Below, piece after piece: positions 1 through 64,000 of a stretch of 64,000 bases of DNA. Numbering within the stretch: the stretch's first letter is position 1; every line of letters starts with the position of its first letter. A program made the translations under genes and the position numbers. This DNA comes from Gossypium raimondii (Eukaryota > Streptophyta > Magnoliopsida > Malvales > Malvaceae). Location: NCBI RefSeq assembly GCF_025698545.1, contig NC_068575.1:56987980-57051979 (forward strand), in the 5' to 3' direction. The notes below the pieces were generated by a model. The model ran no database searches. It was not told where the DNA came from and worked only from the letters and a program-made list of their open reading frames with translations.

Positions 1-520
1 GGTTAATTATTTTTTAATTTTTCAGTTAACGGTTAATTCGGTTCGAAACCGGTCGGTTAACCGAATTTTTTTGGTTTAACCGAAAAAATTAATAAATAAA
101 ATTATAATATATAAATAGGCCCACTATTCACCTAAACCCAATTCAAACCCAAGTATTCAACCCAACTCAATTACCCAACCCAACCCAATCAAATTACAAA
201 TAATTTAATAAGTAAAAATAAATTTCTAAAACTAAAACTAAAACTAAAGTCTGAAAGTCTAAAAATAATTTAATTATGTAGTGATTTAATTCGGGTAATT
301 TGGTTAATTCGGTTAACGGTTAATTCGGTTAATTTTTAACCAAAAATAAAAAATATATAATTTTCGGTTAATTCGGTTAACCGACCGAATTAACCGAAAA
401 AATTTCGGTTCGGTTACTTTTTTTGAAAAAATTTCGGTTCGGTTAACGGTTAAAAAATTTGAAAAGTCGATTAATTCGGTTAATATTATTTCGGGTCGGT
501 TAACCGAATGAACACCCCTA
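1..520. mobile_element. hAT-like transposon end rich in GGTTAATTCGGTTAACC subrepeats
   Basis: The stretch is built from short self-complementary motifs (GGTTAATTCGG, GGTTAACCGA and their complements) and ends with TGAACACCCCTA at about 509-520. Reversed, that end reads TAGGGGTGTTCA, a terminus common in plant non-autonomous hAT elements. The other end lies before the window, so the target duplication cannot be checked. No transposase frame is visible; the open frame at 313-525 on the minus strand is simply the repeat read through. The family is inferred from the end sequence. Confidence 0.5.
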
Positions 521-554
521 TCCACTGGGATGTTAAATGACTAAAACGCGTCCC

Positions 555-808
555 ACTAATTACTACACTTACATTAGTAGCGACACAAAAAACACGAGTG
601 GCAGGCTTATTAGGGGAAAAGTCCGCCTAATAAAGTTCCCTCCACAACAAATAACTTGCCAATTCATGAAGTAGAACTCCGCAATATCGGCGAAGTTCTA
701 CGAAATACTTCACCACAAAGTTACCAACTTTATCCCATCTGAGTCTTACGGCTTAAGCAGTCTTTACCAGCGTAGTCTCTCAAACAATACTAGTTTGCCA
801 AATGAGAG
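555..808. repeat. Cluster of short inverted repeats (hairpin-rich segment)
   Basis: Several close inverted repeats follow one another: ACTAAT 555-560 with ATTAGT 573-578; TTATTAGG 607-614 with CCTAATAA 626-633; TGAAGTA 667-673 with TACTTCA 706-712, enclosing an 11-of-12 stem 671-682/690-701; AAAGTT 717-722 with AACTTT 726-731; CTCTCA 777-782 with TGAGAG 803-808, enclosing CAAAC/GTTTG. No gene is visible. It resembles the hairpin arrays found in LTRs elsewhere in the window and may be a piece of such an element. Confidence 0.45.
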
Positions 809-840
809 TGTAACAAGTGCAATACGATAATATAATTAAT

Positions 841-2459
841 TTTTATGAAGCACACATTCAAAACAAAAAGCACAACCACCTTGTAAAATATAATAAAAAA
901 ACCAAAACAAAACAGGTAAAAATGGTAAAAGGCAAATTCACCGAACTTTTTTTATATTGGAGTTCCTTGCTTTAGTTAAAAACCGAGTGCCCAATGCGAT
1001 GAAATCTCTTCATTGGCAAAATTTAATGTCATTCAAATAGATGATTGAAGTGCGTTACACCATTTTCAAGAACAATCGTATTTCACTGGAGGCAACCGAG
1101 CATCCAAAAGAGCCTTTAATCTCTTTGGATTGAGTTATCCTTAAGATTCCTGAAAATCTAAGAAAATGGTCGAAAAGAAAAGCCAAGTTGTTAATTTGTA
1201 ATATGTAAAAGTGTTGTCAAATCTTTTTTTTAGGTAAATGATAAAATATGCAAAATATATATATTTAAAAAATTTTATGAGATAATATTTGCTACAATAT
1301 TAGTATATAAATTTCATGTATCATTATTAAATAATAACATGACATATTATCATTAAATTAAATAAAAGATATAGAGGACTTGTAAATAAATATTAATGAT
1401 TTTATTTAAGCATAATTAAACATTAAATGTAGTTATTATAATTAAATATTTATAATATTCGGATTTAGGATATTGAGTTTAAGAGTTTAGGGTTTATAAA
1501 TTTAGCATTTATTTATAATTAATTATTATTTAATTATGTTCTTATAAAGTTATTAGTATTTACTTATAAATACTCCACTATTTTTTGTTTTATTTATTGA
1601 TGAAATATCTTATCCACGGATAGTGCATCAAATATTCTCCTATATTTTATAGTATTTAAGCTTATAATATTATTTTGCTCCTATCTCAAATTCTATATTC
1701 ATTCTAGTAGTGAAAAAAAAGATTTCTTTTTACGAGAATAATGTTTTCTGTTCTCAAAATATAAATCACAATTATATGATTTTGTTATATATTCTTGTGT
1801 AAAATGACATAATACTCAAAACTACTTATAGTCTCTTCCCAATCAAAAATAGGAGTATAATGCGTTTCAACGTCTTAAAATACATGTTTTAGTTTCTTCC
1901 GATCTATAAATAGGAGTATAATATATTTCAACGTACTGAAATACATATTTTCTTATATTGACAACATTACTTATATTAATCGAGTTAGGACACAATAAAC
2001 TTCGAATGACATATTTTCACAAGCAATATTAACAATCCTGCAAATATTTACCCTTTCAAATTTGTAAATTACTGGGCATAGAATACAAAGCCAAGTAATT
2101 CACACTAATTTGGTATATTAGAATTTTACTACGTTTAACGACAACAACAAACAAATACAAACCGAAGCTTAAATATTATCGCAAGCTTATATATGCGACA
2201 TTAGCATAAATTGAAGGTTTAACTTAAGACTTTTAGAGCAATCATTAGCTCTTTCAAACCTGTAATTTTGTTTTGAAGGAAAATCTGTAAACTTAAGAGT
2301 GATTAATGGGGCATTAATTTGCCCAATTTCCATGGTAAGTCCCTAACCAGGTCATCACGAGGATGCAGTTTCCTCGAAAATCTATAAGTCCGTCGATGCG
2401 GTTCCCATGGAGAGCAGTGCCAAATCAGCCCGCACGCCTTCTATTGCCTTGGGACAAGA
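841..2459. other. AT-rich intergenic DNA with a two-copy repeat
   Basis: No gene is supported here. At about 1835-1958 a unit of roughly 55-60 bp occurs twice in tandem, sharing ATAGGAGTATAAT, TTTCAACGT and AAATACAT. The rest is AT-rich without a recognisable domain. It may be degraded transposon sequence. Confidence 0.4.
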
Positions 2460-2804
2460 CAACAGATGGGGTCCATCCCCCACCCAACACACATTCATTT
2501 GCCTCGTGATTTGAGGTTGGCATGCAGGCAAAAGAGCCACTCATGGGCCCGACTTGTGGGAAGAGCTGGGCTTGGGAGAGTAAGAGATTGCTGTGCACAT
2601 GATTTACCATCATATCTGATGGATTTTCAAAGATCGTGGTCCCTGCGTGTAGGGGGATTGCAGCTGCTTTTGCTGTCCCATTTATTCACATCGGTCAACC
2701 AGAGAGAAAGCCGCTTTTTAAGCCAACTTCATTACCCTCCCCAAGACAAGACCTTAACATGATTAATAAAGTTTAAAGATCTCAGTTACAAGTAACACAC
2801 TTAC
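2460..2804 (+). promoter_or_regulatory. GC-richer upstream segment found only at HD-Zip copy 1
   Basis: This segment is clearly richer in G and C than its surroundings and lies just upstream of the 2805-4873 block shared with copies 2 and 3. Neither of those copies has it; both are preceded by AT-rich or transposon-like DNA. It may be a distal part of the original promoter. The frames on both strands here do not resemble a protein family I know. Confidence 0.3.
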
Positions 2805-3023
2805 ACACACATCTTAAAGTTCAGCCACGGAGCGTACTTTTTCTAAAACCACAGTTAGAGTTTGAATCTATGGTCAAAAGTGCGTTGAGTTAATTCATGC
2901 AATTGCAAGCTCAGCCAAGGGAAAAAAGTTATATAATCATGATTGAGCCAATAGGGTCACTGACATAAGTTATGATTTGAATCTATACCCCATCTCTCTC
3001 CTTCTCTGGCTCTGTTTTATCTC

Positions 3024-3032
3024 TATATATAG
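3024..3032 (+). promoter_or_regulatory. TATA box of HD-Zip copy 1
   Basis: TATATATAG lies about 220 bp before the ATG at 3250, in a CT-rich leader. The same element occurs at 16264-16272 and 22547-22555 ahead of the other two copies, at matching positions. Confidence 0.6.
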
Positions 3033-3249
3033 ACCCATCCTTTCCCTGTTCCACTGCACCAAAAGCAAAAAGGCTGTTAAAGCTCAAGCAATTTTCTACC
3101 CTTTATTTCTTCCGTTTTGTTTTTTCTCAGAAACCAAACACAGAAGGGAGAAAACCCAGAAAGAAAGAGGAAACAACAGAGAACTTCGATTGGTTTTGCT
3201 CTGGAGAAAGTGAAAGTTTTTGCTGGTTTTGAAAGACAAAAAAGGAGAG

Positions 3250-4555
3250 ATGGGTGATAAAGATGACGGTTTGGGGTTAAGTTTGAGCTTGGGATGTGCT
3301 CAGAATCAGCCCTCGTTGAAGCTAAATCTCATGCCTTTAGCTTCACCTTGCATGCAAAACCTTCAGCAGAGGAACATTTGGAATGAACTGTTTCAGTCTT
3401 CTGGTATGTTTTTCTCCCCTTTTCTTTCACCAGTTTACGGGGTTGTTATGTTTTTCTCCCCTTTTCTTTCACCAGTTTACGGGGTTGTTATGTTTCATTC
3501 CTGTTTCTGTTCCTTAATATGTTGAGATCTGATGTTTTATCGTCTCTTTCCATCTTTGGATTGCATTGCATATCTCTTGCATTCATCACTGTGATTTGAC
3601 CAACACAACGAAATCAGTTTTTGTGATTGACCGTATGCATGCAGATGGACAGTTGGAAACAAGATCAGTTGCTGGTGGAATTGATGTGAACCAGGCACCG
3701 GCCTTGGCTGAATGCGAGGAAGAAGATGTGGTCTCCTCGCCTAACAGCACCGTTTCAAGCATAGGTGGAAAGAGAAACGAGAGAGACCCTGTGTGCGATG
3801 AAACCGAGGCTGAGAGACCGTCTTGCTCTCGTTCCAGTGACGATGAAGATGGCGGGGGTGCTGGTGACGATGCCTCGAGGAAGAAGCTTAGGCTTTCAAA
3901 GGAACAGTCGTTGGTGCTTGAAGAAACCTTCAAGGAACATAGCACCCTTAATCCGGTTAGTTAACGATTAGTCTTTAACAATTTGATATTTAACAATTTG
4001 ATATTTGAAGTGAAATGTTGGAGTTGTGTTTTATGATACAGAAACAAAAGTTGGCACTGGCAATGCAATTGAATCTGAGGCCTAGGCAAGTGGAGGTTTG
4101 GTTCCAGAACAGAAGAGCAAGGTGAGTTTGTTATGTTTTGTTTCTTCAATTAATTGTTGAGGGTATTCTGAAGGGAAATGAAAACTCAGCATTGTTTTTC
4201 TTCATTGGTGCAAACTTTCAGGACAAAATCGAAGCAGACGGAAGTTGACTGTGAGTATCTAAAAAGATGTTGCGACAATCTAACAGAGGAAAACAGAAGG
4301 CTTCAGAAGGAAGTGCAGGAGCTTAGAGCATTAAAACTCTCCCCACAGCTCTACACCCACATCAACCCTCCCACAACCCTCACCATGTGCCCTTCTTGCG
4401 AACGTGTGGCTGTTGCTTCTTCTTCGTCTTCATCCTTGGCTGCTTCCTCTGCCCCTAACTCAAAGCATCAAAGGCCGGTACCCGCTAGTTCTTGGGCTGC
4501 ATTGCCATTGCCTGTTACTCATCGACCCTTCAATGCTCCTGCTTCTAGACCATAA
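3250..4555 (+). CDS. HAT3: HD-Zip class II transcription factor, HAT3-like, copy 1
   Basis: Exons are 3250-3403, 3645-3955, 4042-4121 and 4222-4555; all junctions fit GT-AG and the frame closes at 292 residues. The N-terminus has the EAR-type repressor motif GLGLSLSLG (about residues 7-15). The homeodomain spans about 129-185, with WFQNRRAR in the recognition helix. A leucine zipper follows (Leu 195, 202, 209, 216), then the CPSCE redox motif at 238-242. This order defines class II; the N-terminal region and the SSPNSTVSS stretch fit HAT3/ATHB4. In Arabidopsis these nuclear repressors act in shade response and leaf polarity. The start follows a purine-rich leader; an in-frame TTG at 3220 was not used. 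Two oddities: the usual TKLK after the homeodomain is TKSK here, and intron 1 carries a 42-bp tandem duplication. Confidence 0.92.
3406..3489 (+). repeat. 42-bp perfect tandem duplication in intron 1 of HD-Zip copy 1
   Basis: Units 3406-3447 and 3448-3489 are identical and begin two bases after the splice donor. Copies 2 and 3 have a single unit, so the duplication arose after the gene copies separated. The unit contains a pyrimidine-rich tract ending in CAG, which resembles an acceptor. Confidence 0.9.
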
Positions 4556-5129
4556 TTCCAATGGTTTTGGGAGCATATAACAATCAAAATATCAATTATC
4601 GTGGTTAGGACGGAGTTAACTCTGATCAGATTCCTGTTGTTTTCCAGAGCTCTGTTAAAACGTTTCCCAACAAAGGATAGCATAGGATGAAGGAAAAATC
4701 TACTAAATTGAAATCATAATATGATTTGTTCATGTCATCTTATCTCTTGGATAGTTTCAAGAAAAAAGATGCCATCAACACAAAATCTCTTGAATAGTCT
4801 CTAGGAAAAAGAAGCATTACAATGATGAAAGCAATAACTAGCCATCTGTCAGCTTCTCATGGATCACATATGGGAGGCTTTTTTACGCCACTAATTCAAA
4901 ACTAAATAAATATTTATAAGAATGGTCCAATTTGAAAAATTATGACGTAAAGGAACTAAAAATATATAATGTCGACACCTTGAAGGCTGGCACCCAAGAC
5001 AGTGTTATTATTTCTGTTGGTTGGGTTGGGGGTTAAAAAATATATACTTTAGTCTTGGCACCGTAATGTTTGGCATATATTTTTTTTATTGGTTGTCTGT
5101 ATTTGTGTGATCGTCGTTGCCAAAATAAA
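4556..5129. other. 3' flank of HD-Zip copy 1 and junction to transposon DNA
   Basis: 4556-4873 is the 3' flank shared with copies 2 and 3. After 4873 the sequence is unrelated to them, AT-rich, and contains no gene I can support before the Copia relic begins. Confidence 0.6.
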
Positions 5130-6035
5130 TTGATAATTTTTATTTTTGGTGATTTTTGGTGTTGGCACTCATGTTAGGTAAAAAAAATGTCTTGTGGTTT
5201 ACATGGTCGTGATAAAGTGGATAGTGAAATAGGACTGCAAAAGTAATAACAGTACGGATAATGATTTGATTTGCTATTGGATAGAATGTGTCTTGAAAAT
5301 CAATACCTTCCTGTTGATTGTAATCCTGGGTGATAAGTCGAGCTTTGAACATTTCAACTGAGGCATTAGAGTGATATTTCACCTTATGCATACATTTACA
5401 ACCAGTGAGACTTTTTTTGGGAGGTAAAGAGACCACTTTTCAAGTGCCATTGGATTCCAAAGCTTGTATTTCTTGTTGCATAGCCTTTATCCAACACTTA
5501 TGTATTACAGTCTCAGAATAAGATTGTGGTTCAACAAGGTGTGATATGGTGGCAGCGAAGTGTTGTGTATGGAAAGGTAAATGAGCATAAGAAAGAGTAA
5601 AGAGGATACGAACCTTGTATCGCAAGTGAAGAGGACGGATGTGAACATACAAAGCCTTAAAGCTAAGATGGTTGTGTAGTGGTTCTTGTGGATCTTCGAA
5701 GAGGAGGAAATGGGTGTAAGGGTGGAAATGATGAAGGATCCAAAGTAAAAGAGGAAGAAGAAAGATCGAAAAAGGTAATGGGAGAACGTATGGGGGTTGG
5801 AAAGGAAATGTGAGTCTTCTGTGGGACCAAAACTAGTGATGGGAAACATTGGAGTAGCAGGAAATGAAAGTTTGAAAGGTAAAATAGTCTCATGAAATGT
5901 GACATTTCGATTAACAAAAAGTTTATTCGAAAGAAGATTGAAGAGAATGTACCTTTTTTGAACTAGAGAATAACCAAGAAAAACGGAAGGAATGACTTTA
6001 AGGGAAAGCTTATCGTGATAATGAGGTACGGTGGT

Positions 6036-9000
6036 TGTAACAGCCCGTTTTCAATGAAATCAGAACAGTAGTTTCGAGACCACAAATACAAGTCTGAAAA
6101 GAAAATTATTTTAATATTATTTTATGGTCTGCGTTATGTTAGAAATGTCATATGAAAATTTTGTTAAGAAAATTTTACCGATTACATGTTTAATTGATAA
6201 AAGGACCAAATTGCATAAAATGCAAAAGTTGAGTTCTAGTAGCTATATGTAGCAAATAGCTATGGAAATCAAAGTTTGAGGTCCTTATATGGCAAATAGA
6301 CCATTAAGAGAAGTTAGTAAATAAGGATGATGATTCATCCATGGAAATTTAATTAAAGAAAAGGATGAAATTGGAAATAAGAGATATTAAAAGATGATAA
6401 TTGATTAAATGATGAAAATATCATCTTTTTCATCATCTTTCCCAATTTTTTTTTATGAAAACTTTAGCTAAGAGAAAAGAGTTCAAGCAAGCTTACTTGG
6501 CTTAATTGGGTAAGTATTCAAGTCCCGTTTTTATTAATTTTTATATTTTCGAGATCGTAATTACCTAATATAGCTATCTTGAGGATTTAATTGCAAAGTT
6601 ATTGAGGTATTAAAGTTTTGCCATGGATGAATATAGATGAATTATGAAGTTTTATGGTAGAAAATGAAAAGTTGTTGATAGATAAACAACTTTTGTTAAA
6701 GGAATTTTGATGAAAATGTGATTTAGGGATTAAATTGTAAAAGTGTAAAATTCGTCTAGGCTTGGAATAAGGATTAAATTGCATGAATTTCATTTTCCGA
6801 GCCTAGGGATGAAATTGAAATTAATTAAAAGTATAGGGGCAAAATGGTACTTTTGCCTAAGATGTAAGTTGGATTGAATTGAATATGAGATGTGTTAAAC
6901 TGATTTTAAATTCATTTATATAGATCCAAAAAGATCAAATAAAGAGTTAGATTGAGGAAAAGAAAAAGTATCGGATTAGTAGATCTTCGTATACGAGCAA
7001 GTGGCGAGGTAAGTTCGTATGTTTCATAAGCATTAAATTATACATGTTTCAATTCTTAATTGAGATAATTATGGTGAATGATTAATTATTAAATTTAATT
7101 GTGATTACAATTATTTGGAAATGTTTAACGGAGATTCGACAAAGTAAAAGTCCCGGTTGAACCTTAGGAATAGATAGGATACAAAAGTCATGGCATTAGG
7201 GTTATCGAGATTACGTGTAAGACCATATCTGGGATTTGGCATCAATATGAGAATTCGTGTAAGACCATGTCTGGGTATTGGAATCGATATGCGATTTCGT
7301 GTAAGACCATGGCTAGCATATTGACATCGATATGAGATTACATGTAAGACGATATCTGGGATATGAAATTGTTACGGTACTATGTGTACGAGATCCCCGA
7401 GTATCATTTAGTATTCCAAATGGTTCAACGAGAAAAGTGGATGAAACATGGTTATAAGTGATGGTACAACGAAAGCAAGGTATTCGTGACAGAAATTAAC
7501 AAGTAAGTGAAAGTTGAGAATAAAAGTACGATCGAGTTAAGCAAGACAGGTACGTACAGAACCTATGTGAGAATCAAATGAAAGTGAATTGGTGAGTTGA
7601 TGAGAATCGAATGAAAGTGAATTGGTGAGTTGATACTGTATCATGTATATAAAATGAGAAAGGTATGTGTTTAAATATGTTCTATACAAAAATGTGCTCA
7701 TTTGGCTATATGGAAGTATGAATTGAATACTGTATGAGAATTAAATTGATTAAACTTGTGAAAGCTAAGGTTAGCTATGTAAATGATTATATGATTGAGA
7801 ATAAGATGAAATATGATATGTGTTATGAGGACGTATAGAACTAGAAACGAAATTTTATGAAATGTATGAAAGAAATCATGAAAGTGTAAAATTTGCAATA
7901 AAATAGTTCTAGACAGCAGCAATTGTATAAATTTGAAAAATCACTAAAATTGTAGAAATCCCATTAGAGGTTGAATAAGACATTAAATTAAAACTTATTG
8001 AGTCTAGTTTCACATAGAAGAAACGGTGTAAGCAAAAGAATCTTGTATTATGAGATATTTGAAGTTTTGTGAGATAATGGTAGAATGATTTTGGAATCCC
8101 CTATTCTGACTTTCGAAAATCATTAAAAATTGTATAAAAATAATTATGAGTTATAATTTATATGATTAAAATTCTAAATGAGTCTATTTTCAAAAGAAAC
8201 AAATAGGAATATCATCTGAATCCCGTACTAAGAGATAATTTTTAGAGAAGAAGGGTCGGAACTGTTAGACAGCAGAATAGGGACGACTTTGAAGAATTAA
8301 TTGTACTTATTGGCTAAACAAAAAATTCTAAATATTTTATGGTAAGAAGACATGTGAGTCTAGTTTTCGGAAAATAAAGCGGATCTTAATTTGGAGTTCC
8401 GTAGCGCAAGATATAAATAATTTAGTGACTATGAATCGAGTAGACAGCTTGATGTGAACATGAGTAAATAGTGGAAATATGTACAATTTTGATTGTATTA
8501 TCTTGAGAAATGTTGTGAGGATTGGTAAAAACAGGGTAACAGATTACTTATTATTTACATATCAACTTACTAAGTTTTATAGCTTAGTTTCTGTTATTTT
8601 TCAATGTTAATAGTGTTTCGTAGGCTCGCTCGGGTTGGAAATCGTCAGAGATCCCACCACACTATCCAACTATGGTTTCGGTATTTAAAAGGTTTGTAAT
8701 TTTGGTTTTGTGGCATGTATAGGCTAGTTGGTTTGTTAAGTGTAAAAGTAATTTTAGCTATTGGTGCCTATATGTTTGAAATATATTGAGCCATGAGATT
8801 TGGCTTGTTTATAATGTGAGGTTTGATGTGTAGATGGCCTTATAATTGGAATGTGCTTGTGTAGGGTTGACCCTTATGGTTGGCGAATTGGCCTTGGAAA
8901 TGGCCTATTATCGCCCACGCGGCTGTTCACACGGGTGTGAGACGTCTGTTACTTAGAAAATTCTTAAAGTTTCAGAAATTTGTATGTGAAACTAGTTTAG

Positions 9001-9185
9001 TCCCGAACCTTCTTAAAAGCATGTTTTAGATCTCGTAAACCTATTTAAGGGACAATGTGATTATGAATAAATGTGATATGATAATACATGATCAATGTAT
9101 ATGAAATGTTTGTATAATGATGTGAATTGTTTGGTAATGCCTCTTAACCCTAGTCCGGCGACGGATACGGGTTAGGGGTGTTACA
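6036..9185 (+). mobile_element. Solo LTR of a Ty3/gypsy-type element inserted into the Copia relic
   Basis: The element starts TGTAACAGCCCG and ends GGGTTAGGGGTGTTACA, giving TG..CA boundaries over 3150 bp with no protein-coding interior. Flanks GTGGT (6031-6035) and GTAGC (9186-9190) match at 3 of 5 bases, so the target duplication is only weakly supported. It interrupts the integrase region of the Copia relic. It shares structure with 10944-13155 and with the LTRs at the right end: similar ends and an internal tandem array (7219-7360). No internal region remains. Confidence 0.75.
7219..7370 (+). repeat. Four tandem units of about 42 bp inside the solo LTR
   Basis: Units begin with AAGAC at 7219, 7261, 7303 and 7346, a period of 42, 42 and 43 bp. 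Each has the core GTAAGAC(C/G)AT followed by a CT motif. In the second unit AGAC and GTCT form a perfect short stem with loop CAT; the other units are imperfect. See the findings on hairpin arrays. Confidence 0.8.
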
Positions 9186-10570
9186 GTAGCATAACATAAG
9201 TAACCGAAAACTTTAAGATAATGGAGAGATGGAGGAGTTTTGTGAAGTTTTTCATAAGGAGATTTCCAAGACAAAACAGAAGTAGGTAATCGATTGATAA
9301 TTTCGCAAGCTGTTAGCACATATTCTCCCGAAAATTTAGAAGGCAAATGAGAGTGAAATTTCAAGGCTCTGGCAAGTTTAAGGAGATGGCGTTATTTGCG
9401 TTCAGCAACCCCATTTTATTGTGGAGTGTCGATGCAAGAGCTTTGATGGATAATTCCAAGTGAGGTGAAAAAAGGTGTGCATGTAGAGTTCAAACATTCA
9501 GAAGCATTATCACTCCGAATGACCTGTATATCAGTTGAAATTTGTGTTTTTACAAAGGCAACAGTTTATTTAAGAGTGACAGAAGCATCACTCTTGGTTC
9601 GTAAAAGGTATACCCAAGTCATTTGAGTCAAATAATCAACTATAGTGAGGAGAAAACGATGACTACTCTGAGTTGAGATTCTATAAGGGCCTTATAGATC
9701 AATATGAATTAAAGCAAATGCACTAGTAGTTTAAGTGTGACTACGAGGAAACGACAATTTAGTTTGTTTAGCTAATGGGCAAAAAGAACATGAAGATATC
9801 TCATTAAGATCATGTAAAACAGATTTTAATTGAACTATTTTTTCATTGTGGAAGCAGATGTGTGACCATGGCGAGCATGCCATATATGTGGATCATTATG
9901 TAAAGCCATAAAAGAAGAAATAGTGGACAAAGAAATATTGACAATTTTGTGAGGATAAACAAGACTCAAAGAGAGCTGATGTGGGTGATAGTAGTAGAGA
10001 CCAATATGTTCTTTACCAATCCTCAGCATCCGTCCACTACAAAGGTCCTATAAAACGCAAAAGGAATGGTAGAAAGACACAAAACAATTGAGGTCTTTAG
10101 TAAGTTGAGAAATAGAAAGCAAATTATAATTAAAATCATGTATGTATAAAACATTAGTTAGCTTATAAGTGGAGGAAAGGATATGATGACCAATATGAGT
10201 AACAGAGGCTAATTTCCCACTAGGCAATTGAACACAAGAGTTGTTTGGAGTAAGAGAAACAGAAGAATTCAAGCATTGAAAATCAAATGTCATATTGTTG
10301 GTGGCTCCTGTGTTAAGGATCCAGCCAGACGATGTAGAGGAAGAGAGCGTACCAGCCATGTGAGCAGTAGCAAAAATAGATGAATCCTTCGGAAAAATAG
10401 TCATAAGTTCCAGGTATTGTTCCGATGTTAAAATAGGAGCAGATGAAGCCTAAACAGATGATGAAATCACAGGTCCAGCTGAATCAATCGAGAATGTGAC
10501 ATTAGTAGCAATTGATTTCTTGCGAGTGAACTTAAAATCAGGAGGGAAACCAATTAGGATGGAATCACGT

Positions 10571-10943
10571 TTGTTGGCACTCATGTTTGAAAGAAATTAT
10601 ATTTTTTCTAGTGCCAGCTATTTCGTTGTTGGCAGAAATAGAGTATATATTGGATTTTTTTGTATTTTGGTTGAGTTTTTTTTTTTTGCTTTAACAGTTT
10701 AAGAGAAAAAAAAATAAAAATATCAATGTTTTGTTGATGAGGAAATAAATTTTGTTGATGAAAAATAACTAGATGTTAGTGTATGTACATTTTGATGGGC
10801 TAATGATAAGTACAACTGAAGAAAGTATAAATAGGAATAAGATCCAATAAGCGTGCAATGCTAGCGGAAATGAAACGGAAGATCAGTATAAAGATAACTA
10901 CTCGTTTTGGGAAGCAGATGCCAAGATTGTTCTACAAATTTCT
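10571..10943. other. Short intergenic stretch between two fossils
   Basis: No gene is supported. The stretch has a T-rich tract near 10675-10690 and a partly repeated TTTTGTTGATGA motif near 10729-10760. It lies between the upstream end of the Copia relic and the next solo LTR. Confidence 0.35.
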
Positions 10944-13155
10944 TTTAACAACCCGTTTTTGGGTTAAATCAGAACAGCAGTTCTGAAACCACAAATCCGA
11001 AGTTAAAGTATAAATTTTATTATTATATTAAAGTTTGCATCATGATAGAATTATTAGGTGAAAATTTCGTGAAGAAATTTTATCGTTCGCATGCTTAATT
11101 TGATAAAAAAGGACTAAATCGCGTAACGTGTAAAATTTAGGTTCTATTAAAAAATGTGCCAATTTGCTATGAAATTAAAACATGAGTGGCCTTAAATGGT
11201 AATTAGACCATAATTATTTTTAGTGGACAAACTTGGACATTAATTAAGCATTATAAAGAATTATAAGTAAGGTTATTATGGTAATTAATAAAATAAACTT
11301 AAATTAAATTAAGGAAAAGAAAGACATCATCTTTCTTCTTGATTTTACTAACTGAATATTATTATCTTGGGAAGCCATTAAAGACCATCCAAGCATTCGG
11401 CCATCCTTAGTTCTCATGCATGTGAGTATTTTTCGTCCCGTTTTTAATGATTTCTATATTTTTTGAGTTGTTGTAGCTTAATCTAGCTAGCCCGTGTCTT
11501 CGATTTCAAAACTGTTAAAGATTTTGGTAGTTTCCATTGATGAGCTTATGTGTTCTTTGATGTTTAATGGTGAAATATGAATATTTGATGTTAGATTTTC
11601 ATATTTTATAAAGTGATTTTTTTAATGAAAATGCAAATTATGGATTAAATTGTAAAAAGATGAATATGTGGGGTTAAAAGTGTGAATAAATGTGAAATAT
11701 GGGCTACTAGGGGGCACTATAGTAATTCGGCCATGCATGAGTCTTGTTGAATTTTATGCATTTTGTGTATTTGTGAAATAGGGACTAAATTGTAAGAAAT
11801 GTGAAAGTTTAGGGTCAAAGTGCAAATTGGCTTAAATATGTGTTTTTGGACTGAATTGAATGATTATATGATTAAATGAGTTAATTTTGAATACATATAG
11901 ATCAAGAAAAGAGGAATCCGAAATGAGATTGGGGGAAAGACAAAATTATCGAGTAATCGATCTGATTCGTCAATTTCGAGCACGAGGTAAGTTCGTAATG
12001 TGATTTCATTATACTGTATGTTAAATGCTTTGATTATGCCTAAACTGTGATTTCGATATTTTCATTAATGTATGAATTGTAAATATGACTTTACGGATAT
12101 ACTCGAAGATAGAATCGACAAGCTAAAAATCTTGGTTGAAGCTTAAGAATAGAATTGGATACTTGTGAAATGTTATAAGTTGATATACCGATTTGACTTC
12201 GGGCCATGATATTAGAACTTCGGGTGCGATTTATTCCAATTTGGCTTCGGGCCATGCATATCGGATAAATTAGTTTCGGGCCATGATAATAGTTCTTTGG
12301 ATAAGTTACCTTGATTTGGCTACGGGCCATGGTATAGGTACTTATCATATGAGACATTTGAGTATCTGATTTCTATTCCGAATGGTTCAACAAGTAAATG
12401 AATGAGATGATTGAGAAAAAGGTTAGTACGAGACGATACAGGTACATACAAAACCTATTCGAGTATTTAATAGAGAAAGATAATGCAATGGTATTTGATC
12501 ATGTTTTAAGACATGAGAAAGGTTTGTTGTAATTGTATATATGGTGATGTTATGTACAATTAGTTGAATTGCATGTATTTGATGTATTGAATTATTCACT
12601 TACGAGCTTACTAAGTTATGAAGCTTACTTCGTGTTATTTTCTTATATTTTATAGAGAATAGCTGGGATCCAAAATTCGTTGAGAACATCATCGCGCTAT
12701 CGGACATCTAAGTTGGTACTTTTGAATTATATATCTATGGTATATGGCATGTATAAGCTAGTGTCATCTTGGTATGTTTTGAGTTATAATATTAGCCATG
12801 AGGTTTGGCATATAAAGGTTGGTGTGTATTTGGCCATATGAATTGGTTGTTTAAGTGTTGAGAAAATGCATGTTTGAACTTAAGATGAATTGATGGTTAT
12901 AGTAAGTTAAATTGATATACTTTTGAGTTAGTTTGATACTAAAATTGAAATGAAATGAACAAAGTTTATTAGATAACTTTTATATAGTATTATGAATGTT
13001 GTTGATCAATTTGATAAGTAAATGTTTTAGGCATGATTTAAATATGTTTGAATGTGAAAATGTGTTGGTTTCCATATTAATTGTAAATTGTCCGATAGGT
13101 CCACTAATGCTCCATAACCCTGTTCCGGTGATGGACACGGGTTAGGGGTGTTACA
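10944..13155 (+). mobile_element. Second gypsy-type solo LTR (2.2 kb) with target duplication
   Basis: The element begins at a slightly changed TGTAACAACCCG end and closes with GGGTTAGGGGTGTTACA at 13155. The flanks TTTCT (10939-10943) and TTTCC (13156-13160) agree at 4 of 5 positions, as expected for a 5-bp retrotransposon target duplication. There is no internal coding region. An imprecise array of GGGCCAT-bearing units lies at about 12195-12335. It belongs to the same broad family as 6036-9185 but is shorter and diverged. Age: moderate, judged from the imperfect flanks. Confidence 0.8.
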
Positions 13156-13160
13156 TTTCC

Positions 13161-14680
13161 GTTTTCAACAGATCCATTGAAGTTCTCAGATATGAAACTT
13201 GTTCAACAAAGATCTACGATATGTTCGTAGATGATGATGATATGGCCACAATGATTGTAATTTATTCCTTGAGACTGAGAACCTCCCAACCAGTTGAGTT
13301 ATTTGGAGAGTTAGTCGATCCCGAACCCGTTTAATTTGTCCCTCCAGTAAGTCAACATCACGAATTTAACTTTGATCTTAATGTCTGTTTTTAAGATAAG
13401 TTAGACTATGGAAGGACATCACAAACGCTCGGAAATCCAAACTACGGTGGAAGTCCATCTAACAACCCAATCCCAAGTCCTCGTCTAGAGATACATTCAA
13501 ATGTATTAGGCACCATAGCAGATAGTGATGAAGGGTCTGATAATAAAGATCAGTTCCACTATAATCTTGAAGAATTTAGTAACCCCGATTTGGATGAGGT
13601 CCCGAAATTTATATACGATGAAGGCGTGGTGGAAGTTCAAGATGTACACCTCTTTTAATCGAGAACATGGGATTTGATATATTTATACGGAATGATCTTG
13701 TGGCCCACATGTCGAGCGTAAACCCCAATGCGACACTTGCACGTGAGTTCCCCGAATACCCATATATAGTTCCTGCTCACTTGATGGGAGCAGCTTTAAA
13801 GGATAGAAAGTTGTTCGTAGGTCAACAATTCGATAATAAGAAAAATTGTGTTTATGCAAAAAAGCGATAAAATATGAAGTTGCTAGTAAACTACAAAGTA
13901 TTGAAGTCTACACAGACTTCATATGTTGGAGAATGTCGAATGGCTGATAGCGGTTGCACTGGCGAGTTCGGGCTACATTAATGCAAATGAACTCAAATGT
14001 GGAAAATCAGAAAATTAAAAGGGCATCATACATGCACAACTACACGTATGACGTAAGGACCCCCGCAAACTAAATGCAACAGCAATCAGCAACTGCATCA
14101 AGCTGCTGGTAAAAGACACGGCCACCATTCCTGTATCAGTCATTATTGTCGAAATGCAAGCTTAATTCAATTACAAGGTGTCTTACAGAAAAACATGATC
14201 AGCGAAATAAATGGCGATGGAGCAGTTGTATGGTAATTAGGATGTGTCATACAATGAACTTTAAGGATGGATAGTCGCGATGCAACAGTATGTGCCAAGT
14301 ACCGTGATTGATTTGCAGACATAGTCTTACAAAGGCCTAAATGGCTAACTACAAGCGAGGAGACAAGTTTTCCACCTATTGTTTTGGATGCTCGATCCAT
14401 GTGTTAGGGCATTATCCCACTGCAAATCGTTGGTGCAGGTTGATGGTACCTGACTTTATGATAAATATACGCAAATACTCCTAATTGCGGTTTACAGAAG
14501 TCGAAAAAATGAACCTATTGTCGATCATTTTTGTCATATTGGAGTCCGATAAATTCGAATTGTGAGAATTTTTCCTAAGGAACTTACGGAGGCATGTTGT
14601 TAGGTAAGACAACATTTGCATTATTCTGACAAATCGAAAGAACTAATTGTTGCGATTAGAAGTTTTAGGATTTCGTTGGG
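13161..14680 (+). pseudogene. Decayed Mutator-like (MuDR) transposase
   Basis: Plus-strand fragments match the plant MULE transposase in order. There is an acidic N-terminal region (about 13480-13640). A block at 13667-13870 contains MGFDIFIRNDLV, HLMGAALKDRK and a following NCVYA. A CxxxxxxGC-type zinc segment lies near 13930-13970, followed by stretches around 14100-14250 and 14400-14460 that recall the transposase core start (VQVDGTW-type, near 14430). The frame changes several times and carries stops, so no intact product is possible. The zinc-finger end of the family is not seen. The solo LTR abuts its 5' side. Confidence 0.65.
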
Positions 14681-16020
14681 TACTTCTTAGATTTGGGTAT
14701 AATTGTTTGTAATTACACCAAGGTGACATTTTTAGGTAACCATAGTAATTGGTTGGTCCCACCGAATTGGATGTAATTGGATCACCTCAATTACAATTTC
14801 CAATTCTTAGGGGGGGAGTGAGAATAAAAGTAATTATACAAGGAATTACATCCAAATCATATTTTAAAAAATTATTTTTATACAAGTTATAAATTTTGTA
14901 TTACAAACATGAACACGAATGAATGTTTGGGTTAGTTATAGTAAAAAAAAATCTTTTATTATAAATTCTAAAAATATATTATAAAATTAATTTGTGTATA
15001 TTATAAAATTATAACAAAAATTATATCATTTCAATCCTAACAAATTTCTAGAGTTACAACTAAAAGGTTTATTATAAAAAACAATTTATAAGTTATAAAA
15101 GTGTTATATATTATTAACATAATTTATTTATGTGTTCATGTTATATATTATTAAAATAATATACTTATTTTAAAAATGTTATAGCTTTTTATCATAACTT
15201 TGTTATAAATAATAATTTAATAAATTTATGGAAAAAATTATATTTTTATACGAAAAGTTACGAAAGTTATTGGACGATTTAAGGTTATATATTATAAAAA
15301 TATTAATATAATTTAATATAAAATATTAAAATAATTTAATATAAATTAATATAAAATATTTTACTATAATATTAAGATTAATATTAAATATTAATTTAAT
15401 ATAAAATATTATTTTAAATATTATTCTTTTATATTAAATTGATTTGAAAAATACATTAAAATATTAAATGGTATATTTGTTATTTGAGTTTTTTTTACTA
15501 TTACATATCTATCTCCTCAACTAAAATGTACCATTAACAAATTTTCGACACGGATACATATGGATCCTTATCATCCTAAAATGACTACTGTTATAAGTAT
15601 TAAATCAATATCGATTCATACGATCAATAATTGGGCCAAAGAAAGAACTTTTATTTAATTAGTTTCTTTCTATCATTATCAAGATGTTTGGTTTTAGTCA
15701 AAATTTGACCACAATTTTTACATCATTTAAAAATACTGCATTTCTATGCATACCATTTTATTCCTTGAATTGAAAGAAATTCATAATTCTTGCTGGGTGG
15801 CTAAGGGATAAAATATTTTCAAGAACAAATAAATCATAAACTTTTTGTCTTTTTGATCTCTTGCAATAAATTCATAAAAATAATTTTTATCAATATAAAT
15901 TTTTTCTTCGTGCATAAATACTTTTACCATACTTATTTTCTTTGATTTAACCAATTAACCAAATCACTGTTATAAATATTTAATTCCGTTAAATCCCTAT
16001 TCCAGTCAAACAAATCTTTC
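14681..16020. other. AT-rich intergenic DNA
   Basis: Very AT-rich, with many TATAAAAT and ATTAATATA runs, especially 14930-15480. A GC-richer piece at 14700-14830 shows AATTAC and GTAATT motifs repeated on both strands (for example near 14710, 14790 and 14850), possibly the end of a small inverted-repeat transposon. No gene is supported. Confidence 0.4.
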
Positions 16021-16263
16021 ATGCACACATCTTCAAAGTTTAGCGACGGAGCGAACTTTTTCTAAAACCACAGTTGGAGTTCGAATCTATGGTCAAAAGA
16101 AAGTAAGAGGTGTTAAACTACCCTTGAGTTAATTCATGTAATTGCAAGCTCAGCCAACAGAAAAAAAAGTATATAACCATGATTGAGCCAATAGGGTCAC
16201 TGACATAAGTTATGATTTGAATCTATACCCCATCTCTCTCTTTCTCTGGCTCTGTTTTATCTT

Positions 16264-16272
16264 TATATATAA
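16264..16272 (+). promoter_or_regulatory. TATA box of HD-Zip copy 2
   Basis: TATATATAA lies about 210 bp before the ATG at 16480 and aligns with the TATA boxes of the other copies. Confidence 0.6.
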
Positions 16273-16479
16273 TCCCATCATTTCCCAGTTCCACTGCACC
16301 AAAAGCAAAAAGGCTGTTAAAGCTCAAGCCGTTTTCTACCCTTTCATTTATTCCGTTTTACTTTTTCTCAGAAACCAAACACACAAGGGAGAAAACCCAG
16401 AAAGGAAGAGGAAAAAATAGAGAACTTCGATTGGTTCTGCTCTGGGGAAAGTGGAAGTTTTTAAGACAAAAAAGGAGAG

Positions 16480-17745
16480 ATGGATGATAAAGATGACGGT
16501 TTGGGGTTAAGTTTGAGCTTGGGATGTGCTCAGAATCAGCCCTCGTTGAAGCTAAATCTCATGCCTTTAGCTTCACCTTGCATGCAAAACCTTCAGCAGA
16601 GGAACATTTGGAATGAACTGTTTCAGTCTTCTGGTATGTTTTTCTCCCCTTTTCTTTCACCAGTTTACGGGGTTGTCATGTTTCATTCCTGTTTCTATTC
16701 CTTAATATGTTGAGATCTGATGTTTTATCGTCTCTTTCCATCTTTGGATTGCATTGCATATCTCTTGCGTTCATCACTGTGATTTGACCAACACAACGAA
16801 ATCAGTTTTTGTGATTGACCGTATGCATGCAGATGGACAGTTGGAAACAAGATCAGTTGCTGGTGGAATTGATGTGAACCAGGCACCGGCCTTGGCTGAA
16901 TGCGAGGAAGAAGATGGGGTCTCCTCGCCTAACAGCACCGTTTCAAGCATAGGTGGAAAGAGAAACGAGAGAGACCCTGTGTGCGATGAAACCGAGGCTG
17001 AGAGACCGTCTTGCTCTCGTTCCAGTGACGATGAAGATGGCGGGGGTGCTGGTGACGATGCCTCGAGGAAGAAGCTTAGGCTTTCAAAGGAACAGTCGTT
17101 GGTGCTTGAAGAAACCTTCAAGGAACATAGCACCCTTAATCCGGTTAGTTAACGATTAGTCTTTAAAACGTCAGGTAGTTTAACAATTTGATATTTGAAG
17201 TGAAATGTTGGAGTTGTGTTTTATGATACAGAAACAAAAGTTGGCACTGGCAATGCAATTGAATCTGAGGCCTAGGCAAGTGGAGGTTTGGTTCCAGAAC
17301 AGAAGAGCAAGGTGAGTTTGTTATGTTTTATTTCTTCAATTAATTGTTGAGGGTATTCTGAAGGGAAATCAAAACTCAGCATTGTTTTTCTTCATTGGTG
17401 CAAACGTTCAGGACAAAATTGAAGCAGACGGAAGTTGACTGTGAGTATCTAAAAAGATGTTGCGACAATCTAACAGAGGAAAACAGAAGGCTTCAGAAGG
17501 AAGTGCAAGAGCTTAGAGCATTAAAACTCTCCCCACAGCTCTACACCCACATCAACCCTCCCACAACCCTCACCATGTGCCCTTCTTGCGAACGTGTGGC
17601 TATTGCTTCTTCTTCGTCTTCATCCTTGGCTGCTTCCTCTGCCCCTAACTCAAAGCATCAAAGGCCGGTACCCGCTAGTTCTTGGGCTGCATTGCCATTG
17701 CCTGTTACTCATCGACCCTTCAATGCTCCTGCTTCTAGACCATAA
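16480..17745 (+). CDS. HAT3: HD-Zip class II transcription factor, HAT3-like, copy 2
   Basis: Exons are 16480-16633, 16833-17143, 17232-17311 and 17412-17745, all with GT-AG borders, giving 292 residues without interruption. It has the same EAR motif, homeodomain, leucine zipper and CPSCE motif as copy 1. It keeps the canonical TKLK after the homeodomain, so of the three copies it has the most conserved DNA-binding and zipper junction. Residue 2 is Asp where the others have Gly, and CPSCERVA is followed by Ile. Its role is inferred from HAT3/ATHB4: a nuclear repressor that binds CAATNATTG-type sites as a dimer. Promoter and introns closely match the other copies, so the copies may be co-expressed. 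Confidence 0.93.
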
Positions 17746-18957
17746 TTCCAATGGTTTTGGGAGTATATAACTATCAAAATATCAATTATCGTGGTTAGGA
17801 CGGAGTTAACTCTGATCAGATTCCTGTTGTTTTCCAGAGCTCTGTTAAAGCGTTTCCCAACAAAGGATAGCATAGGATGAAGGAAAAATCTACTAAATTG
17901 AAATCATAATATGATTTGTTCATGTCATCTAATCTCTTGGATAGTTTCTAGAAAAGAGATGCCATCAACACCAGATCTCTTGAATAGTCTCTAGGAAAAA
18001 GAAGCATTACAATGATGAAAGCAATGACTAGCTCTCTGTCAGCTTCTCATGGATCACATATGGGACGATCTCCGGTTGGGAAATCCTCTCTATACAAGTA
18101 TCTGGAAAATAACGTAACAATCATGACCTTGTTAGTCATTTGCAATGTCAAATCCACAAGTACGGAGCATATTCGATTTGGTCATTCTAGAAAAAAACTA
18201 TCAGGTAATGATTAGTCAACAGAAGGAGAGGCTAGTTAGTAATCGTAGTTTCAACATTTTTTTATAGCCAGCAAGCCCCAATGAACAACTATCCAATTCA
18301 CCGTCTGCAAAGCCAAAATCCAAAATAGAAAAAAAGTTTGTATTTCTGTGATTATATAAAAGGAAATCTGTTTTTGTTTTTTTGTCAAATCTTTGCATTG
18401 GTTGTCCTGGGTCATGGGGGCAGAGCCCTCGAGTGCAATTTTAAGAGCTTCAACGGGTTCATCCCAATTTAATTAAGGTTTCTTTTTATTTCCTTCCAAC
18501 GACGTCGTCCCCCCACTTTGACCCAAAAGGATCACCCTTTTTTCTCTCCTGGAGCGACAATGCAACGTAGGCCAATTTGGTCATTTAACTCAACGGCCAT
18601 GACATTTATTACAATAGTTATTACTTTTTAATTCCTGATGTTTGTTTGTGTTTTGAAATAAATGCAAGCCAGCTGTTTTTCTAAAAATAATAATAATTTA
18701 ACTTTACTCTCTTTGCAACCGGACCATTATTTTCCTTTCTTTTGTTTTTCTAAAAATAATAATAATTTAACTTTACTCTCTTTGCAACCGGACCATTATT
18801 TTCCTTGCTTTCAAAGTCTTCCTTCCTTTCCTCAATCAATCAAAGTATCGTTTAATACATCTTCCCCCCCCCCCCCCCTCATTTTCACTTCACTTACCAA
18901 AAGAAGAAGAGAAACCCAACAAACAAGCTGAAGCAGAGAAGCTTTTGCACTTTATTA
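17746..18957. other. Spacer and promoter between HD-Zip copy 2 and DUF761 copy A
   Basis: No gene is supported. 17746-17885 is the HD-Zip 3' flank. About 17885-18490 is unique to this block. From about 18495 the sequence matches the promoter of the other DUF761 copy at about 24228. A C-homopolymer lies near 18866-18880, in the presumed leader. Confidence 0.5.
18675..18806. repeat. Tandem duplication (69-bp period) in the DUF761 promoter
   Basis: Units start at 18675 and 18744 and share GTTTTTCTAAAAATAATAA and CTTTGCAACCGGACCATTAT. A more diverged form of the same duplication occurs at about 24405-24530 in the other block, so it predates the block duplication. Confidence 0.85.
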
Positions 18958-20624
18958 ATGGCGGATTCAGATCCTCCCTTCACAAGGGCCAACAGCATAC
19001 ACAGAAACAATGATAGTAATAACTACGCGCTCTTTCTTGGTAAGTTGCTGTTTTTTGCTTTCTTACTCATTGCAATCCCATTGTTCCCTTCCCAACCTCC
19101 AGATTTCATAAACCAAACAGTACTCAACAAGTTTTGGGAACTTCTTCATCTTATGTTCATTGGCATTGCTGTTTCTTATGGCTTGTTCGGTCGTAGATAT
19201 ATTGATAATGGTAATCTTGATGATTCTCAATCGCATGCTTCTGGAATGTTCCATGTTTCGTCTATATTTGAAGATGGTTTTGATCATTCCATGCACTGTA
19301 GTGGACAGGGTAAAGCTGGATGTTTTAATGTTAAAAATGGTAGCTTTGACAACCCTTACGAGGAAAATGTTGTTCAAGCTTGGAGTTCAAAGTATGTCCA
19401 AGGGGAACCCACGGTTGTGCTGGCTCAACCACATTGTGGTGTCGAAAAGTATGGTGAATTGATTTCGTTTAGAGATGATAAACCTTTGGGGTTGCCTGTT
19501 AGGAGTTTAAAATCCAGGGCTATGAGTCCTGAATTTGGCAATGGATCGAGTGATTCTTCGGGTCCGAGTGTGATGGATTCATCGGATGGTTCCGATAAGA
19601 GTGAAAATGGGAGCTTTAGTGATTTGACTCGCGAAAATTTGGAGGGGAAGTCGAACAAGAGTGGTGCTTTGGGTTCTCCGATGCCTTGGCGTTGGAGATC
19701 AGGAAGGGTGAGACAACGATTTGACGGTGGTAGTGTCACACGCCCTTCTCATTTCAGGCCTCTCTCAGTTGACGAATCTCAATTTCAATCACTCAAATCA
19801 CGGTCTTTACACTCCCAACTCGCTTCCCAATCACATTCACCGAGTAGCTTGTCTCCCTCGCATCCCAGTTCTTCAGAACCACCAAAATCCAAAATGATTG
19901 AATCCCTGAAGGAAAGGAATCCCAGCCAGTCTTTTCCTCTGCCTTCACCATTAAAAAGACGGAAGCCAGTAATTGCATCGCATTCTCGGCAGTATAGTGA
20001 TGGCTCCTTATTGGGGACCCGCTCAAGGAAATGCTTTGAGGATGAATGGGAGGAATTCTGTGACAGCAAAAAGGATGATGGTTCATCAACCAACAAAGAA
20101 AGGGTCTCAAGTTATCCCTTGAAATTTGATGCAAAGCCTATAGCTCCTCCAAGGCTTCCTCAAGAGGGAAGTCTGTTCGAACCTTTAGAGGCAGTGGCAT
20201 TACCATAGTTGGGTCTGGGGATGCCGGAGAGAAGCAGGAAAATCATACAAAGGGATGTGATGAAATTGAAGAGGTTGAGGGTTACAAAGGTGGAAGTGAC
20301 CCAAAATTAGGAGATTGTAATCCCTCGGTTGTGTTCAACAGGCAGAATCTTGGAGGTAATGCTTACATGCCAAACCCAACATATTCCAGAAACCGGAACC
20401 AAGAGTTTGCGGAGAATTCCGAGTCGGAGAGAGAGGATGAAGATTTTGGAGAAAGGTCAGATGAAGCAACCATGTCCGGAGCTACGAGTGTAGCAGGAAG
20501 TGATACTTATGAGGTTGATAGGAAGGCTGGTGAGTTTATAGCCAAGTTCAGAGAGCAGATTAGGCTTCAAAGAACAACATCAATTGAAACACTAAAAGGG
20601 TTCAACGTGAATTTTTTAGAGTGA
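18958..20624 (+). pseudogene. DUF4408/DUF761 protein gene, copy A, truncated by a frameshift
   Basis: The open frame runs 18958-20208 (416 residues), against 555 in copy B at 24681-26348. The two agree closely until about 20146, where copy A has CTCC and copy B CTCCC: one C is missing. Copy A then ends about 60 bases later. The remaining coding sequence, including the C-terminal DUF761 motif, stays readable in another frame to 20624. The N-terminus keeps two hydrophobic segments (about residues 24-43 and 59-77, DUF4408 type). The truncated form could still be made and inserted in a membrane, but it lacks the DUF761 end. The gene is intronless. Function is unknown; related proteins are often called cotton fibre-expressed proteins. 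An assembly error at the C run is possible. Confidence 0.8.
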
Positions 20625-20735
20625 AAGTATTTGGTGGCTGTAAATTTCTAATAGAAGAGTTATATCACTCGTCACTCTTAGGAAGTTGAGGATTCTTCAT
20701 TCTCGTAGTCCTAGCGTGGTGACCTTAATATTTGT

Positions 20736-22388
20736 CATTCTATAATGTCTTTCTTTATATGGTTGAAGATATGATTTGTTAGTATTATTCTTTTTTGTTT
20801 GAGCAAGTTCATGAAAAACCATGTTCAATTAATTGTTACAAACATGTGTTGGATAATTAATTCAAAAGCTGGACAAATTTATTGAGTTTTCGTGTATCGC
20901 CCTTTTGATACATTCATTTTATTTACAGATGGATATGAGATAAGTGTCGCTAGAGATGCATGGGTTGGGTCACCAATCTCAGGAAATTTTGAACAAAAAT
21001 ATAAATTCAAAAAGTGTGATTGGACAAAATAAGAGAGATCTATTTTCTAAACGGGTTGATTTTTGGGTAAGTTTTTTTTACTCAGGCTTGATTCGACCCG
21101 AATTTGACAAAAAAAAATAGTTGCTTTTTGTTGTTATTTTGGTGTCATATTATTATTATATTATTATTATTTTGTTGTTATTGATTGAAAATTGTATAGC
21201 TGTTGTTTTATTATTAATTTTACTATTATTTTAAAAGTATTTGCTTGTTAAGTTGTACCTTTCTTAGTTTATTTTGCTCGGATTTTTTAAATTTTAAATT
21301 TTAAATTATTCAATTCATAATAGTTAATCGAATATCCACAAATATCCAAATTCATATATCCTTATTTGTGTTTAGGTGAGAGCTTATAATTTAACCAACT
21401 TAAATTTAATAAATTAATTTACTGACATATGCCTTAATTGACCTAAACGAACGACTTAATATCGGTGGGTTAATTAAATCTAAATAAAAACCAATTAAAA
21501 AACTTTTCACCCAAATGCAAAAGCTAGGGTTTAGCTGCTTTTGCCTTTTAACTTGTGTTTGAGAGTGAAGATTATTAATTGAATTATTTAAATATTTCAT
21601 GTATAATTATGTTAAATTATTTAAATCTTATTTATTATTATATTTAATTTTAAAAATAATTTATATTAATTACTTCAAGATTTTTAAAAATTTTATTTTA
21701 TGGTTATATTAAATTATTTAAATATCATATAATTTAACTAATTTTTATATATATTTTAGAAACTTAAAATTTAATTACCATTTAAAATGTTTATATATAT
21801 GATCAACTTAATACTATAGTTAGTTTTATGAATATGAATTTAGTACAATATTAAAGAAATCCCAAACAATTAAGCTCCATCTGGAACACCATCTATATTC
21901 CATAGTAAGAGGTATATCGTTTTCGAGAATTTTCCTTACGTAGAACGGAGGATCCACGAAATCACGCAGAAGTCCAGGAACGTCCCTTGCCTCCTTCATG
22001 ATACAATCTGCAACTTTATTTTTGTCTCTCAAAATGTCTCGGAATTTCACCTGCCATTCTTTAGAACACCATGCATGAATCTTCAAATTTCAGTAACCAT
22101 GACTGCTGCTAGACCATTTCGCAGAGTACCGATTAACGGTGTGTTATCACTTTCTATCCCCATCTGTCTCAAATATTGTGCCCAAGTTGGTTTTAATCTT
22201 TCAAGCATTGTGTAACAATTTTATTTTCAAATATTATTTTGATACATATTTGTGAATATTAATATTTAATATTCACGAATTTAGTATAAAAATATAATGA
22301 GTTTTTATTATTTAAAAAGTTAGACAAGAAACAAATGTATAGAGACTAAGTGAGTGGTTTTGGAAATTGTTTTTGGAAGAAAGAAAAA
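20736..22388. other. AT-rich spacer between duplicated blocks
   Basis: Apart from the LINE fragment at 21826-22210 this is AT-rich DNA with no supported gene. A long ATTATT-type run lies near 21145-21240. Confidence 0.45.
21826..22210 (-). mobile_element. LINE fragment: RNase H-like C-terminal domain
   Basis: The minus-strand frame 21826-22086 reads KEWQVKFRDILRDKNKVAD and then a DPPFYV stretch. It matches the end of the RNase H-like domain (RVT_3) of plant LINEs, where W.v.f.hi.Re.N.vAD is conserved. Upstream bases to about 22210 look like the preceding part of the domain in other frames. No reverse transcriptase or poly(A) tail is visible, so this is a short dead fragment. Confidence 0.55.
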
Positions 22389-22546
22389 GGTGTTGAACTT
22401 GCGTTAAGTTAATTCATGCAATTGCAAGCTCAGCCAAGAGAAAAGGGTTATATAATCATGATTGAGCCAATAGGGTCACTGACATAAGTTATGATTTGAA
22501 TCTATATAAGTCATGATTGAGCCAATTGCAAGCTCTGTTTTATCTC

Positions 22547-22555
22547 TATATATAA
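22547..22555 (+). promoter_or_regulatory. TATA box of HD-Zip copy 3
   Basis: TATATATAA lies about 210 bp before the ATG at 22766, in the same place as in the other two copies. Transcription may therefore persist although the coding region is interrupted. Confidence 0.55.
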
Positions 22556-22765
22556 GTCCCACCCTTTCCCTGTCCCACTGCACCAAAAGCAAAAAGGCTG
22601 CTAAAGCTCAAGCCATTTTCTACCCTTTCTTTTCTTCCGCTTTGCTTTTTCTCAGAAACCAAACACACAAGGAAGAAAACCCAGAAAGGAAGAGGAAAAA
22701 ACAGAGAACTTTGATTGGTTCTGCTCTGGGGAAAGTGGAAGTTTTTAAGACAAAAAAAAGGAGAG

Positions 22766-24027
22766 ATGGGTGATAAAGATGACGGTTTGGGGTTAAGTTT
22801 GAGCTTGGGATGTGCTCAGAATCAGCCCTCGTTGAAGCTAAATCTCATGCCTTTAGCTTTACCTTCCATGCAAAATCTTCAGCAGAGGAACATTTGGAAT
22901 GAACTGTTTCAGTCTTCTGGTATGTTTTTCTCCCCTTTTCTTTCACCAGTTTACGGGGTTGTCATGTTTCATTCCTGTTTCTATTCCTTAATATGTTGAG
23001 ATCTGATGTTTTATCGTCGCTTTCCATCATTGGATTGCATTGCATATCTCTTACATTCATCACTGTGATTTGACCAACACAACGAAATGAGTTTTGTGAT
23101 TGACCGTATGCATGCAGATGGACAGTTGGAAACAAGATCAGTTGCTGGTGGAATTGATGTGAACAAGGCACCGGCCTTGGCTGAATGCGAGGAAGATGGG
23201 GTTTCCTCGCCTAACAGCACCGTTTCAAGCATAGGTGGGAAGAGAAACGGGAGAGACCCTGTGTGCGATGAAACCGAGGCTGAGACACCGTCTTGCTCTC
23301 GTTCCAGTGACGATGAAGATGGCGGGGGTGCTGGTGACGATGCCTCGAGGAAGAAGCTTAGGCTTTCAAAGGAACAGTAGTTGGTGCTTGATGAAACCTT
23401 CAAGGAACATAGCACCCTTAATCCGGTTAGTTAACGATTAGTCTTTAAAACGTCAGGTAGTTTAACAATTTGATATTTGAAGTGAAATGTTGGAGTTGTG
23501 TTTTATGATACAGAAGCAAAAGTTGGCACTGGCAATGCAATTGAATCTGAGGCCTAGGCAAGTGGAGATTTGGTTCCAGAACAGAAGAGCAAGGTAAGTT
23601 TGTTATGTTTTATTTCTTCAATTAATTGTTGAGGGTATTCCGAAGGGAAATGAAAACTCAGCATTGTTTTTCTTCATTGGTGCAAACGTTCAGGAAAAGG
23701 TTGAAGCAAACGGAAGTTGACTGTGAGTATCTAAAAAGATGTTGCGACAATCTAACAGAGGAAAGCAGAAGGCTTCAGAAGGAAGTGCAAGAACTTCGAG
23801 CATTAAAACTCTCCCCACAGCTATACACCCACATCAACCCTCCCACAACCCTCACCATGTGCCCTTCTTGTGAACGTGTGGCCGTTGCTTCTTCTTCGTC
23901 CTCATCCTTGGCTGCTTCCTCTGCCCCTAACTCAAAGCATCAAAGGCCGGTACCCGCTAGTTCTTGGGCTGCATTGCCATTGCCTGTTACTCATCGACCC
24001 TTAAATGCCCCTGCTTCTAGACCATAA
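22766..24027 (+). pseudogene. HAT3: HD-Zip class II, HAT3-like, copy 3, with premature stop in the homeodomain
   Basis: Exons correspond to 22766-22919, 23118-23425, 23514-23593 and 23694-24027, and the splice borders are intact. One codon is missing in the acidic run of exon 2, without a frame change. At 23378-23380 a Ser codon (TCG in copies 1 and 2) is TAG, stopping translation at codon 139 in the first helix of the homeodomain. The product would keep the EAR motif but no DNA-binding domain or zipper. Other differences: VEVWF is VEIWF, and TKLK is KRLK. The open, otherwise well-kept reading frame implies the stop is recent. A short EAR-bearing peptide is conceivable but unproven. Confidence 0.88.
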
Positions 24028-24680
24028 TTCCAATGGTTTTGGGAGCATATAACAATCAAAATATCAATTGTCGTGGTTAGGACGGAGTTAAGTCTGATCA
24101 GATTCCTGTTGTTTTCCAGAGATCTGTCAAAGCGTTTCCCAACAAAGGATAGCATAGGATGAAGGACAAATCTAAAAAGGTGGGTTTGGACGGGAGATAA
24201 TGCGCTTTTTAGCTTATTTTTTGTGGTTAGGACGTCGTCCCATCCTTTGACCCTAAAGGACCACCCTTTTTTCCCTCACGGAGCGACAATGCAACGTCGG
24301 CCAATTTGGTCATTTAACTCAACGGCCATGACATAATTACGATGGTTATTACTTTTTAATTCCTGTTGTTTGTTTGTGTTTTTAAAAAAATGCAAGCCAG
24401 CTGTTTTTCTAAGAAAAAAAAAACTTTACTCTCTTTGCAACCGGATCATTAGTTTCCTTGCTTTTGTTTTTCTAAAAAAATAAAAAAATTCAACTTTACT
24501 CTCTTTGCAACCGGACCATTATTTTCCTTGATTTCAAAGTCTTCCTTTCTTCCATCAATCAAAGTATAGTTTAATACATCTTCAGACCTCCCCCCCCCCC
24601 CCCATTTTCACTTCACTTACCAAAAGAAGAAGAGAAACCCAACAAACAAGCTGAAGCGGAGAAGCTTCTGTACTTTATTA

Positions 24681-26348
24681 ATGGCGGATTCAGATCCTCC
24701 CTTCACAAGGGCCAACAACATACACAGAAACAATGATAGTAATAACTACGCGCTCTTTCTTGGTAAGTTGCTGTTTTTTGCTTTCTTACTCATTGCAATC
24801 CCATTGTTCCCTTCCCAACCTCCAGATTTCATAAACCAAACAGTACTCAACAAGTTTTGGGAACTTCTTCATCTTATGTTCATTGGCATTGCTGTTTCTT
24901 ATGGCTTGTTCGGTCGTAGATATATTGATAATGGTAATCTTGATGATTCTCACTCGCATGCTTCTGGAATGTTCCATGTTTCGTCTATATTTGAAGATGG
25001 TTTTGATCATTCCATGCACTGTAGTGGACAGGGTAAAGCTGGATGTTGTAATGTTAAAAATAGTAGCTTTGACAGCCCTTACGAGGAAAATGTTGTTCAA
25101 GCTTGGAGTTCAAAGTATGTCCAAGTGGAACCCACGGTTGTGCTGGCTCAACCACATTGTGGTGTCGAAAAGTATGGTGAATTGATTTCGTTTAGAGATG
25201 ATAAACCTTTGGGGTTGCCTGTTAGGAGTTTAAAATCCAGGGTTTTGAGTCCTGAATTTGGCAATGGATCGAGTGATTCTTCGGGTCCGAGTGCGATGGA
25301 TTCATCGGATGGTTCCGATAAGAGCGAAAATGGGAGCTTTAGTGATTTGACTCGCGAAAATTTGGAGGGGAAGTCGAACAAGAGTGGTGCTTTGGGTTCT
25401 CCGAAGCCTTGGCGTTGGAGATCAGGAAGGATGAGACAACGGTTTGACGGTGGTAGTGTCACACGCCCTTCTCATTTCAGGCCTCTCTCAGTTGACGAAT
25501 CTCAATTTCAATCACTCAAATCACGGTCTTTACACTCCCAACTCGCTTCCCAATCACATTCACCGAGTAGCTTGTCTCCCTCGCATCCCAGTTCTTCAGA
25601 ACCACCAAAATCCAAAATGATTGAATCCCTGAAGGAAAGGAATCCCAGCCAGTCTTTTCCTCTGCCTTCACCATTAAAAAGGCGGAAGCCAGTAATTGCA
25701 TCGCATTCTCGGCAGTATAGTGATGGCTCCTTATTGGGGACCCGCTCAAGGAAATGCTTTGAGGATGAATGGGAGGAATTCTGTGACAGCAAAAAGGATG
25801 ATGGTTCATCAACCAACAAAGAAAGGGTCTCAAGTTATCCCTTGAAATTTGATGCAAAGCCTATAGCTCCCTCCAAGGCTTCCTCAAGAGGGAAGTCTGT
25901 TCGAACCTTTAGAGGCAGTGGCATTACCATAGTTGGGTCTGGGGATGCCGGAGAGAAGCAGGAAAATCATACAAAGGGATGTGATGAAATTGAAGAGGTT
26001 GAGGGTTACAAAGGTGGAAGTGACCCAAAATTAGGAGATTGTAATCCCTCGGTTGTGTTCAACAGGCAGAATCTTGGAGGTAATGCTTACATGCCAAACC
26101 CAACATATTCCAGAAACCGGAACCAAGAGTTTGCGGAGAATTCCGAGTCGGAGAGAGAGGATGAAGATTTTGGAGAAAGGTCAGATGAAGCAACCATGTC
26201 CGGAACTACGAGTGTAGCAGGAAGTGATACTTATGAGGTTGATAGGAAGGCTGGTGAGTTTATAGCCAAGTTCAGAGAGCAGATTAGGCTTCAAAGAACA
26301 ACATCAATTGAAACACTAAAAGGGTTCAACGTGAATTTTTTAGAGTGA
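24681..26348 (+). CDS. DUF4408/DUF761 domain protein, copy B, full length
   Basis: A single exon encodes 555 residues. Hydrophobic segments at about 24-43 and 59-77, in a region of DUF4408 type, suggest membrane anchoring near the N-terminus. The middle (about 180-420) is rich in Ser, Pro and basic residues and probably disordered. The C-terminus, from EVDRKAGEFIAKFREQIRLQ on, fits the DUF761 motif, in which D..A..FI..F..Q is conserved. No enzymatic role is known. The start was chosen because it matches copy A and follows a purine-rich leader; a C-homopolymer lies about 80 bp upstream. This copy keeps the C-terminal domain that copy A has lost, while the HD-Zip gene beside it is broken. Confidence 0.85.
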   Translation: MADSDPPFTRANNIHRNNDSNNYALFLGKLLFFAFLLIAIPLFPSQPPDFINQTVLNKFWELLHLMFIGIAVSYGLFGRRYIDNGNLDDSHSHASGMFHVSSIFEDGFDHSMHCSGQGKAGCCNVKNSSFDSPYEENVVQAWSSKYVQVEPTVVLAQPHCGVEKYGELISFRDDKPLGLPVRSLKSRVLSPEFGNGSSDSSGPSAMDSSDGSDKSENGSFSDLTRENLEGKSNKSGALGSPKPWRWRSGRMRQRFDGGSVTRPSHFRPLSVDESQFQSLKSRSLHSQLASQSHSPSSLSPSHPSSSEPPKSKMIESLKERNPSQSFPLPSPLKRRKPVIASHSRQYSDGSLLGTRSRKCFEDEWEEFCDSKKDDGSSTNKERVSSYPLKFDAKPIAPSKASSRGKSVRTFRGSGITIVGSGDAGEKQENHTKGCDEIEEVEGYKGGSDPKLGDCNPSVVFNRQNLGGNAYMPNPTYSRNRNQEFAENSESEREDEDFGERSDEATMSGTTSVAGSDTYEVDRKAGEFIAKFREQIRLQRTTSIETLKGFNVNFLE

Positions 26349-26720
26349 AAGTATTTGGTGGCTGTAAATTTCTAATAGAAGAGTTATATCGCTCGTCACT
26401 CTTAGGAAGTTGAGGATTCTTCATCCTCGTAGTCCTAGCGTAGTGACCTTAATATTATTGTCTGATACTTTTTTTTTTCAAATTTAACCATTATGAATTG
26501 AAATAATAACGAATAATCTAATGCAAATCATATATAATTATCTGGTACGTGCACTATGTTTGTTACAAGTGGTGCATCCCATTTTTTATTTTAAATATAA
26601 TTGTTGCTTCTTTTTAAGCAGAATAAAATTTTATAAATTGAAATATACATTATTTTTTAAATACTATGAGTGACATATTACATTCTTTCCATATTTGTTT
26701 GGTATAAATAATGCTTTATT

Positions 26721-27441
26721 GGGTAAAATACCAAAAAAAGTCTCTTTTTTTTAAATTTATCGAAATAGGCCTGGTATTTTATTATTTACCGGAATGGACA
26801 CTTTTTCCCCTAAATCGCGTCCACGTCAGCGCGAAGTCAGGGGACATGTTAGCAAATCGCGTTGCTGAAATCGTACAAATTTTTTTTTGCCCTTTCATTT
26901 GTTCGACGGATATGTGCTGCTTTTCAAGACGAGTCAATTCTCTAGCCATTGCTGAAATCGTACAAATTTTTACGATTTAAAAAAATTTAAAAAATAATTT
27001 TTTTAAAATTATTTAAAAATAGGGATTTAAGAGCAATTTGAGAGCAATTTGAGATTAAATATGGATTTGAGAGAAATTTGGAAGGAATTTGAGAGCAAAT
27101 TGAAAGCAAATTTGAGAGGATTAGTTTGTGAAAAAAAACAATAAAGGGTGGGGGTATTTATTGATTTCTTTTTTGACCCGTTGGGGGGCAACGGTCAAAA
27201 AAATGACCGTTGCACTGGTCACGCGAGGGGAAATCGCGTCCCCAAGGGCGCGCTACGTGGCAGCAAATCGCGTCCACGTCAGCAAAGCGCGTTGACGTGG
27301 ACGCGATTTGCTGACACGTCCCCTGACTTCGCGCTTACGTGGACGCGATTTAGGAGAAAATGACCCATTCCGGTAAATAATAAAATATCGGGTCCATTTC
27401 GGTAAATTTTAAAAAAAATGGCTTTTTTTGGTATTTTACCC
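26721..27441. mobile_element. Non-autonomous Mutator/hAT-type element with long inverted ends
   Basis: The ends GGGTAAAATACC and GGTATTTTACCC are inverted, and the similarity continues inward for about 115 bp on each side (26721-26840 with about 27325-27441). An 8-bp direct repeat GCTTTATT flanks it exactly (26713-26720 and 27442-27449); one base further out differs (T/C). Eight bases suggest hAT, but the long inverted ends and a near 9-bp repeat would also fit Mutator. The interior is CpG-rich, with CGCGTCCACGTCA motifs and a perfect 21-bp stem (27261-27281 with 27293-27313). No transposase is present. Confidence 0.85.
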
Positions 27442-27841
27442 GCTTTATTGTTTAACATAATTTTTCTAAAAAATTAATTAGATGTTTATCAATTAATAAT
27501 CAATACCTAACAAAATAAATAAAATTTCTTTCATAATTTCACTAAATAAATCAAATTTCTTTCATAATTTCACTATTTTGTTACTACTATTTTGTTGTTA
27601 TTATTTGGATATTATATAAATCTTATTTTATTGTTAATTTTGTTATTATTTTAAAGACCTTTGTTAATTTTGTTATTATTTTAAAAGCATTTGCTTGTTA
27701 AGTTGCGTTTATCTTAGTGTTATTTAAAGTATACATATTTTTTAAAATTTATTTTCAAATTGTTGGGAAATATTTATTTTGATATTTTTAGTATTTTTGA
27801 TGTATTGTATACATTTTAAAATTATATAAAAATATAAAAAT

Positions 27842-28000
27842 TAATATTGACGGGTCGGGTCGTACCGAGTTTTAACATTTTTATCCGGGTTAGGCTTGAG
27901 CACAATTTTAGACCCATTTTTCGAGTCGGGCTAAGCCTAGGCCTAACAAATGGGCCTAAATTTTTAGTTGAGCCCGACCCGGCCTGACCATGCACATCTA
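27842..28000. mobile_element. hAT-like transposon end with GGGCCT/AGGCC subrepeats
   Basis: The stretch holds repeated GGGTCGGG, GGGCCTA and CCTAGGCC motifs and ends CCATGCACATCTA, whose reverse TAGATGTGCATGG resembles termini of small plant hAT elements. The other end was not found. Confidence 0.35.
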
Positions 28001-29834
28001 GAGCATTCCATCAATAAAAAAATTAATAAATAATATAACAAGGTATATAAGTTCATATTGCGCCAAGTGACCCTCTCTTATTTTTTTCATTTAATTTCTA
28101 TTTTTTATTTAATATTTTCATCAATTTAATAACTATATTTATTTTTTAATTACTCCATGAATAAAAATATAAATATTTATCCAATACCTTTTACACTTGT
28201 CGTCTTAAAAATATTTTACAAATAATCAAAAGTTAATTTAGGGGTAGGTAGGTGTTTAGTACTTCAAAATTGTAAAATTGTTTTCAAATCCTTTAAAATT
28301 ATAAATTTATAAATATATATAATAGTAAAATTATCTTCTGACTCCTCCAAAAAATTTATTATTCAGATCTAATCCTTCCTAAATTTTATTCACACATTTT
28401 CCCTGAAAATAATTATGGCTATTATGATAAATTCTATTTTTGTTAGAGCTCATTCTCCACATTATCGTGTTTAGAAATAGTTCAAGAATTGTGTAATTTT
28501 GTTGGAACATTTCCAATATATATATAATATTTCAATTGTTGCAAATGAAAAGTTATAAGCAACAAAAGTTATATCACTTGCTTATTAATCAAGAGTTATC
28601 ACATTTCATAAAGATGAATTATGTCTCTTAAATTCAAAAATGATATCACTTTATTATTAACAATGAATCATGATTATTAATTGAGTAATTATATTTATTG
28701 GTAAAATATGTGATTATCCATTTAGATAGTTGTGTTCCTATGATGAAACATGAGAACTCCTATAAATAGGAGCTAAATTTTATTTTGTCTGACACACCTT
28801 AAATCATAGAAACAAAATTTCTTTCTACTCTCCTACCATAATTATTTGCATTGCTAGTTGTCGAAGAACCACTAATCATTACAGTTGAACTGCTAATGAT
28901 AAAAATATATTGGTGGATGAACTATCCGTTTATGCAAAGAAAAGTTGATGTGGATAAACCATTGGTCAAGCATATGACTGCCACAAAAATACATTGTGGA
29001 TAAATCACTAGTTGAGCATATAAACTGTGACTACTTCCTCCGTTCAATTGTCCCACCCCGTGCAATGCAACATGGCTTGTTCAAAATGGATCAATATGGT
29101 AACATTTAATTTTGATTTTAACAGAACAATACGATAGTAATCAATATGCTTATTATGTATTCGATTTAATAGTAACATAAGACATGTTGTACGTACAATC
29201 TCAAATACAGATACAATAAACATACGTATTAGTCACAGTTCATGCAAATATATATACTTATAATATTAATTCAATCAATCAGATCATAAATTCTAACATT
29301 ATTCATATCATCATGGTTTTAATTGAATAAAATAAAACACTAAAAACATACCAGGAACCATTCAGGGATTAAACTGAACAAATCATATCAATAACCACCC
29401 ATGTGGGTTCTCAAACCCACCTAATCCCCACTATACCTACTTCGGGACCCACTTCATATAATATATTTATAAGTATCAGTTAAATAAACATAAACCAAAA
29501 ATTTTTTTTTTATGAAAAAAAGCATGAAATACCTATAATTTGTACTCCCACCGCATATGAGACATTATTTTGATTGTCGCCATTAAAAAAAAAGTCATCG
29601 TGACCCTTTAATTGGTAAATAAAATATAACTTCAACACGAGTTTAAAAATTCAAAAAATAAAATCCGTACATACTATCCAAATACAAACAATGTCTCAAA
29701 TACATCATAAATGCCTTCAAATGCAATACAGGTGCACAAATTAAGTACTATTAAATTAATAAAATACTATTAAGGTAATCATTAAATTAAATTTTTATAA
29801 ATGGTTTTTTTTTAAAATTCGCTTATTATATTAT

Positions 29835-30017
29835 GCGGGGTGGGCGGGTGGGGATGAGGTGGGTACAATGTCATACCCACACCTGCCCTACCACCCACGA
29901 CAAGTCTAATTTTTGTCCCATCCCCGCCCCACCACCCACGAAACCTATACCCATCCTCGCTCAATTGGGTGTGAAGTGTGGCGGGATCCTGAGAAACCCG
30001 GGCCATTGACACCTTTT
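29835..30017. mobile_element. hAT-like transposon end with GGGTGGG/CCCACC subrepeats
   Basis: Repeats of GCGGGGTGGG and CCCACCACCCACGA fill the stretch, which ends near GGCCATTGACACCT. Reversed, this reads AGGTGTCAATGGCC, a terminus I know from small plant hAT elements. The minus-strand open frame here is only the repeat read through. Confidence 0.35.
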
Positions 30018-30821
30018 TATGCTATTATCAAATTTTTAAAGATTTTTCCGTAATGTTTTACAGTAATATTAGTTTTAAAAATTCACTTCTAAAATATTGT
30101 ACATTTATGATATTAATATTTTATATTATCAAATAATTTATTCTTGAATATATACAAAACTTTTATCAAAACATGAATAAAATGTTGAATTTAAAATTAT
30201 AATATACATTTAATTAATGCATGGCACGAGTATGCAAATTAATTTGTAATATATTTGAGAGCTCAATCTAAAAAAAACTTTAAAATATATTCAATGTTAT
30301 GTTGAATATTTTCAATAACTTTTCACAATTAACATATATTTATTCAAGGATATTTTTTGGCCATAATGCAATGGTAGTTTAAAATTAATATTTAATTTTT
30401 TTAAAATAATCTTTAAATAAAATTTAACAAATATTTTAAAAACAAGTTATTATTAAAATGTAAAATCGGCGGATTCAATTACAAATGTGATTGATCCACA
30501 TGACTTAACTATTTTCATGTACTTTTAAATAAGTTTAATTAAAATAACAAATAAAATCGAATATGTAGATTTGATGGATTTACTTTACCTTCACGCACCC
30601 GAGTGAGATTTATGCGCCTAGCGTTGAGAGATGTTGTTTGTCTTTTAGAATTTTCTACCATTAGACTTTTTAAAGAATTGAATTTGCATAAAACCCCGCA
30701 GTTTATATTTTGGTAAAACTGGAATTATATTTTATTTTTATTACAAAATGTATATATTAAATTAATTGTTTTTGTTAAAAATTTTATTTATTTTTATATC
30801 CATTTTTAACAATAAATTTTA

Positions 30822-32007
30822 GGGTAAACTACAAAAATAGTCACTTTTGTTTGCCTCAGGTTACATTTTAGTCACTTATATTTGAAATGTTACGTTTTAT
30901 TCACTTATGTTATTATTTTGTTACGAAGTGATCACTCTTCCGTTAAATTCTGTTATCTCACTAACGCTAATCCTACGTGGTAGTCCAACTAGATTTTAAG
31001 TGTCAACTTATCTTAATTAAAAAACTGTTCATCTCCCTTTTTTTTGTTTTATTTTTCGGTTGACTAAGAAAGCAGTCATGCCTTTGAGCAGGCCTCAGTA
31101 ATCATCAAAAGCTTGACTCCATATATTTAAGAACATAAAGCTTCTGCCTTTTTTCTGTAACATAAAAAAGATAAACGGAAAAAGAAGGAAAACCCCACAC
31201 CAAATTTCTCTGCATTTTTTTTTTTTGCTTCCACTTTAACCCATTGAAGTAGACATGTTGGCGACCTTATGGATGGAGGAGCTTTCACCAACCAAGAGTA
31301 AATAGCTCTACCAAACAGCAGCAACAACAATATCACCAGTTCAAGCTTTGAATGCCTGCGCCAAAGCTAAGAGCTTTTGGGTTTCAAAATCTTTTAGAAG
31401 CTTGTGTTACAAAGCTATGGAGTCCAATGTGTGTTGCTCGCAGAGGTTAGAGTATAGTGGTATGATAGTAAATCACTCTGTGTTTTGCCCTTCACCTGGT
31501 CCTTTTGAAGAACAGCAAATTGAAATGGAGGGTTTGGTTGAGAAAGGAGGACTCATTAAAGAGAAAAATGAAAGCTTAGTGAGAATGGGGTTCAAATGGG
31601 AATATTTGCCGAGTTGCTTGAAGACAAAGGTAGGGAAAGTAATTGAAGTTCTGATTTTTTTAACATCTGAAACAACCGGGCATGAGGAGGAACACAGTCA
31701 CAGTAGTTCCGAGGAAGGGTATGCTGAAAAAGAAAACTAAAAAAAAGGGGGAGATGAACTCTTTTTTTAACTAATATTTAGGGTTTAAAATTTTTAATTA
31801 ATTAAATTTATTTAATTAAAATTTTATTCTCATCCCATTAGGAAATCTAAGTTGGCACTTAAAATCTAGTTGGACTGCCACGTAGGATTACCGTTAGTGA
31901 GATAACAGAACTTAACGGAAGAGTGATCACTCCGTAACAAAATAATAACATAAGTGACTAAAATGTAACCTGATGTAAACAAAAGTGATTATTTTTGTAG
32001 TTTACCC
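30822..32007. mobile_element. Mutator-like element with 9-bp target duplication and gene-like interior (Pack-MULE candidate)
   Basis: The ends GGGTAAACTAC and GTAGTTTACCC are inverted, and similarity extends inward about 160-190 bp (30822-31010 with about 31848-32007). The element is flanked exactly by the 9-bp direct repeat TAAATTTTA (30813-30821 and 32008-32016), diagnostic of Mutator-type insertion. The 830-bp interior is not related to transposase. It carries an open frame at 31348-31740 and an upstream TATATTTAAG-like box near 31120. Captured host sequence between long inverted ends is the Pack-MULE pattern. It ends 90 bp before the tubulin gene's flanking repeat. Confidence 0.85.
31255..31740 (+). 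pseudogene. Gene-like open frame carried by the Mutator-like element
   Basis: An ATG at 31255 opens a frame stopped by TAG at 31303 (codon 17). The same frame continues after it to 31740 without further stops (about 145 codons). The second part contains MESNVCC (its own ATG near 31420), NHSVFCPSPGPFEEQ and WEYLPSCLKTKVGKV, and an acidic, Ser-rich, His-containing tail. I do not recognise the family. Use of the Met in MESNVCC would give about 106 residues. The codon pattern looks like a real former exon rather than random AT-rich DNA, but whether it is transcribed is unknown. Confidence 0.45.
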
Positions 32008-32097
32008 TAAATTTTAATAAGGATTAATTTGGTATTTGATATATAGAAAAGTAAAATGCAGAGGATTCTCGTTTGTACTTTTACTATTATATTTCAA

Positions 32098-33962
32098 CAG
32101 TGGATGAGTAGGATATTTTGTATAATTGCACCTTCTCAGCCTTCAGTTGAGTTCACTCCTTATCCTTTGCTTTCATAGTTTCGTTCCATTTTCCCTAACA
32201 AACCTGCATCAGATCCGATCAGATTTAACTCAGATCCATCTGTATCGGGTCTTCTAAATTCCAGATCTTTACTTTTCTCAAGTAAAGGAAGAAAGAGGAA
32301 GGGAGAGATGAGAGAGATTATTAGCGTCCACATTGGCCAAGCTGGGATTCAGGTTGGGAATTCATGCTGGGAGCTTTACTGTCTTGAACATGAAATCCAC
32401 CCTGATGGAACAATGCCGAGCGACACCTCTATGGGCGTCGCACACGATGCTTTCAACACTTTCTTCAGCGAAACGGGTTCGGGAAAGCATGTGCCTAGAG
32501 CTGTCTTTGTTGATCTGGAACCCACTGTTATCGATGAGGTCCGGACCGGCCCTTATCGCCAACTTTTCCACCCTGAGCAGCTTATTTCCGGCAAGGAAGA
32601 TGCTGCTAATAATTTTGCCAGAGGCCACTATACAATTGGGAAGGAAATTGTGGATCTCTGCCTAGATCGAGTTAGGAAGTTAGCTGATAACTGCACTGGT
32701 CTGCAGGGCTTTATGGTGTTCAATGCTGTCGGCGGTGGAACCGGTTCTGGTCTTGGATCTTTGTTGTTGGAGCGCTTGTCGGTGGATTATGGAAAGAAAT
32801 CAAAGCTCGGGTTCACCATCTATCCTTCGCCTCAGGTCTCAACTGCAGTTGTGGAACCTTACAATAGTGTTCTGTCCACTCATTCCCTTCTTGAGCACAC
32901 AGATGTGGCCGTGCTCTTGGACAATGAAGCAATTTACGACATATGCCGGAGATCCCTCGATATCGAGAGGCCAACTTACACCAATTTGAACCGGCTGATT
33001 TCTCAAACCATATCGTCCTTGACGACTTCTTTAAGGTTTGATGGAGCCATTAATGTAGACATTACAGAGTTCCAAACCAATCTTGTGCCATATCCTCGGA
33101 TCCATTTCATGCTCTCTTCTTATGCGCCTGTTATCTCAGCTGAGAAAGCATACCATGAACAGATATCAGTTCCTGAGATCACAAACGCTGTGTTTGAGCC
33201 CTCAAGCATGATGGCCAAGTGCGATCCAAGGCATGGCAAGTACATGGCTTGCTGCCTGATGTATCGAGGAGATGTGGTGCCCAAGGATGTGAACGCTGCT
33301 GTTGCTACCATCAAAACGAAGAGGACCGTGCAGTTTGTTGACTGGTGCCCAACTGGTTTCAAATGCGGTATTAACTATCAGCCCCCAGCTGTTGTCCCTG
33401 GAGGAGATCTTGCTAAGGTGCAGCGAGCTGTTTGTATGATAAGCAATAACACAGCAGTGGCAGAGGTGTTTGCACGCATTGACCACAAGTTTGATCTGAT
33501 GTACTCGAAGAGAGCTTTTGTGCATTGGTATGTTGGAGAGGGCATGGAAGAAGGTGAATTCTCGGAAGCCCGTGAGGATCTGGCTGCTCTTGAGAAGGAT
33601 TATGAAGAAGTTGGTGCTGAAGGTGGAGATGATGAAGAGGAAGGTGAAGAATATTGATGCTACTATCGCAATATCATTTATTTTGAAGATGATGGGTTCA
33701 CCCTGTGAGGGTATCCTGTTCTGTCTTATTCGTGTGAGGTTTCTCAAATTATGCCTACGGAATAAATTTAGAGTCGTGTTTGCTTGTCATTTTTTTGTTG
33801 TTAGAAATGCTTGTCTTTTACTTATGATGCTCCATAAGAACATGAATAGCCTTACAAGCTATTGTTCTGTTTTTCATGTTGTAAGATTTGTCTAATGCCC
33901 TTTTATGCTATCAACGGAGTGATATTTTATGTTAGAAAAAAAAAACAACCAGTGGATGAGTA
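32098..33962 (+). repeat. 13-bp direct repeats flanking the tubulin gene, with A10 tract
   Basis: CAGTGGATGAGTA occurs at 32098-32110 and 33950-33962; beyond it the two continue G/T then GAT, 16 of 17 matching. Ten A residues at 33936-33945 lie just before the second copy. This is the layout left by LINE-driven retroposition: repeat, transcript copy, A tail, repeat. A weaker third copy (GTGGGTGAGTATGATT, about 33985-34000) follows, so local duplication also occurred. Confidence 0.6.
32308..33657 (+). CDS. TUA: Alpha-tubulin, intronless
   Basis: A single uninterrupted frame gives 449 residues, the usual alpha-tubulin length. Seen: the N-terminal MREI autoregulation-type start, the GTP-binding GGGTGSG loop (about 142-148), the alpha-specific long S9-S10 region, [13 protein letters not shown], and an acidic tail ending EEGEEY with a C-terminal Tyr for detyrosination. 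NSCWELYC and AEGGDDE resemble the Arabidopsis TUA1 class. Residue 40 is Thr, so the lysine acetylation site is absent, as in that class. A few positions vary from plant consensus (HEIHPDG, SDTSMGV, QTISS). The gene lacks introns, and an A-tract plus direct repeats flank it, suggesting a retrocopy. AATAAA lies at 33761. The frame is under evident constraint. Confidence 0.93.
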
Positions 33963-33966
33963 TGAT

Positions 33967-35195
33967 TCTTCAAAATAAATAAACCGTGGGTGAGTATGAT
34001 TAATTGTTTTAGGTACAACCCATTGCTCGATGGGCTCTTATTTAATTTCTTTTGTTTTTAGGGTTAAAATTGTTTTTATTATCATATCGAATGAACAAAA
34101 AAATAATAATAATGATCATGGCAGCCAACTATTTCCAAAATCCAAATAAATCAATTCAATCCAACTACCAATTTAATAACCACACGACATTATCGTTTAC
34201 TGGAAAAAGTACTGTAACTTTGAATAAAATGTTTTGTTTCAATAAGTGAAAAGAAAATTACTGCTACGCATTTGACATTTAATATTGTATATGTTAAAAA
34301 ATATTAATACGATCTATTTAATTTTTAACAAATATATTTGATATTGTGAGATTAAGCTTATTTATAAATATTTTATTATTATGTGTATCGATTAAATAAC
34401 AATATTTAGTAAAATGATTGGTGGAGATTAAATCATATTAATATATACGTCATCCATTTTGTCAGCAATCAATTAGAAAAAAATAATATCCAACAATTAC
34501 TATTGGTTCACGAGCTTGGTGCCGTCGTGATCACACAAAGAATAGGACGAAAGTTGTCTTCCCAGCGTCGTCGTTTAACAAGAAAATCCCAGAGTGGCGT
34601 TAGGTTTGCTGGTTTCCTTAATTAAGGAGATTAGATAATAATTAGAGTTTAAATAGAAATATAAATTACGGAGCGTTACTTTCCAGAGTTTGTTGAAGAA
34701 AGGGAAAGCGAGAGAAAAATAGTAACTGACTCTGCAAGAAAAGGGCCAAAATTAATGCTTTGTCTTTTAAATCCTTTAATTTAGGATTCTTTTTTTCTCG
34801 ACATCTCTTCTTTATTTTCTTTACCGCCCCTCTTAACATTTTCTCTCTCTTTTTTTCTTTCTTAATTTTCGAATATCATGCATATTTTCAGGTCAAACAT
34901 GTTTTCATCTTTCCATAGTCGGATTTTGCTTGAAGATCTTAATTATTGTTGTTTGATTAAAGCTTTCATCTGTTTTAGTTGATTGTCGTCCTTGTTTTTC
35001 GTTGATTTCCATGTTAATTTTTTTTGTAGATTCCAATTCTTGGTAATTAAGGTTAAATGATACCTTTTTTCTTGTTAATCTGAGTTTGTTGTGTGTAATT
35101 TTTAGGGTTCAAGGGTAAATTGTCTTCTTCTTCTTCTTCTTCTTTTATGTCTGCATCTTTCTGAATTTATTCGAGATAGAGAAAAAAAAAAAGAG
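33967..35195. other. Intergenic DNA and leader of the phosphatase gene
   Basis: No gene is supported at 33967-34500. 34500-35195 is likely promoter and 5' leader of the phosphatase gene. A (TTC) run of about seven units at 35124-35145 lies in the leader, shortly before the ATG. Confidence 0.45.
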
Positions 35196-37203
35196 ATGCA
35201 TATTGAGGAATTGAAAGAAGGGGAGCAGCAGGATCAAGATCAGAGTCAATTGTGTGAAGATAGATTGGTTGTTTGGGACGCAAAAAGGGTTTTGGTGGGA
35301 GCGGGAGCACGCGCCCTTTTTTACCCAACGTTGTTGTACAATCTTGTAAGGAACAAGATCCAGTCTGAATTTAGATGGTGGGATAGAGTTGATGAGGTAT
35401 AATATTTGACCTTTTTTATGCAAGTTCTTTTGCTGCAAAACTATGAGTATTTTTTCTTGCAAGTTATGTCTCTAGCGGGCAAGGGAAGGGAGGGGGTAGT
35501 GCTTTTCTGGAATCCTTTTTGTTAGGTTTGCCAGCGCTCATAGATTGGCCGAAATTTCACTTGAATGTTAAATTATGCTGAAGCTGGATGTTGTTGCTTG
35601 TATGGCTTTGTGGTTATCTGTTTAAGTCCTTATTTTTAGCCTACTTTGCCATGGATTACTTATTTGTTAGTCTGTCAATCATGCTGAATATGCATGTTTT
35701 ATGGTATCTGTTGAATCCTTTTTCTCTCACTGCCTTGAATTCAGTTTATTTTGTTAGGTGCCGTACCTTTCCCAGCAGATGTTCCCCGGTTGAAGGATCT
35801 TGGTGTCTCTGGAGTTGTGACCTTAAATGAACCATACGAGACTTTGGTCCCAACATCGCTATATCATGTGAGTGTGCTCCTATGTTAGCATCTATGCTGA
35901 TTCTATAGATGAAATGTCCGAACATGATACATGTTTAAATAAATAATTATAAATTTTCGATAATAGCGGTTTCATTGGAGATATAACTACTCACCCTTGA
36001 AAAGTTGATCAATCTGATCTATCTTTTAGTGAGTGGGAATTTCAGATGTTGAAGAAGGAGCCCTTTATGTTGAACACCTTTTCATCTTTACTCTCAAGGT
36101 ACTAGTGTGTATTTTAGGTATGATAAGAACAGTGGAACCAATGGGATTTATTTTTTATCTCCAATGCACAGTTGAAGGTGGTCAATGTTTCTTTCAGTGA
36201 AGAAGAATTTCAGAAATGATGCATGTTACTTTCCATCTGAAACCCTTTTTTCAGTTCAGTCATAGATATGCCTCAGAGCTCAAATATTCATTATTTTTAT
36301 TCTTGTTTACTCCGGTAGGCACACAATATTCATCATTTGGTGATTCCAACAAGGGATTATCTTTTTGCTCCTTCATTTGCTGATATTTGCCAAGCTGTAG
36401 ATTTCATACATGGTATATTTCTTCTGGCCTTTATTGTTAGTGAGTATTAACTTTTTGTTAAGTAGTAACACATTCACTTGTTTTCGGCTCTATGAAGAGA
36501 ATGCTTCTGTTGGAAAGACTACGTATGTTCACTGCAAGGCAGGTCGAGGACGCAGCACAACCATTGTTCTCTGCTACTTGGTATGCACCAAGTAAAAACC
36601 TAAAATCAATTTCCTGAGTTACTTTATGAATTAATCTTACTTTTCTTAAAATTATATGCATATATATTAAAAACAGGTGGAACATAGGCATATGACTCCT
36701 GATGCAGCTTATGAGTATGTGAGATCTATCAGACCTAGGGTCCTTCTGGCACCTGCACAGCAGCAGGTATGTGAGATCTATCTTGATGATTTGGCAGATT
36801 ATTTTTTGGGACTTTTGTGGTTCATATAATCTATTTCTGTTAATTTTAGGCTGTTCAAGATTACTATCTTCACAAGGTCAATAATAATGGAATCTGTGGA
36901 GACTCTTGCTCAATGATAATAAAGAAAACTCTAGTTGTACCTGCAAAACAGGATACAGCGGTCTTCGATGATGGCTCTGTAGTTGTTGTAACAGAGTCGG
37001 ACCTTGATGGGTATGACGCTAGCTTTGACACAGATGTGTTAAGCAACGAGATGTTGGATGAGGGAAGCCTAGCTGGCAGGTTGCAGTTTGCTAGTCAAGC
37101 AGCTATGACCAGGCTTTCTTGCCTATGGTTACGCTGCCGTGCAGAACAAAAGGCATCTAGGAAGTTATTGAGCAGTCTTGGTATCGACATTCGGGTTTAT
37201 TGA
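35196..37203 (+). CDS. PTPMT1: PTPMT1-type dual-specificity phosphatase (phosphatidylglycerophosphate phosphatase)
   Basis: Six exons: 35196-35396, 35745-35867, 36319-36412, 36498-36580, 36677-36766 and 36850-37203. All introns are GT-AG and the frame closes at 314 residues. The P-loop signature HCKAGRGRS gives the catalytic Cys152 and Arg158 (C-x5-R). Upstream are the family's ARALFYPTLLYN and FRWWDRV, and the LLGAVPFPADVP and GVVTLNEPYE segments. The C-terminal half has a DDGSVVVVTESDLDGY stretch, as in Arabidopsis At2g35680. Family members remove phosphate from phosphatidylglycerophosphate and some phosphoinositides; a mitochondrial site is known for the family but no targeting peptide is clear here. 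An Asp (TRDY, exon 3) fits the general acid. Confidence 0.9.
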
Positions 37204-37331
37204 TTGTTGGTATCCATCAATTCAAGTTGTTAAATTGAGTGTCTTTTTGTATCAACGTTTCAAGTTTTGTTTTTCCGAAGTGCATTGTGTTTGCTTTTGT
37301 GTTATTTTCATTTTTGGTCGGGTTATACAGA

Positions 37332-37353
37332 GAATGGAGTATGTATGTATGTA
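37332..37353 (+). repeat. TATG microsatellite in the phosphatase 3' region
   Basis: About five tandem TATG units lie roughly 130 bp after the stop codon, probably in the 3' untranslated region. Such runs vary in length between accessions. Confidence 0.8.
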
Positions 37354-37439
37354 TGTATGTATGATATTTGATTCCTGTTTGACTCAAGTTGAGACGGTCA
37401 TGTAAGAGAGACAGAGAGCAAGTGTAGTTTTCCAATCTT

Positions 37440-40229
37440 TCTTGAGGCAGAGATAGAGGAAGAACCTGCCTATTGATATTGGTTGGTATGATTTTTCATC
37501 AAAATGCTTCAATTTTTACAACGGAAGTTTAATTGTTTAAGATGGTGAAAGTCTTCCAAATTTGTAAAATGTTTGTCTTTTAGGCAAAGAACAAAAATGC
37601 TTTAATAATCAAAAGAAAATGTCTTTTAATTGTCATGGGCCATAGCTTTGAATTTGGAATTATTTTAGTTTATGGGTTGTGTTGGATCAATCCCATCTGT
37701 AAAGATTTTGTTTGATTAAAACTTTATCCTTGAAAAGATATTTATTTTAATAATGTCTAGAACTATTAATAGTTTATTCTCAATCCATAAATAGAAAGAT
37801 AATGTGTTCAATACCCATATGAATCAATTAAGATTTAATTAACAACCCTTGAAAAAATTAGCATTGATTTTTATAATTAAATTTAAATATTAGTATTTAT
37901 AAAATAGAATCCAAGACTAGTCAATCCAACCTAGATTTGAAAATATTATTTTAAGTTGAATTTAATTTATGTCAGACCCAATAATTGTAGTTGAAACTTC
38001 AAACTCTTATTGCATATATTTTAATTAAACTTCAAATATTTCAAGTACGGTTCAATTCAATCGTTGAAAACTAAATAATAAGCGCACTTATTTTTCAAGT
38101 TTCTCAATTTCATTTTATACAAAAAAGGACAACCATACACAGAATTCAGAAGGGTCATCAAGGCCACCAATCAAATGAAACAAAGTGAAGGAAGCAATTA
38201 AGGCCTCAAGGGCCCGAGCTCCATAGGGGCAAAGTTAGTAATTATGTGATCAAGAGATATAAAGTAAAAAAATTTGAATTTTTAAACTTTTGAAAGGGGT
38301 GAAAAATACCAAACTGCTTCAACAAAGCATGTCAAGACCCCTGTTCGCCTCTTTTGGCTACGCCCCTCCTCGAAAGGTGAGTAACCCCACTATGGCAGAA
38401 AAAAGATTATCGTTGCTTGAATCAAGCCTCCCTGCCTAGAAAGAAGAAAAAAAGAGACCGCCAGAACTCACGACATGAAACATGACACACTCAGCCATTG
38501 AGAATATAAACCTTGATGTGGTGAGTCTCTGAGTAGGTCCTTGCCTTCGGCAGTGGATGCAATAGGATTCTAGCCAAAATCATGTTCCCACTGAAGCTTG
38601 ATAAACCAAAAGTTACTAAGAAATTAGAGAAATTGAGTCACCATGGGACTTAAGAGTGTCATGGCAAAACATCACATGACACCAAAGCACAACCCGGTCC
38701 GTGTGCCACACAATTTTTATTATTATGATGGCTTGTCCTCATCGGCTCATCCTATCAGAAAAAATGGGTGGTTTCTAGCATCGAGACAAAGCCAGGGGCA
38801 GTATGACGGCTAGTGGCCAGTTGTTCAACAGTAAAAAAAGCCAACCACCATGACAAAAACCAAACCTTAAAGCTAAAGGCTAAAACACAGTTGCTCAGGA
38901 TCTCTAATCTAAAGATTTAAGTGATCCAGAGACCGAGGTGGAAATTCGGCAAAGTAGAGCGGCGTTTGTGTGCTTGAACTCAAGGACGCCCGTCATAAGT
39001 TGAGAAGGGGATGGTGCTCGGCGGACGCAGGTGGTGGATTGAAACGACGATAAAGCTAGGCAAGGAGAGGGTGATTGCAACACATTGGCCATCTGGGATG
39101 AGATGCGATGCTGACAGAGACTTAACAACCAGGCAAGGAAGCAAGAGTAGAGCAGAGCAAAGCAAAGGAGCAGCTAAAGACTGGTGAAAGGGTTGCTAAG
39201 CGCCGTCAAGAGGGAGAAATGAGAGAGAGAAAAGAAGATAATATTTTAAAAGCACATCGATCTCTCGTATGCATTCAAGCTGTATAGGATTTCTTGTAAA
39301 TTTCATGCACATTTTTGGTTCCTCGAATTGCCTAAACAGATTTTTGGTTGCTTCTTAATTTGACCCCAAAAGTGTCGCTCAGTTTGTTGGAAGAGTGAAT
39401 CAATTTTTCAAGTTTTTGATGTTTAAGCTCTTTAGTAACTGTGATGCATCTGATGAGGTGACTTATTATTCATTACAATTTAGGAAAAAACACTGCTGAC
39501 ATAAGTCCTTAACGTCCTACTGTCTGAGGTGTTATTACAATGCTCTCTTATTTTTACTTTTTATGCTCAGGATCAGGAGTTTCTAGTTCTAATGATTCTT
39601 TTTTTTGGAAGTGACATGCTGAAAAAAATTAATTACACAATAATTCTCTGAATAAGACTGTCACTTGTTTGTACAACAATAGTCTCCTTAAAAATGTTCA
39701 AACCCTATCGGTCATTTATGATTGTGTTGTATGACTCAAATAAATACAAAATTCGAAATTATCAAAGAAAAATGGCGAATATGTCTATCCTTAAAAAGAA
39801 TGAATTAATTAATGTCTTGAGTAATTATAATAATTTTGTTATTTTAAAAAAATACTATGATTGGATAGAAGGAAAGAAATACAGTAAGGAAAGTAGTGGG
39901 ATTGAGGGCGGCAGTAATTAAGAAAATAATGGGTCACAAATAGCAAAGCTGATTGTAAATACACTAAACATCAATTTATGTTTCAAACACTTGGTTGAGC
40001 TTACAAAGTGCAGCAAATTTTCATCAAACTCCTCTTTATTACAACATGTGCGTGCTTCACAACTATTCCGACACAAGTACGACATATGGCTAATAATACT
40101 TGAATAGGTGGCGGTATGCGTCTTGATGGCTTCCATCTTAGTGGATGCTGACAAATTACAAAGTAGGAAAAGGAAACTTTAGTTATTAAGCACCATATAA
40201 CGTTAAGATTGGTAAACATAATTGACAAC
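37440..40229. other. Intergenic DNA, no gene supported
   Basis: 37440-38140 is AT-rich. 38150-39240 is GC-richer and has overlapping minus-strand open frames at 38904-39165 with no family I recognise; it includes a CTACGCCCCTCCTCG motif like those in old gypsy-type LTR fragments. 39240-40229 is again AT-rich, with a short plus-strand frame at 39694-39921 that looks random. Confidence 0.4.
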
Positions 40230-40573
40230 TTACTCCTCGCAGTTGGTATTCTTGGAGATTGGGAAATCAACTTGGACATGGCACTTTGCAGGGAGAGTTG
40301 CGGCGTCATCTTCTTTGATAGTGGGGATACGAGCGGCGGCTTGTTTAACACAGTTGCAAGCTGCTTGCCTGTCTGCCGTGGTTACGGCACTAGTCCGGAG
40401 TTCCCCTACACCATTACAACACGGAGTCGAAGGAACCCGCCGCTGGTAAGGTAAGGAACGCAGGCTGCCAATGCATCATCAACTTGTTTGCAAGTTACGG
40501 CGGCCTGCCCTTGCTTCACCACGAATAGAAACATGGCTAGCATCACAAAAACTGAGATAACAGCACTCTTCAT
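40230..40573 (-). pseudogene. Non-specific lipid transfer protein (type 1), frameshifted
   Basis: The ATG at 40573 begins a signal peptide (MKSAVISVFVMLAMFLFVVK..QGQAA), followed by VTCKQVDDALAACVPYLTSGG. Just after this, near 40450, the frame shifts: the rest of a type 1 nsLTP is readable in another frame, with the CC pair, the CNC motif and the last two Cys, to a stop at 40230-40232. All eight conserved Cys positions exist, split between two frames. The total of 344 bases is one short of 345. The in-frame product would stop about a dozen residues after the shift, with two Cys. Family role: secreted carrier of lipids in the cell wall and cuticle. One missing base could also be an assembly error. 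A TATATATA box lies at 40695-40702. Confidence 0.8.
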
Positions 40574-40694
40574 TATTTTATTTTTGGTTTCTCTAGTAGG
40601 AAGATCACCAGGTATTTGTTGAAATGTGTAGGCGAGCTTGAATCTCTCCCTGGAGGGATGATGATGGGGAATAGCAAAGCCCAGATGCATGGCG

Positions 40695-40702
40695 TATATA
40701 TA
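40695..40702 (-). promoter_or_regulatory. TATA box of the lipid transfer protein gene
   Basis: TATATATA on the minus strand lies about 122 bp upstream of the ATG at 40573, a normal distance for this small gene type. Confidence 0.55.
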
Positions 40703-40750
40703 GCAAAGCTGGGGACTATAAGAAACAGGGTATGTGACATTGCATAACAA

Positions 40751-42824
40751 TGGCAGTTACGGAACCTCGGCTTTCAAATGAAAAAAGTAAAGAGGATATG
40801 CTTTTTTGCATCATCTCTGCTATTTCGGTTATTCTTTAGCCGCTCTCATCGCATGTTTCCTTCGCTTTTTCCTTTTCTTGTTCACCCAAGGCACCATACA
40901 TATCCTTCTCATTTAAATTTTAAACTGTAAAAAATAAAAACCTAGGTATGGATCGCCCAGAAGAGCATAGGCCACCCATTATAATTTTACATATGGATTG
41001 GCCCAATTTTGAGCATAGTCCACCCATTAGAAAATTAAATTTCAAAAATTTTAATATTATCTTTAAGTGATTGAAAATTGATACTAATAATAGGGTAAAA
41101 GTAAAAAAGAAGTCTTCAAATTTTCTTCACAAATCTCACCCTCCTTCGGCCAAATCTTTGCTCCAACTTTTTCTTCTATAATTTTGAATTTTCGAATCAA
41201 CTACCCATCCATTATTCACACATCATTTTATTGTTGGGATTTCTTAATTCTAACTTTTGATATTTCCAAATTTAGGATTTATTTTTTCTTAATTTTTTTA
41301 TTTCAATAATTTAACCAATATTTCTAATAAATAATTGGATTAAAAAACATATTTGACAATTGCTACAAACTGTTTCATGGGATTTAGAATTTGCTTCACA
41401 AAAGGTATAACTTTGGAAATATTTTATTACTCTTTTTCTTTTGTACGTAATTATCAAAATCAGTGAATTTTGGTGGTGATTTATTTATTTAATTTATATA
41501 TATATATATTAAGGTCTATTGTAGTTTTTTTACCAAAACTTTTAAAAATACAAAAAAAGTTAAAAGTAAACAAATTTTAAAAGTGTGTTTAAAACAGTGA
41601 AATCTTATACCAAAAGTTATTGACCGGTACACATAAGTACAAAATCATGTTTAAGCTACTTGGTATCTCAACAACTTTTAATAAATACTAGAAATTCTAT
41701 CAAATTTTTGTGCATGTGGAAACTATATTTTATGTTTAAAAATAACAAAACATGTGATTTGAAATTAATCAATAACTATAACCCATGCAACATGTGCAAT
41801 ATTAGAATAAAAATTAGATTAAATTGTGAATAAAGTAAATTTTAAACACGTAAATATACGATATTAAGAATATTTAATGCATGTGGTAAAGAACTTGTTT
41901 ATATATCTATTAAACATGCGTTTGGTTCTTTCATTTAATAGAAAGGGTAAATTAATCTTTTTCAATTGGTTGTTATCGATTAACCCGTAACACCAATTTA
42001 ATAAACGTCATAATTGTAGTGTATATATATATATACATTTCCTAAGATTCCATTAAATATTTACCACAAATCTTAAGAATAGGGTTATAATATTTTCAAT
42101 GATTAAGGGTTTATTTTCTTTTTAGTCTAACATACAACACATTTTAATTTTTACAAACTAACCGATAAAAATTGAAAAGTGCTGCATACATTTTCTAGAA
42201 ACAATTTATTAAATTAAAAAAAATGCATTTGCTTTAAAAAATGTATCACAGGAATATAAATTTTGAAAAAGAAGTTGATTTTAAGAAAAATATGAGGCAT
42301 ATTGTTTAAAAGTTTCTCAGTTATAGCATTTTAAGTTTGAAGTTAGCCTGCAGCGCTGAGGCGCAGATATATAGTCATGGGAGAGGGGGTGTACTTATTG
42401 TTGTTAAGGACAACCTTAATGGGTCAGAGTTGCAGTCCAAAACAACAACATGAAAATTGAAGTTGACATTAAATAGAGATGTTAAGGTAAAAAATGATCA
42501 TGATTTCCACGTGCTATATAGGAAAGCAATGAGTTATTATAATAAAATTGTGAAATTCCAAGTCTTTGCTTTGAATATTGAAATAGAATCTTGTCTTATT
42601 TTAATAATATTCCAAATCGCCATCTTTTATTTCTTGTTTTCGTTTTGTTTTAATAAAAACGTGGTGGTTGGTTCAGATGAATAATTTAGTTCAGGGGAAA
42701 GATATTTAAAACATGTGACCAAAAAAACCCTCCAACTTCAATGGCGTCGGGGGAACATTCATGGATATGTCTTTCATGTAAAACTAAAACATCTTACTTC
42801 TCTTCAGATTGTTAGTTTCCTCCT
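40751..42824. other. AT-rich intergenic DNA
   Basis: No gene is supported. Motif GGCCCAATTTTGAGCATAG-like sequence occurs in two related forms near 40945-41030 (GATCGCCCAGAAGAGCATAGG and GATTGGCCCAATTTTGAGCATAG), a weak two-copy repeat. The ERF promoter probably takes up the last several hundred bases. Confidence 0.4.
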
Positions 42825-42834
42825 TATATATAAA
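42825..42834 (+). promoter_or_regulatory. TATA box of the first ERF gene
   Basis: TATATATAAA lies about 70 bp before the ATG at 42897, giving a short leader, which is usual for stress-induced ERF genes. Confidence 0.6.
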
Positions 42835-42896
42835 CCACAACAAATCTTCCTCACCATACTGTAAAAATCACCGACAGATGACCCAAAAGAAAAACA

Positions 42897-43595
42897 ATGA
42901 AAAGGTTTGTGGAGAATAATATATCAGATTCAGAGCTCAACATGTATCTTGTCGATGGTTTTGACGAATGTCCAGCAACAACAGCTTTCACCGGTGTCGT
43001 TCCTGAACCTTTCTATAACAGAAGTTCAAGCTTTAGTGGTGTTTTTCTGAACGAAAGCCGGGGTGATTTGCCCTTAAAGATTGATGATTCCGAGGATATG
43101 TTGGTCTATGGTGCTTTGCGTGATGCGGCGAACCCCGGGTGGAGTGGTCCGAGCGAGGTTGATTTGAAGACGGTGGCAGAGGCGGAGGTGGAGGTGGCGG
43201 TGCCACAGCAGGAGATGCGTTTTAAAGGAGTGAGAAGAAGGCCATGGGGGACGTACGCTGCGGAGATTAGAGACCCTAAGAGGAAAGGTGGGAGGATTTG
43301 GCTGGGGACTTACGAGACGCCCGAGGATGCTGCATTGGCTTATGATAAAGCCGCATTCGAAATGCATGGGGCTAAGGCTAAGCTCAATTTTCCTCACTTG
43401 ATTGGAACTGATTGTAGTTGGGAGCCAATTAGAGTAGGGTCAAGGCGCCGCTCACCGGAACATTCAGCTTGGACGGCGTTATCCGGATCCACCAATTGTC
43501 CCGCTAAGCCCAAGAAGAAGAAGAATCGCGAAATTAGCATTCAGGCTGAGGCAAGCTTAGCTGCGGAGATGATTGAAATGAGTCCTTTTATTTAA
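42897..43595 (+). CDS. ERF transcription factor, group IX (ERF13-like), first of tandem pair
   Basis: A single exon encodes 232 residues. The AP2/ERF domain lies at about 109-167, with [31 protein letters not shown] and a closing KLNFPHLIG. The domain start, the intronless structure and the RRSPEHS motif after the domain fit group IX ERFs, nuclear activators or repressors of GCC-box genes in ethylene, jasmonate and pathogen response. Where most members have WGK(F/Y)AAEIRD, this protein has [10 protein letters not shown]; the neighbour at 46676 shares the change. Variations ERKGG-type and EMHGAKAK in the helix differ from the neighbour's KNGAR and KMRGSKAK. A basic KPKKKKNR near 202-209 could be a nuclear signal. 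Confidence 0.9.
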
Positions 43596-44553
43596 CCAGT
43601 GTTAATGTACCCCTGGGATTTCATATATTAAGTTTATCAAATATCACAAAATTCTTTAAATTTTACATTATTAAAATTAAATTAAAAACATTATAAGCTA
43701 CTCCTATTTCGCTTCCCATGCATACATAAGTCATTTATAGTAATAAAATTAAATTAAAAAATATTAATTTAAACGACACCATAGATTATTTTAAGTCAAA
43801 TTATGATTATGGTTTGTCTACTATGTCTAAATTTATAGTTTAGTATTTATGAAATTGTTGACACACTTATTCTAATTAAAATATTAAAATTAAAATTTTT
43901 TTTAAGAAAAATTGATGTCACCGTTTTAGCCAAAATAATGAAAAGGAGATCTATAGGGAAGCTGAAGGCATCTCAAAGGGTGCACCAATTTTTGTGGATC
44001 TTAAGTTGCAATTGATTGTTGATGAATGATGAGCGATGAGGTGCTGAACCTTTGAGATCCCTAATCAGGATAATTCAATTCTACAATTCAGTGGAATTGG
44101 AAGATCAAGTTGGCATTGGCGAAGAGTACCAAGGATTCTTTAGCCCATTACTAAATTGCTGGTCTTTGTTATTAACTGATGCTGCTATGAAAAATGTTTT
44201 CTAAGGATACATCCCTTACTAACAAAAACAAGCTATTATAAAAAGTAGAGGATGAAGTTAAGTTAAATTAAAAATATAAAAATTAAACCTCAAATGTAAG
44301 CATAGTAGAGTGATTGGAACTGCAATTTACCATTATCTTATAATACTAATAAGAGAAAAAGAGATGTCATTAGTTAATCTAAATAATTAGCACTTTAATG
44401 ATTTCAATAGATGACATTGATTTTTAAAAATTACTTATTCCAACTCATCATACCAAATATATATAGTTCATGGACAAGTAATAGGACAAAAAGAGAGAGT
44501 AAATTTTGTCCATTTACCTAAAAAACAATAAGGAAATTGAAAAAAAGGCTCTT

Positions 44554-45152
44554 ATGTCACGGGCCGTGGCTCATGCCTGTAATTATTGCGCACAGAACGC
44601 TCCATAGAGGTTAACTTATTAAATGAGACTTATTTGATCCACATGAACTGGCTCGACTCGTGGAACCCGTGAAGAAGCTCATCTACTTGAAGCATTGGTG
44701 GCCCAGTAAAACTAGAGTTACCAGGATAAATAGTGTAAATCCTAAAGTGATAAGATTATATACAGTTTAAATCCCTTAAAATTCTTAGTTGTAGATAGAC
44801 TCTAATCTTGACCTCGATGCAACTCAATATATATTGTTGGTTCTGGGGGAGCTCAACTATATATAGAAGTCTCCCCCTTCATTTGTAACCACTTCATTCA
44901 TTCCATTCATAATGTGAATATATTTGATAGGATTTATTCAAACACTTGGCGTGCTATTTTCCTTTTTGACTTTTTTTTTGTTTCTTGCTGCTATTTCATT
45001 TCAGGTGTGCTTCCGTTATATTTTCTATGCCCCAAAGGATTTTTGTGAGAATTCTCTTTTTTGCGAGAGCTTGGTTGACTCAAACAAATTCAGAGCGAAG
45101 AAATTATGTAAGACCGTGCGATTTACGAGACGAAGGATCTAACCCTGTGACA
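44554..45152. mobile_element. Possible solo LTR (about 600 bp)
   Basis: The segment starts TGTCACGGGCC and ends CCCTGTGACA, an inverted TGTCAC/GTGACA pair with TG..CA borders. It contains a TATATATAG box near 44861 and a transcript-like polyadenylation region. The five bases on either side do not match convincingly. No coding region is present. Family unassigned; it could be the LTR of a small gypsy or TRIM-type element. Confidence 0.5.
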
Positions 45153-45954
45153 CTTTGACCTTCTTTATATATATACTTCATAGGTTGGACCCAAATATAA
45201 GAATATTAAGAAAATCATAGTAGTAAGTAATGATTAAGAAACTAATAAATTGTGGGTTGAGCTTTATGTTAGTTAGGTAATATTTTTTTTACCAAAAGAC
45301 TGCTGATTTTATTGGTGGTATGAATGAAGGCTTTATTTTCAATGCATTTGATAATAGATTGTAAAGTTGATTTATTTGATTTGTTTTCAACAGAAGGCCT
45401 GTTGAGAAGGATAAATAAATAGTAACATTCAGCTTATGTTTTAGGGTCAATGTTGAAGATGATGGGGTCAAATAAATAATTTTATACGAAAATAAAGGTA
45501 AAAATATTCATCATTTAATATAAGTTTTAGTAAAATACCATTACTTTTTAAATTTTAATTTCAATACTAAAAATTTAGTACCTAGCTTTTTAGTTTATCA
45601 AACAATTATTATTGAATTTTAATACTAAATATTAAATAAATATTCTAAAATTGTTTGTTATATTAATAAAAATTAAATGCTAAATAAAAATACATTGGAT
45701 GATGAAAGTATATCTTGATTTTGAAAATTATTAATTTTGTAATTTTAATAGTTTATATTATTTGGATAGTTTTGGGTAAATGTTAATTATAATAATTTAA
45801 CTATTTTATTTATTTCAAATATGTTTTTTTAAAATCAATTTAACAATTTCAACATTAAGTGATGAGTAATTATCCACTTATTATCATTTTCATTTTGTAA
45901 AATTAAAATTTAATATCCTTATCAAACACATTAAAAAGTTAAACATTGGTCAAA

Positions 45955-46065
45955 TGAATCTTAGCTCGATTAGTATAGACATTATTTCTAGTGCGGGAAG
46001 ACGTGATTCGAGTATATTGAAGAACGAGATAATGAGATTAATGTTAAAAAGAATTAAACATTAAA
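45955..46065 (+). mobile_element. Possible tRNA-derived SINE remnant
   Basis: TTAGCTCGATTAGTATAGAC resembles an A box of a polymerase III promoter, and GTGATTCGAGTA about 35 bp later resembles a B box. The spacing fits a tRNA-derived SINE head. The tail and target duplication are not clear. Confidence 0.35.
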
Positions 46066-46578
46066 TTATCAATGATTTATCAAACACGTGATAAATATTT
46101 TGGCAGTACCATTTTATTTTTGTTGGGTTGAAAGTAGTTAATTTAATTAAAACATTATATATGGATATGAATTAAAGGTTAAATAATTAATTAGATGCAT
46201 ATTAAAATTATGGAGCATTATAGTTTTGTTATTATTGTGCAATTTTAGAGTTTAGAAATCAGAGAAGAAATGAAATTAATATTCAGACAACTTATTTTTT
46301 GTCTTTGATCGTGTAATAAAGTGTAGAGGAAGTAACATGGCAGCCACGTTCCTTGATTATTAATCCAAAGCAGAGGGAATCAATCAAATTATTTAATCTA
46401 AGAATACACCCGCAACTCCAAGTATTCTATATTTTCCCATTAAAATATAAGTTGTGTACCCAAAATAAATAGAACAACACTGAAGAAAGCACTTGAAAAA
46501 CGTGATGCAAATATCACCACTGAGAAACTTCCTATAAAGAAAACCAGGATTAATATTAATAATTTAATACCAAGTCTG

Positions 46579-46594
46579 AGAGTATATATACTCT
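46579..46594 (+). promoter_or_regulatory. TATA box inside a perfect 16-bp palindrome, second ERF gene
   Basis: AGAGTATATATACTCT is its own reverse complement and lies about 85-95 bp before the ATG at 46676. It is the only TATA-like box at a suitable distance. Confidence 0.6.
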
Positions 46595-46675
46595 AAGAAA
46601 CCCATCCTTGGATTTCCAATTAAATTCCACCTCTCCCAGTCCCTATTCCAGATCCTCCAACCAACAAACCAAAAT

Positions 46676-47344
46676 ATGTACTGTGAAGCTACTTCTGATT
46701 TTGACCTCCGCCTCTTGGACTCCATTCGTCGGCATCTTTTGGAAGATGATGATTTTGAAACCCAGTATCCAGCTACATTCTCCGAAAATTTAGCGAATGT
46801 TCAACTTCCGATTACTTCGGCTCAGATGGGTTGTTCCAAAACTGATGCTGTTGCAATTAACGTTGATCAATGGATGACCTTTGATCAGTTATTTGATGCA
46901 GCGGAGGCTGCCGCTGAGGTCTCATTTCCCAGCTGCGAAATGTCTTCTAAGGTGGACACTCCTCAAACGCCACCGAAGAAGGTGCATTATAAGGGTGTAC
47001 GGAGGAGGCCATGGGGGACGTACGCAGCGGAGATAAGGGATCCCAAGAAGAACGGTGCCAGAATCTGGCTTGGTACTTACGAGACGCCCGAAGATGCTGC
47101 ACTGGCTTACGATAGAGCGGCTTTTAAAATGCGTGGCTCAAAAGCCAAGCTGAATTTTCCTCACCTTATTGGTTCCGATCAGGTGCAGCTGGTGAGATTG
47201 AGCAATAACAAGCGCCGGTCACCAGAGCCCTGTTCGCCTTCCTCTTTGTCTTCCATGTCGGATGACGGAACTCCCAAGTCAAAACGGAGGATAAGCGAGT
47301 TAGGAAGTGATGACATACATCAATTGATGTCAACTGAATTTTGA
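46676..47344 (+). CDS. ERF transcription factor, group IX (ERF13-like), second of tandem pair
   Basis: A single exon gives 222 residues. The N-terminus ([19 protein letters not shown]) matches the acidic/helical motif of group IX ERFs. The AP2/ERF domain spans about 105-161, closing in [11 protein letters not shown], and is followed by [11 protein letters not shown]. It carries [10 protein letters not shown] where WGK(F/Y) is usual, as does the gene at 42897, so the two are probably tandem paralogues. Both domains keep the Arg and Trp residues of the GCC-box contact strands (RRRPWG, ARIWLG). N-terminal regions have diverged much more than the domains, suggesting an older duplication than that of the HD-Zip block. 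Role inferred: ethylene, jasmonate or stress-response regulator in the nucleus. Confidence 0.9.
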
Positions 47345-47778
47345 CGAACCGTTAGCCGTTTACGAAAAGTGTATATAATCATTTACATTTGAATGCTAAT
47401 TAATTCCCTTTTTTGAGTAATTCAAAAAGCTATATGAACTAAATACTAGATTTACGAAAAGAAACATAAAGCTGTATATAAGGATTCTTCATGGTGCAGT
47501 ATGTATGAAGGTCAGAATCAAAAGTTACAATAACTTGAATTTTAAATCTTGGGTAATTCTTTAGCCGCACCACCAGATCAAGTCCTTCCTTCCCAACTCA
47601 AAAAGGAATAAACAAAGGTTTCAACACAAGTTCGTATTTCTCAAATTTTAAAGCAACAATCACAAAAGCAGGCAGCATTATCACTGTCTCAAAAGCAGAA
47701 TCATCTGTTGCTGAAAGGTTGTCAACAAAATCTGGCTGCTCAACTAAACATCGGGTCCATCGGTTGCATTCTCTATCT

Positions 47779-50700
47779 TCATGATCTTGGATGTCGTCTC
47801 CTGGATTATCCATCAGTAAAAAACAGTCAGTACAGGGATACAATCTGATCTTTCATTTTCTCCATCCGTTTAATAACTTTTAGAAGTCACAATAACCATA
47901 GTGAATTCAAGATAGTATAATAAAAGGTATCAATCAAAATCAGGACACAGATGACTTTAAAAACAGAAACCATTGGACGCCAGATATATAGTTAAAGTTC
48001 AAAAAGTAGAAAAAGAAATTACCTCTTTGGTCGGCTTCGGTCCTCTTCATAGTCCATCACTCCACCAGGTTCAGAGTAGATATCCTCGAGCCCTCGGAAC
48101 TCAACTTCGGCCTGCTTACAGTTTGTAACTTCTGCCACAAAGTAAGCCACATCGACCAACATATCTCGATATTGAAAGAGTAAAGTCATGGCAAGCTAAT
48201 CCCCGGTCCTCTTAAACTCTCTCCTTTGCATCTTAACTAGGAAGGAACAGCTTTAAACTCCCGTCTTTTTTTTCTTTTTTTTTTTTTGGGGGGCAAAGCT
48301 CTAATCTTTTTAGCATATGCATTTTTGCACCCAACCCCCCAATAGAAAAAAAAAGTTAGATATCAGTTGAGTGCATTTAGATCCACAACTACCATGGATG
48401 TTGAAAATCTAATAAGTTTAGCTCTCTTTAAACCTAAAAAACACAACAAAGAAACTAACGAAAATACTCTCACCCGCATTTAGCTTATCATACTTTTTAG
48501 TCCAATACCGAATTACTGCAAACGAGCAATCGATATAAAAAAGGAAAACTGGATTCAACTGACCTTGACAGATAAAGACTTTTTTACTTCTTCCACCCTA
48601 TCTTCAACCTCCTTTCGATGTTTTTTGTCCAACTCACTCATAGTATCAGCCCATTTTATCTCCTCTTGAATTGAGACCAGTAAATTGTCTGATGTGCCCA
48701 ACCTAGGTTCAAAGTTCAAATCCATAGACAGATGTTATACATAATATTGATTAATTATTATACATATATAGGCTGATATTTATCAAATTTAACTTTGTAT
48801 TTCTATCAGGCCTACGGACTAACTAGCTCTAATGAACAAAGGCAAAAGGCAATACAAAACCACATGGTAGCAACTATGACTGCAGCACGGGCACAGCACT
48901 TAATGACAAGCTCTATTAGAATCAGAGAAGTTACCAGTTTGATAGTGTTTGTATCATACTCCCAAGTTGTCCTGGCCTCAAATCCCTCCCAGCAGCAAAT
49001 TGGATCTTCCATAACAAAAATTAGAAAGTTCAATAAGTAAAGAATAATAAATCAAAAGCAAAAACTTTTGGAGGTAAGAACAATAAACTCACCTCAAAAC
49101 ATCTTCGCAGCTGATCCAGCTTTCCTCTTACTATACCCTAACAAAAAGAAACGAAAAAAAGAATGAAAATCAGCACAGCTTCAGTTTAACTGCACCCCCA
49201 GTATAACTCGCTGCCCTTAAAATTCAAGACACCCCACAGTTAAGGCAGGTGTCCCCCACCCCTTCCTTTCCCCTACTTCCCCAAACCCTTGTGAAAGCAG
49301 AATATGGATGCAACAACCAAAGGGAAACTTCAGATAGCAGTAGGGGGAGGATGGTGCCCCCTCCCCTTTTTCCCCTTCTTTCCTAGACCCTTGTGAGAGT
49401 GGAGTTTGATCTAAGGTATTGGGCACAACCGCCAAAGGGAAGTTCAGATAGCTGTAGGTACATGTTTGTAAAGCAAAACATATGAAGGTGATAAAATATC
49501 AAGATGCTTCTTTGGCATGCCATGTGTACAATGCAGATCCACCCTCAAAGGTTCAGATCCACACTCAATGTTAACCCTCCCTAAAATCAAGCATGAATGC
49601 GCAACTGTATGATTCTTTCACATGCCATTTGTTGAATGAAAATCATCCGTTAACAATCAAAAGATCACACCCCAGGGCTTTTCAAGGCTGTTCCAGTAGC
49701 TAAAGCAGGTCACAATGGAGTAAATCCTTCGATGAAAAAGGAATAGGAATAGAAAATTACACTGGGAGACTACCCACCGCATACATGCACTCATTGATAA
49801 GAAAATCTTCCAGTTCACGGACATTCGTGACATCTAACTCCATCATTAGTTCATCATATGGTAGTACCTGAGGAAGATATTAGAAAAGCTAAATGAACTG
49901 GATGAAACCAATATGAAAAACCTATAGAGTAATTGTCATACAAAGGTTCCCCACAAATTATAGATATACCCATTTTAGTTAGAAAGAGGAAAAACATCAA
50001 TTCAGAAAAGGGTTAAATTTTTTTAAGAGATTCTAAAGAATGTGTTCCATCATGTTACGAAGTCAGTTATGCCAAAGTGGCATATTTGATGAATATCAAA
50101 ATGACTGTAACCACAACAATGTAACAGACTGGCAATTAGCATATTTAGATGAGTAAACAACTCATAACTCAACTACATACCTTATTTGTCTCAGCTAGTG
50201 TAAGGACAGTGAGTTGCTTTAGCTTGAGAACTTGATCAGGGACCAATTGAGGAAGACTGGAACAGTTGCCTAATTAAATAGTTTTAAATGGACAAAGGTG
50301 ATCACATTATGACGTGAAGAAGAATTATAAGAGCAATCTAGACAGAAATATACAAGTAGTTTAATGAAGTAAAGGACAAGTTTTGAAGACAAATTTTCAG
50401 GTTTAAATTCAAACAATGAAAATGACACATTTAAGATGTTTGTTATTCAATAACAATCTTAACTTACATGGTAGCGATACGTATTTAATGCAAATAATCT
50501 TCAAATTTTCTCGAATAGAAAACATATGGTGCAGAAAGGAACAAGTGCATTGAAGGCATTACAAACTTGTCACAAATAATAAAGCACAGGTATCCAGCTT
50601 ACTCTTGTAATCACTCCATGTGCCATGGGCAAACAACTGAAGCACCTTGAGGTACACCGAGTTTTCAGTTCCTTCAAGCTGCAGAGGTATTGATTTCGTA

Positions 50701-51497
50701 AAATTACACATAAACTAAACCATCAAACCAAAAATGAAGCTATGAAGAAAACTAAAACACCATATTATTGACAACAACAACAATTTAATAGCACGTTCAA
50801 CAACGATATAATTGCTAGGAAAGCATAATTCACATTTGTATAAACACAACATTTAACTTCTTTGACTAGTGATCAACCCACTGGTCAATACTGAAAAGCA
50901 CAGGAAACCAGTGAAATAATTGCCCGACATAACTTCTAAATTGAACTTTAAAAAGCATATATATCTCAGAAGAGTGAAACCTAATTCCATCCATGGTATT
51001 CCTACACAATGTATAAAAAACATTAACCTACGAAGATAAGCAAGTAGTGAAGAGAATAGTGTACAAATATATCCAACTTCTAACCCCAAACACAATAATC
51101 AAAATATTTGGATAAATGATTTTCGTATTATCTAAAGAAAGAAGTAAAATAATCAAATTTTATTTTCTTTACTTTTCACTAAATTTTCTCATTTACCAAA
51201 CAGGGCGATGACATGGCCAGTATTTATCGAACAGTTAATAAGCTATGTGCAGCAAGAAAATAATTCTTGACGGCTTTGATTTCTCAGATTGAAGAAAGAA
51301 GGGCAATAAACGAAAATGAGAATGGAATAGGTTCTGACCTCAGCGATTGTGGGCACGGCAAGAATCTCGGAGAAGGCAAAGAGGGAAGGATGTGACGTCG
51401 CTTCGAGGATTACGGAACCAAGGGCGGTTCCCTTCTGAGCCGACGCTTGCTTTACGAAGTTATCAATTAACTCAGCTTGATTTTGCTCGATATCCAT
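47779..51497 (-). CDS. CSN7: COP9 signalosome complex subunit 7
   Basis: Nine exons on the minus strand: 51497-51339, 50678-50603, 50269-50181, 49867-49778, 49137-49093, 49005-48935, 48702-48564, 48111-48023 and 47797-47779. Phases join correctly to 258 residues. The N-terminus MDIEQNQAELIDNFV, then ATSHPSLFAFSEIL, LFAHGTW, ELEDFLINECMYAG, and the C-terminal DYEEDRSRPKRRRHP match plant CSN7/FUS5. The middle contains the PCI domain (about 60-160), the winged-helix scaffold for complex assembly; the tail is helical and ends in a basic patch. The complex removes NEDD8 from cullins and represses photomorphogenesis in the dark. The last exon is only 19 bases long including the stop. The exon 1 donor is GTCAGA, weaker than consensus. 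Intron 4 holds a tandem duplication. Confidence 0.92.
49250..49457. repeat. Diverged tandem duplication in CSN7 intron 4
   Basis: Two units of about 105 bp start near 49250 and 49353. They share GGTG(T)CCCCC, CCCTTGTGA(A/G)AG, AACC(A/G)(C)CAAAGGGAA and TTCAGATAGC. They differ at many bases and so are old. The pyrimidine-rich parts are on the plus strand. Confidence 0.7.
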
Positions 51498-51649
51498 CTT
51501 CAAAACTTGACCCCTCCGAGACCACACCAGGAGGGGGGGAAAGGGAAAGAGAAGATTTAAACAAAATGATTGAAGAAATATTCTTTGATAACAAAAACTA
51601 CCGATAGACAAAGAAATGCATTGAGAGATGTATATACAAGTCAATTAAA

Positions 51650-54148
51650 ACTAGGGTTTGGCGTTGGAGAGTGGAGACGGAGAATTAAACGACGGAAAAA
51701 TTTAGGTATTAAAATAAAAAACAGAAAATTTAGGCGATGACAATGGAACTCAATGAGGACCTCCTCAAGACAAAAATACACAGAGTCCAAGTTAAAAAGG
51801 AATTTTTGCGATTTGATAGTTCCTGTGACAATGAAAATGAGAGAAATTGCTATAACATTTTAAATTTCATATAGGGTTTTAAGCATGATGTGCAAAATTA
51901 TCAGAAATTGTAAGTAGCATTCTTTTCATTAAACTGCAGCTTTAAAACAATATATTATACGAACGCTTTAGCTATTTTATTATCGTAAAAAGATAAATTT
52001 TAGGAACGATCGGCAAATTTGAAATCACGGCATGGCATCACATTCACAGGTGTCTAGCGCCTCCAGGCTTTGCTTTTTGATGATGAAACTATCGAATTTA
52101 TTAAATTGTTTTTTACAAATATAAAAGGACAAACAACAGCCCAATCCACCCCAGGCTCACAGACCTAAACCCAAACGGCAGAATAGAAAAGCAGAGTCCA
52201 CCAGGAACAACATGTGTCTTGGTCAAGATGAATAGAGAAGTTCATCCACAAAAATGCATATACTATCATCGGCAAAAGTGTCCGATTATTATAACTTTTT
52301 CAAATTTTAATACTTTATTTTATTTCAATCAATGTGATATACCAATCCATCTTATTGGTTTCACTAATTATCAATTTTCCAAAACATTGTGCCTGAGCCC
52401 GAGCAATGGGTTAATCAAGTCATAATCTTAGGCTGTCAGCCACTCGTACGTGAGAAAATGGCGCAATAATTCCCAGACTACTACAAATTGTTAAATATCT
52501 TTCCCCTAACAAGGACCATCATAAAAGCAAGCATAAGCGTCAAACACACGCACAAAAAAAGAGAACTTGCCCGCAAGGAGCAACAATGGTTCAAAAATTC
52601 TACTCCCGCATAGCAAAATTTTTAATTTTTATAATTAAAAAAAATTATATTAACGCATATAAGAAATTTTTAACTTCTACCAAAAATTTTTAATACTTTT
52701 GTTAAAAAAATTATATTAGTATAAATAAGAAATTTTGATAAATACAAAATAAAAATTAATATCTTTTTAGAGCGTGCTTCAAGCTTTTAAAATTTCTAAT
52801 TAATTTTTAATATATTAGTTATTTGGTTAGATGGTTAAATAGTTACAATTACATCCTTGAGTTTTGAATTTAATTCTTCTTCCACTCACATTTGTATTTT
52901 TTATTTCATCTTGCTTCAAACTTTTACATTTGGTTCACTGGAATGAAATAAAAGCTGTAATAATATTTTTGTTCTTGTTTGAATGGAATAAATTTGTAAT
53001 AGCATAAGAAAAAAAGTTTAAATGACCAGTGTACCCTTTGCAGAACTTTTTTAGGTAGATGATTCTTGTTATTAAATCTTAATAGGATTATTATTAAATA
53101 TAATTTAATAAAGATAAGAATAAAAAGTTTAATCATATTTTTATATAATTATTATTAAATATAATTAAATAAAATAATATATAATTTAATAACATTTTAA
53201 TATAATTATTTTTATATTAAAATATTTAAAATATTTTATTTACCACATTTTAAAATAATACACTATTATTAGAATCCATTGCTTCTCTAAGTTATCTTCA
53301 TTATAGTTGACACACAACAAACACATAGTGCATTTGCATGGTTTATTATGATCTTTAAACCTTCAAATCACAACCACTTGCACTGTACCTGCTAGAACAG
53401 GAGGTCAATTTTATGGCACAATATGTTGTTTCATTAGGAAAAAAAATGAAATTTAACATTACATAGATTAAGGTTTATCAACAAGTGATATGAACAACCT
53501 TGAATTTTACATTTCTTCCTCATTACTATCTAAATCAATGAGATAACAAGAAATGCAAAAAACAAGTTTTATGTTACTTACTTTGATTCGTGTAAAGAAG
53601 GGGTTTGGTTACAGGGAAATGTGAACAAAAAGGTTTAAAAGAAATCTATAATTAAAATTTATTTTGTGCATCATTGAACTTCACCATCTATGCGTGAGAT
53701 GTATCATTGTGTTTAGCTGTCATTCGATTACTCAACTACATCATGCAGAAGATACCTCCAATTCAACGTCCTCTTCCTACCAAGTAGAAGTCTGCAAAAA
53801 TTAATGACTTGGATTGTTGGTTAGTTTATTATATTTTCACAATGCTTAATCCCTACAATCTAATATATGTATATAAATCGAATTTCTCATCTTGTTTCCC
53901 TAAGTTCCATGTATCCATACTACGATGCCAAATTATGTATATTTTTCAATAATCCAATGCAAAATGTCCTCCTAATTTCTAAAAATACCAAGTTGAAGTG
54001 TTATCATATGGCCAAAACATGTAAAATTGAATGGAAGAAATTAGGATACACAAGTCAAGCAACATAAATTCCTTGTTGCAGTGCCAATACAATAAAAACA
54101 TTAGATAATGAAGAGAATCACACCTACTCCAATAAATAAATATAAAAA
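51650..54148. other. Intergenic DNA upstream of CSN7
   Basis: 51500-51720 is the CSN7 leader and promoter. The rest is AT-rich. An ATTTTTAA(C/T)-ATTAT stretch at about 52600-52760 occurs as two related units (ATTATATTA, ATAAGAAATTTT). Short frames at 52219-52425, 52924-53136 and 53867-54067 look random. No gene is supported. Confidence 0.4.
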
Positions 54149-56271
54149 TATAACGACTCGAAAGTCAGTGGTGTTAGAACATATGGTTTCAGAATCCCGA
54201 TTTCATAAATTGGGCTCGTAAATATTTTTATTTAATATTTACAGAGTTGCATTAATAGTGAATTAGAAGTAATTTTATCAAATTAGTACTTAATTTTAGT
54301 ATAGAGACTAAATCGCATAAATGATAAAAGTGTGAATGCTATTAAATTATAAGGAAAAACATAGCTAAGAGACTTAAAAAGCAATTACACCCATGGTCTT
54401 ATTGTAGTGGACGGTCATGAGGCAAATTATTAATATATATAGGTTATAAAGGTTATATTTAATAATATATGTTATAAAATCAATAAAATATAAATATAAT
54501 AAAACTAAAATAGTGGGAAAACAAAACATCTTTTCTTATTCATTTCACAAAGTTTCGAAACAAAGAAGAAGGGAGAAGTACCAACCGCAAGGGTTTTAAT
54601 ATTTCAAGCTTGGCTAGTTTAATTTTTTTTTTGTAATTTTTATGTTTTTGGAATTCTGATACCTCGAGTTAGCAGACTCGTATCATATTTTTTGGTATTG
54701 TTAAAGTTTGAGAATGTTACTACAGTTGAATAGTTGAAGTTTTAGGGATTAATTTGATAGATTTTAAGTTTAGAATCAAAAAGTGACTAAATTGTAAAAT
54801 CAATTGATGATTTGGTGCAATAAGGACCAAATTATAAAAAAATATTAATTTTTTGGGTAGAAATGAGAAATAGGGAGTTAAATTAGGTTTAGACTAAAAT
54901 TAATATAAATTTTAGGGTTAAATTTGGAAGTTATGTTAATCTCGATTTTGGGGACTAAATTGAATAAATATAAAAGTTTCATAATTTAGCAATCAAATGA
55001 AAAAATGGTTGTACATTGATAATTTGATGTGTTGTTTTTAATTTGTATCTAACGTCGACCCGAATTCCTCGAGAAAGAAAGGAAAAACCAAAGTCATCAA
55101 CAAATAGCTCAGAGTTTATGGTTTGTGTTTCTATAGTTCGAACTACTTGTAAATTGTTGCATTTTGAACTATATATGCATGTTGAGAATATAAGGTGAGT
55201 CAATTGGTGATGATGAGACGTATTTGGGTTGTTTCAAAATAATTAATGTTCTTGAGGACTAAATTGAATATATGTGAAAGATGCGAATATTTGTATAATT
55301 ATGAAATTGAATACATATTGATATGTTTGATGTTGTCATATGATTTAAAAAATGAATTCATGATATAATTGAGGTAAATTTATATATTGATTGAGTATGA
55401 AGTAAGTAACAAAACCCTATTAAATGTTCGAGCTGAGTCGAATATAGATAGCATGCTATAGGATAGAAAGAGTTCAAGGTTATTTCAACTATGAGCCGAT
55501 GAGACACTGGGTGTCAATTTGCTTCGGTTTAACCAATGAGACACTAGGTGTCATCTTATTTATAACATTGGGTACAACTATTTGCTTTGGATTTATCCGA
55601 TGAAGCACTAGGTGCCAAACTGGTGTGTTGGTTGAATTCGTGTATCCATCCGAGTCCGGGTTGTGTTAATATGGATATAAACGATAAAATGAGTTATTTG
55701 ATTTTGATATGTCAAAAGAATAAGAAATGGATTTGAATGAGAAATAAAATATGAAAGTGTGGATTGGTTTGTGAACATTGAAATATCATGTTCCATGAAA
55801 ACATGAGAGTAGAAATTAAAATGAAATGAGCCATTACAAGGAATATGTTATAAAATGACATTTGAAATTTGATAGTCATATACTAATATCATATAAATAA
55901 ATTGGTTTTGAATCTATGAATATGTGAATTGATATTTTGAATTTGTTAAGTTGCATAGCATTTTGGTTTTTAACTCATACATCTTTATGGTCTATGTTTT
56001 GCTTTTATGTTCAGATTATAGAAATATTACTGAGTTATACTTAGTGTATGGTTTGCTTTTCTGTGCACAAATTAGGTACTTATCGGTTTGAGTGTCAACT
56101 CAGCATCCAACAGCAATCCCGTACTCAAGTGTTGGTGATGTGTTTCCTTTTGGGCCTTGGCATTTACCTAATAAGTTTTATGGTTATATGATGTCCATTT
56201 TGGGTTATTTGGCATCTTGTGAATCATATGTATATATTTGTGTGTGTGATGGTAAAGATCATGATAATGAT
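54149..56271 (+). mobile_element. Gypsy-type LTR fragment, plus orientation
   Basis: The segment begins TATAACGACTCGAAAGTCAGTGG, close to the start of a known-looking cotton LTR type, and runs forward to 56271, where the next LTR begins. It contains the tract order of the other LTRs here (leader, array of hairpin units at 55503-55616, GGTACTT..GTTTGAG region, GGGCCTTGGCAT). No clear 5-bp target duplication. No internal coding region. Fossil, moderately old. Confidence 0.6.
55503..55616 (+). repeat. Hairpin units GACAC/GTGTC in the LTR fragment
   Basis: Stem GACAC, loop TGG, GTGTC at 55503-55515; stem GACAC, loop TAG, GTGTC at 55540-55552; a degenerate unit near 55565; and GCAC, loop TAG, GTGC at 55605-55615. 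Between the second and last unit the A-T pair of the stem becomes G-C on both arms. Confidence 0.75.
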
Positions 56272-58785
56272 TGTAACACCTCTAACCCTTATCCTTCACC
56301 GGAACAAGGTTACAAAGTATTACCGGACTTTTCAGATCAATTATGAACATTGCATATGTAACACCCCTAACCCGTGTCTGTCGCCAGATTGGGGTTATGA
56401 GGCATTACCAGACTTAATGTGGCCCTGAATTCTTCGGCCCCGTATTTTCTAATACACGGATAGTGTTATCGAGCCAAAATTCAACTCACTCAGCATCATC
56501 ATTAACTGTGGCCCTGAATTCTTCGGCCTCGTATTTTCTAATTTTATTAACATGGGGCTTATTAAATCTCATCGGATCAATCATCGGAGGTACCACAGGT
56601 ATCAAAGATGGATTATTCTAGGGTGGGGGTTGTTGAACAGTCGGATTAGTTCGGATATACTGAGTAAACCAATCTTTCATCATTTGATAGAAGGCTTGTT
56701 TAGCCCCCCTCATGGCTACTCGAGGTAGGCCGAGAATCAACTGGCATTGTCCCTTGCGCAGGAACAGGCGCTATACTTTCAACATCATTTGCTATGGCTC
56801 GATCGGGATCCATGTACTATACAAAAACACATTTTCATTAGTCAGAAGTCATCAGACTATCATAGTATAAACTATAGCATGTATAGCTAGACTCGCATGC
56901 GCTACGTTAGTCATAGAATCGACTAAACCATAACTCTGATACCAATAAAATGTAACACCCCTAACTTGTGTCCATCGCCGGATTGGGGTTACGAGGCATT
57001 ACCAGACTTAATGCCTATTTTTTTTCTAACAAAAAAAAAACAACTTATATAAAATGAAATAAACCCAAATATACCAAATTTGCATGCTTAATATTTAAAC
57101 CAAATACATATACCAATAATTTACTATTAATTTATATACTTAAGAAATTTACTTCCAATTAACATTAAAAAACTAGTTATAATCTAGAACTAAATAAATA
57201 AGATCTAGAGTAACATACTCACATCAAAGCACAAATCATACCTTAATAAATTTATTCAATTCATTTTAAGAATATAGTCATAATATTAGGACAATTAAAC
57301 ATGCCTTAAAGTTATACAAGATATATATGTATACATGTTTAAACATGGTTTGATGTTCTTAGATGAATGCGTCATTAACCATTTCATATTACAAACAAAT
57401 TTATTTCATAAAATAAATTATACAATTTACTATAATTATTAAAATGATCCGTCCACAATCAATGATAATATAGACATATATTTAATGGTTCCATCTGTAA
57501 AATAAAACGAATATAAATATGATTATATTAAAATTAGATGACCAAACCAATTTATCCTACTTATAACCAAATGTTCACCCAAGCATAGCTAAATTTAATC
57601 TACTAAATAATCGAATCAATGTGGTCCAACTATTACCAATTCAAATTGCATTATATGCTTATAATAAAACCAACCTTACTAACCAAATTATCTATCAAAT
57701 TCCAATGCATATACAACTTTTCATGAATTTGTTTAAAACTTATAATTTAATTGACCATTTTTTTATGCATGCACATACTTGCTCATAATTAAATCACTTA
57801 ATGCATACCGTAAAATTATATGCTATAAACAAATATCAAATTTATATCCATCGGCAAACTCATTAATTTAACAACATATTCATATAAACTTTCATTTAAA
57901 TCCAACTCTCACATTTAAACATACCATCTTCAAATTTCATATCCAAACCACAAATCCAGATCAATACACAAACAAGCATATAAACATTCATTCACCCTAA
58001 TAGTAATACTTAAGTAACTCATCATTGACATCTAAAAATACACTTCCATTTATAGTTCATATTATATATTCACTTTACTACTATTCCAACATGTCACATA
58101 TAACTTCCACACATATTTACCACTATCCATAAAATGCCAAACCTGAATCAAAATATGTATAAACCACCATTCATCCAAAATCGAACACAACAAGCTAATT
58201 AAGCCATTTTCGCATGGCTTAAATATATATACACATTCGAATTTTAAGCAAACTTCAAAGCTAGTCTATACATGCCATAATCCCAAAATAATTTTCAATT
58301 TATAAGATACCGTAATTATTTGATAGTGTGATGAGCTTTACTGATGAATTCCCGAGCTCGTAACAACCTCCAAAAATCTATAAAACAAAGATAAAAAAAA
58401 ATACAAAGTAAGCTAACTTAGCTTAGTAAGTCTTTAGCATAACATAAAAATATATATAAATCATATAATTCCTTTGATAATTTTACGAAGCCGAATAAAC
58501 ATTATACAACAACTACCAAACAATCATTAATCTCAAGACATTTTAATTATAATTATTTAATAATCTTTCAAACTTATACATATCAATCGCATAAGGCCGA
58601 ATTTACTTAATATATACTTACACACATAAATATCTTTTATTTTATAATTAATCAATGTACTTACCTAGTCACCGAATAAGATATGATATAACACATACTT
58701 GGTCATTATACCTTTACAATTCTATTTGATATCACATTGTCATAGAATTCACCAGGCACATATCTTGAAATGATACACCGGCACA

Positions 58786-58895
58786 AAGCCTGCTAGGCTT
58801 AAAACCTGATTTAATACATCGGCATGAAGCCTGCTAGACATAAAGTCTGAAATATTTCACCGACATCAAGCCTGCTAGGCACATAGAGCCTGAAT
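58786..58895 (-). repeat. Three 41-bp tandem units with small variable stems
   Basis: Units start with AAGCCTGCTAG at 58786, 58827 and 58868, an exact 41-bp period. After the shared part each has a short inverted repeat: AGG/CCT, AGAC/GTCT and AGGC/GCCT. It lies inside the 56951-60361 LTR. Confidence 0.75.
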
Positions 58896-59108
58896 ATCTT
58901 GGATACGAAGTTGATCTTTCACATAATACATTATAAGAAATTTCTAAATGTTCTTTAAGTTTCGTATAAAACTTTTCAATTATCGTATCTCAACAAAATC
59001 GAATTCATACCCAAATCTTCTTAGTAAGCATACTTTCGGCTAACATAAATATATATAATTCACATAATTACATTCAGCATATAAATCTCAAACATATATT
59101 CGGCTAAA

Positions 59109-59114
<6 letters not shown>

Positions 59115-59143
<29 letters not shown>
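59115..59143. repeat. AT dinucleotide microsatellite
   Basis: An uninterrupted (AT)n run of about 14 units inside the LTR. Expected to vary in length. Confidence 0.9.
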
Positions 59144-59146
<3 letters not shown>

Positions 59147-61521
59147 TATAAAATTCATTTCAACTTATAGTACTCAAAACATACCTTGGCTCACACACAT
59201 ATATATATCTCATACTTTTAGTTTTAACTTATAGAATTCAAATATATATATTCGGCTATCATATACCTACAACTCCTTCACTTATTTTCAGCTTATAAAA
59301 CTTATATGTAAATACTAATTTTTTTTATAAAGTTTATTTGCTAATAGACTTACCTCGGACGGTGATAAACCGGAACGAAACGATTAATCGACGACTTTAG
59401 TTTTCCCCCGATCCAAGTCTGATTGCTTTAATTTTTGATCTAAACATATTCAAATTGAACCCATTCAATCATAATTTCATTCAATTTAATCCAAAAACAC
59501 ATAAATGGGCAATTTATCATTTTGCCCCTGATATTTTACATTTTTATAATTTAGTCCAACTTGTACAAAACACAAAATATTCCAAATTAACCACACTATA
59601 GCTTGGCCGAATGTTCCCTATACTCATATAAGTCCATGCATGTCATTTATTTCACATTTTAGTCCCTCAATTTAATATTTTTACAATTTAACTCAAAATA
59701 ATTAAATTCATCAAAAATTCAAAAACAAAACATTATAATCTTTCACATATCTTTAATATTTCATCATCAACCACTAAAACTACAAGCTATCATCAATGAA
59801 AATTCACAAAATAATCATCAAATTCAAAAATTAAGGCATGGGTTTTGTAGTATTCAAAGCAACGCTCACAAAAACGTAAAAATTATCAAAAACCAAAGCA
59901 AAACATACCTCAATTGAATAAGCACACAGCCGAATCCCTAACTTATTTTTCTATTTCGGCAAGAACAAAGTTTTCATGCATGAATATTTTGTTTTTATTT
60001 TATTTAACATAAGTTATTTCATGTTTTACCATTATAACCTTATAAAACAATATATAACTATTATATATTAATGTCAATGTCGTCCACTAATATTAGCTAT
60101 GGCATAATTTCAAAATAAATGCATCATATTATAAAACAAGTTCAATTAGGCATTCACACATTTAACTATCAAATTTTCATTTTACGCGATTAAGCCATTT
60201 TCTTTAATCGGTCATTCAAACGATAAAATTTAAATACGAAAATTTTACACAATCAAATTCACACATTATAAACACACAAAATAATATTAAAATACTTTTC
60301 CAACTCGGATTGTGGTCCTAAAACCACTATGTCTGATTAGGGTCGAAATCGGGCTGTCACAGTATAACATTTAAAATACATATCAAAAACCAATCATAAA
60401 TCACTCATATTCTCCCTTGTATGAGCCCTCAATGCCCAAAATACACGTTAAAAGTAAATCGAGACTAAACCGGAAACTTAGAATTTTTTTCCAAAATTCC
60501 AAAATGTTCCTTAGGTGCAGGGGACACGTCCGTGTGGCTCACACGGCCAAGAGACATGCCCGTGTCTTAAGCCGTGTCGGCATTCGATGTGAGGCACACG
60601 GCCGTGTCCCAGCTCGTGTCCATACTCGTGTAACACTCTGACTTGGATCACATGGCCAAGCTACATGCTAGTGTGCTAGGTCGTGTGAAAATACTTGGGC
60701 ATTTTGTTTCTCAATTTTAAAGATGCAGGGGACACATAGCCACACCACACGCCCATGTGCTAGACCGTGTGCCGCACGCGGCTAAGACACACGCCCATGC
60801 CTCTGCTCGTGTGGACAAAAATAGGCCTTTTCAAGGCCATTTTTCTCACCCAATCTTGATTTCAACCTAAACATCTCAAATTTCATACTTATAAGCCACA
60901 ACAATGCCTTCAAAACAACCAATTCCTAGCTCTAATATTTTCATATTATCACATTTATCCTAATATTCTAATTTACCACATTAGTCAATTCCCTTATATA
61001 CCTATAAGTCATCCATCAACTAACTACACCAAACACGTATATCAAACATGATTAAACCATACATATATAAGTTGATTGGGAATTTAAACAAAATGTAATT
61101 CTTAAAATTTACACAAACCAATCCAACCCTATACATGCCATATAAACATTAATATGCGTTGTAAAAACTACCGGAACAAGTTGGATAGTGTGGCTTACTG
61201 TGTTAATATGATCTCCCGACCTCACATTAATCTACAAGAACATTAAATAACACAACTAAGCTTAATGAAGCTTAGTAAGTTCGATAGGTTAAACATAAAT
61301 CTTACCGAACTTAATATAAAAAATTAAATAGTAAATTATTTATGCACTCTCCATTTCAATCACAACAGAAATTGATGAACACACTTCTTTCAAATCAAAT
61401 TCAATAATAACAATAAATCTTTCAATTTCAATATCATAAGTCATTTACTAAATCTTACCGAATAAGAGAATGGCTTAAGGATATGGGTACATCATTTTTA
61501 GAAGCTCGAAAACTGAACAGA

Positions 61522-61640
61522 AGCACACAAGTGCTAAATAAAAACCCATAATGGTTGAACGGAAGCTCATAAGAGCTGAACGGAAACCCATTAGGGTTGA
61601 ACTGAAACTCATATGAGTTAAACAGAAGCTCGCGAGAGTT
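61522..61640 (-). repeat. Six-unit hairpin array with exact 21-bp period
   Basis: Unit starts are 61522, 61543, 61564, 61585, 61606 and 61627. Each unit has a stem of 4-5 bp, a 4-nt loop (6 in the second) and a spacer of about 7 bases such as GAACGGA. Stems in order: AGCAC/GTGCT, AACC/GGTT, AGCTC/GAGCT, AACCC/GGGTT, AACTC/GAGTT, AGCTC/GAGTT (the last with one G-T pair). The stem sequence changes while pairing stays. Confidence 0.9.
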
Positions 61641-62370
61641 AAACGAAAAGTAAACATGAAAGTTCGCAACAAATGCTGAACCTCAGTTTACTTGGGTAAT
61701 TTTGCTGTAAATTCTTCCTTTGCTGTCTTTCGCCACAGAACGATTGTACTCAATCCCGCGTTTCATTTGTTTTGAACACTCAATTCAATTTCATAATTTC
61801 CATAATATTTTTCTTTCAATAATAGATATGAATACATACATAATATCATTCATCAATTTAATATATAAATATTAAATTTTAACCATACGAACTTACCTGG
61901 GTTCAATTGTAAGATTTGTAGTAGTTTAGGGACTATAATGCTAATTTCCTTTTTTTCACGAGTATCTATGGGCTCATGATCTAAAATATAAAATTACTCA
62001 TTCATTAGCATATATTTCAGTTTCTATTAACTTTACAATTAATACCCTCAATTTTGAAATTATACAATTACCTCAACTTTAACAACTTTTGCAATTTAGC
62101 CCTTATTAATTAGTCTATCAAATGAACTAATTTTTCTCAATTGGCAATTTATATAAATATTCTAGTCTATCTTATAGCCATTGATACATAGAAATTTAAT
62201 ACCAAACCTTAATTGTTTTAATTCTTCATAATTTAGTCCTAAAATCAATATCTAACAAAATTAAAGCTCTAAATCCATGTTATTTCATCAAAAATATCCA
62301 GTATTCATCAATGGTAACTTTCAAAACTTCCAATAAAATAAAAAACTAATGAAATAGCTAGTTGGACCTA

Positions 62371-63294
62371 TGTAATACCACCTACCCATATTCGTCGCCG
62401 AAACAGGGTATGAGGCATTACCAAATTTTACCGAATAAAATTTTCACAAAATCCCCAAATTTTTTTTAATTCAATATAACCCCTTTTACAAGTATCTAAT
62501 CTTCCCTGCAATTTTAAACCGAGACCAATCCAACACAACCAATCAATTTCAACATATTTTCAAGATAGATTTAACGTATTCATCAGATAACCTCATCACA
62601 TACTAAAAACAAAATTTGTTAGCCATACCAATGGCTAACCATACATTCATTTCACATTAACATGTACTTTACTAGCTTATACATGCCATTGATTTCCAAA
62701 ATAAAGTTTCTTTATATACCGAGATCTTGAGGTTGATAGTGTGATACATCTCTGACTGAATCTGACGTCCGAGCTCTTAACACTACAAAACAGGGGAAAA
62801 AGAAATAGGGTAAGCACTTTGTGCTTAGTAGGTTCATGTAACAAGAATTATACTTACCTAATATTTTCAATACAATGCAATAAACATTCATACACTCATT
62901 CCATACATTATTCCCCTATCATGCACAAACTCAACATTCAAATTAGGCCAACAATTTCCATGTATCAATAATTTATACCATGATTGATGAGCTCATCAAT
63001 TCCATGATTTCCATTTCCTTATTATTTTTCCATATTTATCCCGTTGAACTTCTCAGAATTTCGATGGATTTTCAGGGGTACACCTAAGTGTACAAATCCG
63101 GGTCCGTCAATTCATATTCATTTGCGCACATTTCCATTTCAGAGAGCACACTCCCGCGAACCTCATGCTTACAGCGGGATTACCAGTCCAGGCTAAATCC
63201 CCTGCAACGACAATTACTCTAATGAGCTTGGATCTGAATTACCAGTCCACGCTAAATTCAGACCCTAATTCAGATTACCCGTCTGGGCTAAATC
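62371..63294 (-). mobile_element. LTR fragment, minus orientation, interrupted by another LTR
   Basis: The end TGTAATACCACCTACCC at 62371, followed by GCCG..CAGGGTATGAGGCATTACC, matches the end region of the other LTRs. It continues to a hairpin array at 63176-63296, where a further LTR begins. Its remainder lies beyond the window or is lost. Fossil without coding part. Confidence 0.65.
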
Positions 63295-63296
63295 TG
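63176..63296 (-). repeat. Three hairpins with a conserved 14-nt loop and different stems
   Basis: 63176-63201: stem GGGATT/AATCCC. 63233-63262: stem TCTGAATT/AATTCAGA. 63271-63296: stem CAGATT/AATCTG. Each loop is 14 bases of the form ACC(A/C)GTC(C/T)..GCTA. A further perfect stem, GTACAC/GTGTAC with loop CTAA, lies at 63078-63093. Confidence 0.9.
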
Positions 63297-64000
63297 TAAC
63301 ACCCCTTACCCGATACCGTTTCCGGAGTCGAGCACGAGGCATTACTTAGCTTATCTTACCAATTCGGAGCATAAAAACTAGGTTTGAAAATTTATTTCAT
63401 TATTCGCAGCAAATCTGTCCAATCGCGCAGCAGTTACTAAATTAATTATAACTTGAGCTACAGAACTCGAAATTTAATTCCGTAAATTTTCCCTGAAACT
63501 AGACTCATATATATACTCACCATAAAATTTTTAGAATTTTTGGTTCAGCCAATTAGTATAGTTTATTAGTTAAAGTCTCCCCTGTTTCACCACCTGACTG
63601 CCCTGACCTCTAGTCACTAAAAATAAGTTTTCTCACTGTAGGATTTTCATATGAAGTTCTTACTTGTTTCTACAGAAAATAGACTCAATGAGAAATCTAT
63701 ACATATAAACTATAACTCATAACCATTTTTGTACAATTTTTAATGATTTTCTAAACTCAAAACAGGGGACACCAAAAACTGTTCTGACCCTGTCTCACGA
63801 AAATTCACATATATTAAAATATAAAATTCCTTTCGCTACACCGTTATTTTTTCATGAAAATAGACTCAACAATATTTAATTCCATATATCATTCACCCTC
63901 TAATTCATTTTATACTATCTTGGGTGATTTTTCAAAGTCACGTTACTGTTGCTGCCTGAATTCTGTTTCTTTGCAAAATTTCATCCTTTCATGATTTCCA
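63295..64000 (-). mobile_element. LTR of the 6036-9185 family, running off the window
   Basis: TGTAACACCCCTTACCCG at 63295 is a minus-oriented LTR end. The following sequence, reversed, resembles the later part of the LTR at 6036-9185 (TGAGTCTAGTTT, GACAGCAG and ACTCATT-type stretches recur). It interrupts the hairpin array of the preceding LTR. The far end is beyond 64000. It is the youngest layer here. Confidence 0.65.

Follow-up and report, generated by a model that had tools for sequence, protein, structure and literature searches.

What keeps the two arms of a hairpin complementary when their sequence differs from one repeat unit to the next? This question is raised by an array of six hairpins in the window (the whole stretch of 64,000 nucleotides of Gossypium raimondii DNA that was analysed), for which the original prediction proposed that pairing is kept while sequence changes, either as in a structured RNA or as when template switching copies one arm onto the other. 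Tandem repeats of long terminal repeats (LTRs) are usually taken for junk or for the seed of a satellite. Arrays with co-changing arms, which occupy the same LTR region in a number of unrelated versions, would instead represent either a rapidly evolving RNA signal in plant retroelements or the trace of hairpin-templated copying during reverse transcription. Both readings are testable, and one genome offers thousands of natural variants (4,142 exact matches for one kind of hairpin).

Results

The array in the window

The six predicted units were confirmed from the sequence, with the stem arms as first described and with starts exactly 21 bp apart (61520, 61541, 61562, 61583, 61604 and 61625); the 21-bp array was also recovered by TRF. 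In the plus orientation of the window, the arms are AGCAC/GTGCT in unit 1, AACCC/TGGTT (4 bp) in unit 2, AGCTC/GAGCT in unit 3, AACCC/GGGTT in unit 4 and AACTC/GAGTT in unit 5, and unit 6 is indeed the one-arm intermediate that had been announced, AGCTC/GAGTT with G-T at pair 2. The end hairpin, decayed in the window copy (Table 1), reads AGCC-TTCG-GGCT in the sense of other copies, and the stem adjoining the array, formed by AAGTAAAC and GTTTACTT, is also present in the sister subfamily F5.

Compared with dinucleotide shuffles, the array folds with a z value of -4.4 for the minus strand and -6.8 for the plus strand, and of -5.2 when the minus strand is folded as DNA; in each of these three tests 0 of 200 shuffles fold as well. 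In the window copy it is the plus (antisense) strand that folds better than the minus strand. The best fold of each strand keeps several hairpins, but units 2 and 4 pair with one another. Array windows rank best or second-best for folding in the three copies of the family that were tested, on both strands. A second folding peak of the LTR lies sense-downstream of the array, towards the repeated CACACG/CGTGTG words found sense-downstream of it at 60600-60840 of the window. Within the window, no Rfam model matched at gathering score and the tRNA search found none.

Table 1. Features of the arrays and of their surroundings in the window
Feature	Position	Strand	Basis or remark
Truncated F4 LTR copy with array	60362..62370, ends approximate	-	similarity to many fetched copies starts/stops there
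Six-unit 21-bp hairpin array (F4)	61520..61645	-	folding, TRF, unit spacing; arms at +2..+6 and +11..+15 per unit
Decayed end hairpin U0 (F4)	61503..61514	-	3/4 pairs in window copy; by reading
Stem adjoining array, AAGTAAAC (61648-61655) with GTTTACTT (61686-61693)	61648..61693	-	by reading
5' splice-site-like AGGTAAGT, F4, sense-upstream of array	61891..61898	-	
Branch-like CTTACTAAG, F4, sense-downstream of array	61271..61279	-	
3' splice-site-like TTGTAG, F4	61232..61237	-	
Putative F4 intron, 665 bp, array inside	61896-61232	-	prediction only
F1 AGGTAAGT, ~190 bp before array	7007..7014	+	
F1 LTR hairpin array, decayed copy, ~42-bp units (CCAT...TGG...ATGG kind)	7207..7370	+	TRF, reading, pattern search
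F2 LTR, AGGTAAGT (11985-11992) to TTATAG (12650-12655)	11985..12655	+	
F3, AGGTAAGT (59355-59348) to TTTTATAG (ends 58378), array between	58378..59355	-	
F3 LTR hairpin array, 41-bp unit, arms AGGC/GCCT and AGAC/GTCT	58770..58900	-	TRF, pattern search
F6 hairpins, arms CTGAATT/AATTCAG and GGGATT/AATCCC, 14-base loop between; extra unit at truncated edge	63176..63296	-	
F6 LTR fragment	63296 to about 62371	-	

The F4 family

The array belongs to a truncated copy of an LTR family that we call F4, and LTR-like ends of other elements abut this fragment on both sides. Genome searches covered the 750.8-Mb assembly (281 contigs). A 301-base query gave 43 matches, 40 of the 1,081 first-look candidates being scored, and two patterns, each taken from a different part of the LTR and allowed at most 3 mismatches, were found at 204 and 235 places. 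A repeat of up to ~2.9 kb is common to most of thirty fetched loci; among ten copies whose edges were inspected, all start with TGTA and six end with TTACA.

In locus L052 an integrase-end/chromodomain-like frame is followed by a purine tract and then by the LTR start, and the polypurine tract GGGGGAGAGT precedes the LTR start TGTAACA in L004 and L010, with a similar arrangement in L052; because of this order in other copies, the sense of F4 is the reverse of the window plus strand. Locus L111, situated between two LTR matches, encodes RVP_2 (1.3e-29), RVT_1 (1e-19) and RT_RNaseH_2 (3.5e-27) on the same strand, 7 of its 8 pieces giving a match in two broken protease-RT-RNase H series in succession. 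In L052, SH3_Tf2-1 was detected (7e-19), together with a Chromo match of 23.6 bits, under the Pfam cut-off of 25.1 (E 4.8e-05). The F4 family is of the Ty3/gypsy type and probably a chromovirus, for which we take Tekay/Del to be the expected clade. Two pairs of same-strand LTR matches are probably elements with both LTRs, one 6.3 kb apart (G000:C5:19933625 and 19939909) and the other 8.9 kb apart, with L111 inside (G000:C2:26744951 and 26753853).

Unit types and pairing across F4 copies

The F4 set comprises 111 loci, of which L111 is internal; 109 of the 110 others were anchored and 106 are distinct. Those found by matches spanning array units lean to intact units, the others having been found by the stretch beside the array. 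The copies hold 0 to 13 units, as counted by a hairpin finder that included the end unit in some of them. The unit spacing is 21 in 511 of 599 steps and 20 in 70 of them, and the other hairpin arrays are spaced otherwise, so that the proposed equality of the period with two helical turns is not supported.

Four unit types recur in these copies (window plus orientation), AGCAC/GTGCT, AACCC/GGGTT, AGCTC/GAGCT and AACTC/GAGTT, beside a short end unit, AGCC/GGCT. A pattern that left open the two variable positions of both arms had 520 exact matches in the genome and its reversed control had 0. Among the matches listed of these 520 (contigs C1-C3), 90 of 100 are fully paired and 190 of 200 cells are paired, the shuffle mean being 87 and the maximum 117. 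These row shuffles take no account of the kinship between rows and are not a phylogenetic null; the real evidence is therefore the set of distinct matched unit types, and at least three two-sided changes are required to join the four of them.

The picture is different inside a given type or position. The test by position took in the first, penultimate and last units, the 379 middle units being left out, and counted 3 double changes vs 2.7 expected in the last unit (n=104), 1 vs 0.45 in the penultimate (n=86) and 18 vs 3.9 in the first (n=87). The excess in the first unit is mostly due to 10 copies in which pair 4 changed from A-T to T-A; in the six of these copies that were inspected the first unit has the loop of the last unit, and the excess is probably the exchange of whole unit types. 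By type, 665 units gave 15 double changes vs 11.0 expected, 9 of them compensated, a count in which two of the 15 are end units mistaken for type A and in which typing by arms can mask the changes that turn one type into another. The sole excess among 20 pair tests concerns the loop-closing pair of AGCTC/GAGCT, with 7 double changes vs 2.6 (p 0.008 uncorrected), two of the seven sitting in one copy.

The coupling of the F4 arms is thus a coupling between unit types, and within types or fixed positions the arms change near-independently, with two exceptions. The claim that pairing is kept while sequence changes stands between unit types and in the other LTR families described below; it mostly fails within one type or position, where the coupling in other copies was, the two local exceptions apart, largely no greater than expected, the sign by which the original prediction would recognise a chance pattern. 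In old copies there is little to show that arms are repaired as they decay, so that the coupling arose mostly while lineages were active.

Hairpin arrays in other LTR families

The LTRs of F1/F5, F3 and F6, in the window or in fetched loci, carry hairpin arrays that are unrelated in sequence and whose arms also change together. Arm-shuffle tests covered F4, F1/F5 and F6, and for F3 the joint change of the arms was read from the matches. Units are commonly 20-21 bp apart in F4, 33-35 bp in F5, 41 bp in F3 and 54-59 bp in F6 (F3 and F6 by reading).

The F5 subfamily, sampled in 12 hand-picked loci, retains at most one F4 unit and the end unit. Just upstream in the same leader it has about 7 hairpins of the form CCATNNN-TGG-NNNATGG, with arms AAC/GTT, GGT/ACC and AGC/GCT. 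All three variable pairs are complementary in 62 of 86 hairpins, a count that includes one locus with a duplicated stretch. In L082 there seem to be two successive copies of the F5 array, with 13 hairpins in all and several variants occurring more than once, which may reflect a tandem duplication inside the leader. With the arms left open, the F1/F5 pattern had the 4,142 exact genome matches mentioned above; among those listed, all on contig C1, 79 of 100 pair in full and represent six arm types, and 277 of 300 cells are paired (shuffle mean 181, maximum 211). Nine arm types occur two or more times among these listed matches, and permuting them reached the observed pairing in 48 of 362,880 orders.

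For F3, the pattern with at most 1 mismatch had 1,413 genome matches, with two arm types and with exact intermediates numbering 3 and 4 genome-wide. The F6 pattern had 849 genome matches; among those listed, 299 of 400 cells are paired (shuffle mean 218, maximum 252) and just 23 of 100 rows are paired at every one of the four positions, since the main type has G-G as its outermost pair. The fold of the F1 array in its single window copy is not significant; the window copies of F1 and F2 gave no fold signal at their repeats and that of F3 a weak one. The TTCGG repeats of F2 were rejected as a hairpin family, with 24 matches vs 78 for the reversed control and no fold peak at the repeats.

One-arm intermediates and strand bias

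Single-arm pairs, counted on the sense strand, gave 79 G.U vs 107 A.C in F4 (p 0.047, in the direction opposite to that of a sense RNA), 47 vs 38 in F1, 3 vs 4 in F3 and 15 vs 14 in F6. F5 alone favours the sense strand, with 15 G.U vs 2 A.C, in a sample where one locus is duplicated and part of the pairs stand in a CTG context. No consistent G.U strand bias was found across F4, F1, F3, F6 and F5, and no G.U pair was found in the main paired arm types, which would be explained by a one-step copying of arm to arm during reverse transcription. In the 4,142-match set of F1, the exact one-arm intermediates number 47 and 38 genome-wide; the two paired states account for 44 and 15 rows in the first 100 of these matches.

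Splice-like signals around the arrays

The sequence AGGTAAGT lies sense-upstream of the repeats in F1, F2, F3 and F4 (7007, 11985, 59355 and 61898), and these four sites are among the 7 that the window contains on both strands. Sense-downstream, F2, F3 and F4 present CTTACTAAG, then a T-rich stretch, then TAG; F1 has CTTACTAAG only at 8566, and in F6 a similar block follows the hairpins (by reading). Further copies of AGGTAAGT at 62859-62852 (-) and 58666-58659 (-) are near LTR 3' splice-like blocks, off the usual donor position.

In 74 F4 copies, both dinucleotides of the putative intron rank high in conservation for their base, the donor GT with 3 of 81 for G and 29 of 149 for T and the acceptor AG with 13 of 111 for A and 8 of 80 for G. 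GGTAAGT is intact in 52 of the 74 copies. The donor stretch is about the 51st of 536 nine-base windows by conservation, a ranking whose top windows include the stretch used to find the copies. The DNA similarity of F1 with F2, and that of F2 with F3, ends at most 30 bp from the donor. The arrays of F3 and F4 thus sit within a stretch that resembles an intron of the LTR leader, as predicted from these signals, with putative junctions at 61896/61232 in F4 and 59353/58378 in F3.

Discussion

Hairpins, covariation between their units and splice-like signals around them are present in F4 and recur in several LTR families; the transcription, the splicing and the role of the arrays are what we infer. 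In the model that we tentatively favour, the arrays would be a rapidly evolving structure carried by the unspliced RNA of the element, acting in packaging, dimerisation or export. The palindromic hairpin units occupy the leader part of the LTR, between the 5' splice-like signal and the branch-like, T-rich and TAG signals; from this position, splicing would eliminate the array, and only unspliced RNA would retain it. There the hairpins would form a multivalent cis-acting structure for which pairing matters more than sequence. The sister LTR families follow the same design with an unrelated sequence, their arms differing between units yet complementary. Retroviral packaging signals mark unspliced RNA, and the packaging and dimerisation signals of retroviruses are placed downstream of the splice donor. 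That rapidly replaced hairpin arrays of a leader intron single out genomic RNA left unspliced to be packaged or dimerised, selection keeping the pairing and each family having its own hairpin alphabet, is a proposal that we regard as doubtful. The lack of a consistent G.U sense bias, the better antisense fold of the window copy and the weak or absent folds of F1-F3 in the window speak against an RNA function, as do the variable number of units, the pairing between units in the best folds and the incomplete pairing of F6.

Could the arms have been copied one onto the other by reverse transcription itself? This is nearly as likely as RNA function. It is a real possibility that the growing strand folds back during reverse transcription, or at some other stage in the replication of active lineages, and that one arm then serves as template for the other without any selection. 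New variants would thereby arise in both arms together, and slippage would also expand the repeats, no function being needed. Arm copying is the main rival owing to the scarcity of one-arm intermediates and to the lack of a consistent strand bias among G.U pairs. It also agrees with the frequency of both paired states in F1 and F3, with main paired arm types devoid of G.U and with a fluid number of units. Alone, however, it leaves unexplained why the arrays sit between similar splice-like signals in several families. Moreover, matched double changes in the old copies are not clearly in excess overall (15 vs 11.0, with one local 7 vs 2.6), and arm copying is therefore not evident in chromosomal replication.

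It is unlikely that the units are palindromes at the DNA level, that is, binding sites or cruciforms which would regulate transcription or chromatin from the LTR without a role in RNA. The array folds equally well when taken as the antisense strand or as DNA, and the lack of a consistent G.U strand bias points the same way; arms that differ between units while remaining complementary are, however, ill-suited to one sequence-specific dimeric binder, and the array follows the donor and is probably part of what is transcribed. Since the spacing differs among F4, F5, F3 and F6, there is no common helical phase either. As for a chance pattern in six decaying tandem units, six units are few and the arms of old copies decay mostly independently, but the genome-wide counts already speak against it, with a number of paired cells among the F4 matches listed (190 of 200) far above the shuffle maximum (117) and the same property in other arrays, and it is hardly credible.

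Among known systems, tandem repeats have been described in the expanded non-coding regions of plant Ty3/gypsy elements (PMC6317226, in passages of that source). The cotton arrays share with them the tandem arrangement and the location in non-coding DNA of a Ty3/gypsy element; as far as those passages go, they differ in lying inside the LTR between splice-like signals and in being made of hairpin units whose arms co-vary between units, and the word "hairpin" has 0 occurrences in the main text of PMC6317226. The packaging and dimerisation signals of retroviruses, according to the portions consulted of PMC8096270 and PMC5874298, are likewise structured and partly palindromic RNA of the genomic transcript, unlike which the cotton arrays consist of many tandem units in changing number and are known here from sequence alone. 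In the intron-containing plant LTR elements Ogre and EVADE, the element RNA is spliced in part of the transcripts (PMC12786077, from excerpts of the source); compared with what these excerpts describe, the intron proposed for cotton, predicted from sequence, would lie within the leader of the LTR. Retroelements with non-coding tandem repeats and retroviruses with a structured leader are therefore known, whereas our searches of the open-licence literature turned up no description of hairpin arrays that co-vary in more than one LTR family, or of LTR introns of these families.

Elsewhere in the window, long direct repeats of 92-97% identity are found at 2806-4875, 16024-18065 and 22400-24174. A further direct-repeat pair of 92-97% identity, 18501-20732 and 24231-26456, contains ORFs of 416 aa (18958-20208) and 555 aa (24681-26348); this pair and its companions look like a local segmental duplication.
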